A DNA stretch of 64,000 bases from Sipunculus nudus (lineage: Eukaryota; Annelida; Sipuncula; Golfingiida; Sipunculidae): the NCBI GenBank assembly GCA_026874595.1, contig CM049318.1, positions 47,596,456-47,660,455 on the forward strand, in the 5' to 3' direction. Below the pieces are notes generated by a model. That model did not search any database. It was not told the DNA's origin and saw only the letters and a list, made by a program, of their open reading frames with translations. Numbering within the stretch: the first letter of the stretch is position 1; every line of letters begins with the position of its first letter. Shown here in pieces: positions 1-64,000 of this stretch. The position numbers and the translations under genes were made by a program.

Positions 1-600
1 ATACCCCCTCTCCAAAGAGGGGAGGCAGGGGTTAGAAAGTAGTCTACCAGTACATGCTGATGTTATATTTTACAAGACACCACATGTTTTTTCTGGGATC
101 AGTTTCATGGATGGTGGGGAGACATGGGAAAAATTGTTGAAGTTTAGGACTAGGAAGGACCTTGAATAGGTAAATTAATATGCAGAGGATTCTTTTTGTG
201 TATAATAAGCACAACAGAGACCTATGCATGGCTGACACCCATATTTGATGGTGATGGATTTTTGTATCCCACTTGACAACTTTAGTTTTTTAGGTTAGTT
301 TTGTCATGTGACCAGTCATGTGATCTAAAGTGATTTGATTTTCAATGTTGGTTAGTATGGGGACTTGTGTGTATTGCTGATACGCTGCCCTCAGGCCTAC
401 AAGTCGACCATTCAGAACAAGCTGATGAAAAACATATGAGTGAACAGACAACAGAGAAAAGTCAAATTAGGTACAAAGTAAAAAATAAAAAAAGTTAGAA
501 TTTAATCAAGATTAATAACATGTCTATTTTTACCAAATAACTCACAGATTACAGGTTTGCTTTAACCTAAATTCTGGTTCCCCCCCAGGATGTTAAGTAA

Positions 601-1199
601 CTATAGTCTGTTCCACTACCCCTGTCCACCTATTTTTTTTGCAATTATCTCTACATAACTTGCCAAACAAAATTTGCACCAATGGCATAAAGTGGCAAAT
701 TCATAATTTTTGGTCCCTTACCTGCTCACAATATAAATTTTATTTACTTTATGGCCTGGTTGACATGTCTAATGTATATCTGTCCCTAATAAGTGGCCAT
801 TGTTTATCCTCCTTGGATGTGGATATAAAGTAATGTGATGTAACAGTAGTTGAGAATACAAGTCTCACTGTAAACAGGAGTAGGCAGCTCTTGATCAATG
901 TTCTGATGTATGTTGGTGTCTCTTTAGTACGTCACGTCTATTTGAACATCATCACAATAACCTGATATGTCCGATTCACAGATTAGTGGCAAGAAGTCGC
1001 TACAGAATAGACTAGTTACTCATAAAATGGTTTTAAATGGTTTACAGGAAAATGACATAAGGCAGACTATTATTTCCATAATAGTTAATTATGCATTTTC
1101 CTCTTTCTGCCCTAAAGACAAAAAGTTTTGGTGTTCTTTGATGAGCAAAAAAGTAATCACGAAAGAACAGGTGGACAGGGGTGCTAGAATGGACTATAG
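601..1199. mobile_element. MITE with about 46-bp terminal inverted repeats, copy 1
   Basis: The left end CTATAGTCTGTTCCAC..CCCCTGTCCACCT and the right end AGGTGGACAGGGG..GGACTATAG are inverted copies. A second, better preserved copy is at 34372-34999. It has no coding capacity. Both copies end in CTATAG, so the target duplication may be TA or TATA within it. It lies downstream of PGAP3 exon 8. Positions 1-600 otherwise hold nothing recognisable. Confidence 0.8.
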
Positions 1200-1325
1200 G
1201 TCTAACAGATATAACATGCTCTATTGATGATTGCTTGACATGTCATTGGCAAAAGGGGATTACTATAGTTCAGCTGACTTTAGTTTCAGTCTGTTGAGCT
1301 AACAAACTATTTTATGTTTACTCAC

Positions 1326-1530
1326 CTGTACCATAAAAATGCTATCGGAGCTGTCCCAGCGTGCCACAGTGAGTGGGCGTCAAACACCCACCACAGGGGA
1401 GGGAAGTCTCCAACTTCTAACAGCAGCAACAAGTTGACTGTCAAAATAGACACTGCAGCCTTCCAGACATATTGCATCTTTTTACGATTTATAAAACACC
1501 AGATAAACCAGCCCAAGGAGTTAATGGATC
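1326..1530 (-). CDS. PGAP3: PGAP3 exon 8, catalytic DAHxxWH block
   Basis: A 205-nt exon, residues 238-305 plus 2 nt. Acceptor TTTATTTCTCAG|GA, strong donor TACAG|GTGAGT. It encodes a short helix, a basic loop (NRKKMQYVWK), a long helix and then LLEVGDFPPLWWVFDAHSLW followed by H; human has [21 protein letters not shown]. D288, H290 and H294 complete the CREST set. The strong donor shows that at least one more exon follows, expected to encode about 15-20 residues. Confidence 0.95.
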
Positions 1531-4500
1531 CTGAGAAATAAAGAAAAAATTAATTAACAAAGCACATGGAAGCTCCTAATGTCAAAATAAATTTCCACCA
1601 ATAGTTACTCAGATAAAACAAGGGACCCATGGGTCACTGAGCTCAGCTAAAGTTGACATTGAAGGTAAAAATATAAAATAATATCAAATGGAGATAATAG
1701 TCTGAGAAGAAGAGGTAATATAGGCCATGGTTGTTTGATATGATTGTAGAAATTGCTGCATTTAATATTTTGTGATCTGACCATGTTTTTCCTGATGTTT
1801 GAACAAAAGCATGTACAAAGTTTGTGAATATTACCATGACGATTGGTTGGCTTTTTGATAAGCTGTTGACAGTTCAGAAGTTTACACATTTGTCCAATCA
1901 GATCCTATTTTTTTATTAAACAAAAATTTTTTCTATTTTACAAAATGAATACAGTTGTGATAACATTCCCTCTCCACTGTTGTAAGGACTTGATGGTTGG
2001 GGGGGGGGGGGGAGGGGCAATAATGATTGGAGTTACAAAACCCTTGCATATACATAAAGGATATGAATTTTAAATCAACAGTGCTCACAGGAAAAAAAAG
2101 TTTATTCATTATTATTAAATATTTAAAAACATGCAGTGAGAATGAAAACAAAATCACTTTAATTCCCTTTCTACTGAGGCAGGAAAATAATAAACATATG
2201 ATTGCATTAGATCCTCATTTTTTATTACATCAAATTTTTTTCAAGTTTACAAATTTTACTATTCATTTACAGTATACCATATATATCTGAATATTCAGGT
2301 TGATTCACAATTCTAAATTGCATCTGCATTAATAGATTATTTGGACAGGTAACATCACATTATGCATTCAGATGTACATTTTTTTATAAATATATTTTTT
2401 AATTTGCAAAACAATAAATATCTGAAAATAACACTTGATTCAAAAATAAGAATTCTAAATTTCACATTTATTTTTCCATGATTTGGCTCATATATCATCA
2501 AATTAGGTCTACTGAAGGGTTTGATTATATTTTAATTGTTTAAGGGAATTAATTTCTTTAAAAATGCTACATAACCACAACACTGCTTCTTCTGTATAAC
2601 TCCTTGAATTACAATTTCAAGAAAGTTTTGTACATAAGAGTGGAAACAACTTTACAATTAAAGAAATACAGTTCAAACAATAACAATTATAGCAATACAC
2701 TTGGTTGGGGGAAGGGGGAGGTGACATGAGAATAACTGTCCACCCGTGACAGCAGGGGTGCTCAGCCAGTGTTGCATAATCAAAAAGGTTACCCAGGCAA
2801 GGCTGTAGTGACCAAAAGTGGGCAGCCTGGAGCTTATGACTGAAAACCAAAAGTCTTGAAACCCTATTGTTTTTGGTCAATATAGATAAAATGTTAAGGT
2901 CAAGGTCATAAAAAAAAATCGAACATTTTTTGGGGTAAAAACTTATTAGTCCAATCGTCACAAACTTTGCTCAATTTTTTCCTCCAGGATTTCTCCATAA
3001 CCTGGTCTAGTCGATTCTTCTCAATCTTGTGTCACTTTGTCAGTATATCTGTCTATTTGTCAGCTGTCCTCAATTTTGACGGTCTGCTGGTTCTTGCATC
3101 TTAAAATTAGTAATCTACAGGTCAATATTTTGCAGGAATCCTTTTGAAACTGGAACATCTTATGTCTTATCCTAATTCTCTAAACTGATTTTTCATTTTC
3201 AGAAAATAGCCGCTAGGGGGCACTGCTCACAAAACACTTCCAACATATTATTTTTTGGCCATATCTCCAAAACTATAAACCTTACCTACATAAACTATAG
3301 CTCATTTTGTTCCTCTACACCTTTTTTCATCAGCTTATCTAGTGGTCTGTAATCTCAGATATGTCACTCGTCATTATGTCTGTCTGTTTGCCAGTAGTCC
3401 TAAATTTTGCCTTCTTGCTTGTTTTTGTGTTTTGTATTTAGCATTCTTCAGGCCAAAATTTTGCAGGAATTACTTTGTAACTTACACATATCTTATATCG
3501 GGACAATCTCTCTAAGCTGTATGTGTATTTTTAATAGGTAAAAGTGTAAGGTCAAGGTAAACAAAATATGTCAAAATCTTATTTTGATCATAACTTTGTC
3601 AATATTGTTCCTATCTTCACAAACTATGGCTCATTTTCTTCCTCTTCATCATTGCTCATTCATTTGATCATTTCCACATCATTTCTGGCAAGCACTCAAT
3701 CTATGGTTGTTAGTTTTCAAATTTAAGAATTCAACAGATCAAATCCTTATGTGAACCTGCCGTGAAAATTAAATCAAATGTACTCACAGAAAAAAGATGT
3801 GCCATGGTCAAAGTATGGCAAAATGTAAGGCACTGATTTTATATTTATGCTAATAACTTAAAAATTTACAAAATTCTTATCTAATTTTGGGAATACAATT
3901 TAATCTTGCTTCAATAAAGTTATATCACTGAAAAAAAGTCTCTAGCTTAAACATTTATCATGCTGAGTGAGTAAATATCTTTCCTGATTTTTTACAAAGT
4001 GCATTATGTTTGGGCACATAACTTTTATATATTACATAATACTGACCTCATTTCTGGCATGTACATAGGAATTTTTATGTTAAATATGAAGAAAAACAGA
4101 CGAGAGGTTTTGATATTAGTGTGATAATAAGTTTTTAATGGAAAATTTAGGTTTTTCCCTTAATTTCTCAAAGGAACGAAGTCACAGTGACAAAGTTTTC
4201 AGTTTGTTAGGGATCTTTGGGATAGCTAATATTATACCAAATTTTGGATTTGTAGGTCTAAGGGTTTCAAAACATGCCAGTCTAATGGATGGACGGACAA
4301 TGAACGATGGACCATGACTATTGCTCAGATGATTTATAGTCAGCTGAGCTAAAAAAATTTAAAAATATAATATATTATAATAATTGAATAGGGTTGCAAT
4401 ATCATTCATTTATTAAAATCAGTCATATTTAACTGTTTTATTCATTAATAGAGTTAAGGTAGAGATATTAACATGCTAGATTAGAATGACTGAATGTAAG

Positions 4501-7500
4501 CATTATAACATAGTGAATGCCTGAATAATCACAAATGGTTTCACTTTAAAATGATACTTAAGCATGCAGTTTAGAAACAGACCAGTGAAGGGTAAAAAAC
4601 TTGCCCACAAATATGTTGACCTTCATGTTATAGCTGTAGTCAAACTTGACATAGGCAAGGTAGGAAACGTGATGGATATAAAATGCCAGAACAATAAATA
4701 CTATGATACCAAGGGTCATTCTCTGGTCACTGGTTTGGCTCCCGATTATTCTGAAAATAGGAATATAAAATCAAGAATATACAGTTTTGAATATTAAGTC
4801 ATCAATCTAGTCAACTTATGAAGCAATGTCACTCTTGAGATTTACTAAATCAAAATGTCTAAAACAAAATAGCAAACAAATTTGGGAAATGCATGGAAAA
4901 CTAGCATAATTGTTGTAATCTGGCAATCTCTCCATATGTGTCTAGTAATAAATTAAAAAGTGTATAACTGGTGCCAACAGTCACTTATTAATAATTAATC
5001 TTTCTAAGATGAACAGAAAGAGAACACTTCATACACCATACATTGAGTATAAAGATACTTGAACTTTTGTATGAAATTTTACTCAAATGAAACACTGACC
5101 TGTATAGCAAAACCCTTCTGCATGACACTGGCCAGTTATATTTATCAGTTTCTTCAACAAGCAAATATAAGAATTTTTATATACAGAAAAACTACATTGT
5201 CCAGATATCTCACCTTGCAGCTAGGACAAATATGCCAGAGAAAATCAGGGATAAGGCACAAAAGTAGTCCATTTTCTGAAAAATAATAAAAATATATTGA
5301 CTGTATACTACCGGTAGTTGTAAAATGTCTGTAATTAAGAGTTGTAAGTTGTAAAGGTAAAAACTGAAAAACAGAGAAAAACAGAGAAGTTGACAAAGGG
5401 GGGTATGGTAGAGAGAAAACAGTCAGTGACACAGCCATAAAGAATGGTCCTACTTAAAACGAAAATATATGCCACAGCAATGTGCAAGCCTGATGGGGTG
5501 TGTTTTCATTACACTGGTTTACCTTATCATGTGAGCTGACACCTGATAACATCCTGTTCTGTTGTTATTGATAGTCATAATGACAGCTTCTGATAACATC
5601 CCCTTTTGTTGTAATCTACAGTCATACTGACAGCTTCTGATACCTCCCCTTTTGTTATTATCTACTGTCATACTGACAGCTTCTGATAAGACCCCTTTTG
5701 TTGTTGTCTACAGTCATACTGACAGCTTCTGATAAGACCCCTTTTGTTGTTGTCTACAGTCATACTGACAGCTTCTGATAAAATCCTGTTTTGTTGCTAT
5801 CTACAGTCATACTGACAGCTTCTGATACCATCACCATTTGTTGTTATCTACAGTCATACTGACAGCTGCTGATAACATTCTGTTTGTTGTTATCTACAGT
5901 CATACTGACAGCTTCTGATATTATCCCCTTTTGCTGTTATCCACAGTTATACTGACAGCTTTTGATAACATAACCTTTTTCTTGTTAGCTATAGTCATAC
6001 TAACAGCTTCTGATAACATCACTATTTGTTGTTATCTACAGTCACACTGACAGCTGCTGATAACATCTGCTTTTGTTGTCATTAATAGTCATACTGACAG
6101 CTTCTCATAACATCCCCTTCTGTTATTATCTACATTCATACTGACAGTCTGAACTTGACTTACAGTCACCCTTTGGTGAATGTTGGCATTAAGCCAAATT
6201 AAGTCAACAAAAACTCCAGACTTAGGACACCTACCTCAGTAAAAGAAGTGTCTCTTGCATGGAAGATAGTTGACCAAAACCAAGCGTTAATACAAATCTG
6301 AAAACAAACATGCATTAAAATCATTTAAGAGAATATGAGAAATAATGCAACACTTTAACCATACAATATTATTTAACCTTATTCAGTCTTCTGAATGTGA
6401 CTGCTTCCTTAGCTTGAATTAGCCTACTGGTGACAGAGTCATGATCAGATTGATCAGTTATGTAATCATGGTTGTACCTATGCTAGCTCCAGCTCTGGTG
6501 GGCTCTCTCTACAGGACCCTAGATATGTACACCACACAAATGCCTTGCCACAGGTGCAGTAGAGCTTACAGAAGGCATGGCTGTCAGGTGTCCCAGTGCA
6601 CCATGCTGCTTTCAGGTAATATCTTACATAAAACAATTCCATCCAAGCCTGATTGAGCACCTTTTTTAACACTTAACAGCTAAAGGAGAACAGACTATTT
6701 GAATTGTAATTATTCGATACTGTTCTAGATCCAAGAAAATTTGGAAATTTGGCCTGACTGTCATTCTCAAAAGTTCACGGTCATAGAACCAGTAAATGTT
6801 CTAATGACTATAGGAAATACAATATACATAATCCATTATTTTGTCAGGAAGGGACTGTGTATTATACACAGGGTTATTGGTTTTTCCATCAAAATTGTTG
6901 CTCTACATGGGGGAAGCGGATTATCATTGGTAAAAGACAGTATATGCCAAATTTGAATGAAACAGTACCAGTTGGGCAGTCTTGAAGTGTAACAATAGTT
7001 TTTTTTATGAAAAAAATGGAGGTTTTGCTTAATTTCTTGAAGAAACAGTCGCAGTGACCAAGTTTTAGGCTTGGTAGGAGAATATCTAGCTCTATCTTGA
7101 ATTTTGAATTCACAGGTCTAACGGTTTCAAAAACGAACCCTGTTCACAGACATCCAGCCGGATAGACGGCCTTAAAGACAGACAACAGACCATGACTATA
7201 GCTAAGTTGATTTTAGGCAGCTGAGCTAAAAATTTAAGGTATGGAAATGCAATTTATTGTAGAAATCCTACTCCTCTGGGATGGACACCCCACTATAAAA
7301 GACAAAATCGTCTGGTCCCATGACTGTCCACTATACTGTATCAGTAAACACAGACTCCTCTTTAATTACATGGAGACATACATTTGCCCATCACAAACCC
7401 TAAGTTTTGTGCAACACTTGGTAAGCCATTATATCACTTGCAATATATATCAGTAGATAATTTGCATCAACCGTCCATTCATAGATAGTCATCAATCATT

Positions 7501-10500
7501 TGGCCTGCCAAAGGTAAATGCAGGAAAATAAAAGTAAGTGGTCCAGATAAAGAGTAGTCTGCTTTGAACACAAGTGACCCGTGGGTCATAATGCTCAGCT
7601 GACTGATCCAAGCTTGAGAAGTTGAGGGACTGGCACCACTGCTTGAGTTTGCATAAGTTAACTGAAGACTGTGGTACTGTATAATGTACAAACCAGTGCA
7701 TAAACGTGCCAGATGATGAACATAGGAGCTTTCTGAGATACACGTTTACGAAAGATGTAAATCATGATGATGTGAGACAGGCCATTAAGGATGGAGAAGA
7801 TGACAGAAGCTGGCTCTTGTATCCCAAAAACTCTTGTGAATGGCCACTGAAAAGATAAAAGAAATTTTCATTAGAGTAAATGATATCCAGAGCAGATCTA
7901 CAACTGAAAAGAAAATACAGAAAAACAATAGCTCAAGGACCTAATACTCACCCATGAACATTTTGCATATATGATAAAACTGAAAAAAAAGCAAGAAATA
8001 CTCTATTTCAGGTCAATCTTTATTGCAAAACCTTTAGAGAATTTTTCATAAGAAATAAGGGCTGTGATTGTGTCATGGATGGAATGCCTGCTATTTTACA
8101 TAGTAAAACATCACAAACAAAGTTTCATAGCAATTCTGAAATAAGAGCCAGACTGACTCACATCAAACTTTGAAAGGTAAAAGAGATATGTTGTGGGCAC
8201 AATGATTTTTTTTTACTAATTTACATTTTATGCAAATATATCAAAACTGAACATACAACAATAAAGCTTTTTTCTTGGAAAAACAATTTTTTGAAAATCA
8301 GTTAGGGGCCTAGCGACAAGTTCTTCAACATTAAATGATTAACTTTAAACAAATTTACTCAGGGAACATTGTGTTTCTTTTTAACCTATGTAATTAACTA
8401 CAAGGACATATAAAAATGTTGGATTGATTGCAAAGCTTGAGTGTTAAATCAGTCTAACCTGTTTTTTAGATACATGCGTGCACTTATTCAACAAATTCAC
8501 CGGAGGGAAAGGTCAATGATAAAGGGATTTTGAAGCTCGGTTAGTTCCTTTATTAGCCCACAGGCTGCGCCAGTGCAGCACACACAAAACCTATAAAGGA
8601 CGCAGCAGGAGCGAGTAAACTGCTCAGTTGTTTGGCCTGACATCCTAGCCAAAGCTGACGAACTATGCTCGCTTGACAGCAAACAAGATATGGTTGCTAT
8701 CACACAACAGGGGGTACAAGGAGCCTAGCATTGCAGGGCTAGCTGTAGTTTTTACACCTTTGCCCCGGCAACAACATTGGCCCAGAAATAATTAATTAGG
8801 GTCACCACTGGGCTTAAACACCTGACTGCAGGTCCTTGTGATTCGTAATTACATCTGAGGCATTTACGTGCTTGAAAAATATTTTGTAAATATGAATAAA
8901 TATTTGAATAACCTGACAATTTGGATTTTATTCCAAACATTATTAAACTTTCATAAGCAGTATATAAATTGTATATAACATGATTGTAAATTCATGCAAA
9001 ATATTCAAGTTTTAGTCATGCACAAATGCCAATATTTAACAATGTGTAAATGACACCAAAGGCTATACATATCCTTTGTTGTATGTTTAGATTGTGAAAA
9101 TCACTGATACACTGTCATATAAATAATTATGTTCTCACAGAAAGGGAGAATTACTAATTGTTTACATTTTAACATTATAGCTATTGACAGGGATCAATTG
9201 GTATTTATGTATAACACTGAGGATCTGGAATTGAATTACAATAAACCAGTTACTTTATAAAGTTTATTGTTACTGTCAAGATAAGACTGTAATACAGCAC
9301 AGGGAATATGTACAAACTGAGGTCACCTAGAAACTTCACTTCTACCTTCTTCGAAGTGACCAGAAAATGTTCTACAAATAGGCGGAAAAACACACTTTTT
9401 GTTCATTGGTCAGTTAATACATTGTCTGAGGTAAAATGTCACAAGGCATTCAAATGCTGTGACAACGCTCTATACACATGGAAAAATACTGCAAGGTTAT
9501 CTGGTTCCAGTGAAGGGTCATGGTCAGAATGAAAGCCCAAGGGTTCCAGTTAGCTGTTTTAGGGGAACCATAGGGGTTCCAGTAGTTGTTAATATACCAA
9601 AAGTTGGGGGTATAAATTGTTGAGTTGCATCAGAAGGCAACAGTCAGTCGGGCTGAGGTATTAGTAACTGAAAAACCCAAGAACAGAGTGAGAATTCATG
9701 GAGTTTCACTGGAGTATCTGATAGCCATCAGACGAAGCTGGACATATTATTTATATTTTTAATATTTTAGTTATACACATATACACACAAACCGATACAG
9801 ATTTATAGGGATATTTGTATATGAATCTCAAATCATGAGTCTGTCATTTTTTCACTGTGTATTTTGTATTGTCAATTTTAGATACAGAATAAATCCATGT
9901 GTTCATTATAACACAACCTTTTCTTTCTATGAATTGCTGAAAAGAATTCGGGGTGTATGTCAGAGTTGTGACACAAAGTATATACAAGTTTAAGATGGAA
10001 ATGTAGTGACGTGGGTAGCTTAGTTTTGATTAATTTAGAGGGACTGACAGACCGACAAACGCTTATCACTTCATCACTCGTGTAGCTAAGGCAAACATAC
10101 ATGTAAACTGTTTCATCATTATCACTTTGTAAAAAATAACCTTGTTTCTTTAATTACAGATATAAAAATTTTTAAAAACTTTCAAAACATTAACAGAATT
10201 TCAAATCATGATATCAATTTGCAGGAATAGTTTACGTGCTCAAATCACCAAACCACTGACCTTTCCAAAAAACTGTGGTATGGGGCTACCATCCTTTTGG
10301 AAGTCTTTTACTGTGACCCACATACATTTATAATCACAGTTTGATGCACAGTTCCATCCTGTCAATTGCATGTACCATGGAAGTGAAGAGACATAACTTG
10401 TATCTGCAAAAGAGTATCAAATATATGATTAAATAGTAATATTAAAATAAATGATAAATCACATTCCCATGAAGTCAATTCTGTCTATGGAGACATGAAC

Positions 10501-12125
10501 CATGTGCCAAATAACAAGTGACCCATCAGTAATGATGCTGAGCTGAACAGATTGACCTTAAGTAGACCCAGCTTTGAGAGACCACTCTTTCTGACAAAGA
10601 AAATGGTTGATTGGTGGTCATTTAACCAACAGCTGTCAAAATTGTTAAGCATTAACAACTTGTTACGAGAGTTTAAAATCTGTGTGATAATTTGAGTATT
10701 TATAAAATTTATCTTATACATCAGTGTCACATTTCTTTATTCCTACATTAAACTGTGAAATAAAGATAATTTCCTCTCATAAAATATGTAATTAACTAAC
10801 ATTTCCCTATACAAATTGTTAGCTGACTGTCTATGTCATTCAGCTTGAAACTGTCATTTGTCTACTGAAAAGGCCATACCAGGGATATCAGTCACCGCCA
10901 GGCGCTCTGTGTGCTCTTGGATTCCACTTCTGTGCAAAAACTGTGACCAGCAGATGGCCTTACACAGCACGTGGAGATATATTGACAAAAATTGCCCAAA
11001 AATATGTCCAGCTACAATTTTTGCACAAGGTAGTCTGAAGTGAATACTAGTCCCAAAGATAGCATCGGGAACAGTGCCATCTATTATTAACTGCAATCAT
11101 CAATAACAACAGACAAAGTCATTTTTACTGACAACAGTGCCCAGGGCACGCTCATACCAGGGCCTACTATTTACAAATTATATTACAATACTTTTGGCTG
11201 TATCTTGTTAAAACTTTGCAGGATAACAGGAATACATATCTGATTTACTGACACATGGCTCTTTGTACCGGTAAATCTAATCATAAGCATACAAAGTGGC
11301 ATTATTCCACTTCTAAGAAAGTGTCACTACTGCTGTTATTTACCACTCTTGGAAGTAAAAAATGAAATTGATCTAAATGTATGCCAAATTGCAAATTCAT
11401 AAATTTAACAGTGTCAAAATGTACCAGTCTATTAGGTGGACTGACAGATCTATACCGACTGACTGCTATAGCCGAGGTGACTTACAGTCATCCTATCTAA
11501 AAATTGATCAATAAAATCAGGGAGTTGGGATTAAAGATTTAGGTTCAAATGCAATTGTCATATGTTTTGCATATTTAACTACAAAGCAGACAAAAGTTCT
11601 GCCTTGGCAAATTATGGCAGAGCTGAAAATGAATGATTTTCAAATGGAAATGTAAAGCAGTTCTTGGGTGCTATCTCAAAATTATAATCACAAAACAATT
11701 TCATAAAGAATCATGGAATACCATCTAATTATTCATTCATTACAATACACACATTTGAGTTTGATAATATTTATTCACATAAAATTTGCATTTGAGTTTG
11801 ATAATATTTATTCACATTTGCATCGCCTGATAAATTTACATTCTTCATTCAAATGAGACCCTGTGGGATTCAATAGAGCATTTTTTATATTTTGTTTGGA
11901 TTAGAATTACAGATAAGTAACAACAACAAATTTAGAGTTAAACATGATGAAATACAAAAACAAATATCTGGGACACTAACCTGATACAGAACACTCTGTC
12001 ATGCGACACCCCCGTTGGCATCTCATGAAAGTGTAAGACTTGTCCCCGGCTGAGGCACAGGTCTCCCAGCAAAGATTCAGCACGATCAAAATGGCTCCTA
12101 GGAAGGCAAGGGGATTCTGAGCCAT
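1326..12125 (-). CDS. PGAP3: PGAP3, GPI-anchor lipid-remodelling factor (7 coding exons found, C-terminal exon missing)
   Basis: PGAP3 (Per1 in yeast) is a multi-pass membrane protein of the secretory pathway needed to remove an unsaturated fatty acid from GPI anchors; it belongs to the CREST superfamily of putative metal-dependent hydrolases. Joined exons are 12125-11981, 10403-10261, 7846-7694, 6297-6235, 5275-5214, 4750-4605 and 1530-1326, giving 917 nt (305 codons plus 2 nt) against about 320 residues in the human protein. A signal peptide (residues 1-26) is followed by a Cys-rich lumenal region and then hydrophobic segments. The CREST residues are all present: S156 and H160 in WSTIFH, D171 in KMDY, and D288/H290/H294 in DAHSLWH. 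All phases join without a frameshift. The last 15-20 codons were not located. The gene is divergent from AVL9. Identity is recognised from family sequence recalled from memory, not from a search. Confidence 0.95.
1617..4357 (-). mobile_element. Helentron-like repeat, family A, complete copy
   Basis: On the minus strand it starts TTTTAGCTCAGCTGACTATA, with the hairpin AGCTCAG..CTGAGC degenerate in this copy, and ends with GCTCAG-containing sequence, GACCCATGGGTC and CCTTGTT. About 2.7 kb, no ORF. The 10-bp arm GCTCAGCTGA at the 5' end recurs inverted near the 3' end. It occupies most of the PGAP3 intron between exons 7 and 8. A poly-G tract (about 1999-2011) marks the distal third, as in other copies. 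Confidence 0.7.
4605..4750 (-). CDS. PGAP3: PGAP3 exon 7, with a GC donor
   Basis: A 146-nt exon covering residues 189-237 plus 1 nt, with acceptor CTATTTTCAG|A. It encodes a membrane helix followed by HHVSYLAYVKFDYSYNMKVN, matching the family pattern HVSYLSLIRFDYGYN. The next exon needs phase 1. The only site giving it in a sensible place is GTGG|GCAAGT, so the intron from 4604 to 1531 is of GC-AG type. The alternative GT two codons earlier (TTT|GTGGGC) would leave phase 0 and break the frame into exon 8. Confidence 0.9.
5214..5275 (-). CDS. PGAP3: PGAP3 exon 6
   Basis: A 62-nt exon, residues 169-188 plus 2 nt. Acceptor TTTTTCAG|AAA, donor AAG|GTGAGA. It begins KMDYFCALSLIFSGIFVLAA: the conserved EKMDYFCA motif spans the exon 5/6 junction, with D171 the CREST aspartate, followed by a hydrophobic helix. 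Confidence 0.93.
5530..6148. repeat. 46-bp tandem array in PGAP3 intron
   Basis: About 13 copies of a unit of the form CAGTCATACTGACAGCTTCT GATAACATCCCCTTTTGTTG TTATCTA (shown in blocks), with a 46-bp period (for example CAGTCA at 5711 and 5757). It lies between PGAP3 exons 5 and 6 and ends about 90 bp from exon 5. The inner copies at 5690-5760 are the most alike. Confidence 0.9.
6235..6297 (-). CDS. PGAP3: PGAP3 exon 5, catalytic Ser/His block
   Basis: A 63-nt exon (21 codons, phase 0 at both ends), residues 148-168. Acceptor TTTTCAG|ATT, donor GAG|GTAGGT. It reads ICINAWFWSTIFHARDTSF and then TE; the NAWFWSTxFHxRDT signature is among the best conserved in PGAP3 and supplies CREST residues S156 and H160. 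Confidence 0.95.
6975..7229 (-). mobile_element. Family A 5'-end fragment
   Basis: Minus-strand copy of the family A 5' end, finishing at GGCAGCTGAGCTAAAAATTT, in the PGAP3 intron between exons 4 and 5. The adjoining stretch 7230-7560 shows nothing recognisable, and a family A-like 3' end (AAGTGACCCGTGGGTCATAA) is at about 7570. Confidence 0.6.
7694..7846 (-). CDS. PGAP3: PGAP3 exon 4, first transmembrane region
   Basis: The exon is 153 nt (51 codons, phase 0 at both ends), residues 97-147. Acceptor TTTTCAG precedes TGG, and the donor is CTG|GTTTGT, a weak site supported by the phase and by the family alignment. It starts WPFTRVFGIQEPASVIFSIL, matching the conserved WPFSR...QEPAS motif, followed by a hydrophobic membrane segment. 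Confidence 0.93.
7847..10260 (-). other. PGAP3 intron between exons 3 and 4
   Basis: 2.4 kb without a supported gene. Most is AT-rich and featureless. Positions 8490-8830 are richer in GC and CpG than their surroundings and could be a decayed SINE or other insertion. Around 9540-9720 is a stretch with GGGGTATAAATTG, a TATA-like motif followed by CAGTCAGTCGG, resembling the promoter part of an LTR, but no partner repeat is visible in this window. Confidence 0.4.
10261..10403 (-). CDS. PGAP3: PGAP3 exon 3
   Basis: The exon is 143 nt, with acceptor CTTTTGCAG|AT and donor AAG|GTCAGT. With the one base carried from exon 2 it encodes residues 49-96, ending in phase 0. It contains the conserved lumenal block with LTGWNCASNCDYKCMWVTV and PQFFGK, corresponding to human LAGWTCRDDCKYECMWVTV and PQFHGK. 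The Cys spacing is that of the family. Confidence 0.95.
10404..11980 (-). other. PGAP3 intron between exons 2 and 3, with repeat fragments
   Basis: Holds a minus-oriented repeat end (10505-10740) starting near CAAGTGACCCATCAGTAA and GCTGAGCTGAAC, and a family A 5' fragment (about 11375-11508) ending CCTATCTAAAAATT. A 48-bp local duplication around TTTGAGTTTGATAATATTTA occurs at about 11753 and 11790. Nothing else was recognised. Confidence 0.5.
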
Positions 12126-12128
12126 GGT
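11981..12128 (-). CDS. PGAP3: PGAP3 exon 2, first coding exon
   Basis: The acceptor TTTTTTTTCAG lies directly before ACCATGG, so the exon starts at 12128 and the ATG is at 12125 in a strong Kozak context. This proves an upstream non-coding exon. It encodes 48 codons plus 1 nt: a hydrophobic signal peptide starting MAQNPLAFLGAILIVLNLCW, then the first lumenal cysteines (CQRGC, TEC). The donor is CAG|GTTAGT and the exon ends in phase 1. An in-frame longer reading upstream of the ATG exists only in unspliced DNA and was not used. Confidence 0.93.
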
Positions 12129-14072
12129 CTGAAAAAAAACAAAGAGTGCCAATATGTGACTCAGCATGAGGAATAACTCTGAAATCATAGCATGCTGACA
12201 GAATGAATATTGAACGAGATTTGAAACTTGAGTGATAAATTAAATATGTAACCACACTAAAGGACTCTGTCCATCAGACATGATAGACTGATCAGTTTAA
12301 CTAATGAGCGTATCAGTATCATGTAGCTATTCATGTGAACAAATACCACTGGAAACACCTTACATGCTGGCTTACTCAGGAGTGGAATTTTAATTAATGA
12401 AAAAAGCCAGATGAACTGCTGGTAGCTGACACATTGTGACAAGATTTTTCCCTGGCACTGCTGGGCCTAAGTTGGCATTTATGATGTGGTTGTGGGGGAC
12501 ATCCAGGGCAGATATTTTTTCTGCTTAATACTGCTTAAAAGAAAAATGAGTGCTCAAAATAATACCTAAATTTGAGAAATGCTTTTAAAGTTGTACCTTT
12601 GTTATGCATTCATCAAACAAATCTTTTGTTTTAATAAAAACATTTTTTTAAGCCAACTTAAGCCAAGATATCACAACTTATCAATAGTTAAAGGTTTCTA
12701 GTTCTGAAAGGATCAAAGGTGCTTAGTCTTCCACATTGTAATGTAAGGATAGGATTTGAGCTATGGCATATCAAAAACCTATGATGCGATGTGGATTATA
12801 AAGTGTTTTTGAGTAGTTTTGGGAATAAGTTGTAATTTCACAATCAATCATCAGTAAACACTGGTTGACCTCTAGGAGACCTCTTATCAAACACAAATAT
12901 GTACATCCTCTCAGCTGATACAATGTCTTACAAATTGGCTAATATATCTAAGAACTCTATAGCCTATATGTTCATAGTAAACTTGGGTGTAAATGTATTA
13001 GTAAACACAAATTGTTCTCAAGTTTGTTTGCATAAGCTTAGGAAAGCCTACTTCTGTTATTATATAGCCTAATCTCTACAGAAAAACTCTGTAATTGATT
13101 ATGGCAATGCAAGATCAATCATCCGATCGTCTACATCAGCCAACCAACGACTGATTATAATCGATCATCAATCCCAACACCACCCTTTTCAGTTGAAATG
13201 TGGACAAAATTGTAAATCATTTGTGGTGTCCTGGTTAACAATTATCAGACAGACATAGTCTTTACCACTAGTCTCACAGAATCTACTGATCCAGGTCACC
13301 ATATAAAAGTGACTCAAGTTTAGGTTAAACTAGAAATAAAAAGTCCTGCAGGACTTACCAATGCCTTTCAAGAATATACAGCCTAGCCCTAGATAATAAA
13401 TTCAGAAAAAGTGATTAGTTTGAGTTCTGAAGGCTACTTCTTCACTGCCATACACCCCTGGTGCTCTTGTTACTTAGTCTATTTAATGGTTATCTGACAA
13501 ACAGGGTGAACACACAAAAGCTTCCACTGATGAATTGCTACCACATTGTTTCAGACATTGTGATAAGCAATATTCCCCTCAGTTGGTACAAGGGGTAAAA
13601 AAATTCTCTGCTGACTCCAGGTACCAAATGTGGTCGGAAGGCCACCTTGGAAAATTTTGAATTCAAAGTATAATTATTTTTGTCTTGTATAACTTTCACA
13701 TAAAAAAGTATCATGTGCCAGTGCATGTCTACATCAACTTGAACTTTTCCTATAAAGTCTATAACATTTTTGTTAATTAGAATTTTAACATGCAGTTGCT
13801 TGCATTAGTAGCATAAGTAATTATCACATGCTACCATCCTTAATCTAAATACCACCCTAAAGAGTTCATGTCTGAAATTCAATGCTGAAGTGGTGAAATA
13901 AATTTGACAGAAAGAAACATGGATAAATCAGCCTTCAGGCCCACTGGTCAATTCAGTAATGTGATATGGAATTTTGGTGGTTTGCATATAATTTATTGAT
14001 AAACCAAATAATGAGCTGTCCCAGTGACCCTGTGCAAGCTTGGTCACAAGAAGTGCCTTCAAAACTGGTGCG

Positions 14073-14304
14073 GCATGCTTGCAGCACACCTGGTGGCTGC
14101 TGATATACTTGTAACCTGACACACAAAAGTGTTCCTACTGGCCTTGCTAGTGAAGCTTGCTTTATTAGCGAAGCGGTAGAACGTCTTACTTGTGTGTCAC
14201 AGGTTACAGGTTCGAACCCTCATTCGGGCCCAGTTTCTATTTTCACCTGTTACATACTGATAATATAAGTATATCAGCAGCCACCAGGTGTGCTGCAAGC
14301 ATGC
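14073..14304. repeat. Perfect 38-bp inverted repeat enclosing a tRNA-like sequence
   Basis: The 38 bases at 14073-14110 (GCATGCTTGCAGCACACCTG then GTGGCTGCTGATATACTT) recur exactly inverted at 14267-14304. Between them, about 14155-14230, lie TTAGCGAAGCGGTAGAACG (A-box-like) and GGTTCGAACCC (perfect B box). The T stem pairs only partly, so it is a tRNA-derived relic rather than a tRNA gene. A foldback/MITE element with a Pol III promoter-like core is the simplest reading. Confidence 0.8.
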
Positions 14305-14319
14305 TGTACCAGTGATATA

Positions 14320-15075
14320 CTCAAGATTGTGGCCAGGTACATGCCACAGTACCTAGGCACAAGTACAGGCACTTGTGAAATGGTCAGGTATAGGTCCAGG
14401 AATAGAATTTTTTTAGAGTACCCAGGTACAGGTCCAGGTATTTTAGGAAAGTACCTAGGTACAGGTACAAATCAAAACCATGAACTAATCATAATTGTAT
14501 AAATGTCATCTAGATATGTGATGATAAATTATAGAAGAATGACAGAATACACTATAATAAGTATTATTAAAGTATTGAATTAACACTGCCTATGTCTTCA
14601 GGAAATACACAAGACAGCCTTTGGTAAAAGTGATAAATATACAAAGTTGAGCTGAGAGTTCAGGGATATAAACATATATATTTTCTTCACTTCTTCATTT
14701 ACTCTTCACAAGTGTTCTGTGTGTACTAGACAACTATTTACATGAGGCATGTGAGCAACTGTTCATATCCTTTACTGGTTCCCCTCTACTCGTCCTGATA
14801 ATGCCACAATCATCTACCTGCTAAGATGCTGGAGGTAGACCACCAACTAGTCCTAGCCAACTCAACTTCAAAGGGAGCAGGGATAAATGCTTGGTAAATA
14901 GCCCTGCCTGAGATAGTATACTGCCATGACAGGGGTGACAACTTTGTACATGAATGTAAATGTCCCAAGCCTGATGTTCATTTCTAGTATCACACATGTA
15001 CCTGGAGTACCTTATACCAGGTACAGGTACTTTAGTTCCAGGTACAGGTATGTCCTACTCTAGCTACAGTATGTA
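14320..15075. repeat. AGGTACAGGTAC-rich low-complexity sequence
   Basis: Two clusters (14335-14475 and 14997-15075) are built from short units such as GTACCTAGGTACAGGTAC and CCAGGTACAGG. A smaller patch occurs at 19672-19702 (GGTACAGTACTACAGGTACT). Between the clusters is unique AT-rich sequence. Confidence 0.6.
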
Positions 15076-16241
15076 CTGCTCTACCATGGTTAACATGGAT
15101 AGCACTACAGGTTAATTGAGAGTTTACCTACAGATACATCCATGGACAGATCTGTCCAAAGAGGTTTGGGCACATATTCCTTGTGTAGCATGAAGAGACC
15201 AAATAACCCCTATATATTATAATTAATTATATTTAAATACAGATGTTTAGACTCCATTGGGGCCATAATTACTGCTCAATGATCAGTTTATCTGAAAGTA
15301 GGGGCACTTACTGGGAAGAAATTATGTTTTTCACAAGAAAATACAATCTTTACCCTATATTTTATATTGTGATAAGGTAGCCCCTAATATTTCTATTAAT
15401 GTGAAACTGGAAAATAATATAAATTCTAATCCCATTCCATCAATGCACAAATACCCACCAAAAAGAGAGTGAAAAAAACCTAACCAAGCAGACCAAATAG
15501 GACCTTGGAATATAAAGATATTCCTTTATGAAATAATTTTCACAAGTGGAAACTAAATTCAATTTTTTATGAATTAGGTGTATTGAGATGTTACACCCTT
15601 TCTTACAATTCTGAAACGGGGAAAACCTCCAGGCATGACTATATAGAATATCTCAAGTACCTCCCTGAGGCACAAAACCTCTTTAAAAAGAAAATGTTTT
15701 TATATTCAGACAGAGCCAGATGCAGCCCAGTTAGTCACTCTTATAAGATCACAGATACTAACCCTGGTGCTCTACCCTCAGCCATGTTATGTAATACCCA
15801 AGACTGGCCTAATTATAGGCCTACAGCACTGACCTGTCTAAATATACAACACTATTGCTAAGTACATTTGTACAATATTATGACCAGTGGGCCCTGGATA
15901 GATGAATCTGCTCAAAAGTCAAGGATTTTATATTTCACTAGTGCAATATAGAAATTCAGAAAATGGAATAACTAAAGGAACACAAACAGACCTGCAGTAC
16001 TTTAGTAAATGTTATCATTTCCTTGCTATAACCATCTTTTCGGCATGCAGAAACCCGCACTAAAATATCATGTAGCCCACCTGGCCCCGCATATCAGAGA
16101 TTTTAGCCTCCACCTGCCCCGCAGTTAATTTTTTTTTGCCTGACCAACAGAATCATGAAGAAGTCAGCCTGTTGGGGCCCGCAGGGTGGGTTGTGGGCCC
16201 TGCAGCTTGCGGAGCGGGTTTGGGCCTACACAGGGCTCTGA

Positions 16242-18510
16242 TCTGTATGGGCTCAACTTTTTACAGGAACTGACCGAAACTGAGTTCATATTACCGGAAC
16301 TGACCAAAACTGACTGCATTTTATCAGAACTTAAAAGAAAATAAGGCACTTGTTAAGTTATTTTAAAACATATTTTATAATATCATAACTTGATGAGTTA
16401 TAACCAAGTGTGACTACCAATATCTTACGTGGATCTGCTTAAAATCAAAAATGGTACTGGAACTGACTTGAAGAACATACATTTGATTTTACTTTACTTC
16501 ACCCCAAATTGTTTTTAATAGTAAAGTTGCAAAACAGCAGATCAGTCAGCATGGATATACCAGTATCAAAATAATTTAAAAAAAAAACCAAGCAAAAGAC
16601 GAACAATTTTATAATACTTCCCAATATTCTATGTCCATGTTTAATGTATAATCCATGTATAATGTTATTAAAAATTACATGTCTTTGTCAACAACAAATA
16701 CCTCATGAGGCAAGTAAACTTAAGATATGGACCATGACAATTTACTGGTCTACAGTATCTACCCCTAGCTCTTGTGCTGTCTCCCTTCCGGAGATATTCA
16801 TGGAAACAGATATATAGCCTACACCGCAATATTTGCAGTTATACAGTAAATGAAAATGGAACCCCATGAAACTATATAAAAAAAATTTTTTGAGTGCGAA
16901 AAAATTGAGCCCCGTAAATATAATGCCAACCACAGTATGTAAGCACAGTATGAGGCAAGTAAACTTAAGATATGGACCATGACAATTTACTGGTCTACAG
17001 TATCTACCCCTAGCTCTTGTGCTGTCTCCCTTCCGGAGATATCCATGGAAACAGATACATAGCCTACACTGCAATATTTGCAGTTATACAGTATCCAGAT
17101 TATTATAAAGACAGTGACCAACAGCTCATAACTCCTGTTTTAAAATCTATTTCATCTGGACCTATCGATGTTAAGCATCAAGTTGCTGGGTTTTATGATT
17201 ACAATTTGTACCATTTGAAAAACAAATGTGAAATTCCACTATACAGTCAATCATGATCAGTTTGAGTAAGGATTCATTCAAACAGCTTATTTATTCATGA
17301 CAAATGCATGGAATGTGTTGGACATTTCTGTCCTTATCACCTTGGATTGTTAGATTTATTTATCTCTTAGTGTTGCACATGTAACATATTTGAAATTTAA
17401 ATTCAGAAATAATTATATGAACCCAAAGGAGAAGTTTTCTTTTTAACATCTTTTTTTGCATTAATTTTAATACATGGGCCATCAGGAATCTACAAATACT
17501 AAAAAATAGTCCTGTGGGGATGCTGCTATATATATAGGCCCTTCCAGTGGATAAAATTTGTCCCACAAAGGGGCGCCCATCATTTTTTGGCGATATTTAG
17601 GACATGATGTTACAATGGCAGAACATTTTAGATAAACTTATTAATGTATACTTTGCAACTTTCTACACGTTTCTTCATAAATTGACAGTGCTAGATGGTG
17701 TCTTTCAGCTGCTGATGTATTTTATCATATTTATGATAATTAAGTCAAAATGTCAAAATAAACTGCTTTCTCAAATATTAAATTAAATGTTTCACTCAAA
17801 GTTTTGCACAGTATAGTGGGGGTTTCCTTGTATAGAGCTGCAGAAAATATGTCTTCTTTTTATTCACTCAGAACTCTACTGACAAGTAAAAAAGCATCAA
17901 TGAGCAATCTCATTAAAGCCTCAACAGCTCAGAGTGACAAGCCTAGGGGTGAGGGCAGCCAGCCAGTCATTAGCACCCCTAATCAGCTCATCACACCCTG
18001 CAGTTGCTCAAAGAGAACAAAAACAGATCAATCAGAGGGTGATGGACTAATCAGCATTCTTTCTTTCATTCTAAAATTCTGTCATTCTGCTTTAATTGAT
18101 TGTTCAGAATATTCAAAATTGTTTTGGAAAAGATGCTGAAAATATTATAATTTTACTGAGGAAATTATATTTGTCCAAATGTAAATTAAATCGAAAATTA
18201 CATGAAATTGTCCGCTTTACATAAAAATTGAAAGATTTTATAAAACTTAACAAATATCTACAAATGAACATAAATGGAAAAGAAGGTACTTTTATGTTAT
18301 GATCATTTCACAAAACCTTGTATTTTATCGTGTATATTATGTTGTGTTGTTACTGTATTACAATATGTTTCACATTGTCTGAGAATATGGAAACAGAAAA
18401 TGTAAATTAAATGGAGTTTAATATGTTTTAAAGTCAGTACTGGTCAGTTCCTGTCAGTTCTGGTAAAAGAGGTCGGTTTTGGTAAAAAGTCGAACCGATC
18501 TGAATAATAC
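16242..18510. mobile_element. 2.3-kb element with imperfect inverted ends
   Basis: The left end (16242-16325: CAACTTTTTACAGGAACTGA and CCGGAACTGACCAAAACTGA) resembles the reverse complement of the right end (18435-18510: CAGTTCCTGTCAGTTCTGG, GGTTTTGGTAAAAAGTCGAA). Internal open frames at 17017-17256 and 17804-18139 show no recognisable domain. It is interpreted as a decayed DNA transposon in PGAP3 intron 1; the superfamily is unknown. Confidence 0.5.
16700..17095 (+). repeat. Local duplication of about 145 bp
   Basis: The block starting GAGGCAAGTAAACTTAAGAT and running through CTTCCGGAGATAT to CAGTTATACAGTA occurs at about 16707 and again at about 16952, period about 245 bp, nearly identical. 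It lies inside the 16242-18510 element. Confidence 0.85.
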
Positions 18511-18744
18511 TAGTACAGTACACCAACACAATTGTATTCAGCAGGAAAAAGGACCCAATCAGGTATCTTTATTATCATGCCCCTCTATGGTCAAGAGGTA
18601 CAATCTGTAGCTAGCCTACTAATAACGGCCCGAATGTCGAATCACTCACGCACCTTTACAGCGCCGACTATGCCATGTCACACAACAAGGGATGCTTTCT
18701 AACATATAACTGCCTATAATACTACTCAAATATCACTTTCTTAC

Positions 18745-18850
18745 CTAAACTCAATCACAGGTTATGACATAATACATCTTTTATATACAATCTCCATGTA
18801 GTCGTATCAACATCCTTCTACGTCCGCCATGATCAACTGTACGGTGTTGC
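18745..18850 (-). other. PGAP3: Probable PGAP3 untranslated exon 1
   Basis: Exon 2 opens with a splice acceptor 3 nt before its ATG, so a 5' untranslated exon must exist upstream. The best candidate ends at 18745 with donor GAGTTTAG|GTAAGAAAG on the minus strand. It holds at least three short upstream ORFs: ATG at 18830 (7 codons, ATGGCGGACGTAG start), one nested after it, and one near the 3' end (MEIVYKRCIMS). None runs into the PGAP3 frame. The 5' boundary is a guess; a TACGTCAT (CRE-like) site at 18877-18884 lies just upstream. Confidence 0.5.
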
Positions 18851-18989
18851 GTAAAATATCATTCCATTTTTTTTAATACGTCATCAGGAAACCCCCACCT
18901 TTTGGTATAACTCACACCTTCACAATCTCGCATAACTCTCAGTCGGATTTATCACATCTTGATACAATGTTTTTAGATAATTCGAGGAC

Positions 18990-19075
18990 CTAAAGGGGGG
19001 TTTTGGAGGGTCTCCCCCCAATCATTACTCATGTTGATTGTCATATCCTGGGGGGGGGGGGGGGTCTCCCCCCAA
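18990..19075 (+). repeat. Short G/C-tract duplication
   Basis: The phrase GGGTCTCCCCCCAAT followed by ATTACTCAT or ATTTACTCAT occurs twice, near 19008 and 19063, each after a G-rich run; the second has 14 consecutive G. It looks like a small tandem duplication. A long C tract followed by an A tract lies further on at about 19535-19557. Confidence 0.6.
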
Positions 19076-19312
19076 TATTTACTCATATTCATTCTTATAA
19101 CCAAAGTAAACAATCATTCATCTTTACCTTTTACTCTCCTTATTCATATTTCAACTAGTTACACCAAGCGATCGATTTGGTGTTTGTACGAAGTTGATTT
19201 GCTGATCACATGATCATGACTCCTGGTGAAGTAGTACCCCACAGTGTACCACTTGATCACATTTTTAAATCCAGGTTTAAATACCCCCTTTTCCGCGGTT
19301 CTGCAACGAGTT

Positions 19313-19384
19313 CTGTGTGGCATAGTGGTTATGCAATTGGACTTGTACGCCTCCTGTCAGTGGTTCGAGACCTGATCCAGCACG
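19313..19384 (+). repeat. tRNA-like sequence, probable SINE head
   Basis: TGGCATAGTGGTTATGCA fits a Pol III A box, and GGTTCGAGACC about 40 nt further on fits a B box. The flanks do not form a clean acceptor stem (GTGTGG against CCAGCAC needs an indel), so this is read as a SINE head or tRNA relic rather than a working tRNA gene. Confidence 0.45.
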
Positions 19385-19979
19385 CTGTCATTGCATGTCA
19401 TGTCAAATGTACTAATATTTCATGTATTTCATTTCTTCCAGGTACTTCCACGCAGCCAAGTTCAAGATGTCACATGAACAAATATCACAAGTGAAACAGG
19501 AGTCAGTAAACAGTTGTTATATATGTTCTGAAACCCCCCCCCCCCCCCAAAAAAAAAACAAAAAAACTATACCCCTTTTTTCTCTCTATCCCCATCAACT
19601 ATATCGCCCTCTTAACCTTGTTTGCTAACCAGGGGTGCGTGAGTGATTCGACATTCGCTCCCTAATAACAGCTAGGTACAGTACTACAGGTACTACAGTA
19701 CTTCACTGACGTCAGCAACCAGTGCTCCCTTTTCACTGGCAGAGACCATGGTGGCTGGACACTTGGTTAATTTTTTTTGTGGATGATCGATTATACTTTA
19801 AACAGAGAAGTGTTACCCAAATGCATTTCTAGATTTTTGTGGATTTACCGCACTTAACTTAATTATGCAAATCATGAAAAAATAAAAAAAATACCGAATA
19901 CAAGCCACTTCTGTCAGTCCCACTAGCAAAAGCAACTCGGTTGACAGGCACGCTGCAACAGGCCCGGTGTATGTGTAAG

Positions 19980-20183
19980 GTCAAGGCCAGGAATTTGTTA
20001 ACTCGCTACCGATTGGTTCCTAATGATATCCGGTTCCGCCCATCCAATCAGTAAAGTTAACACATGTCAGTTTGGCAACGCATTTCCGCACAGATGACAG
20101 GGAGCTAGGGGCGTTTGATGTTATGTCCAAGTTGATGCATCTGATCACGTTTCTTATGTCAGTGGACTTAGCTTGGTTTAATC
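19980..20183 (+). promoter_or_regulatory. Proximal promoter of AVL9
   Basis: Upstream of the AVL9 ATG are an inverted CCAAT box (GATTGGTT, 20011-20018), a direct CCAAT box (ATCCAATCAG, 20042-20051) and a GC-box-like CCGCCC (20036-20041), with no TATA box. The arrangement of paired CCAAT boxes is typical of housekeeping genes. The transcription start is not resolved. Confidence 0.4.
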
Positions 20184-20261
20184 ATGGCCGAAGCCGAAGA
20201 CAGGGAAACCCCAATCCTCCATGTAATCGTGGTAGGATTTCATCACAAAAAAGGATGCCAG
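20184..20261 (+). CDS. AVL9: AVL9 exon 1, start codon
   Basis: The ATG at 20184 is in context ATCATGG and gives 26 codons ending HVIVVGFHHKKGCQ, the near-invariant N-terminal strand of the DENN domain. The start fits the family, where 10-20 variable residues precede this motif. The donor CAG|GTTGGT is chosen because phase 0 joins correctly to the IEYSYPP start of exon 2 (human CQVEFSYPP). Any 5' untranslated exon was not resolved. Confidence 0.93.
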
Positions 20262-23200
20262 GTTGGTGGAGTGTTATTGATACCTGGACTCCAGTCCAGG
20301 TGGAGTCTGAACTGGTGTTCCGTGATAAATCATCATCTGTCATCGATAACACACTATATCAGTCATACTGTCATAATGGAAATTCCTTGTAATTATACAT
20401 ATCATTAGACAGATTATGAGCCCTGGATCAGAAATGTTTTTGAATAAGTAAATATAATAATAATGGGATCTCCCTAAACGGGAATCCACAGCTTTTCTTT
20501 GAGGCTTGAGTTATTAATCTCCCTAAATGAGTCATGTTACAAATTCAGGTATTGGTGGTGCCATCTGCATCAACCTATTTTGAATAGGGGTCATCGTTCA
20601 TCAGTACATAAACCCATAATTTCTCATGAATAGCAGGAGCTAGCATCCCCAGATTTTATGGTCACATATCAAATGTTGTTGGATTTAGCTTTTTGTGGTG
20701 CCACCTGCTTCAACTTACATTTTTCAGGGGAAAAGCTTGATAACCTTTGAAAATATTCTTCTCTGATATCATTCAGCCAATAATAATTGAATAATAATAT
20801 TATTTGAATAATAAATAGTTAAAACTCTTATCTTATTTGTGCTAGTGCTACTCTTTGGTAGGGATAACCAGAAATTATTAAATAACAGTTAACTCATTTG
20901 TAAAAAGCATAATTAACATGCCTGGTATTGGACAGTTTGTTTTTTTCAAATACTTCTACTGCAATATAGATAAAGCTATATGGCCAAGTCAAAACTTGTG
21001 TGACACCATTTCCAAATGTAAAAAAATATATATGGCATAAGTCCTCTTCCCTCACTTCAGTGATATTATCATAATCTTACATAACTTGAGTTTAACACCA
21101 TCAATTCATAATACAGCTTATACTACCACACAAAACCAGAATTTGCCTACCTCCTCTTCCAAATCATATTTTGTGATCATATTTAACATCTGAGCCCCGT
21201 GACCCATAGGTCCCTTGTTTGACAAGTAAGCATACTAAATAACAATCTCAGAAACAATAGGGGCTAGGATCACCAAATTTTGGGAAAATGTTGGTCACAT
21301 GACTCATATTTGAAATTGCAGTTCTTATGGCGCCACCTACACGACCTGTTTTTAAGGCAAAAACCTCCAAATTTAAGCATCTTTAAGCTTAAAAATGTAT
21401 ATATAATGAAATGGTTAAGCTGAATCGTTTAACTTTTTACAAGAATATTCTAGGACAGGATATTTTTTCATTTTTATAAGAAAAAAGGTTGGGTTCATTG
21501 ATATTTGGTAGAGTCATATTATATATAGAAGGCTTAAATTGGTCTTGAGTCCATTAGTAAGCCTATTTCAAATTGAACACTGCAATAGTCTTCTTCTGTA
21601 AAACTGTTGTTTCAATTTATGTAATATTGCACAACGATAATTCTTAGCTGGCCTTTGTTCAAATTTACTTAATAATTGTTGGAACAGTTATAAGACCTTT
21701 GAAAATGAAAGGATTGCATCTTTCATTATTCTTAACAAATTTATAAAAAAAATCTTATGAATACATCAGCTTGAAAAAAAAGCATTTTAGCCAAAGTCTT
21801 TCAATATGTGTAAACAGATTTACCAACAGGCCAAGATTGTGTCTGTATCTATAAAGAGCTTTGCAGAATGCCAAGTATTTCAGATTTGGCAACAGCCCAA
21901 AGGTCAGCCTGGATCTTTTTATAGCTTTTGGCTGTTGCCAGCTGTATCAGATTAGGCAACAGGTGAAGAGTTCACTCAGTGCAGCCAGGAACAGGTGAAG
22001 AGTTCACTCAGTGCAGTAGCTGCATTCTATTTATAGCTTTGGCAGATGGCCCACTCCATCAGATTTGGCAATAGGTCAAGAATTCAGTCACTGCACACTC
22101 AGATTGCAAGATTTCAAAAGGTCAGGTCAGCTCCATGCCCCTTCTAGGCTGTGGGCAGTTCCTGGGTGCCCTTGGCCCTGCATACTCTCAGGGGTCATAA
22201 GTTCAGTTGAGTTTTTCTGAGCTAGGCTTGGGGCTGTTGCTGGCTGCACTAAGACCTTGGTGACTTGTTATTTACTGACAAAAACATTATTTTAGCCCTT
22301 TTCATTTTAAAACTGTTTGATGATCTCAAGCTGGGGGTATCGGTATGGTTATTTCAGTTATATAAAAATAGATTGGGTTTGTTGATATTGGTAGAGTCAT
22401 AGAAAGCTGAAATTGGTCTTGTGGTCATTAGTAAGCCTATTTTAAACTGAGGGCTACAATAGTCTTCTTCTGTAAAACTGTTGTTTCAACTTCTGTAACA
22501 TTATCATTGCACAAAAAAGATTTTTAGGAGGCCTTTGTTCAAGTTTACTTTAATGATTGTTGGTGGAATTATTGGACCTTGAACAATGAAAGGACTAAAT
22601 CTTTTATTATTCTCAATAATTTGATAAAACAATCTTATTGATATGTAAGCTTGAAAAAAAAAGCATTGTTGCCAAAGTCTTTCAGTATGTGTAAACAAAT
22701 TTACCAACAAGCAAAGATTGTGTCTGTATCTGTATATAGCTTGGCAGACCGCCAGCTATTTCAGATTTGGCAACAGGCCAAAGGTTACTCTAGATCTATT
22801 AATAGGGATTGGCAGAATGCCAACTGTGTCAGGTTATGCAATTGGTCAAGAGTTCATTCAGTGCAACCAGGTACTGGTCAACAGTTCACTCAGTGCAGCC
22901 AAGTGCAGATAAAGAGTTCACTCAGTGCAGTAATTTTAGCCATCTATTTGTCACAGTTCACACGCGGCAACTGCCTTTCTCACCTTACCCTGGTAAGCCA
23001 CGTGCATCAAACTCAGGAGAAGTTTGATGTATTGGCCTGATATTTTGACCTTTCTATGTGTCTATGATGCCTTTCTCTTCACAAGACCGATGTCACCACC
23101 TACAATGACTTTTGCACAGTGTGAGTGCCTGCTTATTTCTCTGGAGGGATTTGATATATAAACCTGAAATTTCACATATTTTTACATAATGGATAGCTTT

Positions 23201-26200
23201 GTTGTATACAAAGCTGGTGGCACCACTTATAAATACATTTTGCACAGTGTATGTCCAAGCTTATTTCAGGAGGAGTTGATATATCAACCTGAAATAGGAC
23301 ATATGTATACATCTTGGATAGCTTTATCTTATATAAGAACTGGTGGCGCCATCTACAATCATTTTTGTGTTGTTGTGCACCCATGCCAGTATTTCAGCAG
23401 TGATGTTTTTGTAATTGGTTCTTGTACAAAATGTGAAGTACTTGCATTGTTCATATACATGTTACACATGTAATTGAACAGTAATGGTCCAGTATTGAAG
23501 CATTATACCTGGTGTATAAACCATTGCACAGATTCAAATTAGGCCTGTAGGCCTTGTTTTTCTTTCTTTCTCTCTTTTTTCTCTCTTTTTATCTTTCTTT
23601 TTTCTCTCTTTTTATCTTTCTTTTTTCCCTCTCATATTAAAATATAGTTTATGACAGAATGTTTGTATATTAGAGATCTGCTCAATTACCATTTGGAGAA
23701 TGAGGTGGTTGTGGACTCGAGGTATTGTTATTACAGCATTTATTACATCAAAGATTAACAAAAGAAAGTACTTTTATCATAAACTATGGGAGAGTGACAG
23801 TCTCTTTACATTTCATATTACATCATATCAGCCTTTTTAATAATATATTTATGTCATATATATTTACATTTATTCATTATATTTTTCCATTTAATGTGAT
23901 AATAATTATCACATAGGGGCATTGGTGAAATATTGGCCAGATACATGCGTTCAATGTGGATAGATTGTAGATAGTAAATCCCTACAACAGCAGGTTGATG
24001 GAAGAGTTCAAAGTTCACCATCCTTAAACTACAAGGGCCAAAGATTTGTAATGTGAAAATTGCTAATAAGTAAATTTGAATAAAAGACTGTTATTATGAA
24101 CAAAAAATTATAAAATAGGTGATAAGGGGTGTCGCAGTGGTGTATGCTGTCCAAAAACGCCATCCCTTTCGGCTACTATCCTGTATTAAGCATCAATCAG
24201 TTAACCTTAGTATTAACCCGTGCATGTCTAACTTGTCATCGTCTAACTTGGAATTGTCCAGCTGACAAAGAATTGTCAATATTCTATCTGAACATCGTCC
24301 ATCTGGGTTGTCACCAGAAAAAGGAGATAATACATGCAGGACAGACTTATTAATAATATTGCCCAATGGTTGTAGCATTAGGACTTAAATTTTCAAGTGC
24401 AACAATATATTAAAAGCTGTAACCTCTTTTCTGTCTGCAAGGAATACTTGAATGGTTCCTGGTTATTCTTTTGTCTGTCAATCTGTCCGTTTTGCCATGT
24501 TCTTTTATCTAATATCTCAAAAACCCTGCTGCTTTCATCTTCAACATTAACAGACATTAATCACATGACTATCACATGATCATAACCTGCAGTTGACTCC
24601 AGCTCTCTCTGCAATCCAAAATGATCTTTTCCACTTTCCTTCAATATAGCAGTAAAATTATAAGGATACTTCAGTCTTCAGTTTATAAAGAAAGATTCAA
24701 GGAAATTACTATAAACTAAAATTGTGAACATTTATAGGAGGGAATATGAGCCATGAGCATATATCACGTTGGGGCTAGGTTCTAATTGAAGATCTAACAA
24801 ACCTTTCTTGAGTTAGGTGCACTGGGCTGACCAGGTTATGTGAAGAAGACGGTTGCCCTGAGTGAACAGGAACAAATTTCTCTGCAGCTACTGCACTGAG
24901 TGAACTCTTGACCTATAACTGGCTGCACATAAACCCAGAGGCTCTGATTGCATCATCCTTGTTAATGAAAGATTTGCATAAACATTTACTTGAAAACAGC
25001 AGTTGGATATGAAAACTATGGGTCAGAAATCTCCCAGCTCCCATGTTCCTCCATGGTTAGATAAAGATATTACAAAGTCATCATGATCTCCCACCCGTAA
25101 CACACACAGTGTTCCACCTTGCTGGTCCCAGGTTTTACTTGATTGGAACTTTCTTTCAGCTTGCATGTACCTGAGGCAATGAGACACCTGATAGGTATAA
25201 TAAGTTCAACTCGATAGTCTTACTATTAAATATGTTTAGATAAAAAGTGTTACAGGTGGGACATATTTGATAAAAATAAAATTTTAATTAATAATAACAT
25301 TAAATTTATACATTAATAAGACAATAAATAAAATAAGTCACGAACCCAAAATATGCCATGGACTTTTGAAAATCAAGGCACAGTATATTTCTTTTTAAAA
25401 TATAATATGAGGAATTTATCAAATTTGCCAAAAGAAAGTCTATGGAGGATTGTTAGGGGTGGGACAAAGGCTTGTAATGATATTTACTTTTACAACAGGT
25501 ATGTTTTAATATTCCTCTTTGTTGATGAAATTTATGGTGAGAAAATGCTATAAAATAATCTGCACAGTCATTCTGAATATTCTGATGAAAAGTTTTAAAA
25601 ATAACCCTGCATGGCTACTCTTTGAAATAATTGCCTTTAGATATACTTATTAGTACAGTCCATGAAGCACTCTAAAAGCACAGTAAATGTGAAGTAAATG
25701 TACTCATGTTTTCCAAGCCTTTCAATTTTGCATGTTTCTTTTTGGAATCCATACCTTTATTGTTACCATTCTTGACCACTAGCTGATAACCCGGTATATC
25801 GGGCCTTTTACCAGGTTGGGGAGATGTATTAATTGACAGGATTTATGGATCCTTTTTTTAATCAAAAATTAAAAGAAAATATAGATTTTTAGTGGTTTAC
25901 AGTCTCAATAAGATATGTACAAATATTCTGTTAACAATTATTTTGTGGCGCAGTGCTGGTGTAAAGGAATTCATACACCAGTATGTTGACCTTGAAGACC
26001 AGGTTAGTGGTGATTTTTACATTAATTTGCGAACCGGAATGGGACACAGGGGCCCTCCGGTTTTTGATGACCTTTGACCGTACTATTTTTGGACGTTTAA
26101 AGTACAGGTAAATATGAGGAAGACATTAATTCAACATAGCTTGACCTAACCTCTAATTTAACTGGAGTAGGAAGACAAAAGATGAATAAATGTACGTTTT

Positions 26201-29081
26201 AAGGCAAGGAAACTGTTCCTGAAGAGAGAAACAGAAATATGCATACCTCGTTAGTAGCAGCAGCGGACCCAAGGGGAGTCCAGGGGGTCGGTCCCCCTTT
26301 TCAGCTGCAACCTTTTTTAATGGTATCAGACCAATTTTGAGGCCTGGAACATTGGCCCCACCCCAACCCTTTTCCGGAAATGGGGACCTTGTATTTGGTT
26401 TTGTCATTAATCCTTCTGGGTTGAACCCCTCCTTTTCGTAAAGCGAGCCAGAGTCATGTGTTTTTCACATTGACTGACCACACACGTGGGTCAGAGCCTT
26501 TGTCAAATGTCAGCCCAAACATGCATCAATCTGTCACTGAAAGCAAGGTTATTCATATGCACGGTAGTCCTTAAATCGGCTTAATTCTGGACTTGAGGTG
26601 ACCACAAAGAAAATCCTGTCTTTGCCGAAGGCAGTTCAGCTGTTTTCCGTGATAGCCTCTGCTCATATCAGAAAACATGCAAAAATCACTCAAAATGATG
26701 TGTACATTAAAATTATTGATTCTAATATCGGCCTTGTCACTGAGAGAATATTGAACAACCTTTAAAATGAGGTATGGCACAGTATCATACGCAACGTGGT
26801 TTCAGAGAACATTGCGAACTGAAGGTGGACCGAATTCCTTTTATAAGTATTAGATTTCTGCCTTTAGTGTCACCTTTCACTGTTATATGTCATTATCAAC
26901 TTATTTACTTAAACATCTGTCATTATATGCAGTTTTCCTTTATTATTTGCTTATATTTTAAATGTTTTAAATAATTTATAATGTTGAAACATTATAAATG
27001 AAATTATATCTAGATTGATCCAGTTAAACAAATATTTAGACACATTAATATAAATAAATAATAATATGATAAAATGCCTTCCTGAAAGTCCTAATTATAA
27101 ACCAAAGAAAGCCTAAAAGTACATTGAAACAGATATTTGAAGTGTAGTGTTACCTTTAAAATGAGTTAAAGAAAATACCATCAATGTGTGCATGAAAGGA
27201 GTTGTTGAATCTTATTTAATCTGAAGCAAGCAATATTCTTTGCCTTGTTAGTGGTGGGAGACGTTACGAGTGGGACAACATGATGTATCTGTCATGTAAA
27301 GATTTAGCCCAATTGGCCCTATTGATACGATGGTGGGGTTGGGGATGTCCCCACCTGTATCACATATGGGTTGCTGATGCGCGTGGCAGACAATGTTCCA
27401 AGACCAGTTTGATGATAGAAGTCTTTATTAAATAGCATGCGGTCTGGGACAGTCTCTCTCTCTGAGAAAGCCGCCCAGCCTCCCCCAAAGTGCGCACTAC
27501 AGATAGATTTGTTACAGAGCTTTCACGTGACATATGAGACGTACATATCCATATTTCTGCATTTCGTCATGAAAGCTTAACCTTATTGGATGACCCAAGG
27601 TAGGTCACAATTACATCAGAGTTGTAAGTTGACTTTACAAGTTTTGCCAGATTTTATTGGATGAAAGTATTGTGGAAAATCCCAAGTCTGACCTGACATA
27701 CATCCAGTTATAGACTGACCTACAAGTCCTATTTACAGGCTCGTATAAACATAATCTGCCTGCCTCATCATAGAAACCAATTTAGAGCTAATTTTTTAGA
27801 GTACATTTAGGCTCTACAAACATACTGAATTACCATTAGATATTTGGTTGTCTGATGAACATTAATATTTCTTTGGCTCTGTCTGAATATCAGTCCTCAT
27901 CAATCTCTTACACTGATCTTAGTGTTTGTCACTCAGTGAATTTTAAGTTTTAGTTTGATTACCAATATTTAAATTTACCACAAATTTTGTAATTTAACAC
28001 TATTACATCATTCCAGGTAGCAGGGCACTAGAAACTAGAAAATATGTTCCACACAAACATGGTCTCCTGTTAAGAAACCTCCAGTGGTTAGCTTTTAGAA
28101 TACAATTTTAGAATTTCCATAGTCAATTTTGAATCATTATGATGTGAATCCTTTTTATATCTTTTAAATTAAATGGTGCATTTTGATTTATGGTTTAGGC
28201 ATATTACCCAACTCATCAGACTGGCAGGTCTTAGAAGAAGCCATCAAATCTTTATATTGAGCACAGTGTCAGAATACTATTGACACTGAGTTTGAGACCT
28301 TGGTGTTTCACTTCAGTGCGCAGTCCAGCTGCCACCCAAAATCAATGCTTCACTGGCTTCTGTGGCTCAGGGGTGGAGCAAAGGTCTCAAAGCCAGGAGA
28401 TTGTGAGTTTGAATCTCAGCAGAGGTGATGAGATTTTTCTCAGTTGGCAATATACCCAGGGTGAGCGCTCTGCAGGCTTAAAGGGACGGCCATGCCTGAT
28501 GGCTGTGTTTCACTCACAAACAAGTATGAGTTTTGGGGGTTCCTGGGTGATATGACCCAGAAATTGGGAATATTACATACCCAGGGCCTACATGTGCAGT
28601 AGTCACCAGGCCTGGTTAACACCAGGATATAAAACGTGAGGAAGCATGTGATGCTGCCCTGTCAGGTAGTCTGAAACTGGAATGGAATTCTGTAGATATA
28701 CATATACTCAGATAATCTAACATTAAAAACTCCAAATAAAAAAAAATTATGCTCCTGTCAGCCTTTTTTAATCTTATGTTCTGTCATCAAGTCCATGCAT
28801 GCACTGATTAAAAATTTCTTCATTTTGTTTTCTCTGATATCTTCAAATGTCTTCATATGACTCTGGGATTTTCAAATGAGCTAGCAACATGCAATGAGAA
28901 CACACTAAATATTTAAAATATCCATTAAGCTCTTCCTGAGATATTTGATAATCTGAGTATTTAATGTAATTCTTTAAAAACATGTTCAAAGAATAGAGTA
29001 TCCAGCTCACTGTAGAGCACACATCACCATCAAATCTTTCTTCAAAGCTGAATAAATAAAATTCTGTAAGAACAAGTTATA

Positions 29082-29153
<72 letters not shown>

Positions 29154-32100
29154 TAATCAAGGTTTTCCATTATATTCTTTTTTGTGGCTGTGATGGGGAG
29201 ATGAAAGATTTCTGGAAGATCCCACCACCCTAGTGTGCAAGAATTAAACTATAGTTTGTTGTTTGTCAATGTACATGCATCAGATGAAAGGGTCCTATAT
29301 AAAACAGTTTTTTCCATTATCTGGAGATGTTTAATTTTGCATATTTTCTAGTTTGGGTTAAATGTCTTTGAATGGATAGGCACCAGTTATTATATTACTA
29401 AATCAACCACACTGCACTGTTGCCAGTATCTTGCCTATATATAACCTCACCATATAAGCATTTTGATAGTTTATGCTGTCCCCTTATTACCAGCACCCTT
29501 GTGTAACCTAGATTTATGTCTCTTTGTTTAAAAAATGAAAGAGAAACTGGAGTCTGATGTTATGACAAGTCTTGACAACATGCTGGAGATCCTTTAGATT
29601 GTTGCTGGACTGAGAGTCCCTGGTATGAACATTGCTAGAACTAACCTCTGCACAATGGTTAAATCCCTAAATAAGCAGCTGTGACACCTTGATAATAATA
29701 AGTCCATAAAAATAATTATTATTTTGTTTACTTCATCATAATTCAGTAAACAGTCGAAATTATAGTGCCACATGGTTGAATGCTAGTGTTTATTTACATT
29801 GGCCCAAATTATATGGGTAACAGTTACTATAATTATACCCCCTCCAGGAAGATATTGTTTTCCCCTCGATTCATTTGTTTGTCTGTTGGTTTGTAAAACC
29901 AATCTACACAGAAAATTATGAATTGAATTTGGAGATTATCTGGGTCCCCATAACATATTTTAAATTAAGAGGATTTTATACCATTGTGTCACAGAGCATT
30001 CCATTGTCCATTGGGATATTGCTCCATTCATATCTAGGTATTAGAGCCATCATTTGTTCAGACACTGACCAGATGAACCCATGTTACTTAATGAGATATT
30101 GGACAGGACAAGAGTCCTGAAAGCTTGTTTAGGGGATCCTGGTGGGGATGTCAGCTAGTACAGTTATGTACACATTTAGGTTTGGTATTCATTTTAATAA
30201 ACAGTTTGCTTAAGGAAAAATTTAAATTCACAGTGATTTCATCAAAAATAGATTCCAGATCTCTAAACACACCTTCATAAAGGCTTTGCTAAAGTAAATA
30301 TCTGTGCTTCTTAGGGAAAGTAGGTAAACTAATAGTTTTAACTGGTATGAGACAGTAATCTCCTTGGAATTAGTAATAAGACTGATTTTGTATCAGGATT
30401 TCCACAAGCACAACATATTTGCATATAAATGGACATTTTTCGCTCCTCAGGAGCAATTAGAATTCCAAAAGGGCCCTTTTGCCTGAAACATATGAACTGC
30501 AAAAGGGATAAAAAGTAAACCTCCAAGCTAAATGGTGAAATGTCATAGAACCTCTTAGATAAATTATTGAAATCACATAGAACCACAGATAAATGGTGAG
30601 ATTGGCAATGATGTCTTAATGACAGTTGTAAAAAATACACTTGAAGCAAATTGATAACAGAAACCTTTAAGTATTGTTTGAGACAGTTTTGACAAATTTG
30701 TAAAACATGGTGAAAAAGTAATTTTGAATCACTGTCTTACAACTGAAGACATTGTAAGTGCTTACTCCATTGTAAGTGCTTACTCCTGGCATTAGCATGC
30801 CACAGGTCAGCCAGTTCACAGGGATAGAGGCAAAATTAGCAAACAAAATTAAAATGCCTATGTCATAGTTTAAAATGCCCTTTTCAGCTGGGTGTCTTGA
30901 CCCATTGGCCACTTGTTAATCTTTTTTCATCCAAAAAGGAGCAACTTCTAACCCAAATTTTATTGTATGTCATTTAAAAATATTTTGCAGAACATTTACA
31001 GTGGTTTTATGATATATAAGATGTATCCTTTTATCTGATATGTTTATTTATTTATTTTGTAGATAGAATATTCTTACCCTCCTCTACTAGAGGGCAGCAC
31101 TGTAGAAAGTCCTGAGTTGCCAGCAGAGTGGAAGCACCTGCCATCCCTGGCGCTGCCAGACGGTGCTCATAACCACGATGAAGGTACGCAAATCACAAAG
31201 ATAAAGGTCAAACATCAAGACAAAGGATCCTTTGTTCAGTCTCTAGATTGGGCATCAGTGCGTGCAGGGATTTTAGGGCTAATTTATTTTAAAGTATTAA
31301 ATAGTTATTTTTAATGTGTGGACTAATGTAGGTCACTACTGACTGAGTTTTAACCTTCATCTTTGGTGTTTCCCCGACATAGTTAAACAAGGGTTAAACA
31401 AGGGACCAATGTGACCCATCGGTCACTGTGCTTAGCTGAAGCTGATCTTGAAGGTAAAAATAAAAAATAATATCAAATGGAGATAAAGTTTGCAAGGAAG
31501 AGGTAATATAGGCTATGGTTGGTTGATATGATAAATTTGTATTGATGAGTAAGACATTGTTGCAAATAATATTTTGTGCCCTAAACGTGTTTCCTAATGC
31601 TGAAGCTGACGCATGTAGCACTTTGTGAATATTAGATCAATACTATTACCATGATCATTGGTTGGCCTTTTGATAAATTGTTGACAGTTCAGCAGTTTAC
31701 ACATTTGTTCAATTAGATTATTGTTTTTAGCTCAGCTGACTATAAGTCATCTGAGCTATAGTCGCAGTCCATTGTCTAGCTGTCCGTCCGTCCATTAGAC
31801 TGGCAGGTTTTTAAACCATTATACCTACAAATCCAAAATTTGGCATACTGTTAGATGTCTGCAAGATCTCCTACCAAACTGAAAACAGGATCACTACAAC
31901 TTCATTCCATAGAGATTTAAAGGAAAATCTTCAATTTTCCATTAAAAACCTAATATTACACTTCAGAACTGCCTAATATGAAAACCACTCATCTGCTTTT
32001 CTTCATATTTACCATAAATATTCCAATATATAGTTTCTATGTACATGCGAGAAATAAGGTCAGTATTACGTAATTGTATCCGCCAAAACGAAGTTTTGCG

Positions 32101-35100
32101 GATACTATGTTTTTGACCGGGTTCCGCCGCCGCCGCGTTTGTTTCCGGAGAACTCCTCTGAGACTACTGGACAGATTTTTCCGAAACTTACACAAATTAT
32201 CGGGTCACATGTGAACTGGTGCCTAACCAAGTGACCTTGACCTCTGACCTTTCGTCTCTGCCCAGCGTCCGTTTGTGCGTCTGTTTCCACACATAAACCC
32301 ATATATCTCGGGAACCGTTTGACCGATCCGGAAAAAAATTTTACACAAATGTAGCCCTGGGATAGCTTTATAACATACACAACAAAAGGTGGCGCCACCT
32401 GCAACCATTTTTGCACAGTGTCCATCTGTTCATCTGCCTGGGGGTAAAATCACTCATATCTCTGCAGTGGTTTGACTAATTCACCTAAAATTCGGCATGC
32501 GTATACATCCTAGATAGCTTTCTCGATTTTATGACAGGTGGCGCCACCTACATTCACGTTAACGCTCCACACATAAACCCATATATCTCGGGAACCGTTT
32601 GACCGATCCGGAAAAAATTTTACACAAATGTAGCCCTGGGATAGCTTTATAACATACACAACAAAAGGCGGCGCCACCTTCAACCATGTTTGCACAGTGT
32701 CCATCTGTTCATCTGCCTGGGGTTAAAATCACTCATATCTCTGCAGTGGTTTGACTAATTCACCTAAAATTCGGCATGCGTATACATCCTAGATAGCTTT
32801 CTCGATTTTATGACAGGTGGCGCCACCTACATTCACGTTAACGCTGCAGACATCCAAGCTCATATCTCGGGAACCGTTTGACCAATCAGGAAAAAAAAAT
32901 TACACAAATGTAGCCCTTGGATAGCTTTATAACATTCACAAAAATGGTGGCGTCACCTGCAGCCATTTTTACACAGGGTCCATCTGTTTGTCTGCCTTTG
33001 GTTAAAATCACTCATATCCCTGCAGTGGTTTGACCAAATTACCTGAAATTCAGCATGCTTATACATCCCGCATAGCTTTCTTGATTTTATGACAGGTGGT
33101 GCCACCTACATTCACATTCATGCTGTAGACATCCATGCTTATATCTCCGGACTCATTCAACCAATCAGGAAAATTTTTTTACACAAATGAAGCCCTTGGA
33201 TAGCTTTAAAACATACACAAAAATGGTGGCGCAACCTGCAGCCATTTTTGCACAGCGTCCATCTGTTTGTCTGCTGTGGGATAAAATCACTCATATCTCT
33301 ACAGTGGTTTGACTTTTCCACATCAAATTTTGTTTGTGTATATATCTTGGATAGTTTCAAATAACAGGTGGCGCCACCTACAATCATGTTTATGTGGCAG
33401 AGATCCATTCTAATATTTAACACATGTAACTCTATATCCCCTTGCCACTCAATCCATGCCTTACTTCACCCGTCCTTCTCTGATTTTGGCGGATACACGT
33501 AGTCGCTTGTCGACTACCCTTATTCTAGTTTAATAAAGTTATGGCCCAAACAAAATGCACTTTGAAAAAATTAGGAAAGATATTTACTTACTTAACTTGA
33601 TAATTGTTGAAGCTAGAGAACTTTTTCAGGGATATAACTTTATTTAAACAAGATTAAATTGTATACTCTAAATTAGATCTGAATTTGGTAAACTTGATAA
33701 GTTATTAGCATTATTATAAAATCAGTACCTTAAATTATGCCCAACTTTGACAATTGTATTTTTTTTCCTGTAAGTATATTTGATTTAATTTTCACAGCAG
33801 GTACACATATGAATTTAATCTGTTAAATTCTGAAATTTGAAAATAAAGGCTCAAAAATTAGGCTAGATATTGAAGATTTTTTTCAGAGGCTGTATTATAT
33901 ACATTTGCATTGTCAAGCTCCAGGCTGCCCACTTGTGGTCACTACAGCCCAGCCTGGTAAACATTTCTTGAAATAGTAATTCAAGGAGTAATCCAGAAGA
34001 TGCAATGTTGTGGTAATGTAGCATTTTATAAAGGAATTGATTTTATTTTAAATAATTTAAGCATATTAAAATATAATTATTAAACCAATATTTAGGCATA
34101 ATTTGATAATATATGAGTCAAATCATGGATAAATAAACATGTAATTTCTAATTTTCATATATTTATTTTTTGCAAATTTAAAATAACATTGTATAAATAA
34201 AAATACATCTGTGAATAATGTGATGTTACCTGACGAAATTCACTATGAATGCTGATGCAATTTAGAATTATGAATCAACTTAAATATTCAGATATATATG
34301 TTATACTGTAAAGGTATCGTAAAATTTATAAACTTAAAAAAAAAATTTGATGTAATGAAAAAAATGAGCATCTATAGTCCGTTCCACATCCCCTGTCCAC
34401 CTGATTTTTCGCAATTATCTCTACATAAGACAGACTTGCCAAACAAAATTTGCACCAATTGCATAAAGAGGCAAAAGCGTAATTTTTGGTACCTTTCCTA
34501 CTCACAATATAAATATTATTTACTTTACGGCCAGGTTGACATGTTTCATATATATCCATGGTTCATGGCGTCCCTAATAAGTGGCCATTGTTTATCCTCC
34601 TTGGATATGGATATAAAGTAATGTGACGTAACAGTGAAGCGCGTACACGCGGAGAATACAAGTCTCGCTGTAAACATGGGTAGGCAGCTCTTGACTATTG
34701 GTCCCGTGAATGTTGGTGCCTCGTTAGTACGTCACGTCTATTATGACGTCATCACTATTTCCTGAAATGCCCATTTCACAGATTAGTGGCAAGATGTCGC
34801 TACAGAATAGACTAGTTACTCATAAAATGGTTAAAAATTGTTTACAGGAAAATGATATAAGGTAGGCTATTATTTCCATAATAGTTAATTACGCTTTTTC
34901 CCCTTTCCGCCCTCAGGTCAAAAAGTGTTGGCTTTCTTTGATTCGCAAAAAAATAATTGCGAAAAAACAGGTGGACAGGGGCACTGGAACGGACTATAGT
35001 GCATTATTTTCCTGCCTCAGTAGAATCAGAACTAAAGTGATTTACTTACGGTATGTTTTTCCATCTCACTGTCTGTTTTTAAATATTTAATAATTATGAA

Positions 35101-38100
35101 TAATCTGTTTTTCCTGTAAGACTGTTAAATTAAATTTCATACCCTGTATGTTTATGCAAGGGTATTGTAAACTCTCAGCATCCTCCCCCCCCCCCCCCCC
35201 ACCATCGAGTTCTTGCAACTGAGCACTTAGGACAATAGTTTGATAGCAGCTGCATGAAATTAATTAAAAAAGGAAAAAATTAATAAAAAATTTAGGTTTA
35301 ATTAAAAAGAAATAGGATCTTATAGGGCCATTGTGTAAACTGTTGAACAGTCAACAGGTTATCAAAAAGCCAACCAATGATCATGGAAAAAGTATAGATC
35401 TTATATTCACCAACTGTATGCTTACATGCTTCAGTTTCAACAATAGGAAACACATGGTCAGATCACAAAATATTATTTACAAAAATTTCTTCAATCATAT
35501 CAACCAGTCATGGCCTATATTACCTCTTCTTCTCAGACTTTATCCCTGTTTGATATTATTTTAGATTTTTACCTTCAAGGTCTACTTCAGCTGAGCACAG
35601 TGACCCATGGGTCCCTTGTTAAATATATATATTTTAATTTTATAAAATGTATATAGTTGCATTATAACTTATGTCCCCAGTCCACAGGTGCAAGGACTTC
35701 GTGGTGGTTGGGGAGGGGTTGGGGATGGAATAATAGGATTTACAATATCTCTGTATATATACATACAGGATATTCACTTAATTCAACCGTGCTAACAGGA
35801 TAAAAAACTCAGACCTGGTGATTGTTTCCCAACTAAAAATTATTACTTAATTTTTAACCATTTTTTTACACAAATCTGTGACTATTTCCTCAAAAAGGAA
35901 AACTCCATGCAGGGGTAAAATTTCATCAAATTTTGCAAGAGTCACACCTGACTCTCGCAAACTCATGTTGTGCAAGTCATGAGAGTCTTTTTTAATTTTT
36001 TCATTAAACAGAGTAATAATTTTTCAGATAGCTTTATATCACACATTTTTTAGTTTTGAATGAGAATAAAATCCACATGGAAATTGATTTTGATTAGCAA
36101 TTACAGAATATTTATTAACAATTTAGGCATTTTTCAGATATGATTTAAATAAAATATTGAAATGTAGTCATGTACACTATGTGGTAATAAATATATATAT
36201 ATATATATATATATATTTAACAGTACAAATTATTCAATTGCCAAAATGGGTAATTTATATATACATTTAGTAGTGGGCAGAACATACCTATACAAGTAAT
36301 AATTATTCAAAATTAAAATTTAAAAGTATGATCACCTTATTAGTTCACTCTGTGAACTTATGCCATGGCGCAGCGTCCGCCGTCCACTGTCCACTGTCAA
36401 CTGTCCACCGTCTGTTACCAAATATCTCAACAGCCAAAGCAGCTACCTTCATGAAACTTTGCAGAATTACTGATCATGGGATGGACATGCAAAAATAAGC
36501 TTTTGGTGGCGCCACCTATGTTGACCTACTTTCTGCAGGAAGAAATGGTCTTTTCGACTTCTTTCAAGATAAGTCATAAAGTATTAATATTTTGGCCTTC
36601 ATATCATAGTCAACAGTTCCTTAGAGGAAGGGGAATAATTTGAGTATAAATTCAGTCAAGTCATATTCAAGATGGCGTCTCTACGGAACTTCAAATTCTG
36701 TCGATCGCAAAATATGACAGCTTGATGTGTTTCTATACATGATGTATTGTCTGTTACCATATATCTTAGAAACTGCTGCAGCCTTCAGTTTCAAATTTCA
36801 CAGGAATATTGATCATATGACTGCTAGATGATTTTGACCTCCAGATGGCGCCAGCTGTGTTGACCTACTTTCTGCGGGAAAAAATGGTCTTTTCCACTTC
36901 TTCTAAGATAAGTCACAAAGTATTGAAATTTTGGCCGTCATATCATAGCCAACAGTTCCTTAGAGGAAGGGGAATAATTTGAGTATAAATTCAGTCAAGT
37001 CATATTCAAGATGGCGTCTCTACGGAACTTCAAATTCTGTCGATCGCAAAATGTGACAGCTTGATGTGTTTCTATACATGATGTATTGTCTGTTACCAAA
37101 TATCTTAGAAACTGCTGCAGCCTTCAGTTTCAAATTTCACAGGAATATTGATCATGTGACTGCCAGATGATTTTGATCTCCAGGTGGCGCCACCTGTGTT
37201 GACCTACTTTCTGCGGGAAAAAATGGTCTTTTCCACTTCTTCCAAGATAAGTCACAAAGTATTGAAATTTTGGCCTTCATATCTTAGCCAACAGTTCCTT
37301 GGAGGAAGGGGAATAATTTGAGTATAAATTCAGTCAACTCATTTTCAAGATGGCGTCGCTACAGAAATTCAAATTGTGTGGGTTGCAAAATTTAGCAACT
37401 TGATGTGTTTCAATACAGGATGTATTGTCTCTTACCAAATATTTTTGGAACTGCTGCAGCCTTCAGTTTCAAATTTCACAGGAATATTAATCATGTGACT
37501 GCCAGATGATTTTGACCTCCAGGTGGCGCCAGCTGTGTTGACCTACTTTCTGTGGGACAAAATGTTCCTTTCCACTTCTTTCAAGATAAGTCACAAAGTA
37601 TTGAAATTTCGGCCTTCATATCATAGCCAACAGTTCCTTAGAGGAAGGGGAATAATTTGAGTATAAATTCAGTCAAGTCATTTTCAAGATGACGTCTCTA
37701 CAGAACTTCAAATTGTGTGGGTTGCAAAATTTAGCAACTTGATGTGTTTCCATACAGGATGTATTGTCTGTTACCAAATATTTTCGGAACTGCTGCAACC
37801 TTCAGTTTCAAATTTCACAGGAATATTGATCATGTGACTGCCAGATGATTTTGACCTCCAGGTGGCGCCACCTGTGTTGACCTACTTTCTGCGGGAAAAA
37901 ATGGTCTTTTCCACTTCTTCCAAGATAAGTCACAAAGTATTAAAATTTTGGCCTTTATATCATAGCAAACAGTTCCTTGGAGGAAGGGGAATAATTTGAG
38001 TATAAATTCAGTCAAGTCATTTTCAAGATGGCTTCTCTACAGAACTTCAAATTGTGTGGGTTGCAAAATTTAGCAACTTGATGTGATTCCATACAGGATG

Positions 38101-41100
38101 TATTGTCTGTTACCGAATATTTTCGGAACTACTGCAGCCTTCAGTTTCAAATTTCACAGGAATATTGATCATGTGACTGCCAGATGATTTTGACCTCCAG
38201 GTGGCGCCAGCTGTGTTGACCTACTTTCTGTGGGACAAAATGTTCCTTTCCACTTCTTTCAAGATAAGTCATAAAGTAATAATATTTTGGCCTTCATATG
38301 AAAGTCAACAGTTCCTTAGAGGAAGTGGAATAATTCTAGTATAAATTCAGTCAATTCATTTTCAAGATGGCGTCTATATGGAACTGTGTCGATTGCAAAA
38401 TTTGACAGCTTGATGTGTTTCTATAAATGATGTATTGTCTATTACTAACTATCTTAGGAACTGCATCATGTGACTGCTAAATAATTTGACCTGCAGGTGG
38501 CGCTACCTGTGTTTACCTACTTTCTACAGGTTGTAATGGTCTTTACTGCTTTTTCCAAGATATGTCATAAAGTATAAATACTTTGGCTTTTATGTCATAG
38601 TCAACAGTTCCTTAGAGGAAGAGGAATAATTTGAGTATAAATTCAGTCAAGTGATTTTCAAGATGGCATATCTACGGAACTTGATGTGTTTCTATACATG
38701 ATGTATTGTCTGTTACCAAATATCTTAGGAACTGCTGCAGCCTTCAGTTTCAAATTTCACAGGAATATTGATCATGTGACTGCTTAATGATTTTGACCTC
38801 CAAGTTGCCAGCTGTTTAGCTACTTTCAGCAGGCTGTAATGGTGTTTTCTGCTTTTATCCAAAATATGTCATTAAGTATTTATTTGTTATAATCCACAAA
38901 AACAGAGTCTCCTCTAGGACCCTTGGACTGATCTTTCCAAAACCTGGCATACTTGTTCCCTCACCTATGTAGTTGTAGGTAACAATGATGGAGAACCTTT
39001 CTGTGCAGTACAAACCTGGGTTTCTTTTATATAACAACCCTCAATCTCAGGAGTGGTTCAACATATTTAGCTGAAATTTTGCATATTTATAGATCTTGGA
39101 CTCCTCAGACTTACACTCAAGACTGATGATGCCATCTGCAATTGTTTTCCCATGGCATCCCTGGTACATTTGCTGTGGGTGAAAATTGCTCATATCTCAG
39201 AAGTGGTTCAATGTATTGATCTGAAATTTGTCATGTCTATCCATCTAGGAAAGTTTTCTCGTTAACCAGACAGGTGGCGCCACCTACACTACTTTTTGCG
39301 GAGTGTCCAACTTTGCATTTGCCATCTGATCGTCTTAGTGTTTGTTCAGTGTATTGGGTTGAAATTGTGCATGTCCATAGATCTTCGTCACCTCAATCTT
39401 GTAAACAAGACTGGTGGCGCCATCTGCAATAATTTTCCTGTGGTGTCCATTCATACATTTGCTTTTGGTGAAAATTGCTCATATCTCAGGAGTATTGGTC
39501 TGAAATTTGGCATGTGCAGTCATCTTGGAAAGTTTTCTCATAAACCATATAGGTGACGCCACCTACCTTGTGCAATAGGACAATGTCTACTTGGAAAGGA
39601 ATGAATGGTATTTTCACATTCATTTATTTTTTAATCACTTGCCAAATTACACAGTAATTCACAGAGTGAACATTAGACCCCTGGGTCTCTTGTTACTTTA
39701 AAGTAATGGCTCAGTTGAAGATTGTAAATATTATATATATAATCCAAAATTTAATAAAAACCTGATGAAATAAAGAAAATAAAAATTCAAGTCTATTCCT
39801 TTTCGCTATCTGCACTTTTTACAATTATAATGAATAGGCAGAGCTGCAGTAAGTAATACATGGGTCACCTTTGAAACCTGAAGACACGTGTTAACTTTGC
39901 ATGGAATTAACTGAATATTATATTATTATTGTAGTTCTTTTAAAAATATTTGCATTTCCACCAAAGTGTTAAAGTTTAAATAAGTGTGTTGTCAACGGCA
40001 GTTGGGAAGATCCTTTAACAACACAGTGTTAACTACCATCTATAACATTGCATCTGCGTCATTTTGTCTGTTTTTTTTAGAAACCTGACAAGTTTATTTG
40101 AGGAGTCTATTCATTTACACTGTTTTATATATATATAAATGTATAATATAAGGGATAACCTTCCAAATCTAATTTGAAACATAAACTTTTTTTGTTGACA
40201 AGTGTGCAGGACTTTTTCACGGGGATTCCCCTTTCTTGGTACCGCAGGCGGCATATGTGAGCATTTCATTACCTGTGACAGAACGAAATGCCCAGGAAAG
40301 TGGATCAGATTATACATGACTGCACATAAGAACACATTATTTATTTTTATGTTATTTGTAATGTGGAATTGTTACTGACAGTGTAAAAGGTTGACATCGC
40401 CGGCACTTTGTCAGACCTGGTTATGATTTAATAAAAGAGTAAAAGACTGGCACATTGAAAGTGCATACAGCCCGTTTGGTTTAATGAACGTGGATAACTT
40501 GCTTTGCTAAAATAATCACAAATATTTTGCTTTCTGATTGGTATTGATGAACGCTATATAGCATGTTGAGTCCACCAAAGCGGGACCATTTTGTCAGTGA
40601 AAAACATGACAGTCAGAGAGACCACAGGGTCAGAGGTCAGATGAAGTCTATTCAAATAAAGTTGAGGTCAACCAATGGAAGCATGAGTCAAGTGACTCAA
40701 TGTTGTATCAACCAATGGGTGTGTGGGTCAGGTGTGACAAGTGTCAATAGGATTAGCTTTCCGGGAAACTCATGCAACAAGCACTTTGTGTTAGTTTATA
40801 TAATTATGTATCATTCAAAGAAGCTTGCTCACATGAGAATTAACTTAATGCAGCGGTCCTTTGTCACGCATCTGTGTGTCTGATGTACATGTTTACTGTT
40901 ATTTATGGCTTCATTTTACCACGCATTGGTTTCCCTGAAATCGTTCTCCTCAAAAGGTGAGACATGCATTTTGATTGATTTGCAGACACACAATAAGAAA
41001 TGGAAACTGGTTCGCAGTGGGTCAGTTTTACATTGCAAATTGCAATGTGTTACCTCTTATTACGAGTGCTACTTGTATATTCAAAACAAGGCGTGCTCGT

Positions 41101-44100
41101 AGGTGCACATGGAAATAGTTCGTGAGCTTAAATGTTTTGGTTAACAAACTGAAAAATGCTGGATCATGCCAGAAATTTTGCACTTCGTCAGTTGTTTGTA
41201 TGCGAGTCGCGTGCAACTCGCGCTAATGGATTTAAGGCGAGTCTGTACGAAAGTCGACTTCTGCGACTCGCGTGAAATTCTTCCCCTGCCATGGAAACCT
41301 TGTTTGCCTTATTTTATAAACATAACTCGCCTCTCAAATGCAAATCGATGAAAACAGTGACTTATCAATAATAATGCTGAAGTACATTTGATTATAGGGC
41401 AAAAAAAAAGAGTTTAATGTAATCTAAGTAAGTGTTTCTTTCAAAGTGATTTATGTAACTGCATTCAGTTGCAATTTAAATTTTGTTGAATTACAAATGG
41501 CTTTTAGTTATGTGAAACAGGTAAATAATAATGATCAAAGATATTTCAAGATCAAATATTTTTTGTTCACTTGGTTTTTTTACTTGTTTTTTTTAACCAA
41601 ACACTTAAAATAATAGTTAATAGTTATAGGCAAACACCCCAAGTAATCGTAATAGGCCCTATCATTGAAACCAGTAATAGGCCCCATGTCTGTAGCCAAT
41701 TGCAAATGCAAAGATGTGGGCTAATCAGAAATTATGAAACCCTGTGGAAATTAGTTATTTCATGAGTAAAGACGTGATACTTCTCAGACCCTTTCTGCAA
41801 ACATTATGAAAGCATATCTTCTCAAGGGTATGTGCTGGGGACATAGGAATGGGGAGTGTCTGTCTGTCTTTCTCTCAGTCTGATGATGTTTACATAATGG
41901 TTCTGTGTAAAAATAGATGAGGTAAAAATGGCTGAGATAGGCCTTGTTTTACTATACCTGATAATATTTCAATATAACAATACTTCATAACTCTTCAGAC
42001 TTGGCTGTTGAAAAAAAAATCCCAATCTGAGTCCTTCATAATTAGTATGTAGAAAAATCTAGATATTATCTTTTAATTTTGTGAAAATTAAGTCATTGTA
42101 ACTAATACTAGAGCTGTCCTGCCCACTGAGTATGTCCTATAATTCATGCATTAATTAATTTAAAACTTGCTATACATGTTGATTCATGATAGCCTTATTA
42201 TTTGTAGACACCAGTGATGTCATCTTGAACTTTTAAATTATTGTTGTTTGTTAAATGTCATTTTGAGACCGTGTGGGATCAGGCATGAAATTATTTTAAA
42301 TGTAAGTCCATGAAAGCATAGACCATTGCCTATACTCAGCAATAGAACATCACGATCCGTTTGTCACATGTTGTGATTTTGCTTTTTTTTACTTTTTGTT
42401 TTACAGACACCATATATTTCCATCTACCATCAAGACTACACAAGAAGAGAACAGTGTTTGGTGTCTCATGTTATAGACAAATAGCAACAAAGGTACAGAT
42501 AAATATGATTTATATGAGGCCACACTAAAAAATTAATTGTTCTAATGAACCACCACTCCTTTTTTAGCTCAGCTGACTGTAAGTCAACTGAGGTATAGGA
42601 ATGGCGCTTAGTCCGTCATCTGTCTGCCAGACGACTGGCCGGCCGTCTGGTCGTCCATTAGCAAGGCACAAATCGTAACTGCTGGTCCTAGAAACTTCTT
42701 AGTGAATATCCAAGGAGGTCAATAAAAAATCTCCTTTGAAACCTAAAATTAGGTCACTGCGACATATATCCTCCAAGCTATGGGACTTGAAAGTACCCTC
42801 CAGAATAATGAAAAATTTGATACAAAACCTCCAATATCTTGATGATTAATGCATGGATTGTCTAGAACCTTGCCTTGAATATTGACCATGACTAGTTTTG
42901 CCAGTTCCCTAGAAGTGGTGGTGCCACCTGCCATTTTTCATCTTTTTTGAATATTTTTCTATTTTTATTACTATAAAATGACAATCATGTCAGTCTCTCA
43001 CATGTGATTCCATCTGGTGTCCCAAAACCTGGTGTGTTTATTGATTCAAAGTGGATGCCCTATAATTATCACCCTGTCTGTCTGTCTGTTTGTCTTTCTG
43101 TCTGTCCATCCGTTTATCCACACCAATTTGTTTCCAGGTGATAACTCCACTTTGGAATGACCTATGGATTTCAAACACAACTTACAAATGGCCCGCCACT
43201 AAAGAAAGAACCTGTATGATTTTAGGATCATGAGGTCAAAGGTCAAGGTCACAAGGCTCACTTATTTAAAAAGACTATGGCTGCATTTTAAGCCAAGCTT
43301 TTCATCCCAAACTTTCCATCTTGCACATTTAGCTAACTTGCCAGTATGGGGAGAGCATAAATGAATTTGGCATCAAAGGTAAGGTCACAGGGGCCATCTG
43401 TTCACAAATTAGTTTCCAGATGATAACTCCAGTTTAGTTTGACATATTGGTTTCAAACTTAACTTATATAAGGCTCACAACTCTAGTCAGAACCCTGTCG
43501 ATTTTGATGTCCAAAGGTCAAATGTCACAGGACCCATTTCTTTAAAAGGAATGTGTATGCATTTCAAGCCAAATTTTTCATCACAAACCTTCCATCAAGA
43601 TATTACTCACCTGCCAATAGTGGAAGACCCTTTTTGGTTCAGGGTCAAAGGTCAAGGTCACAGGGCCCATCCATTCACAAATTAGTTTACGGATGATAAT
43701 TTTGCTTTGGTCAGACAGATTGGCTTCAAACTTGATCTCTGAATGACCAACCACTTAAGTAAGAAACATTTTGATTTTCAGGGTCCAGATGTCAAAAGTG
43801 AAGGTCACAGGACCGTCATCCTGAATTTTTTTTTCAAAATATCCTTATTGACAAATACAGCTGAGCGTTGAGACCCCTGGGTCCCTTTTTTTATGGAGCA
43901 ATTTTTTAACTCACCTGACTGTACCCCATCTGAGCTATACATTGTCTCTCCCACCAACAGTTATGAGAGTCAAGTACAGTTGATCTGTTGTGAGTAAAAG
44001 TTCATCAGAAGCAAAAATTTCTCAATAATTCTCAGTTGAATCACCTTTAAATTTACTACGTTTACCTGATCTTTATCCATTCTATAACACCAATGGTCCC

Positions 44101-47100
44101 CCTAGCCTGTTATTAGTTTTGGCTTGCTTTGTGTCTATTTTGAGACTGACATTTTCATGGCACAGTATTTTCCTGGTATTTTCATGTATTTTCCCTGGGT
44201 TCCTGAGTAATGTACCTGATGTCGTATTCCTGTCCTCATTCAGAATTTTCACAAATATGACTATCAAGTACTGAAAAGATTATGACTAATAATTGTGAAT
44301 GTTAGGGTATACTGTCCAGCTAGTCAGCTGAGTGTCAAGACCTATTAGTTGCTTGTATTTTCTAGGCAAACTGATAAAATTTCCTCATATTGTGTCTCGA
44401 CAGGTAATAAAAACAATTTTGCCCACTCGCACTATATTTTTTGGTACCAAGAGTCTGTTGAACAAGAACATCTGAGGCATAGTTATGATCAGTTGTCCGA
44501 ATTCTGTCCATTAGACTGCCTTGTTTTTGAAACTGTTGGATCTATATATCTGAAATTTGGCATACTGTTAGATGTTCCCAAAATCTCCTATCAAACCAAA
44601 AATGGGTCACTGCAACTTTGCTCCTTCAAGAAATTGAGGGCCTCAATTTTCCATTAAAAACCTATTATCACACTTCAGGACTGCCTTTAGAATATCAAAA
44701 CCACTTATCTGGGTTTTTTTTCATATTTACCATGAATATTCACCAATATAGATCCTATTGTCATGCCAGAAATTAGCTCAGTATTATGTAATTTATAAGA
44801 GTTATGGGCCAAAACATAATGCAATTTGTAAAAAATCAGGAAAGATATTTACTCACTTAACATGATAATTGTTGAAGCTAGAGACTTTTTTTTCAAGTAT
44901 TCAACTTTTTTTATTTATGATTCAATTGTATACCCAAATTTAGATCTGAATTTTGTAAATTTTTTAAATTTTCAGCATAAATATAAAATCAGTTCCTTAA
45001 ATTTTACCTAACATTGGCACATTTCATTCCTTTAAATGCTGTTGATTTAATTTTCACCCCATGTACATGTAAGGATATAACTCTTATAAAATATGTAATT
45101 TGAAAATAAAGCTTAAAAAATTGGGGTAGTTATTGAATTATTTTTTCTGACGCTCTTATTGTATTCACTTGCATTTTCAAGCTCCAGGCAGCCCTATTCT
45201 AGTCACTGGAAGTCATTTAGTACAGATTTGCCTGCTTATACCTGATTTATAATGCATCATTGGGAGAGCCAACCAGCTGTAACACATGTACAGTTACTCT
45301 AATATCAACCCCCCCCCCCCAACACACACCCACACCCACCAAGTGTATTGGAATAATTGATATTGTTTGAACTCACTGTATTTCCTTCTTGTCAAGCTGT
45401 TTCCACTCCTTTGTGTAAAACTTTTTTTTAAATAGTAATTCATAAAGAAATAAATTGTATCTCCAGACAAAGTCAGGATACTATGGTTTAGGCATGGTCG
45501 CATTGCTGCCACCACCGCAGAGATTTCTTTCAGGCAAGATAACTTGAAAAATATTTCACAGATCTTCGCGAAACTTGACATGTGCATAGATATGGGTGAG
45601 AGGACAAAGCCTGTTAAAATGGAGTCATGACCTTTACTCGGAGAGTGACCTTGACCTTGAATAAGTCCATTTTCGGGGAAAATCACACAAATTCTTAATA
45701 ATCTCAAGAAATCTTGCATGGAATTGTTCCAGAAATGAAGTTGACCAAAGATCTTGGATAGTGTTGTCATGTACCAGAAAATGATGGCACCACCTATTAT
45801 CCTTTTCTTGTTTTCTTGATGTTTAATACCCTAATCTTTGCCACTTGACAGTACTGTGAGCATTATAAGTAAAAAACTAATGGACAAATTTCTTTTATAT
45901 TATGCATAATTTGCATATACACAGATATGGGTTATGGAATGATGTATATTTAAATTTTGGTCATGACCTTTCCTAGGAGAGTGGCTCTGACCTTGAATAT
46001 TTCCGTATTTGGTGAAAATCACACAAAATCTTAAATAACCCTATAAGGGATGCAAGAATTGGTCCATAAATCAAATTGACCGAAGATCTTTGATAGCTTT
46101 GTCTTCTGTGGAAGACAAGTATGCATCATAAGTCAAAAACTAATGGACAAATTTCTTTCATATTATGCATTAACATAGATATAGGTTATGGGATGAGATA
46201 CGTATATTAAAATTGGGATCATTACTTCTCCTGTGAGAGAGGCCTTGACCTTTAATATTTCTATATTTGGTGAAAAATATTGTTTCTCAAGTTGATAGAT
46301 GAAAGAAACCATGGTCACTTGCCAAGTGTCAGTAAATGCTGCTGAAGTTGGGGGCCTATTCTTAAAGGGGGGGGGGGGGGGTAATTGTCTGTAGATACTA
46401 TAGTGCCAAGAAATTCTAGTTTCCTTTTAAAAAATTTTAGCAAATTTAAATGTAACTAAACCCTTTTGTATGCCTAATTTGATCAAATAGGAGCGAAATT
46501 GTTCGTAAATAAAGCTGCAATTTAGAATTGTATATTCAGATTCAAATTACATTTTCAGATATTTAATGTTTTATATGTGTACAATGACAACTTTTTATTT
46601 AAAAAATTTTAATGCATCTATATTCATAATGTGATGCTATTAGACAAAATTGGGGATAAATGATGATGCAGTGTAGAATTGTAAATCAACTGATATATTC
46701 TGAATATTTGTTACATTGTTAATGTATAAAATTTATAAACTTGAAAGCAAATTGATGTTATAAAAAAAGGAGAATCAAATGCAAAAATTTGTGCATTATT
46801 TTCCTGCCCCAGCAGAATTGGAAATTCAGTGAAAATATAATATAATAAACAAATTAGGATCTTATTGAAACATCATATATAATATTCATGCCTCAGCAGA
46901 ATGGGACAAAGTGATCAGCTCTGTCCTTCCATCTCTGTTTATCATTAAATATGTAGAAAGTATGCACCAACTTTTTTCCTATGTTCTATTCAATTAACAT
47001 TTAGTTGCTGTATGTATATGGATTTAAGCTGTTAAGTCTGAAATTTGAAAGCAACTTATATATTCAGATATACATGTAATATTGCAAATATACACAATTT

Positions 47101-50100
47101 ATAAACTTGAAAACAATTTGATATATTTAAAAAAAGAAGATTTAATGCAAACATTTGATCATTATTTTCCTGCCTCAGTAGAACAGGAGATAAAGTGATC
47201 ACCTTTGTTTGTCTACTTGTCTCTCTGTCCTCTTTTAAATATTCAGTAATGTAAATCATCTTTTTTTCCTGTGGGCGCTATTGAACTAAATTTCATATCC
47301 TGTATATATATGCAGAGATGTTGTAACTCCCACCATTAAGCACACCCCCCCCCCCCCCCACCAAGCCCTTTGTTACGGAACCTAATATCATCAGATCATG
47401 TATGCGTGACGAACATCAACTTTGTCATGGAGATGAAAAAAATCAGATACTGTAACACCAGGCGGCGTGAAATGTCTAAGGGGATTAAAAAAGAAGTCAG
47501 TGGTTTCTTGTTAACAAATAATTATAATTTATTCTTAAAACAACCCTAAAATTACAATACACTAAATCAATACAATTATACAGTATAACAATAGTACAAC
47601 AGTAAATCAATACAAGTATATAAAAAAAGTGTACAGTACCTGGATACCACCACTGTCACAACGACAACAATTCCTTTATAACGTACAACCCAGATGAACA
47701 GTCCACATGAATCTTCTCAGAGAATAACAGTCCAATTCATTCACAAAATCAATTTGTTGTAATTCTAAAGTGGAGTTTTTGTTATAATCCCGAAAGCAAA
47801 CTGAAGACTATATAAGATCCGTCACAAATTTAGAAGAAAATCTATAACTGCCGCACTTATCGGAAAAGGTTCACAACTGACTTACACACTTCTGTGTCCG
47901 CTGGAATATTTCTCTCCTCTCTCCTGGCTCTAAAACACAGCCTCTTGTTTATAACTTTTCACCTCAAGCCGAGAACTTTCCATTTTTCGAACAATCCAAA
48001 GAACCCAATAGTACACACATTACAGGAAACATCTAGAACAAAGAACACCGTGTTTCTACACACCAGGGTCCACACATGAGCCGGCCCGGATCGGCCAGGC
48101 AAGAAAGCCCAAGACTAGCATGACCGCTGTTTACACGTCAGACCCCACTCGTGGGCCAGGCTATGCCATCATGGCAACGGCCAATGCTAGCACTGCACAT
48201 ACACATAAAATAAAAGAGACATCTGTAACAATAGACAAGTAGAAAAGTGAAAGTTTATGAAAGATAATTTGTAAAAATCGAGGCTCAACGGACAACATGA
48301 AAAACGATGCTCAGGCAAATAGACTTCCACAGTATTAAATGCTTGTCCTGAGCTTTGTTGATTGTCATCAGGTTGACCGGAACTGATGATGCTCCCAGAT
48401 AAACAGCAGGTTTACATCTTTCGGTGCACGTACGTAGCAAAAAAATATATCTTTGGTTCCTTGGTTTGTCTAGAATAACATTAACGCAAAAGGTAAATCC
48501 GGATTTTTCAGAAAATGTTAATCCGTACAAACAATCCATCAAATTTCAAGGCCACCAGAATCAACATTATATATTTTTTCACACCATCATCACAAAAGAA
48601 AAAGTTCTTTGTCCCCATGTAGAAGCACCCCATTCGTATTCATTTGTTCTGCCACTCGCTAGGTGAAACTGGGTAACTGAAGCGTGACTGTGTTTATACA
48701 GTGTACACTTAAACTTATAACTGAAAATGCTGTCTTTTGTCACCATTCATCTTTTTTGTTACATTTGAGGTAATAACTAATGGTAATTCCTGTCTCTTCA
48801 GGGTAAAACACTGGTTGTAATATCACTTAAAAATCTGAAGAGTTTTCAAATAAAAAACTTTTTCATTAATTTAAAAAGACAGTAGTGATGTCAGCACAGG
48901 AAAAAGGGCACTATAATGTGACCAATTGAACATATTAATTTTATGTATTTTATATTTTCCTGTATTATTTAAGGGAAGGGATGAATTCTAAGTCTTTCTT
49001 TTAACAGCTTGGAATAAGTCGGCTCATAAGACAATACCCAATATGTTTTTATTTCATTGAAAGTTTGAGATTATATTTTATATACTATATAATTGCACAG
49101 ACTTCCTATGAAATTACTTTCTCTTCTTTATTTAACCCCAACCCCCCCCCCCCCCCCCCCCCGCCTAAAGGCTTTCATCGCTTGTTTAAACTGTTGTCCA
49201 ACACAGAGTTCCGAATAACCCTTAACATGCGAAATCATTATTTTTTGTACTGGGTATATCCTGCATGACATGCAAACTTTTAATGTGAACATGAACTTAA
49301 TAACAAGTACAAAAAATAACGATATTAAGACTCTAATTGGAAAGTCTAGGAGAAGAGTCACAGTCTGATTTATATACCCAGTAGCAGATGTCATGCTAGC
49401 AGCCATGATTGATAGTGCTGTTTCTGAGTACTCTGGTGGTTTCAGACCCACAAATAATAAAGTTGTAACATTTTAGACAACTAAGTATTATGTAAATTTG
49501 CTAAGGTTTTACCGTTCAAACAGATTAAATGCATTCTATGCAGACATCATCAAGATGAAAGGTGAGAAGCTGTCAGTTTAAAAGTTAGATCTAACCATTA
49601 TGAATGGACATCGGAGTGTATGCATGCCTTTACCACTACAAGCAAGTCAGTTCAGCTAGTATGGTATATATTCCGCTGGCTCAAACCCACATGCAGGGTG
49701 TCAGAAGTGTCTTTGAAATGGACACAACAATGGATACCTTGCCACCACCAAAAGAATTGTCGTTCAATGGTAACACGTCAAAGAATTGGTGATGCTGGAT
49801 ACAGCAGATCCGTTACTTCGTAACCGCCAGGAACAAAAAAACGCAAGCCTGAGAGTTACAGTGCGCGACTTTATTGTGCAGGTGAGCAAGCCAAAGAAAT
49901 ATATTCATGTTTGAGATCCCCGATGAAAAGAAATATACTAATGAACAATGTAAAGACTTACAGTTTCTTGTACGATTTTACAATTGGTGTGACACCACTA
50001 TTAACATCAAATAGAAACGCCTGGCAACTAAAACCTATGATTAATAATGTAAATAGGTTCTCTTCTTTCTTATGTGATACATATATTGCTAGTTCTTGCA

Positions 50101-52206
50101 TTATTTTTCTCTTGCCCCATCAAATCTGTCGCCCTATTCAGACAGTTTATTGAACCATTATGTCGCACCCAGTTTCTGATCTCAAATTTTGAGGCAAATT
50201 GTTCTCCAAAGAGAAGTGTAACTCTGGAAAGACATAACTTCTATAACCCAAACCAAAAGCAGGCTGAAACATTTGACTAATCGTTGACCGACCAAAGATA
50301 TTGATAAAGAACTGCGAATTTGGAGAATTAGCAGAGAGTATCCTCACAGACATAAGTTGAAGACGTCAGAGAACAGGCTTTAAAAGCTTGACTTTTGAGC
50401 GAGCCAGATTAAACTTTACAGAAATGTGTTAACTTGGATAAAGCTGCTGAAAAAAATCAGATTCTGTAACACTAGGCAGTGTGAAATGTATAGGGGAATG
50501 AATAAAGAAGTCTTTGGTTTTTTGTTAACAAATAACTATAATTTATTCTTAAAACAACCCTAAGATTACAATACACTAAATCAATACAATTACACAGTAC
50601 AACAAAAGTATAACAGCAAATCAGTATAATCACACAGCATAATAAACAAAGTGCACAGTACCTGGATACCACCACTGTCACAGCGACAAGTCCTTTAAAA
50701 TGTATAAACCGGATGAACAGTTCATTCAGATCTTCTCAGAGAATAACAGTCCAATGTAATCACAAAATTAATCTACTGTAATCCAAAGTGAAATCCTGGC
50801 AGTGATCCGAAAGGGAATCTGAAGACTATAAAATCCATCACAAATTTAGAAGAAAATCTATAATTTCCGCACTTATGGGGATGTTAGTACTATTGAAACT
50901 GAATATGTTTTATAAAACTGTAAACATTTGGTATAATAAAAAAATTATGATCCCACTGAACAAATGTGTAAACTGCTGAACTGTCATCAGCTTATAAAAA
51001 AGCCAACCAGTGATTATGGTAATAGTATAGATCTTATATGTTCAGAAACTGCTCACACACTTAAGTTCCAACATAAGAAACACATGGTCAGACCACAAAA
51101 TATTATTTTCAATAATATCTTACTCATCAATACAATCCAATCATAAACAACCAACCATGGCCAATATTACCTCTTCATCTCAGACTTTATCTCCATTTTG
51201 GTATTATTTTAGATTTTTACCTTCAAGGTCAACTTCAGCTGAGCGCCGTAACCCATGGTTCCTTGTTATGTGATGTGGCCTCTTATTAGTGTGTCAGATA
51301 CAGCTGAGCATCAAGGCCCATGAGCCACTTGTTTCAAGAATATAATTACATTTTATTTAAATGGAATTGTACACCCAAATGAAATCAAATGTTTGTAAAG
51401 TTTTTTAAGTTGTTTGTTTAAATGTTAAATCACTAACATAAATTTGCATTAAGCTTTATTTCAGAGTGCTCTCTCTTTTTTAACACTTCTTTAAGATGCT
51501 ATACCACTACAAAGTGATGATAATAATTGGTGTCTAGCTTATTAAGAACTCTTGACTTGAGGAGCTTCAAACAGTTTAACAAATGTGTCCTTTATTAGGG
51601 TAAGTTTATATTCTCTGAGATTCCACTATTTTCTGCAGGACCTCAAGATTCAGGCAGCAGATGTCACTCGTAATTCTGTGCAGAAGAGTGTGTGTGTTCT
51701 AAGTCACTGGGTGAGTAAAGTCAGTCATTGACTGGTAAGTTTATCACACAGTCACTGGCCAAATGGTAAGTTTAACACAGTCACTGGCCAAATGGTAAGT
51801 TTAACACAGTCACTGGCCAAATGGTTCCACTAGCCAAATCCCATGTTTAAAATAGTCACTGGCCAGGTAGTAATATTACCCAAGTCATTGGCCAAATGGT
51901 TTGTTTTTCACAGACACTGGCCAATTGGTTAGTTTGTGGATGTGTAACAATTGGTCAATGCTCGCTTTATATTATCTCATCCACAAAAGGCTTGTTATCA
52001 TTAAACAGGAACAATAAATACTAATTGCAATTAATTCAGATATAGACCTCCAAAGCCCTTGAATCTCATATTCACAAGTTGATCATATAAAACATTTAAG
52101 CAGGCAATGTTTCTGTGTTATAGATGCTAGGGCTAATAGTTTACACACAAAGACAGGCATTTAAAGAGCCAGGAATCCCATACTATGGAATTTAAAATGT
52201 CAGTAA

Positions 52207-52263
<57 letters not shown>

Positions 52264-55200
52264 CATATACATATATACACCCAAACTAAGTATAAGTCTA
52301 AAAATTTGTTCCTGAAAAAAAAACAATTAGGTGTCGGAGTCTACAAACCAAAATTTTTGCAAGACTTAGCTGTTTTGCCAGCTTTAATATCCAGCTACCT
52401 GACTCATCATGTAATGATGTCATTCTAGTGGAATTTGGTAGGTGTTTGGTCTCTAAATAAATAAAATATAAGTATATTCTTACGACATTTTTATTCAGTA
52501 AAATTGTTATATATTCCTCTTTGAAAAATTGATGAAGACTTTTTGCAAACACCATACATGTCTTTTTCTAATTTCTATGCATTTTTCCCTTCTGATTATG
52601 AGACCATCATATGTCAACAATCGTAGAAGTTTATCAGCTGTGCTTTTGTTTTGTGCTCTGAAACCTTGTATGTTTTGATCATGAAAAGTTTTATCAGGTA
52701 TTATTGACTGGTGGCACCACCTACATTTGTTTTTTGTCTTTTACATATTTTTACCTGTGGTTTGGAGACTGCAAAGTTACAAGAATGGTGCCATTTTGTG
52801 CAAGTTTTGATCATTGGATCTCTACATGGGTGATGAGGTCACCATGACCTCATTTGCATAAATTACTTTGACTTGTGTACAGTGCCCGTAGGACAACCAG
52901 TACTACACACATAAATGCATCTTTTATCATAGCCAATACCAACATGCAACATGTAGGTCAGGCATCATGACCCATAGGTCATTCGTTATATGCAAGTGTC
53001 CACCATATATTTCAACATGTTTAAAATGCCCTTATCTTCATACAGAGGCATGTGGACCATGCAAGCTTCATTATATGACAAAAACCAGGAAGATGAATTG
53101 TAAGCTGTCGCTGATTTGACATATTTTTTCACACACTATTGTCCACAGTGCCTACTCCTTTTTGGACATTTACCTTTTGCAGGCATGTGAATGTTCCACA
53201 TGCATATTCACATACTGAGTTTCTTTCAGCCTCTGTTTGGGAAGATCCAGGCAAAGTTGGAGCTCATCACACATGCTTATTTTGAGGAACGAGATTTCTC
53301 CCAGGTAGCGCTACTAGAGGAGATGTTCACAAACCTGAATGCCTCATTAAAGGACAGTTCTGATGATTATCAGGAGGCATTTATTGGTAAACACTTTAGT
53401 TTCTTTCTTAGCCAGCAAAATCATAACAGCAACTTAGTCTAAGCATATTTTTTATCTCAGCTAACTGTAAGTAGTTACAGTGATTGTACCTTGTCGCTCC
53501 TTCTGTCTGTCCATTAGTCAAATTAGGTTACTGTAACTTCATTCCCCCTTGAAATTATGCAAAAACCGTTTTGCATTAGAAACCTATTATAACACTCCAG
53601 TACTGCCGATTATCATGACCACCACTGTTATTCTGTTAATATTTACCATGAAGTCTTGTGAATTTATGTTTTTATGTACTTGCTGGAAATTAGGTTATGG
53701 TATTCTCTAGTTGATCAGCTGTACCCATCACGTGCATATATTTTCATTTTATTTAGTTCATATCCTCTAGTTAACCTTGCATCTGAAATATTAGTTATGA
53801 CAGTTCAACCTGAACACTATTTTCATAACCTGGTGTGGCACAAGGTATGTGACTTTGGTATAATATGTTGTCAGTTTCAACAGCTGTTTTATCATTTTCA
53901 AGTGCATTTGTATGCGTCATGGCACAGCTGATCCCGAGGTGCTACTGTGTGTGTAAATAACAAATTACTTGAGTCCAATGCACAGACATACCACACCCAT
54001 GCATTAGTTGGGCAGTTAAGCACCTGAGGTCCAAAGAGGTTGTGCAAAGGGATTATTTCTTAGATCTCAAGCGTTTGGTGACTTTGTATGGTAGTAAAAT
54101 TTACCCAACAAGATTTGTCTTTATAAATTTTTATCTCAGGTGACTATAAAATATAATAAATCATCTGAGCTATTCAATCATGCTAAGTCCATAGTCCATC
54201 CAATCATCTGTTAACAGGGTATAAATCATAACAGTTGCACATAGAAACTTGTCACTTGAATTACCTTGAGGTCCTTAAAATCTCCTAGGAAACCTGAAAT
54301 TAGGTCACTGGAACCTATATTCTCAGAGTTATGGGGCATGTTTGTGCACCCCAAAATAATAAAATATTTATACAAAACCTCCACTATTTCAGTAATTTAT
54401 TCATTGACTGCCATAAAATTTACTTTGCATATTGATCATAGACAGTTTATTCAGCTGCTAAAGGCAACCTGTATAGACAAGTCAATGGATTCAGTCTTAA
54501 CATATGTGTGACCCATCACTTAAGTAAGTACCCTGTCAACTTTGGTGTCAGAAGGTCCTGTTCTTCAGAAATATTATTTTTACTCAAGCACAACCTGTTT
54601 TGATTAGTCATAATGGGATTCAGTCTTACAGTGAGGTCTTGCCATTTGTACACGTACACTAACATGCACCTCGTCTGATATTTTTTTGTCCATTTTGGTC
54701 ACTTCTGATATCATATCATGGATTGCTGTTAAATCCATGAATGATAAAAAAAGGGATGGAAATCAGCTGGATTTTTTTTGGTTCTGTTTTCACATATATA
54801 TGTAACAATTTTTACAGCTGGATTTTAAAAATCATCTGTAACCTCAACCCTTACCCTAACAACCCTACTGAGTTGGCCGGAAAAACTTATAAGTGTCAGG
54901 CTTTATCCAGGCAGCACTACTAAATAAAACAGAGAAATCTCAGGAAATTTTATGACACAAATTTAGCAGACTTTGTTGATCTTGCAGGTCTCAGTCCAAG
55001 AGAACTGGTGCAGTTGTACAAGCATAAGATCTTGGTGCTGTTCAAGTTGGTACTGTTGGAAAGAAAGGTAAGATACATTAAACATTAATATGTATTATTA
55101 TGTATTTTTAGTACATGCTTTGTACATGTACTTGTCACATGTACATTTAATCAAGTTCTTTTCAGATAATGGTCCCATATGTTATCAGGATTATACCTGA

Positions 55201-58200
55201 TGTATAAATAGGTTATATTTTGCGATTTTAACTCACAATTCCACATTACAGTCACGTTCCATAACTGTATATATTCATATCGGTATAAAGTAAACTTCGG
55301 ACAAAATCTGACTTTTAAAAATGATGAGGACCCATTGGGAATATCAAACAAATGGAAAATCTTCATTTTGGTACATAATATAAACATTTTCTATCATGTA
55401 CAATCAGAATCTTCAATCTATTGATAATGCAAAAAGATTTGTTTTTAGGCCTACATATATTAATATAATCAGTCTTTACCTTTTCCAAGATGCAGGCATA
55501 GATAACAGAAAATAGATGTTGTTTGATTAGGGTATACAGAAGAAATGTTGACCTGTGTAGGTCAGTTGTCTTGTTCGAGGAGGGTATACAATAGGAATTT
55601 TGATCATTGTAGATCAGGCATCTTGTTTGATGAGGGTATACACTAGGAATGTTGACCTGTGTAGGTCAGGTGTCTTGTTGATCAGGGTATACACTAGGAA
55701 TGTTGATCTGTGTAGGTCAGGTGTCTTGTTTGATGAGGGTATACACTAGGAATGTTGATCTGTGTAGGTCAGGTGTCATGTTTGATGAGAGTATACAGTA
55801 GGAATGTTGACCTGTGTAGGTCAGGTGTCTTGTTCGAGGAGGGTATATGATAGGAATTTTGATCATTGTAGATCAGGCATCTTGTTTGATGAGGGTATAC
55901 AATAAGACTGTTGACCTGTGAAGGTCAGGCGTCTTGTTTGAGGAGGGTATACACTGGGAATGTTGATCTGTGTAGGTCAGGCGTCTTGTTTGAGGAGGGA
56001 ATACAATAGGAATGTTGACCTGTGTAGGTCAGGTGTCTTGTTTGATGAGGGTATACAATAAGACTGTTGATCTGTGTAGGTCAGGTGTCTTGTTTGAGGA
56101 GGGAATACAATAGGAATGTTGACCAGTGTAGGTCAGGTGTCTTGTTTGATGAGGGTATACAGTAGGAATGTTGATCTGTGTAGGTCAGGTGTCTTGTTTG
56201 AGGAGGGAATACAATAGGAATGTTGACCAGTGTAGGTCAGGTGTCTTGTTTGATGAGGGTATACAGTAGGAATGTTGATCTTTGTAGGTCAGGTGTCTTG
56301 TTTGATGAGGGTATACAATAAGACTGTTGACCTGTGTAGGTCAGGCGTCTTGTTTGAGGAGGGAATACAATAGGAATGTTGACCAGTGTAGGTCAGGTGT
56401 CTTGTTTGATGAGGGTATACACTAGGAATGTTGACCTGTGTAGGTTAGGTGTCGTGTTTGATGAGGGTATACAGTAGGAATGTTGATCTTTGTAGGTCAG
56501 GCGTCTAGTTTGAGGAGGGAATACAATAGGAATGTTGACCAGTGTAGGTCAGGTGTCTTGTTTGATGAGGGTATACAGTAGGAATGTTGATCTTTGTAGG
56601 TCAGGCGTCTTGTTTGATGAGGGTATACACTAGGAATGTTGACCTGTGTAGGTCAGGTGTCTTGTTTGATGAGGGTATACAGTAGGAATGTTGATCTTTG
56701 TAGGTCAGGCGTCTTGTTTGAGGAGGGTATACAATAAGACTGTTGACCTGTGTAGGTCAGGCGTCTCGTTTGAGGAGGGAATACAATAGGAATGTTGACC
56801 AGTGTAGGTCAGGTGTCTTGTTCGATGAGGGTATACAGTAGAAATGTTGATCTTTGTAGGTCAGGCGTCTTGTTTGATGAGGGTATACACTAGGAATGTT
56901 GACCTGTGTAGGTCAGGTGTCTTGTTTGATGAGGGTATACAGTAGGAATGTTGATCTTTGTAGGTCAGGCGTCTTGTTTGAGGAGGGTATACAATAAGAC
57001 TGTTGACCTGTGTAGGTCAGGCGTCTCGTTTGAGGAGGAAATACAATAGGAATGTTGACCAGTGTAGGTCAGGTGTCTTGTTTGATGAGGGTATACAGTA
57101 GGAATGTTGATCTTTGTAGGTCAGGCGTCTTGTTTGATGAGGGTATACACTAGGAATGTTGACCTGTGTAGGTCAGGTGTCTTGTTTGATGAGGGTATAC
57201 AGTAGGAATGTTGATCTTTGTAGGTCAGGTGTCTTGTTTGATGAGGGTATACAATAAGACTGTTGACCTGTGTAGGTCAAGCGTCTTGTTTGAGGAGGGA
57301 ATACAATAGAAATGTTGACCAGTGTAGGTCAGGTGTCTTGTTTGATGAGGGTATACAGTAGGAATGTTGATCTTTGTAGTACAGGCGTCTTGTTTGATGA
57401 GGGTATACACTAGGAATGTTGACCTGTGTAGGTCAGGTGTCTTGTTTGATGAGGGTATACAGTAGGAATGTTGATCTTTGTAGGTCAGGCGTCTTGTTTG
57501 AGGAGGGAATACAATAGGAATGTTGACCAGTGTAGGTCAGGTGTCTTGTTTGATGAGGGTATACAGTTGGAATGTTGATCTTTGTAGGTCAGGTGTCTTG
57601 TTTGATGAGGGTATACCATAGGAATGTTCATCTGTGTAGGTCAGGTGTCTTGTTTGATGAGGGTATACACTAGGAATGTTGATCTGTGTAGGTCAGGTGT
57701 CTTGTTTGATGAGGGTATACAATAGGAATGTTGATCTGTGTAAGTCAGGCGTCTTGTTTGATGAGGGTATACAGTAGGAATGTTGATCTTTGTAGGTCAG
57801 GCGTCTTGTTTGATGAGGGTATACACTAGGAATGTTGACCTGTGTAGGTCAGGCGTCTTGTTTGATGAGAGTATACAGTAGGAATGTTGACCAGTGTAGG
57901 TCAGGCGTCTTTTACGAGGAGGGTATACACTAGGAATTTTGATCATTGTAGGTCAGGTGTCTTGTTTGATGAGGGTATACACTAGGAATGTTGACCTGTG
58001 TAGGTCAGGTGTCTTGTTTGATGAGGGTATACAGTAGGAATGTTGACCTGTGTAGGTCAGGTGTCTTGTTTGATGAGGGTATACACTAGGAATGTTGATC
58101 TGTGTAGGTCAGGTGTCTTGTTTGATGAGGGTATACACTAAGAATGATGATCTGTGTAGGTCAGGTGTCTTGTTTGATGAGGGTATACAATAGGAATGTT

Positions 58201-61200
58201 GATCTGTGTAGGTCAGGTGTCTTGTTTGATGAGGGTATACAATAAGACTGTTGATCTGTGTAGGTCAGGCTTCTTGTTTTAGGAGGGTATACACTAGGAA
58301 TGTTGACCTGTGTAGGTCAGGCGTCTTGTTTGATGAGGGTATACAATAGGAATGTTGACCTGTGTAGGTCAGGTGTCTTGTTTGATGAGGGTATACAATA
58401 GGAATGTTGACCTGTGTAGGTCAGGTGTCTTGTTTGATGAGGGTATACAATAGGAATGTTGACCTGTGTAGGTCAGGTGTTTTGTTTGATGAGGGTATAC
58501 AATAGGAATGTTCATCTGTGTAGGTGTGGTGTCTTGTTTGATGAGGGTATACAATAGGAATGTTCATCTGTGTAGGTCAGGTGTCTTGTTTGATGAGGGT
58601 ATACAATAGGAATGTTCATCTGTGTAGGTCAGGTGTCTTGTTTGATGAGGGTATACACTAGGAATGTTGATCTGTGTAGGTCAGGCGTCTTGTTTGATGA
58701 GGGTATACAATAGGAATGTTCATCTGTGTAGGTCAGGTGTCTTGTTTGATGAGGGTATACAATAGGAATGTTCATCTGTGTAGGTCAGGTGTCTTGTTTG
58801 ATGAGGGTATACAATAGGAATGTTCATATGTGTAGGTCAGGTGTCTTGTTTGATGAGGGTATACAATAGGAATGTTGACCTGTGTAGGTCAGGTGTCTTG
58901 TTTGATGAGGGTATACAATAGGAATGTTGACCTGTGTAGGTCAGGTGTCTTGTTTGATGAGGGTATACAATAGGAATGTTGATCTGTGTAAGTCAGGCGT
59001 CTTGTTTGATGAGGGTATACAGTAGGAATGTTGATCTTTGTAGGTCAGGTGTCTTGTTTGATGAGGGTATACACTAGGAATGTTGACCTGTGTAGGTCAG
59101 GCGTCTTGTTTGATGAGAGTATACAGTAGGAATGTTGACCTGTGTAGGTCAGGTGTCTTGTACGAGGAGGGTATACAATAGGAATTTTGATCTGTTAGGT
59201 CAGGTGTCTTGTTTGACAAGGGTATACGCTAGGAATGTTGATCTGTGTAGGTCAGGTGTCTTGTTTGACGAGGGTATACACTAGGAATGTTGATCTGTGT
59301 AGGTCAGGTGTCTTGTTTGATGAGGGTATACAATAGGAATGTTGATCTGTGTAGGTCAGGTGTCTTGTTTGATGAGGGTATACAATAGGAATGTTGATCT
59401 GTGTAGGTCAGGTGTCTTGTTTGATGAGGGTATACACTAGGAATGTTGATCTGTGTAGGTCAGGTGTCTTGTTTGATGAGGGTATACACTAGGAATGTTG
59501 ATCTGTGTAGGTCAGGCGTCTTGTTTGATGAGGGTATACACTAGGAATGTTGATCTGTGTAGGTCAGGCGTCTTGTTTGATGAGGGTATACAATAGGAAT
59601 TTTGATCATTGTAGGTCAGGTGTCTTGTTTGATGAGGGTATACACTAGGAATGTTGATCTGTGTAGGTCAGGTGTCTTGTTTGACGAGGGTATACACTAG
59701 GAATGTTGATCTGTGTAGGTCAGGTGTCTTGTTTGATGAGGGTATGCAATAGGAATGTTGATCTGTGTAGGTCAGGTGTCTTGTTTGATGAGGGTATACA
59801 CTAAGAATGTTGATCTGTGTAGGTCAGGTGTCTTGTTTGATGAGGATATACACTAGGAATGTTGATCTGTGTAGGTCAGGTGTCTTGTTTGATGAGGGTA
59901 TACACTAGGAATGTTGATCTGTGTAGGTCAGGCGTCTTGTTTGATGAGGGTATACAATAGGAATGTTGATCTGTGTAGGTCAGGTGTCTTGTTTGATGAG
60001 GGTATACAATAGGAATGTTGATCTGTGTAGGTCAGGTGTCTTGTTTGATGAGGGTAAACAATAAGACTGTTGACCTGTGTAGGTCAGGCATCTTGTTTGA
60101 TGAGGGTATACAATAGGAATGTTGATCTGTGTAGGTCAGGCGTCTTGTTTGATGAGGGAATACAATAGGAATGTTGATCTGTGTAGGTCAGGTGTCTTGT
60201 TTGATGAGGGTATACAATAGGAATGTTGATCTGTGTAGGTCAGGTGTCTTGTTTGATGAGGGTAAACAATAAGACTGTTGACCTGTGTAGGTCAGGCATC
60301 TTGTTTGATGAGGGTATACAATAGGAATGTTGATCTGTGTAGGTCAGGCGTCTTGTTTGATGAGGGAATACAATAGGAATGTTGACCTGTGTAGGTCAGT
60401 TGTCTTGTTTGATGAGGGTATACAATAGGAATGTTGATCTGTGTAGGTCAAGCATCTTGTTTGAGGAGGGTATACAAAAGAAATGTTGATCTGTGTAGGT
60501 CAGGTGTCTTGTTTGAGGAGGGTATACAATAGGAATGTTGATCTGTGTAGGTCAGGCGTCTTGTTTGATGAGGGAATACAATCGGAATGTTGACCTGTGT
60601 AGGTCAGGTGTCTTGTTTGATGAGGGTATACAATAGGAATGTTGATCTGTGTAGGTCAAGCATCTTGTTTGAGGAGGGTATACAAAAGAAATGTTGACCG
60701 GTGTAGGTCAGGTGTCTTGTTTGATGAGGGTATACAATAGGAATGTTGATCTGTGTAGGTCAAGCATCTTGTTTGAGGAGGGTATACAAAAGAAATGTTG
60801 GTCTGTGTAGGTCAGGTGTCTTGTTTGATGAGGGAATACAATAGGAATGTTGATCTGTGTAGGTATGTAACCTGTGATGAGTATTTTTTCCTGTGCTCTG
60901 TGGTAGTATTTTTGTCTTTGTTGAAGGTGCTGTTCTTCGGTTCCCCAGTGAAATTCTTGACAGAGACTCTGTTGAAGATACTCTCACTCTTTCCAGGTAA
61001 TAAATCTTTAAAAGTATTAAATGACACCGGACATAGTTTTTTTTTGCATTTTTAGCTCAGCTGACTATAACTCATCTTAGCTATAGTGATCACTCCATGT
61101 AAGTTATCTGGCCGACCAACCAGCCATCAACAGAGCACAAATCGTAACCCTTTGATCAAGAAACATTTTACTTATTATCCTGCTAGGTCCTTGGTAAATC

Positions 61201-64000
61201 TACCAGTATACAAAAAAATTAGGTCACTGTGACCATTATTCTGTGAGTTATTTGGATTTTTTCATGTTTTAACACTTTGAAAATCAGACATGTGTTAGTG
61301 TCCTGGGCTGCAAAAAATATATTTTGCATTCATCCCAAAAAATGAAACATTGTGCATCCTATGCACATATTACATTGTTACCATGTAAATAATGAAGAAA
61401 ATTTCCATAGCCAGTTCTTCAAAATTGTGGCAGGCACAATTGCAGAATTTTAACTTTTGTGCTAATGATGTAAGAAAATCATGCTATAGATAAGATACCT
61501 CTGTGATGATTGCATTGATCTGAAATTTTGTAAATTTATTGATAATTGGTAGCCCTTTCAGCTGTGGATAAATTGTTTGGCCAGCTACATTTTCGTTATT
61601 TTTACGCATTATTAAGTATATTTTTCAGACTAAGAAATTAGTTTTGACATGTCACATTAGGAGCCCAGAAAATAAATCCTTTACATTGTATGCACCAAAT
61701 GAAAGAACATGCATCATTTACACATATGTATCTTTCATTATGGAAGATTTTAAGAAAATCCATATGATGAATTCTTCACAATTGCCACAGACACAATTTA
61801 CAAATATACTAACATGACAGCAATTGAGGTTGATAGAATTCTCAGTGTCAGAGATCAGCTGAGTGCCATGACCCTGGGAACACTTGTAATTTAGGCCACT
61901 CCACTTAAGCAGGCAATAAGATTTCTTAGTAGTGCTTATAAATTTTGTCACAGGGCTTTAAACTCAAAAGTTCCTAAAAAGATATGATTTTTATTTTGAA
62001 TAAGGAACATAAAAAAAAGTCATGAGTTTTGGGAAATATTTAAGGGTTCATAAAAAAGCCATGAAAAATCATTGCAGCTGCAGGCTCTCTAAAACAGAGA
62101 TGTAGTGGAGTCCACATTATCCAGTCCCAGTGCAAGTCCAGGACACCCCAGTCAGAGTCTGATTCCTTGAGGCTTGAGTCAAAGTCTAGCTTCTATGAGG
62201 CTGAGTCAATTGGACCTCGAGTCCAAGTCTGAGTCCAATTCCAGTACTTTCTCCTAATTAAAAGAAATTTTAAAAGGATGTATCAGTTAACCATGCAAAT
62301 TTTATGGTAGTTTACAAATGCCCTTTATTTGAATGTTTAATTACATTAAGTCCCAGTTGAGGGGGCTAAAACTTTCATTTTCTCATTTTCATAGTATAAA
62401 TTAATCCCTTTTTCTCAAAGGTGATTCACCATATTGGTAACCATATTTGGTGAAAAATATTGTTTCTCAAGTTGATAGATGGAAGAAACAATGGTCGCTT
62501 GCCAAGTGGCAGTATATGCCACTGAAGATTGGTGGCCTATTCTAAAGGGGGGGGGGGGGGGATCAGTTGTCTGGGAATACTGTGGTGCCAAGAAATGTCT
62601 AGTTTCCTATATTTTCTTGAACATGACTTCAGTTGATAAATTGCAGTAAAAATAAGGTTTCTGTTATGTATTTAGATATCAGAATAGAATAAGATAGGTT
62701 ACACACTGAAGGTGAAAGCGACTGCCATGTCTATGAACACTTCTCCAGTTGTTTGGCTGGAGATGTTCAAGTAGCCTTGATAGACCATTTTATCAAAAGC
62801 CTGTCAAAGTAAACTTTAATGTCTGCTCAATGATTTATTGACACCAGCATATTGCTACACAGAGAAAGAATGTGTCTTTTAGTTCTGTGAAATAAGTAAG
62901 TAATTTGTTATGTAGTAAAGTAAAATTGCCATACTTCATGGTTTAAATGAAGTGATCTGCATATACTTTTATGGCATCTTTGTATTCTACTTAATAATGA
63001 ATTCACACATATATATATATAACCTTATTTCCTGTAAATTTATAAATTAAATTATCACAATAAGTATGGCATAAAGGCTACCAAGTATCACAGTATATTG
63101 CAGTATCCAGCCCCAGTATTTAAAGAGGAGTTTTTATTTTTGAGGTCTTTCTTTTTTTTTATTGTAAAAATTTTTATAAATTTATATTATACAAATTTGC
63201 AAAAGGAGTCAACAGTTTGTTCAGTCTTTATTAGCTCAGCTTATTCTCAGGCATATTGATTTATATTTATATTGGGCTTTCTCAGTTGTCCATACCTCCA
63301 GCAGACCAGCTGGATGGCTGGATGGTCAGTAACAGGGAAAAGATCATAAGTGTTTGATCTAGAAACCTCTTAATCAGCATCCAGATAGGTCCCATTAAAA
63401 TCTTATAAACCTGAAATTAGGTCACATTAACCTATATTTTGTGCACTTTAAGCAAAACATGTTTTTGTGTTCCTTTAAATTTCAGTGGTCCATGCTTTGA
63501 GAGGCCACCCTTTCTGCCAAAGAAAAACTGTCAGTAATTGCAGGTCGTGGTTTGATCAAAGGACATTAAAATTGGTTACCATTTACATCTTGTAAAAGTT
63601 CCACAAGTGGGGAATCTGAGTATTATTTGGAGTATTTAGAACATCATCTAGTACATCAGTTTTATATTTATTTTATGCTATATCAAACTTTTAAATAAAG
63701 TTTTTTGTTTCTTTATTTCAGAATTTTCCATTCAAACTGTAAGTTGACCACCTGTGTCAGTCAGTTGGCAGTAAAGTGTCATCTCTTGTCATTTAAAAAA
63801 AAATAATAAATATTTATGCAATAAATAAATATTTACCATGAATTTATTCATTGTAGGTATGATTGAGCATGGTTTAGTGGAGAGCACATGCTTCAGTACG
63901 TCAGCTCAGGTGTCACCATCTATGCCTCCAATTAATAGTGAAAATGGTGACTTTGTAGATGTTCATTTTAAGGAGAGTGCTGTCCCACAAACGTCACAAG
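20184..64000 (+). CDS. AVL9: AVL9, late secretory pathway DENN-type protein (exons 1-8, open at right edge)
   Basis: AVL9 is a conserved eukaryotic protein with a DENN-type (AVL9/DENND6) domain. It acts in late secretory traffic in yeast and in cell migration and polarity in animal cells. Exons are 20184-20261, 31063-31183, 42407-42492, 51639-51710, 53230-53386, 54988-55067, 60927-60996 and 63857-64000 (open). The joined frame is uninterrupted for 269 codons, about 40% of the roughly 650-residue human protein. Landmarks are HVIVVGFHHKKGCQ, AEWKHLPSLALPDGAHN, TVFGVSCYRQI, SVQKSVCVLS, KLELITHAYFEERDFSQ, LSPRELVQLYKHKILVLFKL, VLFFGSPV and LSLFPGMIEHGL, in that order as in the family. These are N-DENN/DENN core segments. 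Introns are 1.5-11 kb and full of repeats. Identity rests on recalled family sequence. Confidence 0.95.
21484..22945 (+). repeat. Tandem duplication of about 880 bp with GAGTTCACTCAGTGCAG motifs
   Basis: Sequence from about 21487 (GGTTGGGTTCATTGATATTT) recurs diverged from about 22370; for example CAATAGTCTTCTTCTGTAAA and ATGTGTAAACA..TTTACCAACA are in both. Within each copy the motif GAGTTCACTCAGTGCAG is repeated two or three times (21969, 22000; 22851, 22881, 22914). One inverted match of the motif lies near 24885. Confidence 0.8.
23561..23633 (+). repeat. Pyrimidine-rich simple repeat
   Basis: A C/T-only tract of about 73 bp made of TTTTTCTCTCTTTTTATCTT-type units, with a 26-bp duplication inside. 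It would form a homopurine strand on the minus side. Confidence 0.85.
28356..28745 (+). repeat. tRNA-derived SINE
   Basis: The head 28356-28426 folds like a tRNA: acceptor GCTTCTG pairs with CAGAGGT, the D stem is GCTC/GAGC, the A box is TGGCTCAGGGGTGGAGC, the B box is GAGTTTGAATCTC, and the T stem has four pairs. A tRNA-unrelated body of about 310 bp follows and ends in the A-rich tail CTCCAAATAAAAAAAAATT. The anticodon arm is not well formed, so it is not a functional tRNA. Confidence 0.75.
29093..29151. repeat. TA dinucleotide microsatellite
   Basis: About 29 uninterrupted TA units in AVL9 intron 1. Similar shorter tracts are at 36190-36217 and, interrupted, at 52206-52278. Confidence 0.97.
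29535..29684 (+). pseudogene. Possible decayed coding fragment with one in-frame stop
   Basis: From ATG at 29535 the frame reads MKEKLESDVMTSLDNMLEIL, a TAG, then IVAGLRVPGMNIARTNLCTM and VKSLNKQL before TGA. Composition is more protein-like than surrounding chance frames, but I cannot name a family, and no splice sites flank it convincingly. It may be chance or a fragment of a retrocopy. Confidence 0.2.
31063..31183 (+). CDS. AVL9: AVL9 exon 2
   Basis: 121 nt, residues 27-66 plus 1 nt. Acceptor TTTATTTTGTAG|ATA, donor GAAG|GTACGC. It encodes IEYSYPPLLEG, a variable linker, then PAEWKHLPSLALPDGAHNHD, matching human PEEWKYLPFLALPDGAHNYQ. This is the conserved N-DENN surface. Confidence 0.96.
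31385..31723 (-). mobile_element. Family A 3'-end fragment
   Basis: About 340 bp matching the terminal part of family A in minus orientation, beginning AACAAGGGACCAATG and holding GACCCATCGGTCACTG. It abuts, tail to head, the full family A copy that starts at 31724. Confidence 0.7.
32076..33528 (+). mobile_element. Helentron-like repeat, family C, with 280-bp internal tandem units
   Basis: The 5' hairpin GTATCCGCCAAAAC / GTTTTGCGGATAC (32076-32105) has its arm repeated inverted at 33484-33496 (TTTTGGCGGATAC). This is followed by the perfect hairpin GTAGTCG-CTTGT-CGACTAC (33499-33517), CCCTTATT and CTAG. Four units of about 280 bp fill the body; the phrase ATATCTCGGGAACCG recurs at 32303, 32583 and 32862, with a diverged copy at 33141. 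The empty site is seen in other family A copies (near 44789 and 4045), placing the insertion in a T run. Confidence 0.75.
34372..34999. mobile_element. MITE with about 46-bp terminal inverted repeats, copy 2
   Basis: 628 bp. The left end CTATAGTCCGTTCCA, then CCCCTGTCCACCT and TTTTTCGCAATTAT, is mirrored by ATAATTGCGAAAAA, AGGTGGACAGGGG and CGGACTATAG. It is inserted in the Helentron-like element 31724-35620; the right flank TGCATTATTTTCCTGCC resumes the host element (compare 46791). No ORF is credible as a transposase. Confidence 0.85.
36342..39695 (+). mobile_element. Helentron-like repeat, family B
   Basis: The 5' hairpin GTTCAC-TCT-GTGAAC (36343-36357) is matched by the inverted copy TTCACAGAGTGAAC near 39658-39671, followed by near-palindrome GACCCCTGGGTC and TCTTGTTA. 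The body is a tandem array of 339-bp units (36440-38880) and then unrelated sequence with the GGTGGCGCC module. No coding frame. It sits in AVL9 intron 2. Confidence 0.75.
36440..38880 (+). repeat. 339-bp tandem array inside family B
   Basis: The phrase CAAGATGGCGTCTCTAC and variants recurs with GATG at 36671, 37010, 37349, 37688, 38027 and 38366: five intervals of exactly 339 bp. The next interval is shortened to about 296 bp by a deletion. Units carry CAGGTGGCGCCACCTGTGTT, TTTCTGCGGGAAAAAATGG and similar blocks. Strict periodicity suggests recent amplification or gene conversion. 339 is divisible by 3, but no frame is open through a unit. Confidence 0.9.
42407..42492 (+). CDS. AVL9: AVL9 exon 3
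   Basis: 86 nt, residues 67-95. Acceptor GTTTTACAG|AC, donor AAAG|GTACAG, phase 0 at the end. It encodes DTIYFHLPSRLHKKRTVFGV and then SCYRQIATK, corresponding to human DTVFFHLPPRN..ATVFGISCYRQIEAK. Confidence 0.96.
42566..43892 (+). mobile_element. Helentron-like element with AGCTCAGCTGAC start and DR1-like sites
   Basis: It begins TTTTTAGCTCAGCTGACTGT and ends ACAGCTGAGCGTTGAGACCC plus CTGGGTCCCTT. The body has three related subunits, each with AAAGGTCAAGGTCACAGG-type sequence (43236, 43640 and a diverged one near 43795). It shares ends, but little of its body, with family A. Confidence 0.65.
43905..44358 (+). mobile_element. Short AGCTCAGCTGAC-type element
   Basis: About 450 bp, starting near TTTTTTAACTCACCTGACTG with CATCTGAGCTATA and ending GTCAGCTGAGTGTCAAGACC followed by GCTTGTA. 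Non-coding; it follows the previous element almost directly. Confidence 0.5.
46262..46435 (+). repeat. Dispersed repeat E, copy 1, with poly-G
   Basis: ATATTTGGTGAAAAATATTG through GTTGATAGATGAAAGAAACC to CCTATTCTTAAAGG and a run of about 14 G. It matches 62440-62610 in the same orientation, including the position of the poly-G. Confidence 0.8.
47450..48233 (+). mobile_element. LTR-like repeat, copy 1
   Basis: It starts TGTAACACCAGGCGGCGTG and ends near CATCTGTAACA, about 780 bp, with a more GC-rich 3' half (CATGAGCCGGCCCGGATCGG). The first about 415 bp match 50465-50880 in the same orientation. The TG..CA ends and size suit a solo LTR, but no target duplication, primer site or polyprotein is seen. 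Confidence 0.45.
50465..50880 (+). mobile_element. LTR-like repeat, copy 2, truncated
   Basis: It starts TGTAACACTAGGCAGTGTG and follows copy 1 through AACAAATAACTATAATTTAT, GTACCTGGATACCACCACTG and GAAAATCTATAATTTCCGCA, then breaks off at about 50880 where family A sequence resumes. Confidence 0.6.
51639..51710 (+). CDS. AVL9: AVL9 exon 4
   Basis: 72 nt, 24 codons, residues 96-119. Acceptor TTTTCTGCAG|GAC, donor TGG|GTGAGT. It contains QAADVTRNSVQKSVCVLSHW, matching human QADITRETVQKSVCVLSKL. A 29-bp tandem repeat carrying extra donor-like GGTAAGT sites begins just downstream. Confidence 0.95.
51711..53229 (+). other. AVL9 intron 4
   Basis: 1.5 kb: the 29-bp tandem repeat, an interrupted TA microsatellite (52206-52278), a GGTGGCACCACCTACATTTG module at about 52711 and a repeat 3' end at about 52955-52990 (CATGACCCATAGGTCATTCG). 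Nothing else was recognised. Confidence 0.5.
51720..51950 (+). repeat. 29-bp tandem repeat carrying donor-like sites, beside AVL9 exon 4
   Basis: Units of the form GTCACTGGCCAAATGGTAAG TTTAACACA recur with a 29-bp period and then decay. The motif GGTAAGT occurs at 51734, 51765 and 51794. The phrase AGTCACTGG also forms the last bases of exon 4, directly before its GTGAGT donor, suggesting that the array grew from the exon-intron junction. Confidence 0.8.
53230..53386 (+). CDS. AVL9: AVL9 exon 5
   Basis: 157 nt, residues 120-171 plus 1 nt. Acceptor TTTCTTTCAG|CCT, donor ATTG|GTAAAC. It begins PLFGKIQAKLELITHAYFEE and continues RDFSQVALLEEMFTNLNASL, matching human PLYGLLQAKLQLITHAYFEEKDFSQISILKELYEHMNSSL. 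The following acidic linker (KDSSDDYQEAFIG) varies in the family. Confidence 0.97.
53451..53700 (+). mobile_element. Family A 5'-end fragment
   Basis: Starts TTTATCTCAGCTAACTGTAA and follows the family A body for about 250 bp, including TTTGCATTAGAAACCTATTA and ACTCCAGTACTGCC. In AVL9 intron 5. Confidence 0.6.
54128..54560 (+). mobile_element. AGCTCAGCTGAC-type element fragment
   Basis: Starts TTTTATCTCAGGTGACTATA with CATCTGAGCTATT and follows 42566 onward, for example CTCCTAGGAAACCTGAAATT and AGGTCACTG. In AVL9 intron 5. Confidence 0.55.
54988..55067 (+). CDS. AVL9: AVL9 exon 6
   Basis: 80 nt, residues 172-198. Acceptor GATCTTGCAG|GT, donor AAAG|GTAAGA. It encodes GLSPRELVQLYKHKILVLFK and LVLLERK, matching human GLSPRDLVLHFRHKVLILFKLILLEKK. 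The 52-bp minisatellite begins about 450 bp downstream. Confidence 0.97.
55520..60865 (+). repeat. 52-bp minisatellite, about 103 copies, in AVL9 intron 6
   Basis: The unit is TTGATGAGGGTATACAATAG, GAATGTTGATCTGTGTAGGT, CAGGTGTCTTGT (three consecutive blocks; 52 bp, checked by repeat starts at 58381 and 58433). The array is about 5.35 kb, 91% of the 5.86-kb intron, and stops about 60 bp before exon 7. Variant blocks (TGATGAGG/TGAGGAGG, ACAATAAGACTG, GATCTTTG, GGCGTCT) form higher-order units. Every unit holds TGTAGGTCAGG and most hold GGTATAC. Confidence 0.98.
60927..60996 (+). CDS. AVL9: AVL9 exon 7
   Basis: 70 nt, residues 199-221 plus 1 nt. The acceptor is TTTTTGTCTTTGTTGAAG|GTG, an AAG acceptor less common than CAG, and the donor is CCAG|GTAATA. 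It encodes VLFFGSPVKFLTETLLKILS and then LFPG, matching human VLFYISPVNKLVGALMTVLSLFPG. The exon lies only about 60 bp after the end of the minisatellite. Confidence 0.95.
61052..61892 (+). mobile_element. AGCTCAGCTGAC-type Helentron-like element
   Basis: Starts TTTTTAGCTCAGCTGACTAT and ends GATCAGCTGAGTGCCATGAC then CCTGGGAACACTTGTAA. About 840 bp, non-coding, in AVL9 intron 7. Both ends carry the same arm inverted, as in the larger copies. Confidence 0.65.
62440..62610 (+). repeat. Dispersed repeat E, copy 2, with poly-G
   Basis: Same order of blocks as 46262-46435: TTGTTTCTCAAGTTGATAGA, GAAGAAACAATGG, GGCCTATTCTAAAGG and a run of about 14 G, followed by AGTTGTCTG. It lies in AVL9 intron 7. 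Confidence 0.8.
63857..64000 (+). CDS. AVL9: AVL9 exon 8, partial (runs off window)
   Basis: Acceptor TTATTCATTGTAG|GT. It encodes GMIEHGLVESTCFST and then a Ser/Pro/Glu-rich linker with DFVDVHFKE, which matches the family up to GMIEHGL and then enters the poorly conserved central region of AVL9. No donor is seen before the window ends, and the frame is open at 64000. Confidence 0.93.

Follow-up and report, generated by a model that had tools for sequence, protein, structure and literature searches.

Three repeat families of Sipunculus nudus with the features of non-autonomous Helentron-associated elements

We analysed a window of 64,000 nucleotides from Sipunculus nudus (contig CM049318.1) and found that three repeat families in it, A, B and C, are very probably non-autonomous Helentron-associated elements (HINEs; Helitron2/Helentron group). 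In all three, a 5' sub-terminal repeat (subTIR) with a hairpin recurs in inverted orientation near the 3' end, where it is followed by a palindrome. The original prediction had described this layout, which is present where it was placed and exceeds chance. The elements probably lie inside an intron of an Avl9-like animal gene, judging from an adjoining exon-like stretch just upstream of them (31066..31185, + strand) that matches the Avl9 domain (Pfam PF09794, E 1.1e-5).

Element A was read directly in one copy at 31725..35620 (+), interrupted by C and by an element with terminal inverted repeats (TIR element) at 34373-34999, both nested in it. It begins with TTTT-AGCTCAGCTGAC, the hairpin starting at 31729, followed by a GTCC microsatellite and the core. 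The 3' end consists of the subTIR CAGCTGAGC, the palindrome GACCCATGGGTC and CCTTG/TT, where the slash marks the element end, and the tail CAGCTGAGC..GACCCATGGGTCCCTTGTT runs to 35620. A second copy of the 3' part of A (31397..31718, -) abuts the head of the first. Relatives of A without C lie at 1617..4354 (-), with the empty site of C at ~4031 and that of the TIR element at ~2200, and at 44503..45207 (+), with a second empty C site at ~44790. Another A-ended element, of a different subfamily (42562..43890, +), holds TGGTGGTGCCACCT in its core at 42916 and has a tail palindrome, GACCCCTGGGTC, like that of B. The A core is itself repeated in other genome copies, and Ts flank both ends in most A copies, a T-rich target feature.

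The ends of element B (36340..39694, +) were taken from a single copy. It starts with the hairpin TTAGTTCACTCTGTGAACT, followed by 339-bp tandem units and then by C-like distal units; its 3' end comprises the subTIR, the palindrome AGACCCCTGGGTCT and CTTG/TT. Read directly, the head string AGTTCACTCTGTGAACT starts at 36342 and the tail TTCACAGAGTGAAC..AGACCCCTGGGTCTCTTGTT runs to 39694. Element C (32074..33528, +) starts with TT-GTATCCGCCAAAAC, whose hairpin begins at 32076, and continues with 279-bp tandem units and the subTIR. Its tail, TTTTGGCGGATAC..GTAGTCGCTTGTCGACTAC in the window, ends with the palindrome GTAGTCG-CTTGT-CGACTAC and CTAG, with TT after it. The internal tandem units originally noted in B and C are present.

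C was inserted into A, not beside it, as homologous A copies with an empty site show. A filled site (L043) reads GCGTAATT[C]TTGTTTTAAG, and the empty units of L027, L028, L029, L030 and L032 read GC(G/A)TAATTGTTTTAAG; two empty copies lie within the window itself, in the relatives at 1617..4354 and 44503..45207. At the empty sites of C, in the window and in the A copies of the genome, target duplication does not exceed a possible TT, and the extra TT could be a 2-bp duplication instead. Mapping boundaries on empty sites had been proposed for the whole group; it succeeded for C and covers C only.

The 20 listed C tails all end in CTAG/TT, three of them outside A (two in L026 and one in L028). 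We also compared 34 distinct C tails chosen by a regular expression that required CTAG: TT follows in 34/34, CCCGTATTCTAG occurs in 25 and the window variant CCCTTATTCTAG in one. Judged from these tails, the window's CTTATT at C is a private change of CCCGTATTCTAG and not the end of C. C copies are spread over many contigs in the genome search. The target in 27 copies away from the A site was T-W-W-TT, with T at -5 and TT at -2/-1 in 27/27, A at -4 in 20 and A at -3 in 19; one of the 27 (L036) adjoins an older C. For C, the exact empty sites together with the target motif yield boundary-resolved Helentron-type insertions with relative ages.

Inverted repeats at both ends and no visible coding capacity would also suit terminal-inverted-repeat (MITE-like) DNA transposons, whose insertions carry duplications of fixed length. 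However, the right inverted repeat is sub-terminal, the ends of A, B and C are asymmetric, and the empty sites of C show no duplication beyond TT; the TIR element nearby (34373-34999) looks different. We consider this alternative extremely unlikely, for C on the evidence of empty sites and ends, and for A and B on that of asymmetric ends only. The rolling-circle (Helentron/HINE-type) assignment of the original prediction, in contrast, agrees with the subTIRs, the hairpin, the palindrome near the 3' end, the tandem units, the Rep proteins encoded in the genome and, for C, a T-rich TT target without duplication, in which the extra TT is ambiguous.

The three families had been regarded as unrelated in sequence, which did not hold. 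A and B share the 3' sequence GACCCMTGGGTC-YCTTGTT; since their 3' palindrome is common by sequence, the two probably belong to a single lineage within which they have diverged. C has ends of its own sequence, and its core monomers are related to the distal monomers of B (39040..39570, +), which were found homologous by sequence comparison (65% over 217 bp, E 6e-22; after masking of the palindrome, 46.2, 31.9 and 6.3 bits). Across A-, B- and C-ended elements, the internal monomers are linked in a chain of relationships and contain AGGTGGCGCCACCT or a close variant of it. This 14-bp palindrome, kept exactly or nearly in diverged core units, might be a selected binding site rather than a trace of mere descent, although we regard such selection as unlikely. 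Half of AGGTGGCGCCACCT fits the CTCF core, AGRKGGCRS, on both strands. If this reading were true, HINEs would spread through introns a site bound by a host protein or one used in their own replication.

The common 3' end, as far as the compared tails go, is CTWG/TT: C ends in CTAG, A mostly in CTTG and the sole B copy in CTTG. Among 27 A/B tail readings from genome copies (33 rows minus six reverse readings, obtained with a search pattern that contained CTTG), 20 end in CTTG and one in CTAG. Of the two tails originally proposed, CTTGTT is borne out as CTTG/TT for B and for most A copies, whereas CTTATT gives way to CTAG/TT in C.

These findings bear on the idea that a single replicase reads hairpin shape plus a CTTRTT tail while sequence is free to vary. 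The layout common to all three families, and the sequence difference between the ends of A and C, speak for it. However, among 21 distinct A heads, 208 of the 231 pair-cells of the 5' hairpin were unchanged and 19 broken, as against one double-compensated; three were kept via a one-sided change. Shape-only conservation was rejected on these heads, and by the same comparison it is the sequence of the A hairpin that is conserved. The palindrome sequence is moreover common to A and B, and C ends in CTAG. We therefore consider recognition by a replicase of this kind highly improbable: the families share more sequence than first thought, and shape-alone recognition is thus not shown. The apparent shape-only convergence, of structure kept while sequence is swapped, dissolves when genome copies are read.

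The motifs recur in the window beyond chance. With three mismatches allowed, the A/B tail motif has 10 matches against 0.05 expected, one of which is the palindrome of B reversed and another of which, at 13453, appears to be unrelated. For the A head, 12 matches compare with 0.20 expected, one being the hairpin of A itself reversed. A search of the window for the complete architecture picks up A and C and misses B at the hairpin threshold used; applied to 20 Markov windows, it gave one match in each of five and none in 15. Exact matches to the tail motif in viral (one) and prokaryote (three) collections are about as many as expected by chance on our estimate, and the one of these four that was viewed lies in coding-like DNA. 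Literature searches returned unrelated titles only for the motif strings and no match for HLE2 with a CTAG end.

We weighed whether C might parasitise A in a site-specific manner, by machinery that targets one base in A. All 40 scored matches to a query of A head plus C cover both parts, and in 20/20 loci read the C junction lies at the homologous A base. In 12 of the 20 loci and the window, the C head (97.4%) and C tail (93.4%) are more alike than A5 (86.1%) and the right flank in A (81.1%). The C head exceeds A5 in 77/78 pairs and the C tail exceeds the right flank in 76/78, and identity steps at the left end of C. Since C is much more alike than the A flanks, it seems to have reached the homologous base repeatedly, in different A subfamilies. 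However, the joint query itself selected for joint matches. Targeting, which had looked strong, was weakened by an A-blind sample obtained with C only, where 2 of 29 non-self copies lay at that A site; in L049, C lies elsewhere within A. A 104-kb sample composed of the window and C flanks contains 502 TAATT sites, and the A site accounts for five of these, including the window's own occupied site. Depending on the target model, two or more such copies among 29 have a probability of 0.001-0.03, which leaves room for a mild excess. The TWWTT preference of C and the abundance of A can account for most of the association, and we judge targeting of A improbable.

A and C could instead have moved together as one composite element. 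Five loci (L017, L021, L022, L023 and L025), in which A is 97.6% and C 93.5-96.1% alike, would fit this. They also share sequence outside the A head and past the tail, so that a larger unit was probably duplicated, and in the 12 other loci and the window the C sequences resemble one another more closely than the A sequences do. Composite transposition was set aside on account of these shared flanks and appears very unlikely.

Two head-to-tail junctions of C were found. In L036, identity to the C of the window is 84.8% for the tail of the upstream C and 99.5% for the head of the downstream one; the two differ in age, and the younger C therefore probably landed beside the older one. In L024, 75 bp are comparable and 93.3% alike. 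These junctions were dropped as proof of circular or rolling-circle copying because the L036 copies differ in age.

The window's open frames of at least 90 aa reach no more than 178 aa and so all fall short of a Rep protein, and no Pfam match was obtained for one C frame and one B frame. The lack of visible coding capacity is that of non-autonomous elements. In the 1.43 Gb assembly, at least 143 Rep matches (Helitron_like_N, PF14214) were present among the 150 of 195 candidates that were scored, and seven Rep open frames exceed 2,200 aa. Endonuclease domains (PF03372/PF14529) that reached a Pfam cut-off were detected in 3/3 C-termini tested; to judge by frame length and position, a single frame probably encodes both Rep and endonuclease. 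A search for an autonomous Rep-helicase element with matching termini had been proposed, and in the parts read of four of the 143 Rep-match loci none was flanked on either side by a matching pair of A, B or C ends. The flanks at these four contain weak A-head-like strings with four mismatches and without a hairpin. One locus (C17, in the region C17:35624200-35638400) has an A-type tail ~1 kb downstream. This Helentron-type frame and the common core palindrome are leads to the partner.

Transposition of A, B and C as HINEs would involve a Rep-helicase-endonuclease protein whose gene lies at another place in the genome and which nicks the 5' end of the element and copies one strand up to the 3' palindrome and CTWG end. 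The copied strand would then be inserted at TWWTT-like sites, a target seen for C only. The protein would recognise family-specific sequence and not shape alone.

The Cg_HINE elements of Crassostrea gigas comprise several families, some mutually unrelated, with the same architecture (PMC7492417). They resemble the elements described here in a 5' subTIR with a complementary inverted repeat, a GTCC-type microsatellite, tandem core repeats, a 3' subTIR with a palindrome and a T-rich target without duplication (PMC7492417). Core units there are mostly 140-180 bp, against 279 and 339 bp here. The oyster study could not relate an autonomous partner to its own elements, a situation like the one here. 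The pearl elements of Crassostrea virginica, as described in that study, carry short core-repeat arrays in a HINE-like frame (PMC7492417).

HINEs and Helentrons of mite, mosquito and fly likewise carry a 3' palindrome, terminal runs of T and, close to the 5' end, subTIRs that are palindromic in the first two; their target is TT, and these genomes also encode Rep-helicase-endonuclease proteins (PMC4067079). Unlike here, sequence identity established their partners (in mite, at 84-99.9%). The non-canonical Helitron2-type elements FoHeli1/2 of Fusarium oxysporum share the 5' hairpin with an arm inverted near the 3' end, and their target, TNAT/T in a figure legend and TNAT/A in the text, resembles the T-W-W-TT of C (PMC5148889). 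FoHeli1/2 end in ATTTT instead of CTWG and include putative autonomous members; joined ends of FoHeli1 were reported as PCR amplicons (PMC5148889).

Canonical Helitrons start with a 5' TC, end in CTRR and insert between A and T. Such a set of termini was not seen: a 5' TC is absent, C starts with TT-GTATCC and A ends mostly in CTTG. As a separate observation, the CTAG end of C and its A-before-T site resemble those of canonical Helitrons.

The heads and tails of the repeat elements A [31725-35620(+)], C [32074-33528(+), inside A] and B [36340-39694(+), its ends known from one copy] were confirmed by direct reading at the places originally given. At three mismatches or fewer, 10 stretches of the window match the tail motif shared by A and B (GACCCMTGGGTCYCTTGTT), where chance would give 0.05; among these are the B palindrome in reverse reading and a seemingly unrelated match at 13453. 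For the A head there were 12 matches (0.20 expected), the hairpin in reverse reading being one of them. When the plus strand was scanned for the complete architecture (hairpin, distant inverted arm and palindrome), A and C were recovered, B being under the hairpin threshold; the same scan gave one match in five of 20 Markov windows and zero in 15.

Family A has many copies in the window, with heads at 31725(+), 4354(-), 7231(-), 11502(-), 42562(+), 43904(+) and 61050(+) and tails at 35620(+), 1617(-), 7570(-), 10512(-), 21219(+), 31397(-), 43890(+) and 51268(+). The flanks upstream of the heads differ, and by eye the likeness begins at the T string preceding AGCTCAG. The 5' end of A therefore coincides with the hairpin, as had been asked of the element ends. 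The tail at 31380-31415(-) reads CCCTTGTTTAACCCTTGTTTAA, an element end in the form of an 11-bp tandem repeat. Within A sits a MITE-like element with terminal inverted repeats (34373-34999; ends CTATAGTCCGTTCCAC...), 83% alike to a copy at 600-1199; the A copy at ~2200 has the empty site.

Genome copies were searched in the assembly of 1,426,538,692 bases and 153 contigs, in which the window is C13:47596456-47660455. In the C-free relatives of A at ~4031 and ~44790 of the window, sequence is continuous across the site that C occupies. Genome copies of C start with GTATCC, preceded by T or TT, and end in CTAG, then TT, in the 20 listed tails. The best empty sites were those for locus L043, with five units as counterparts (L027, L028, L029, L030 and L032): occupied GCGTAATT[C]TTGTTTTAAG versus empty GC(G/A)TAATTGTTTTAAG. 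This comparison demonstrates that two Ts at the insertion are element-borne or duplicated and that no other base is duplicated. Core units of A recur in the same five loci (part A5 ~112 to 351, part Am ~11 to 317), and A can therefore also carry satellite-like repeats.

CTTATT had been taken as the end of C. In a search whose pattern required CTAG, the last dodecamer was CCCGTATTCTAG in 25 of the 34 distinct tails and the window's CCCTTATTCTAG in only one, so CTTATT is a private change of the window copy and not the end. Among 27 A/B tail readings (33 rows minus six reverse readings), 20 end in CTTG, one in CTAG (L055) and six otherwise, a count that leans towards CTTG, which the search pattern held. 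The common 3' end of the families is best written CTWG|TT.

We queried the genome with the A head joined to the C start, which selects for C-in-A cases, and all 40 scored matches covered both parts. The C junction was read in 20 loci (L016, L018 and L024, which are without the C tail, were left out of the comparison) and lay at the homologous base of A. In 12 of these loci and the window, the A flanks were far more diverged than C: identities were 86.1% for A5, 97.4% for the C head, 93.4% for the C tail and 81.1% for the right A flank, L013 and L014 being near-duplicates within this sample. The C head was more alike than A5 in 77 of 78 pairs, and the C tail than the right flank in 76 of 78. 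Identity rose from 0.81 to 0.98 at the left end of C and fell by a smaller step, from 0.91 to 0.86, at the right (11 loci and the window). Because the A flanks are so much more diverged than C, C seems, on these identities, to have arrived at this one base in separate events in several A subfamilies. In a separate group (L017, L021, L022, L023 and L025), A was as alike as C or more so (A5 97.6, C head 93.5, C tail 96.1 and right flank 97.3%). These five loci hold a larger shared repeat unit of two A heads, C and an A-type tail, and their flanks outside A are also common to all five.

With C alone as query, 30 loci were obtained; besides the window's copy, two of the 29 others (L043 and L058) were at the A site. 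This site accounts for 5 of 502 TAATT sites in a non-random 104-kb sample (window and C flanks), giving P values of 0.001-0.03 for an excess, depending on the target model. We conclude that C at the A site reflects sequence preference together with a host element that is abundant; there may also be a mild excess. Among 27 C copies away from the A site, including L036, which adjoins an older C, the bases before GTATCC were T in 27/27 at -5, A in 20 and T in 5 at -4, A in 19 and T in 7 at -3, and T in 27/27 at -2 and -1. This target resembles the TNAT site described for FoHeli1/2 of Fusarium (PMC5148889).

Two head-to-tail junctions were found, CTAG-TT-GTATCC between C copies in L036 and CTTG-TTTT-ACCTCAG between A copies in L024. 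In L036, likeness to the window's C is 84.8% for the upstream C tail but 99.5% for the head of the downstream copy, so a young C probably inserted at the TT next to an older copy; the sequence formed by a C end and TT is a TWWTT-like target in its own right. We gave these junctions no weight as a sign of circular copying, given the difference in likeness in L036; the L024 junction of two A copies likewise carries no weight for mechanism. The L036 junction, with the younger C directly on the TT after CTAG, lies at ~1498 bases when counted from the 5' side along the orientation of C.

The description of the families as sequence-unrelated did not hold. A and B share GACCCMTGGGTC and the following bases, and the distal core of B (39040-39570) matches C units (65% over 217 bp, E 6e-22). 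By eye, a variant A head in L010, TTTTAGTTCAG...GTGAACT, is close to B's TTAGTTCAC...GTGAACT. Core units were also compared by profiles, with the palindrome masked and one set of 500 decoys. The C profile (decoy maximum 4.4 bits) scored B-distal units at 46.2, 31.9 and 6.3 bits and a unit at 23.3 kb at 40.7, and did not find the B main units (best 0.4). The B profile (decoy maximum 1.4) found two of eight C units, at 9.4 and 7.7 bits. The profile of the element beside C in L034 (decoy maximum 5.3) scored the A-ended element at 42.9 kb at 48.7 and B at 16.7 at best, and did not find C (best -0.7). As the C profile missed the B main units and the L034 profile missed C, A-ended and C-ended units are linked by way of B, and the link from B-main to C is weak. 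The region 22843-24687, in which no clear element ends were found, holds core units resembling those of B and of C, together with a 32-bp tandem that contains AGTTCACTC, as in the B head. With up to two mismatches, AGGTGGCGCCACCT occurs 21 times in the window versus 0-1 in 20 Markov windows; half of it presumably fits the CTCF core, which we take as a lead only.

The A head stem argues against the idea that shape is kept while sequence is free. Its 11 pairs in 21 distinct heads give 231 cells, of which 208 were unchanged, one double-compensated, three kept by one-sided change and 19 broken, in a sample from a substitution-limited search that misses strongly changed heads.

A search for a partner, an autonomous Rep-helicase element with the same termini, had also been suggested. 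Scoring 150 of the 195 candidates gave 143 genome matches to PF14214, and seven open frames exceed 2,200 aa. Endonuclease domains close all three frames tested, each reaching at least one Pfam cut-off, one barely; from length and position, we infer that each frame runs unbroken from Rep. The flanks of four matches were read in part, and no clear A, B or C head was present within the upstream stretches read (~5 kb on contig C17, 3 kb on C13, 2 kb on C11 and 1.3 kb on C4), which contained weak A-head-like strings with four mismatches and without hairpin. A C copy, itself an insertion, lies upstream of the C17 frame. About 1 kb past this frame and on its strand, CAGCTGAGCATCATGACCCATGGGTCACTTG|TTTTT forms an A-type tail; a 26-bp stretch weakly similar to this tail stands at the equivalent position on C13. 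Since A tails are common, a chance tail is conceivable, at roughly one in seven by our estimate.

HINEs (non-autonomous Helentron-associated elements) were defined by Thomas et al. (PMC4067079). An oyster study describes 11 such elements of the same layout, some mutually unrelated, and in that description the partner is not identified (PMC7492417). A, B and C are a new set of HINE members, with the original equivalence of their tails corrected.

An Avl9 domain stretch at 31066-31185 (PF09794, E 1.1e-5) suggests that A, B and C probably lie in an intron. The window also contains a 47-bp tandem array of ~13 copies (5543-6147) and a 52-bp minisatellite of ~103 copies (55519-60864). The minisatellite is strongly G-skewed (0.52 in 56-60 kb), and many of its units contain TGACCTGTGTAGGTCA and CTTGTT.
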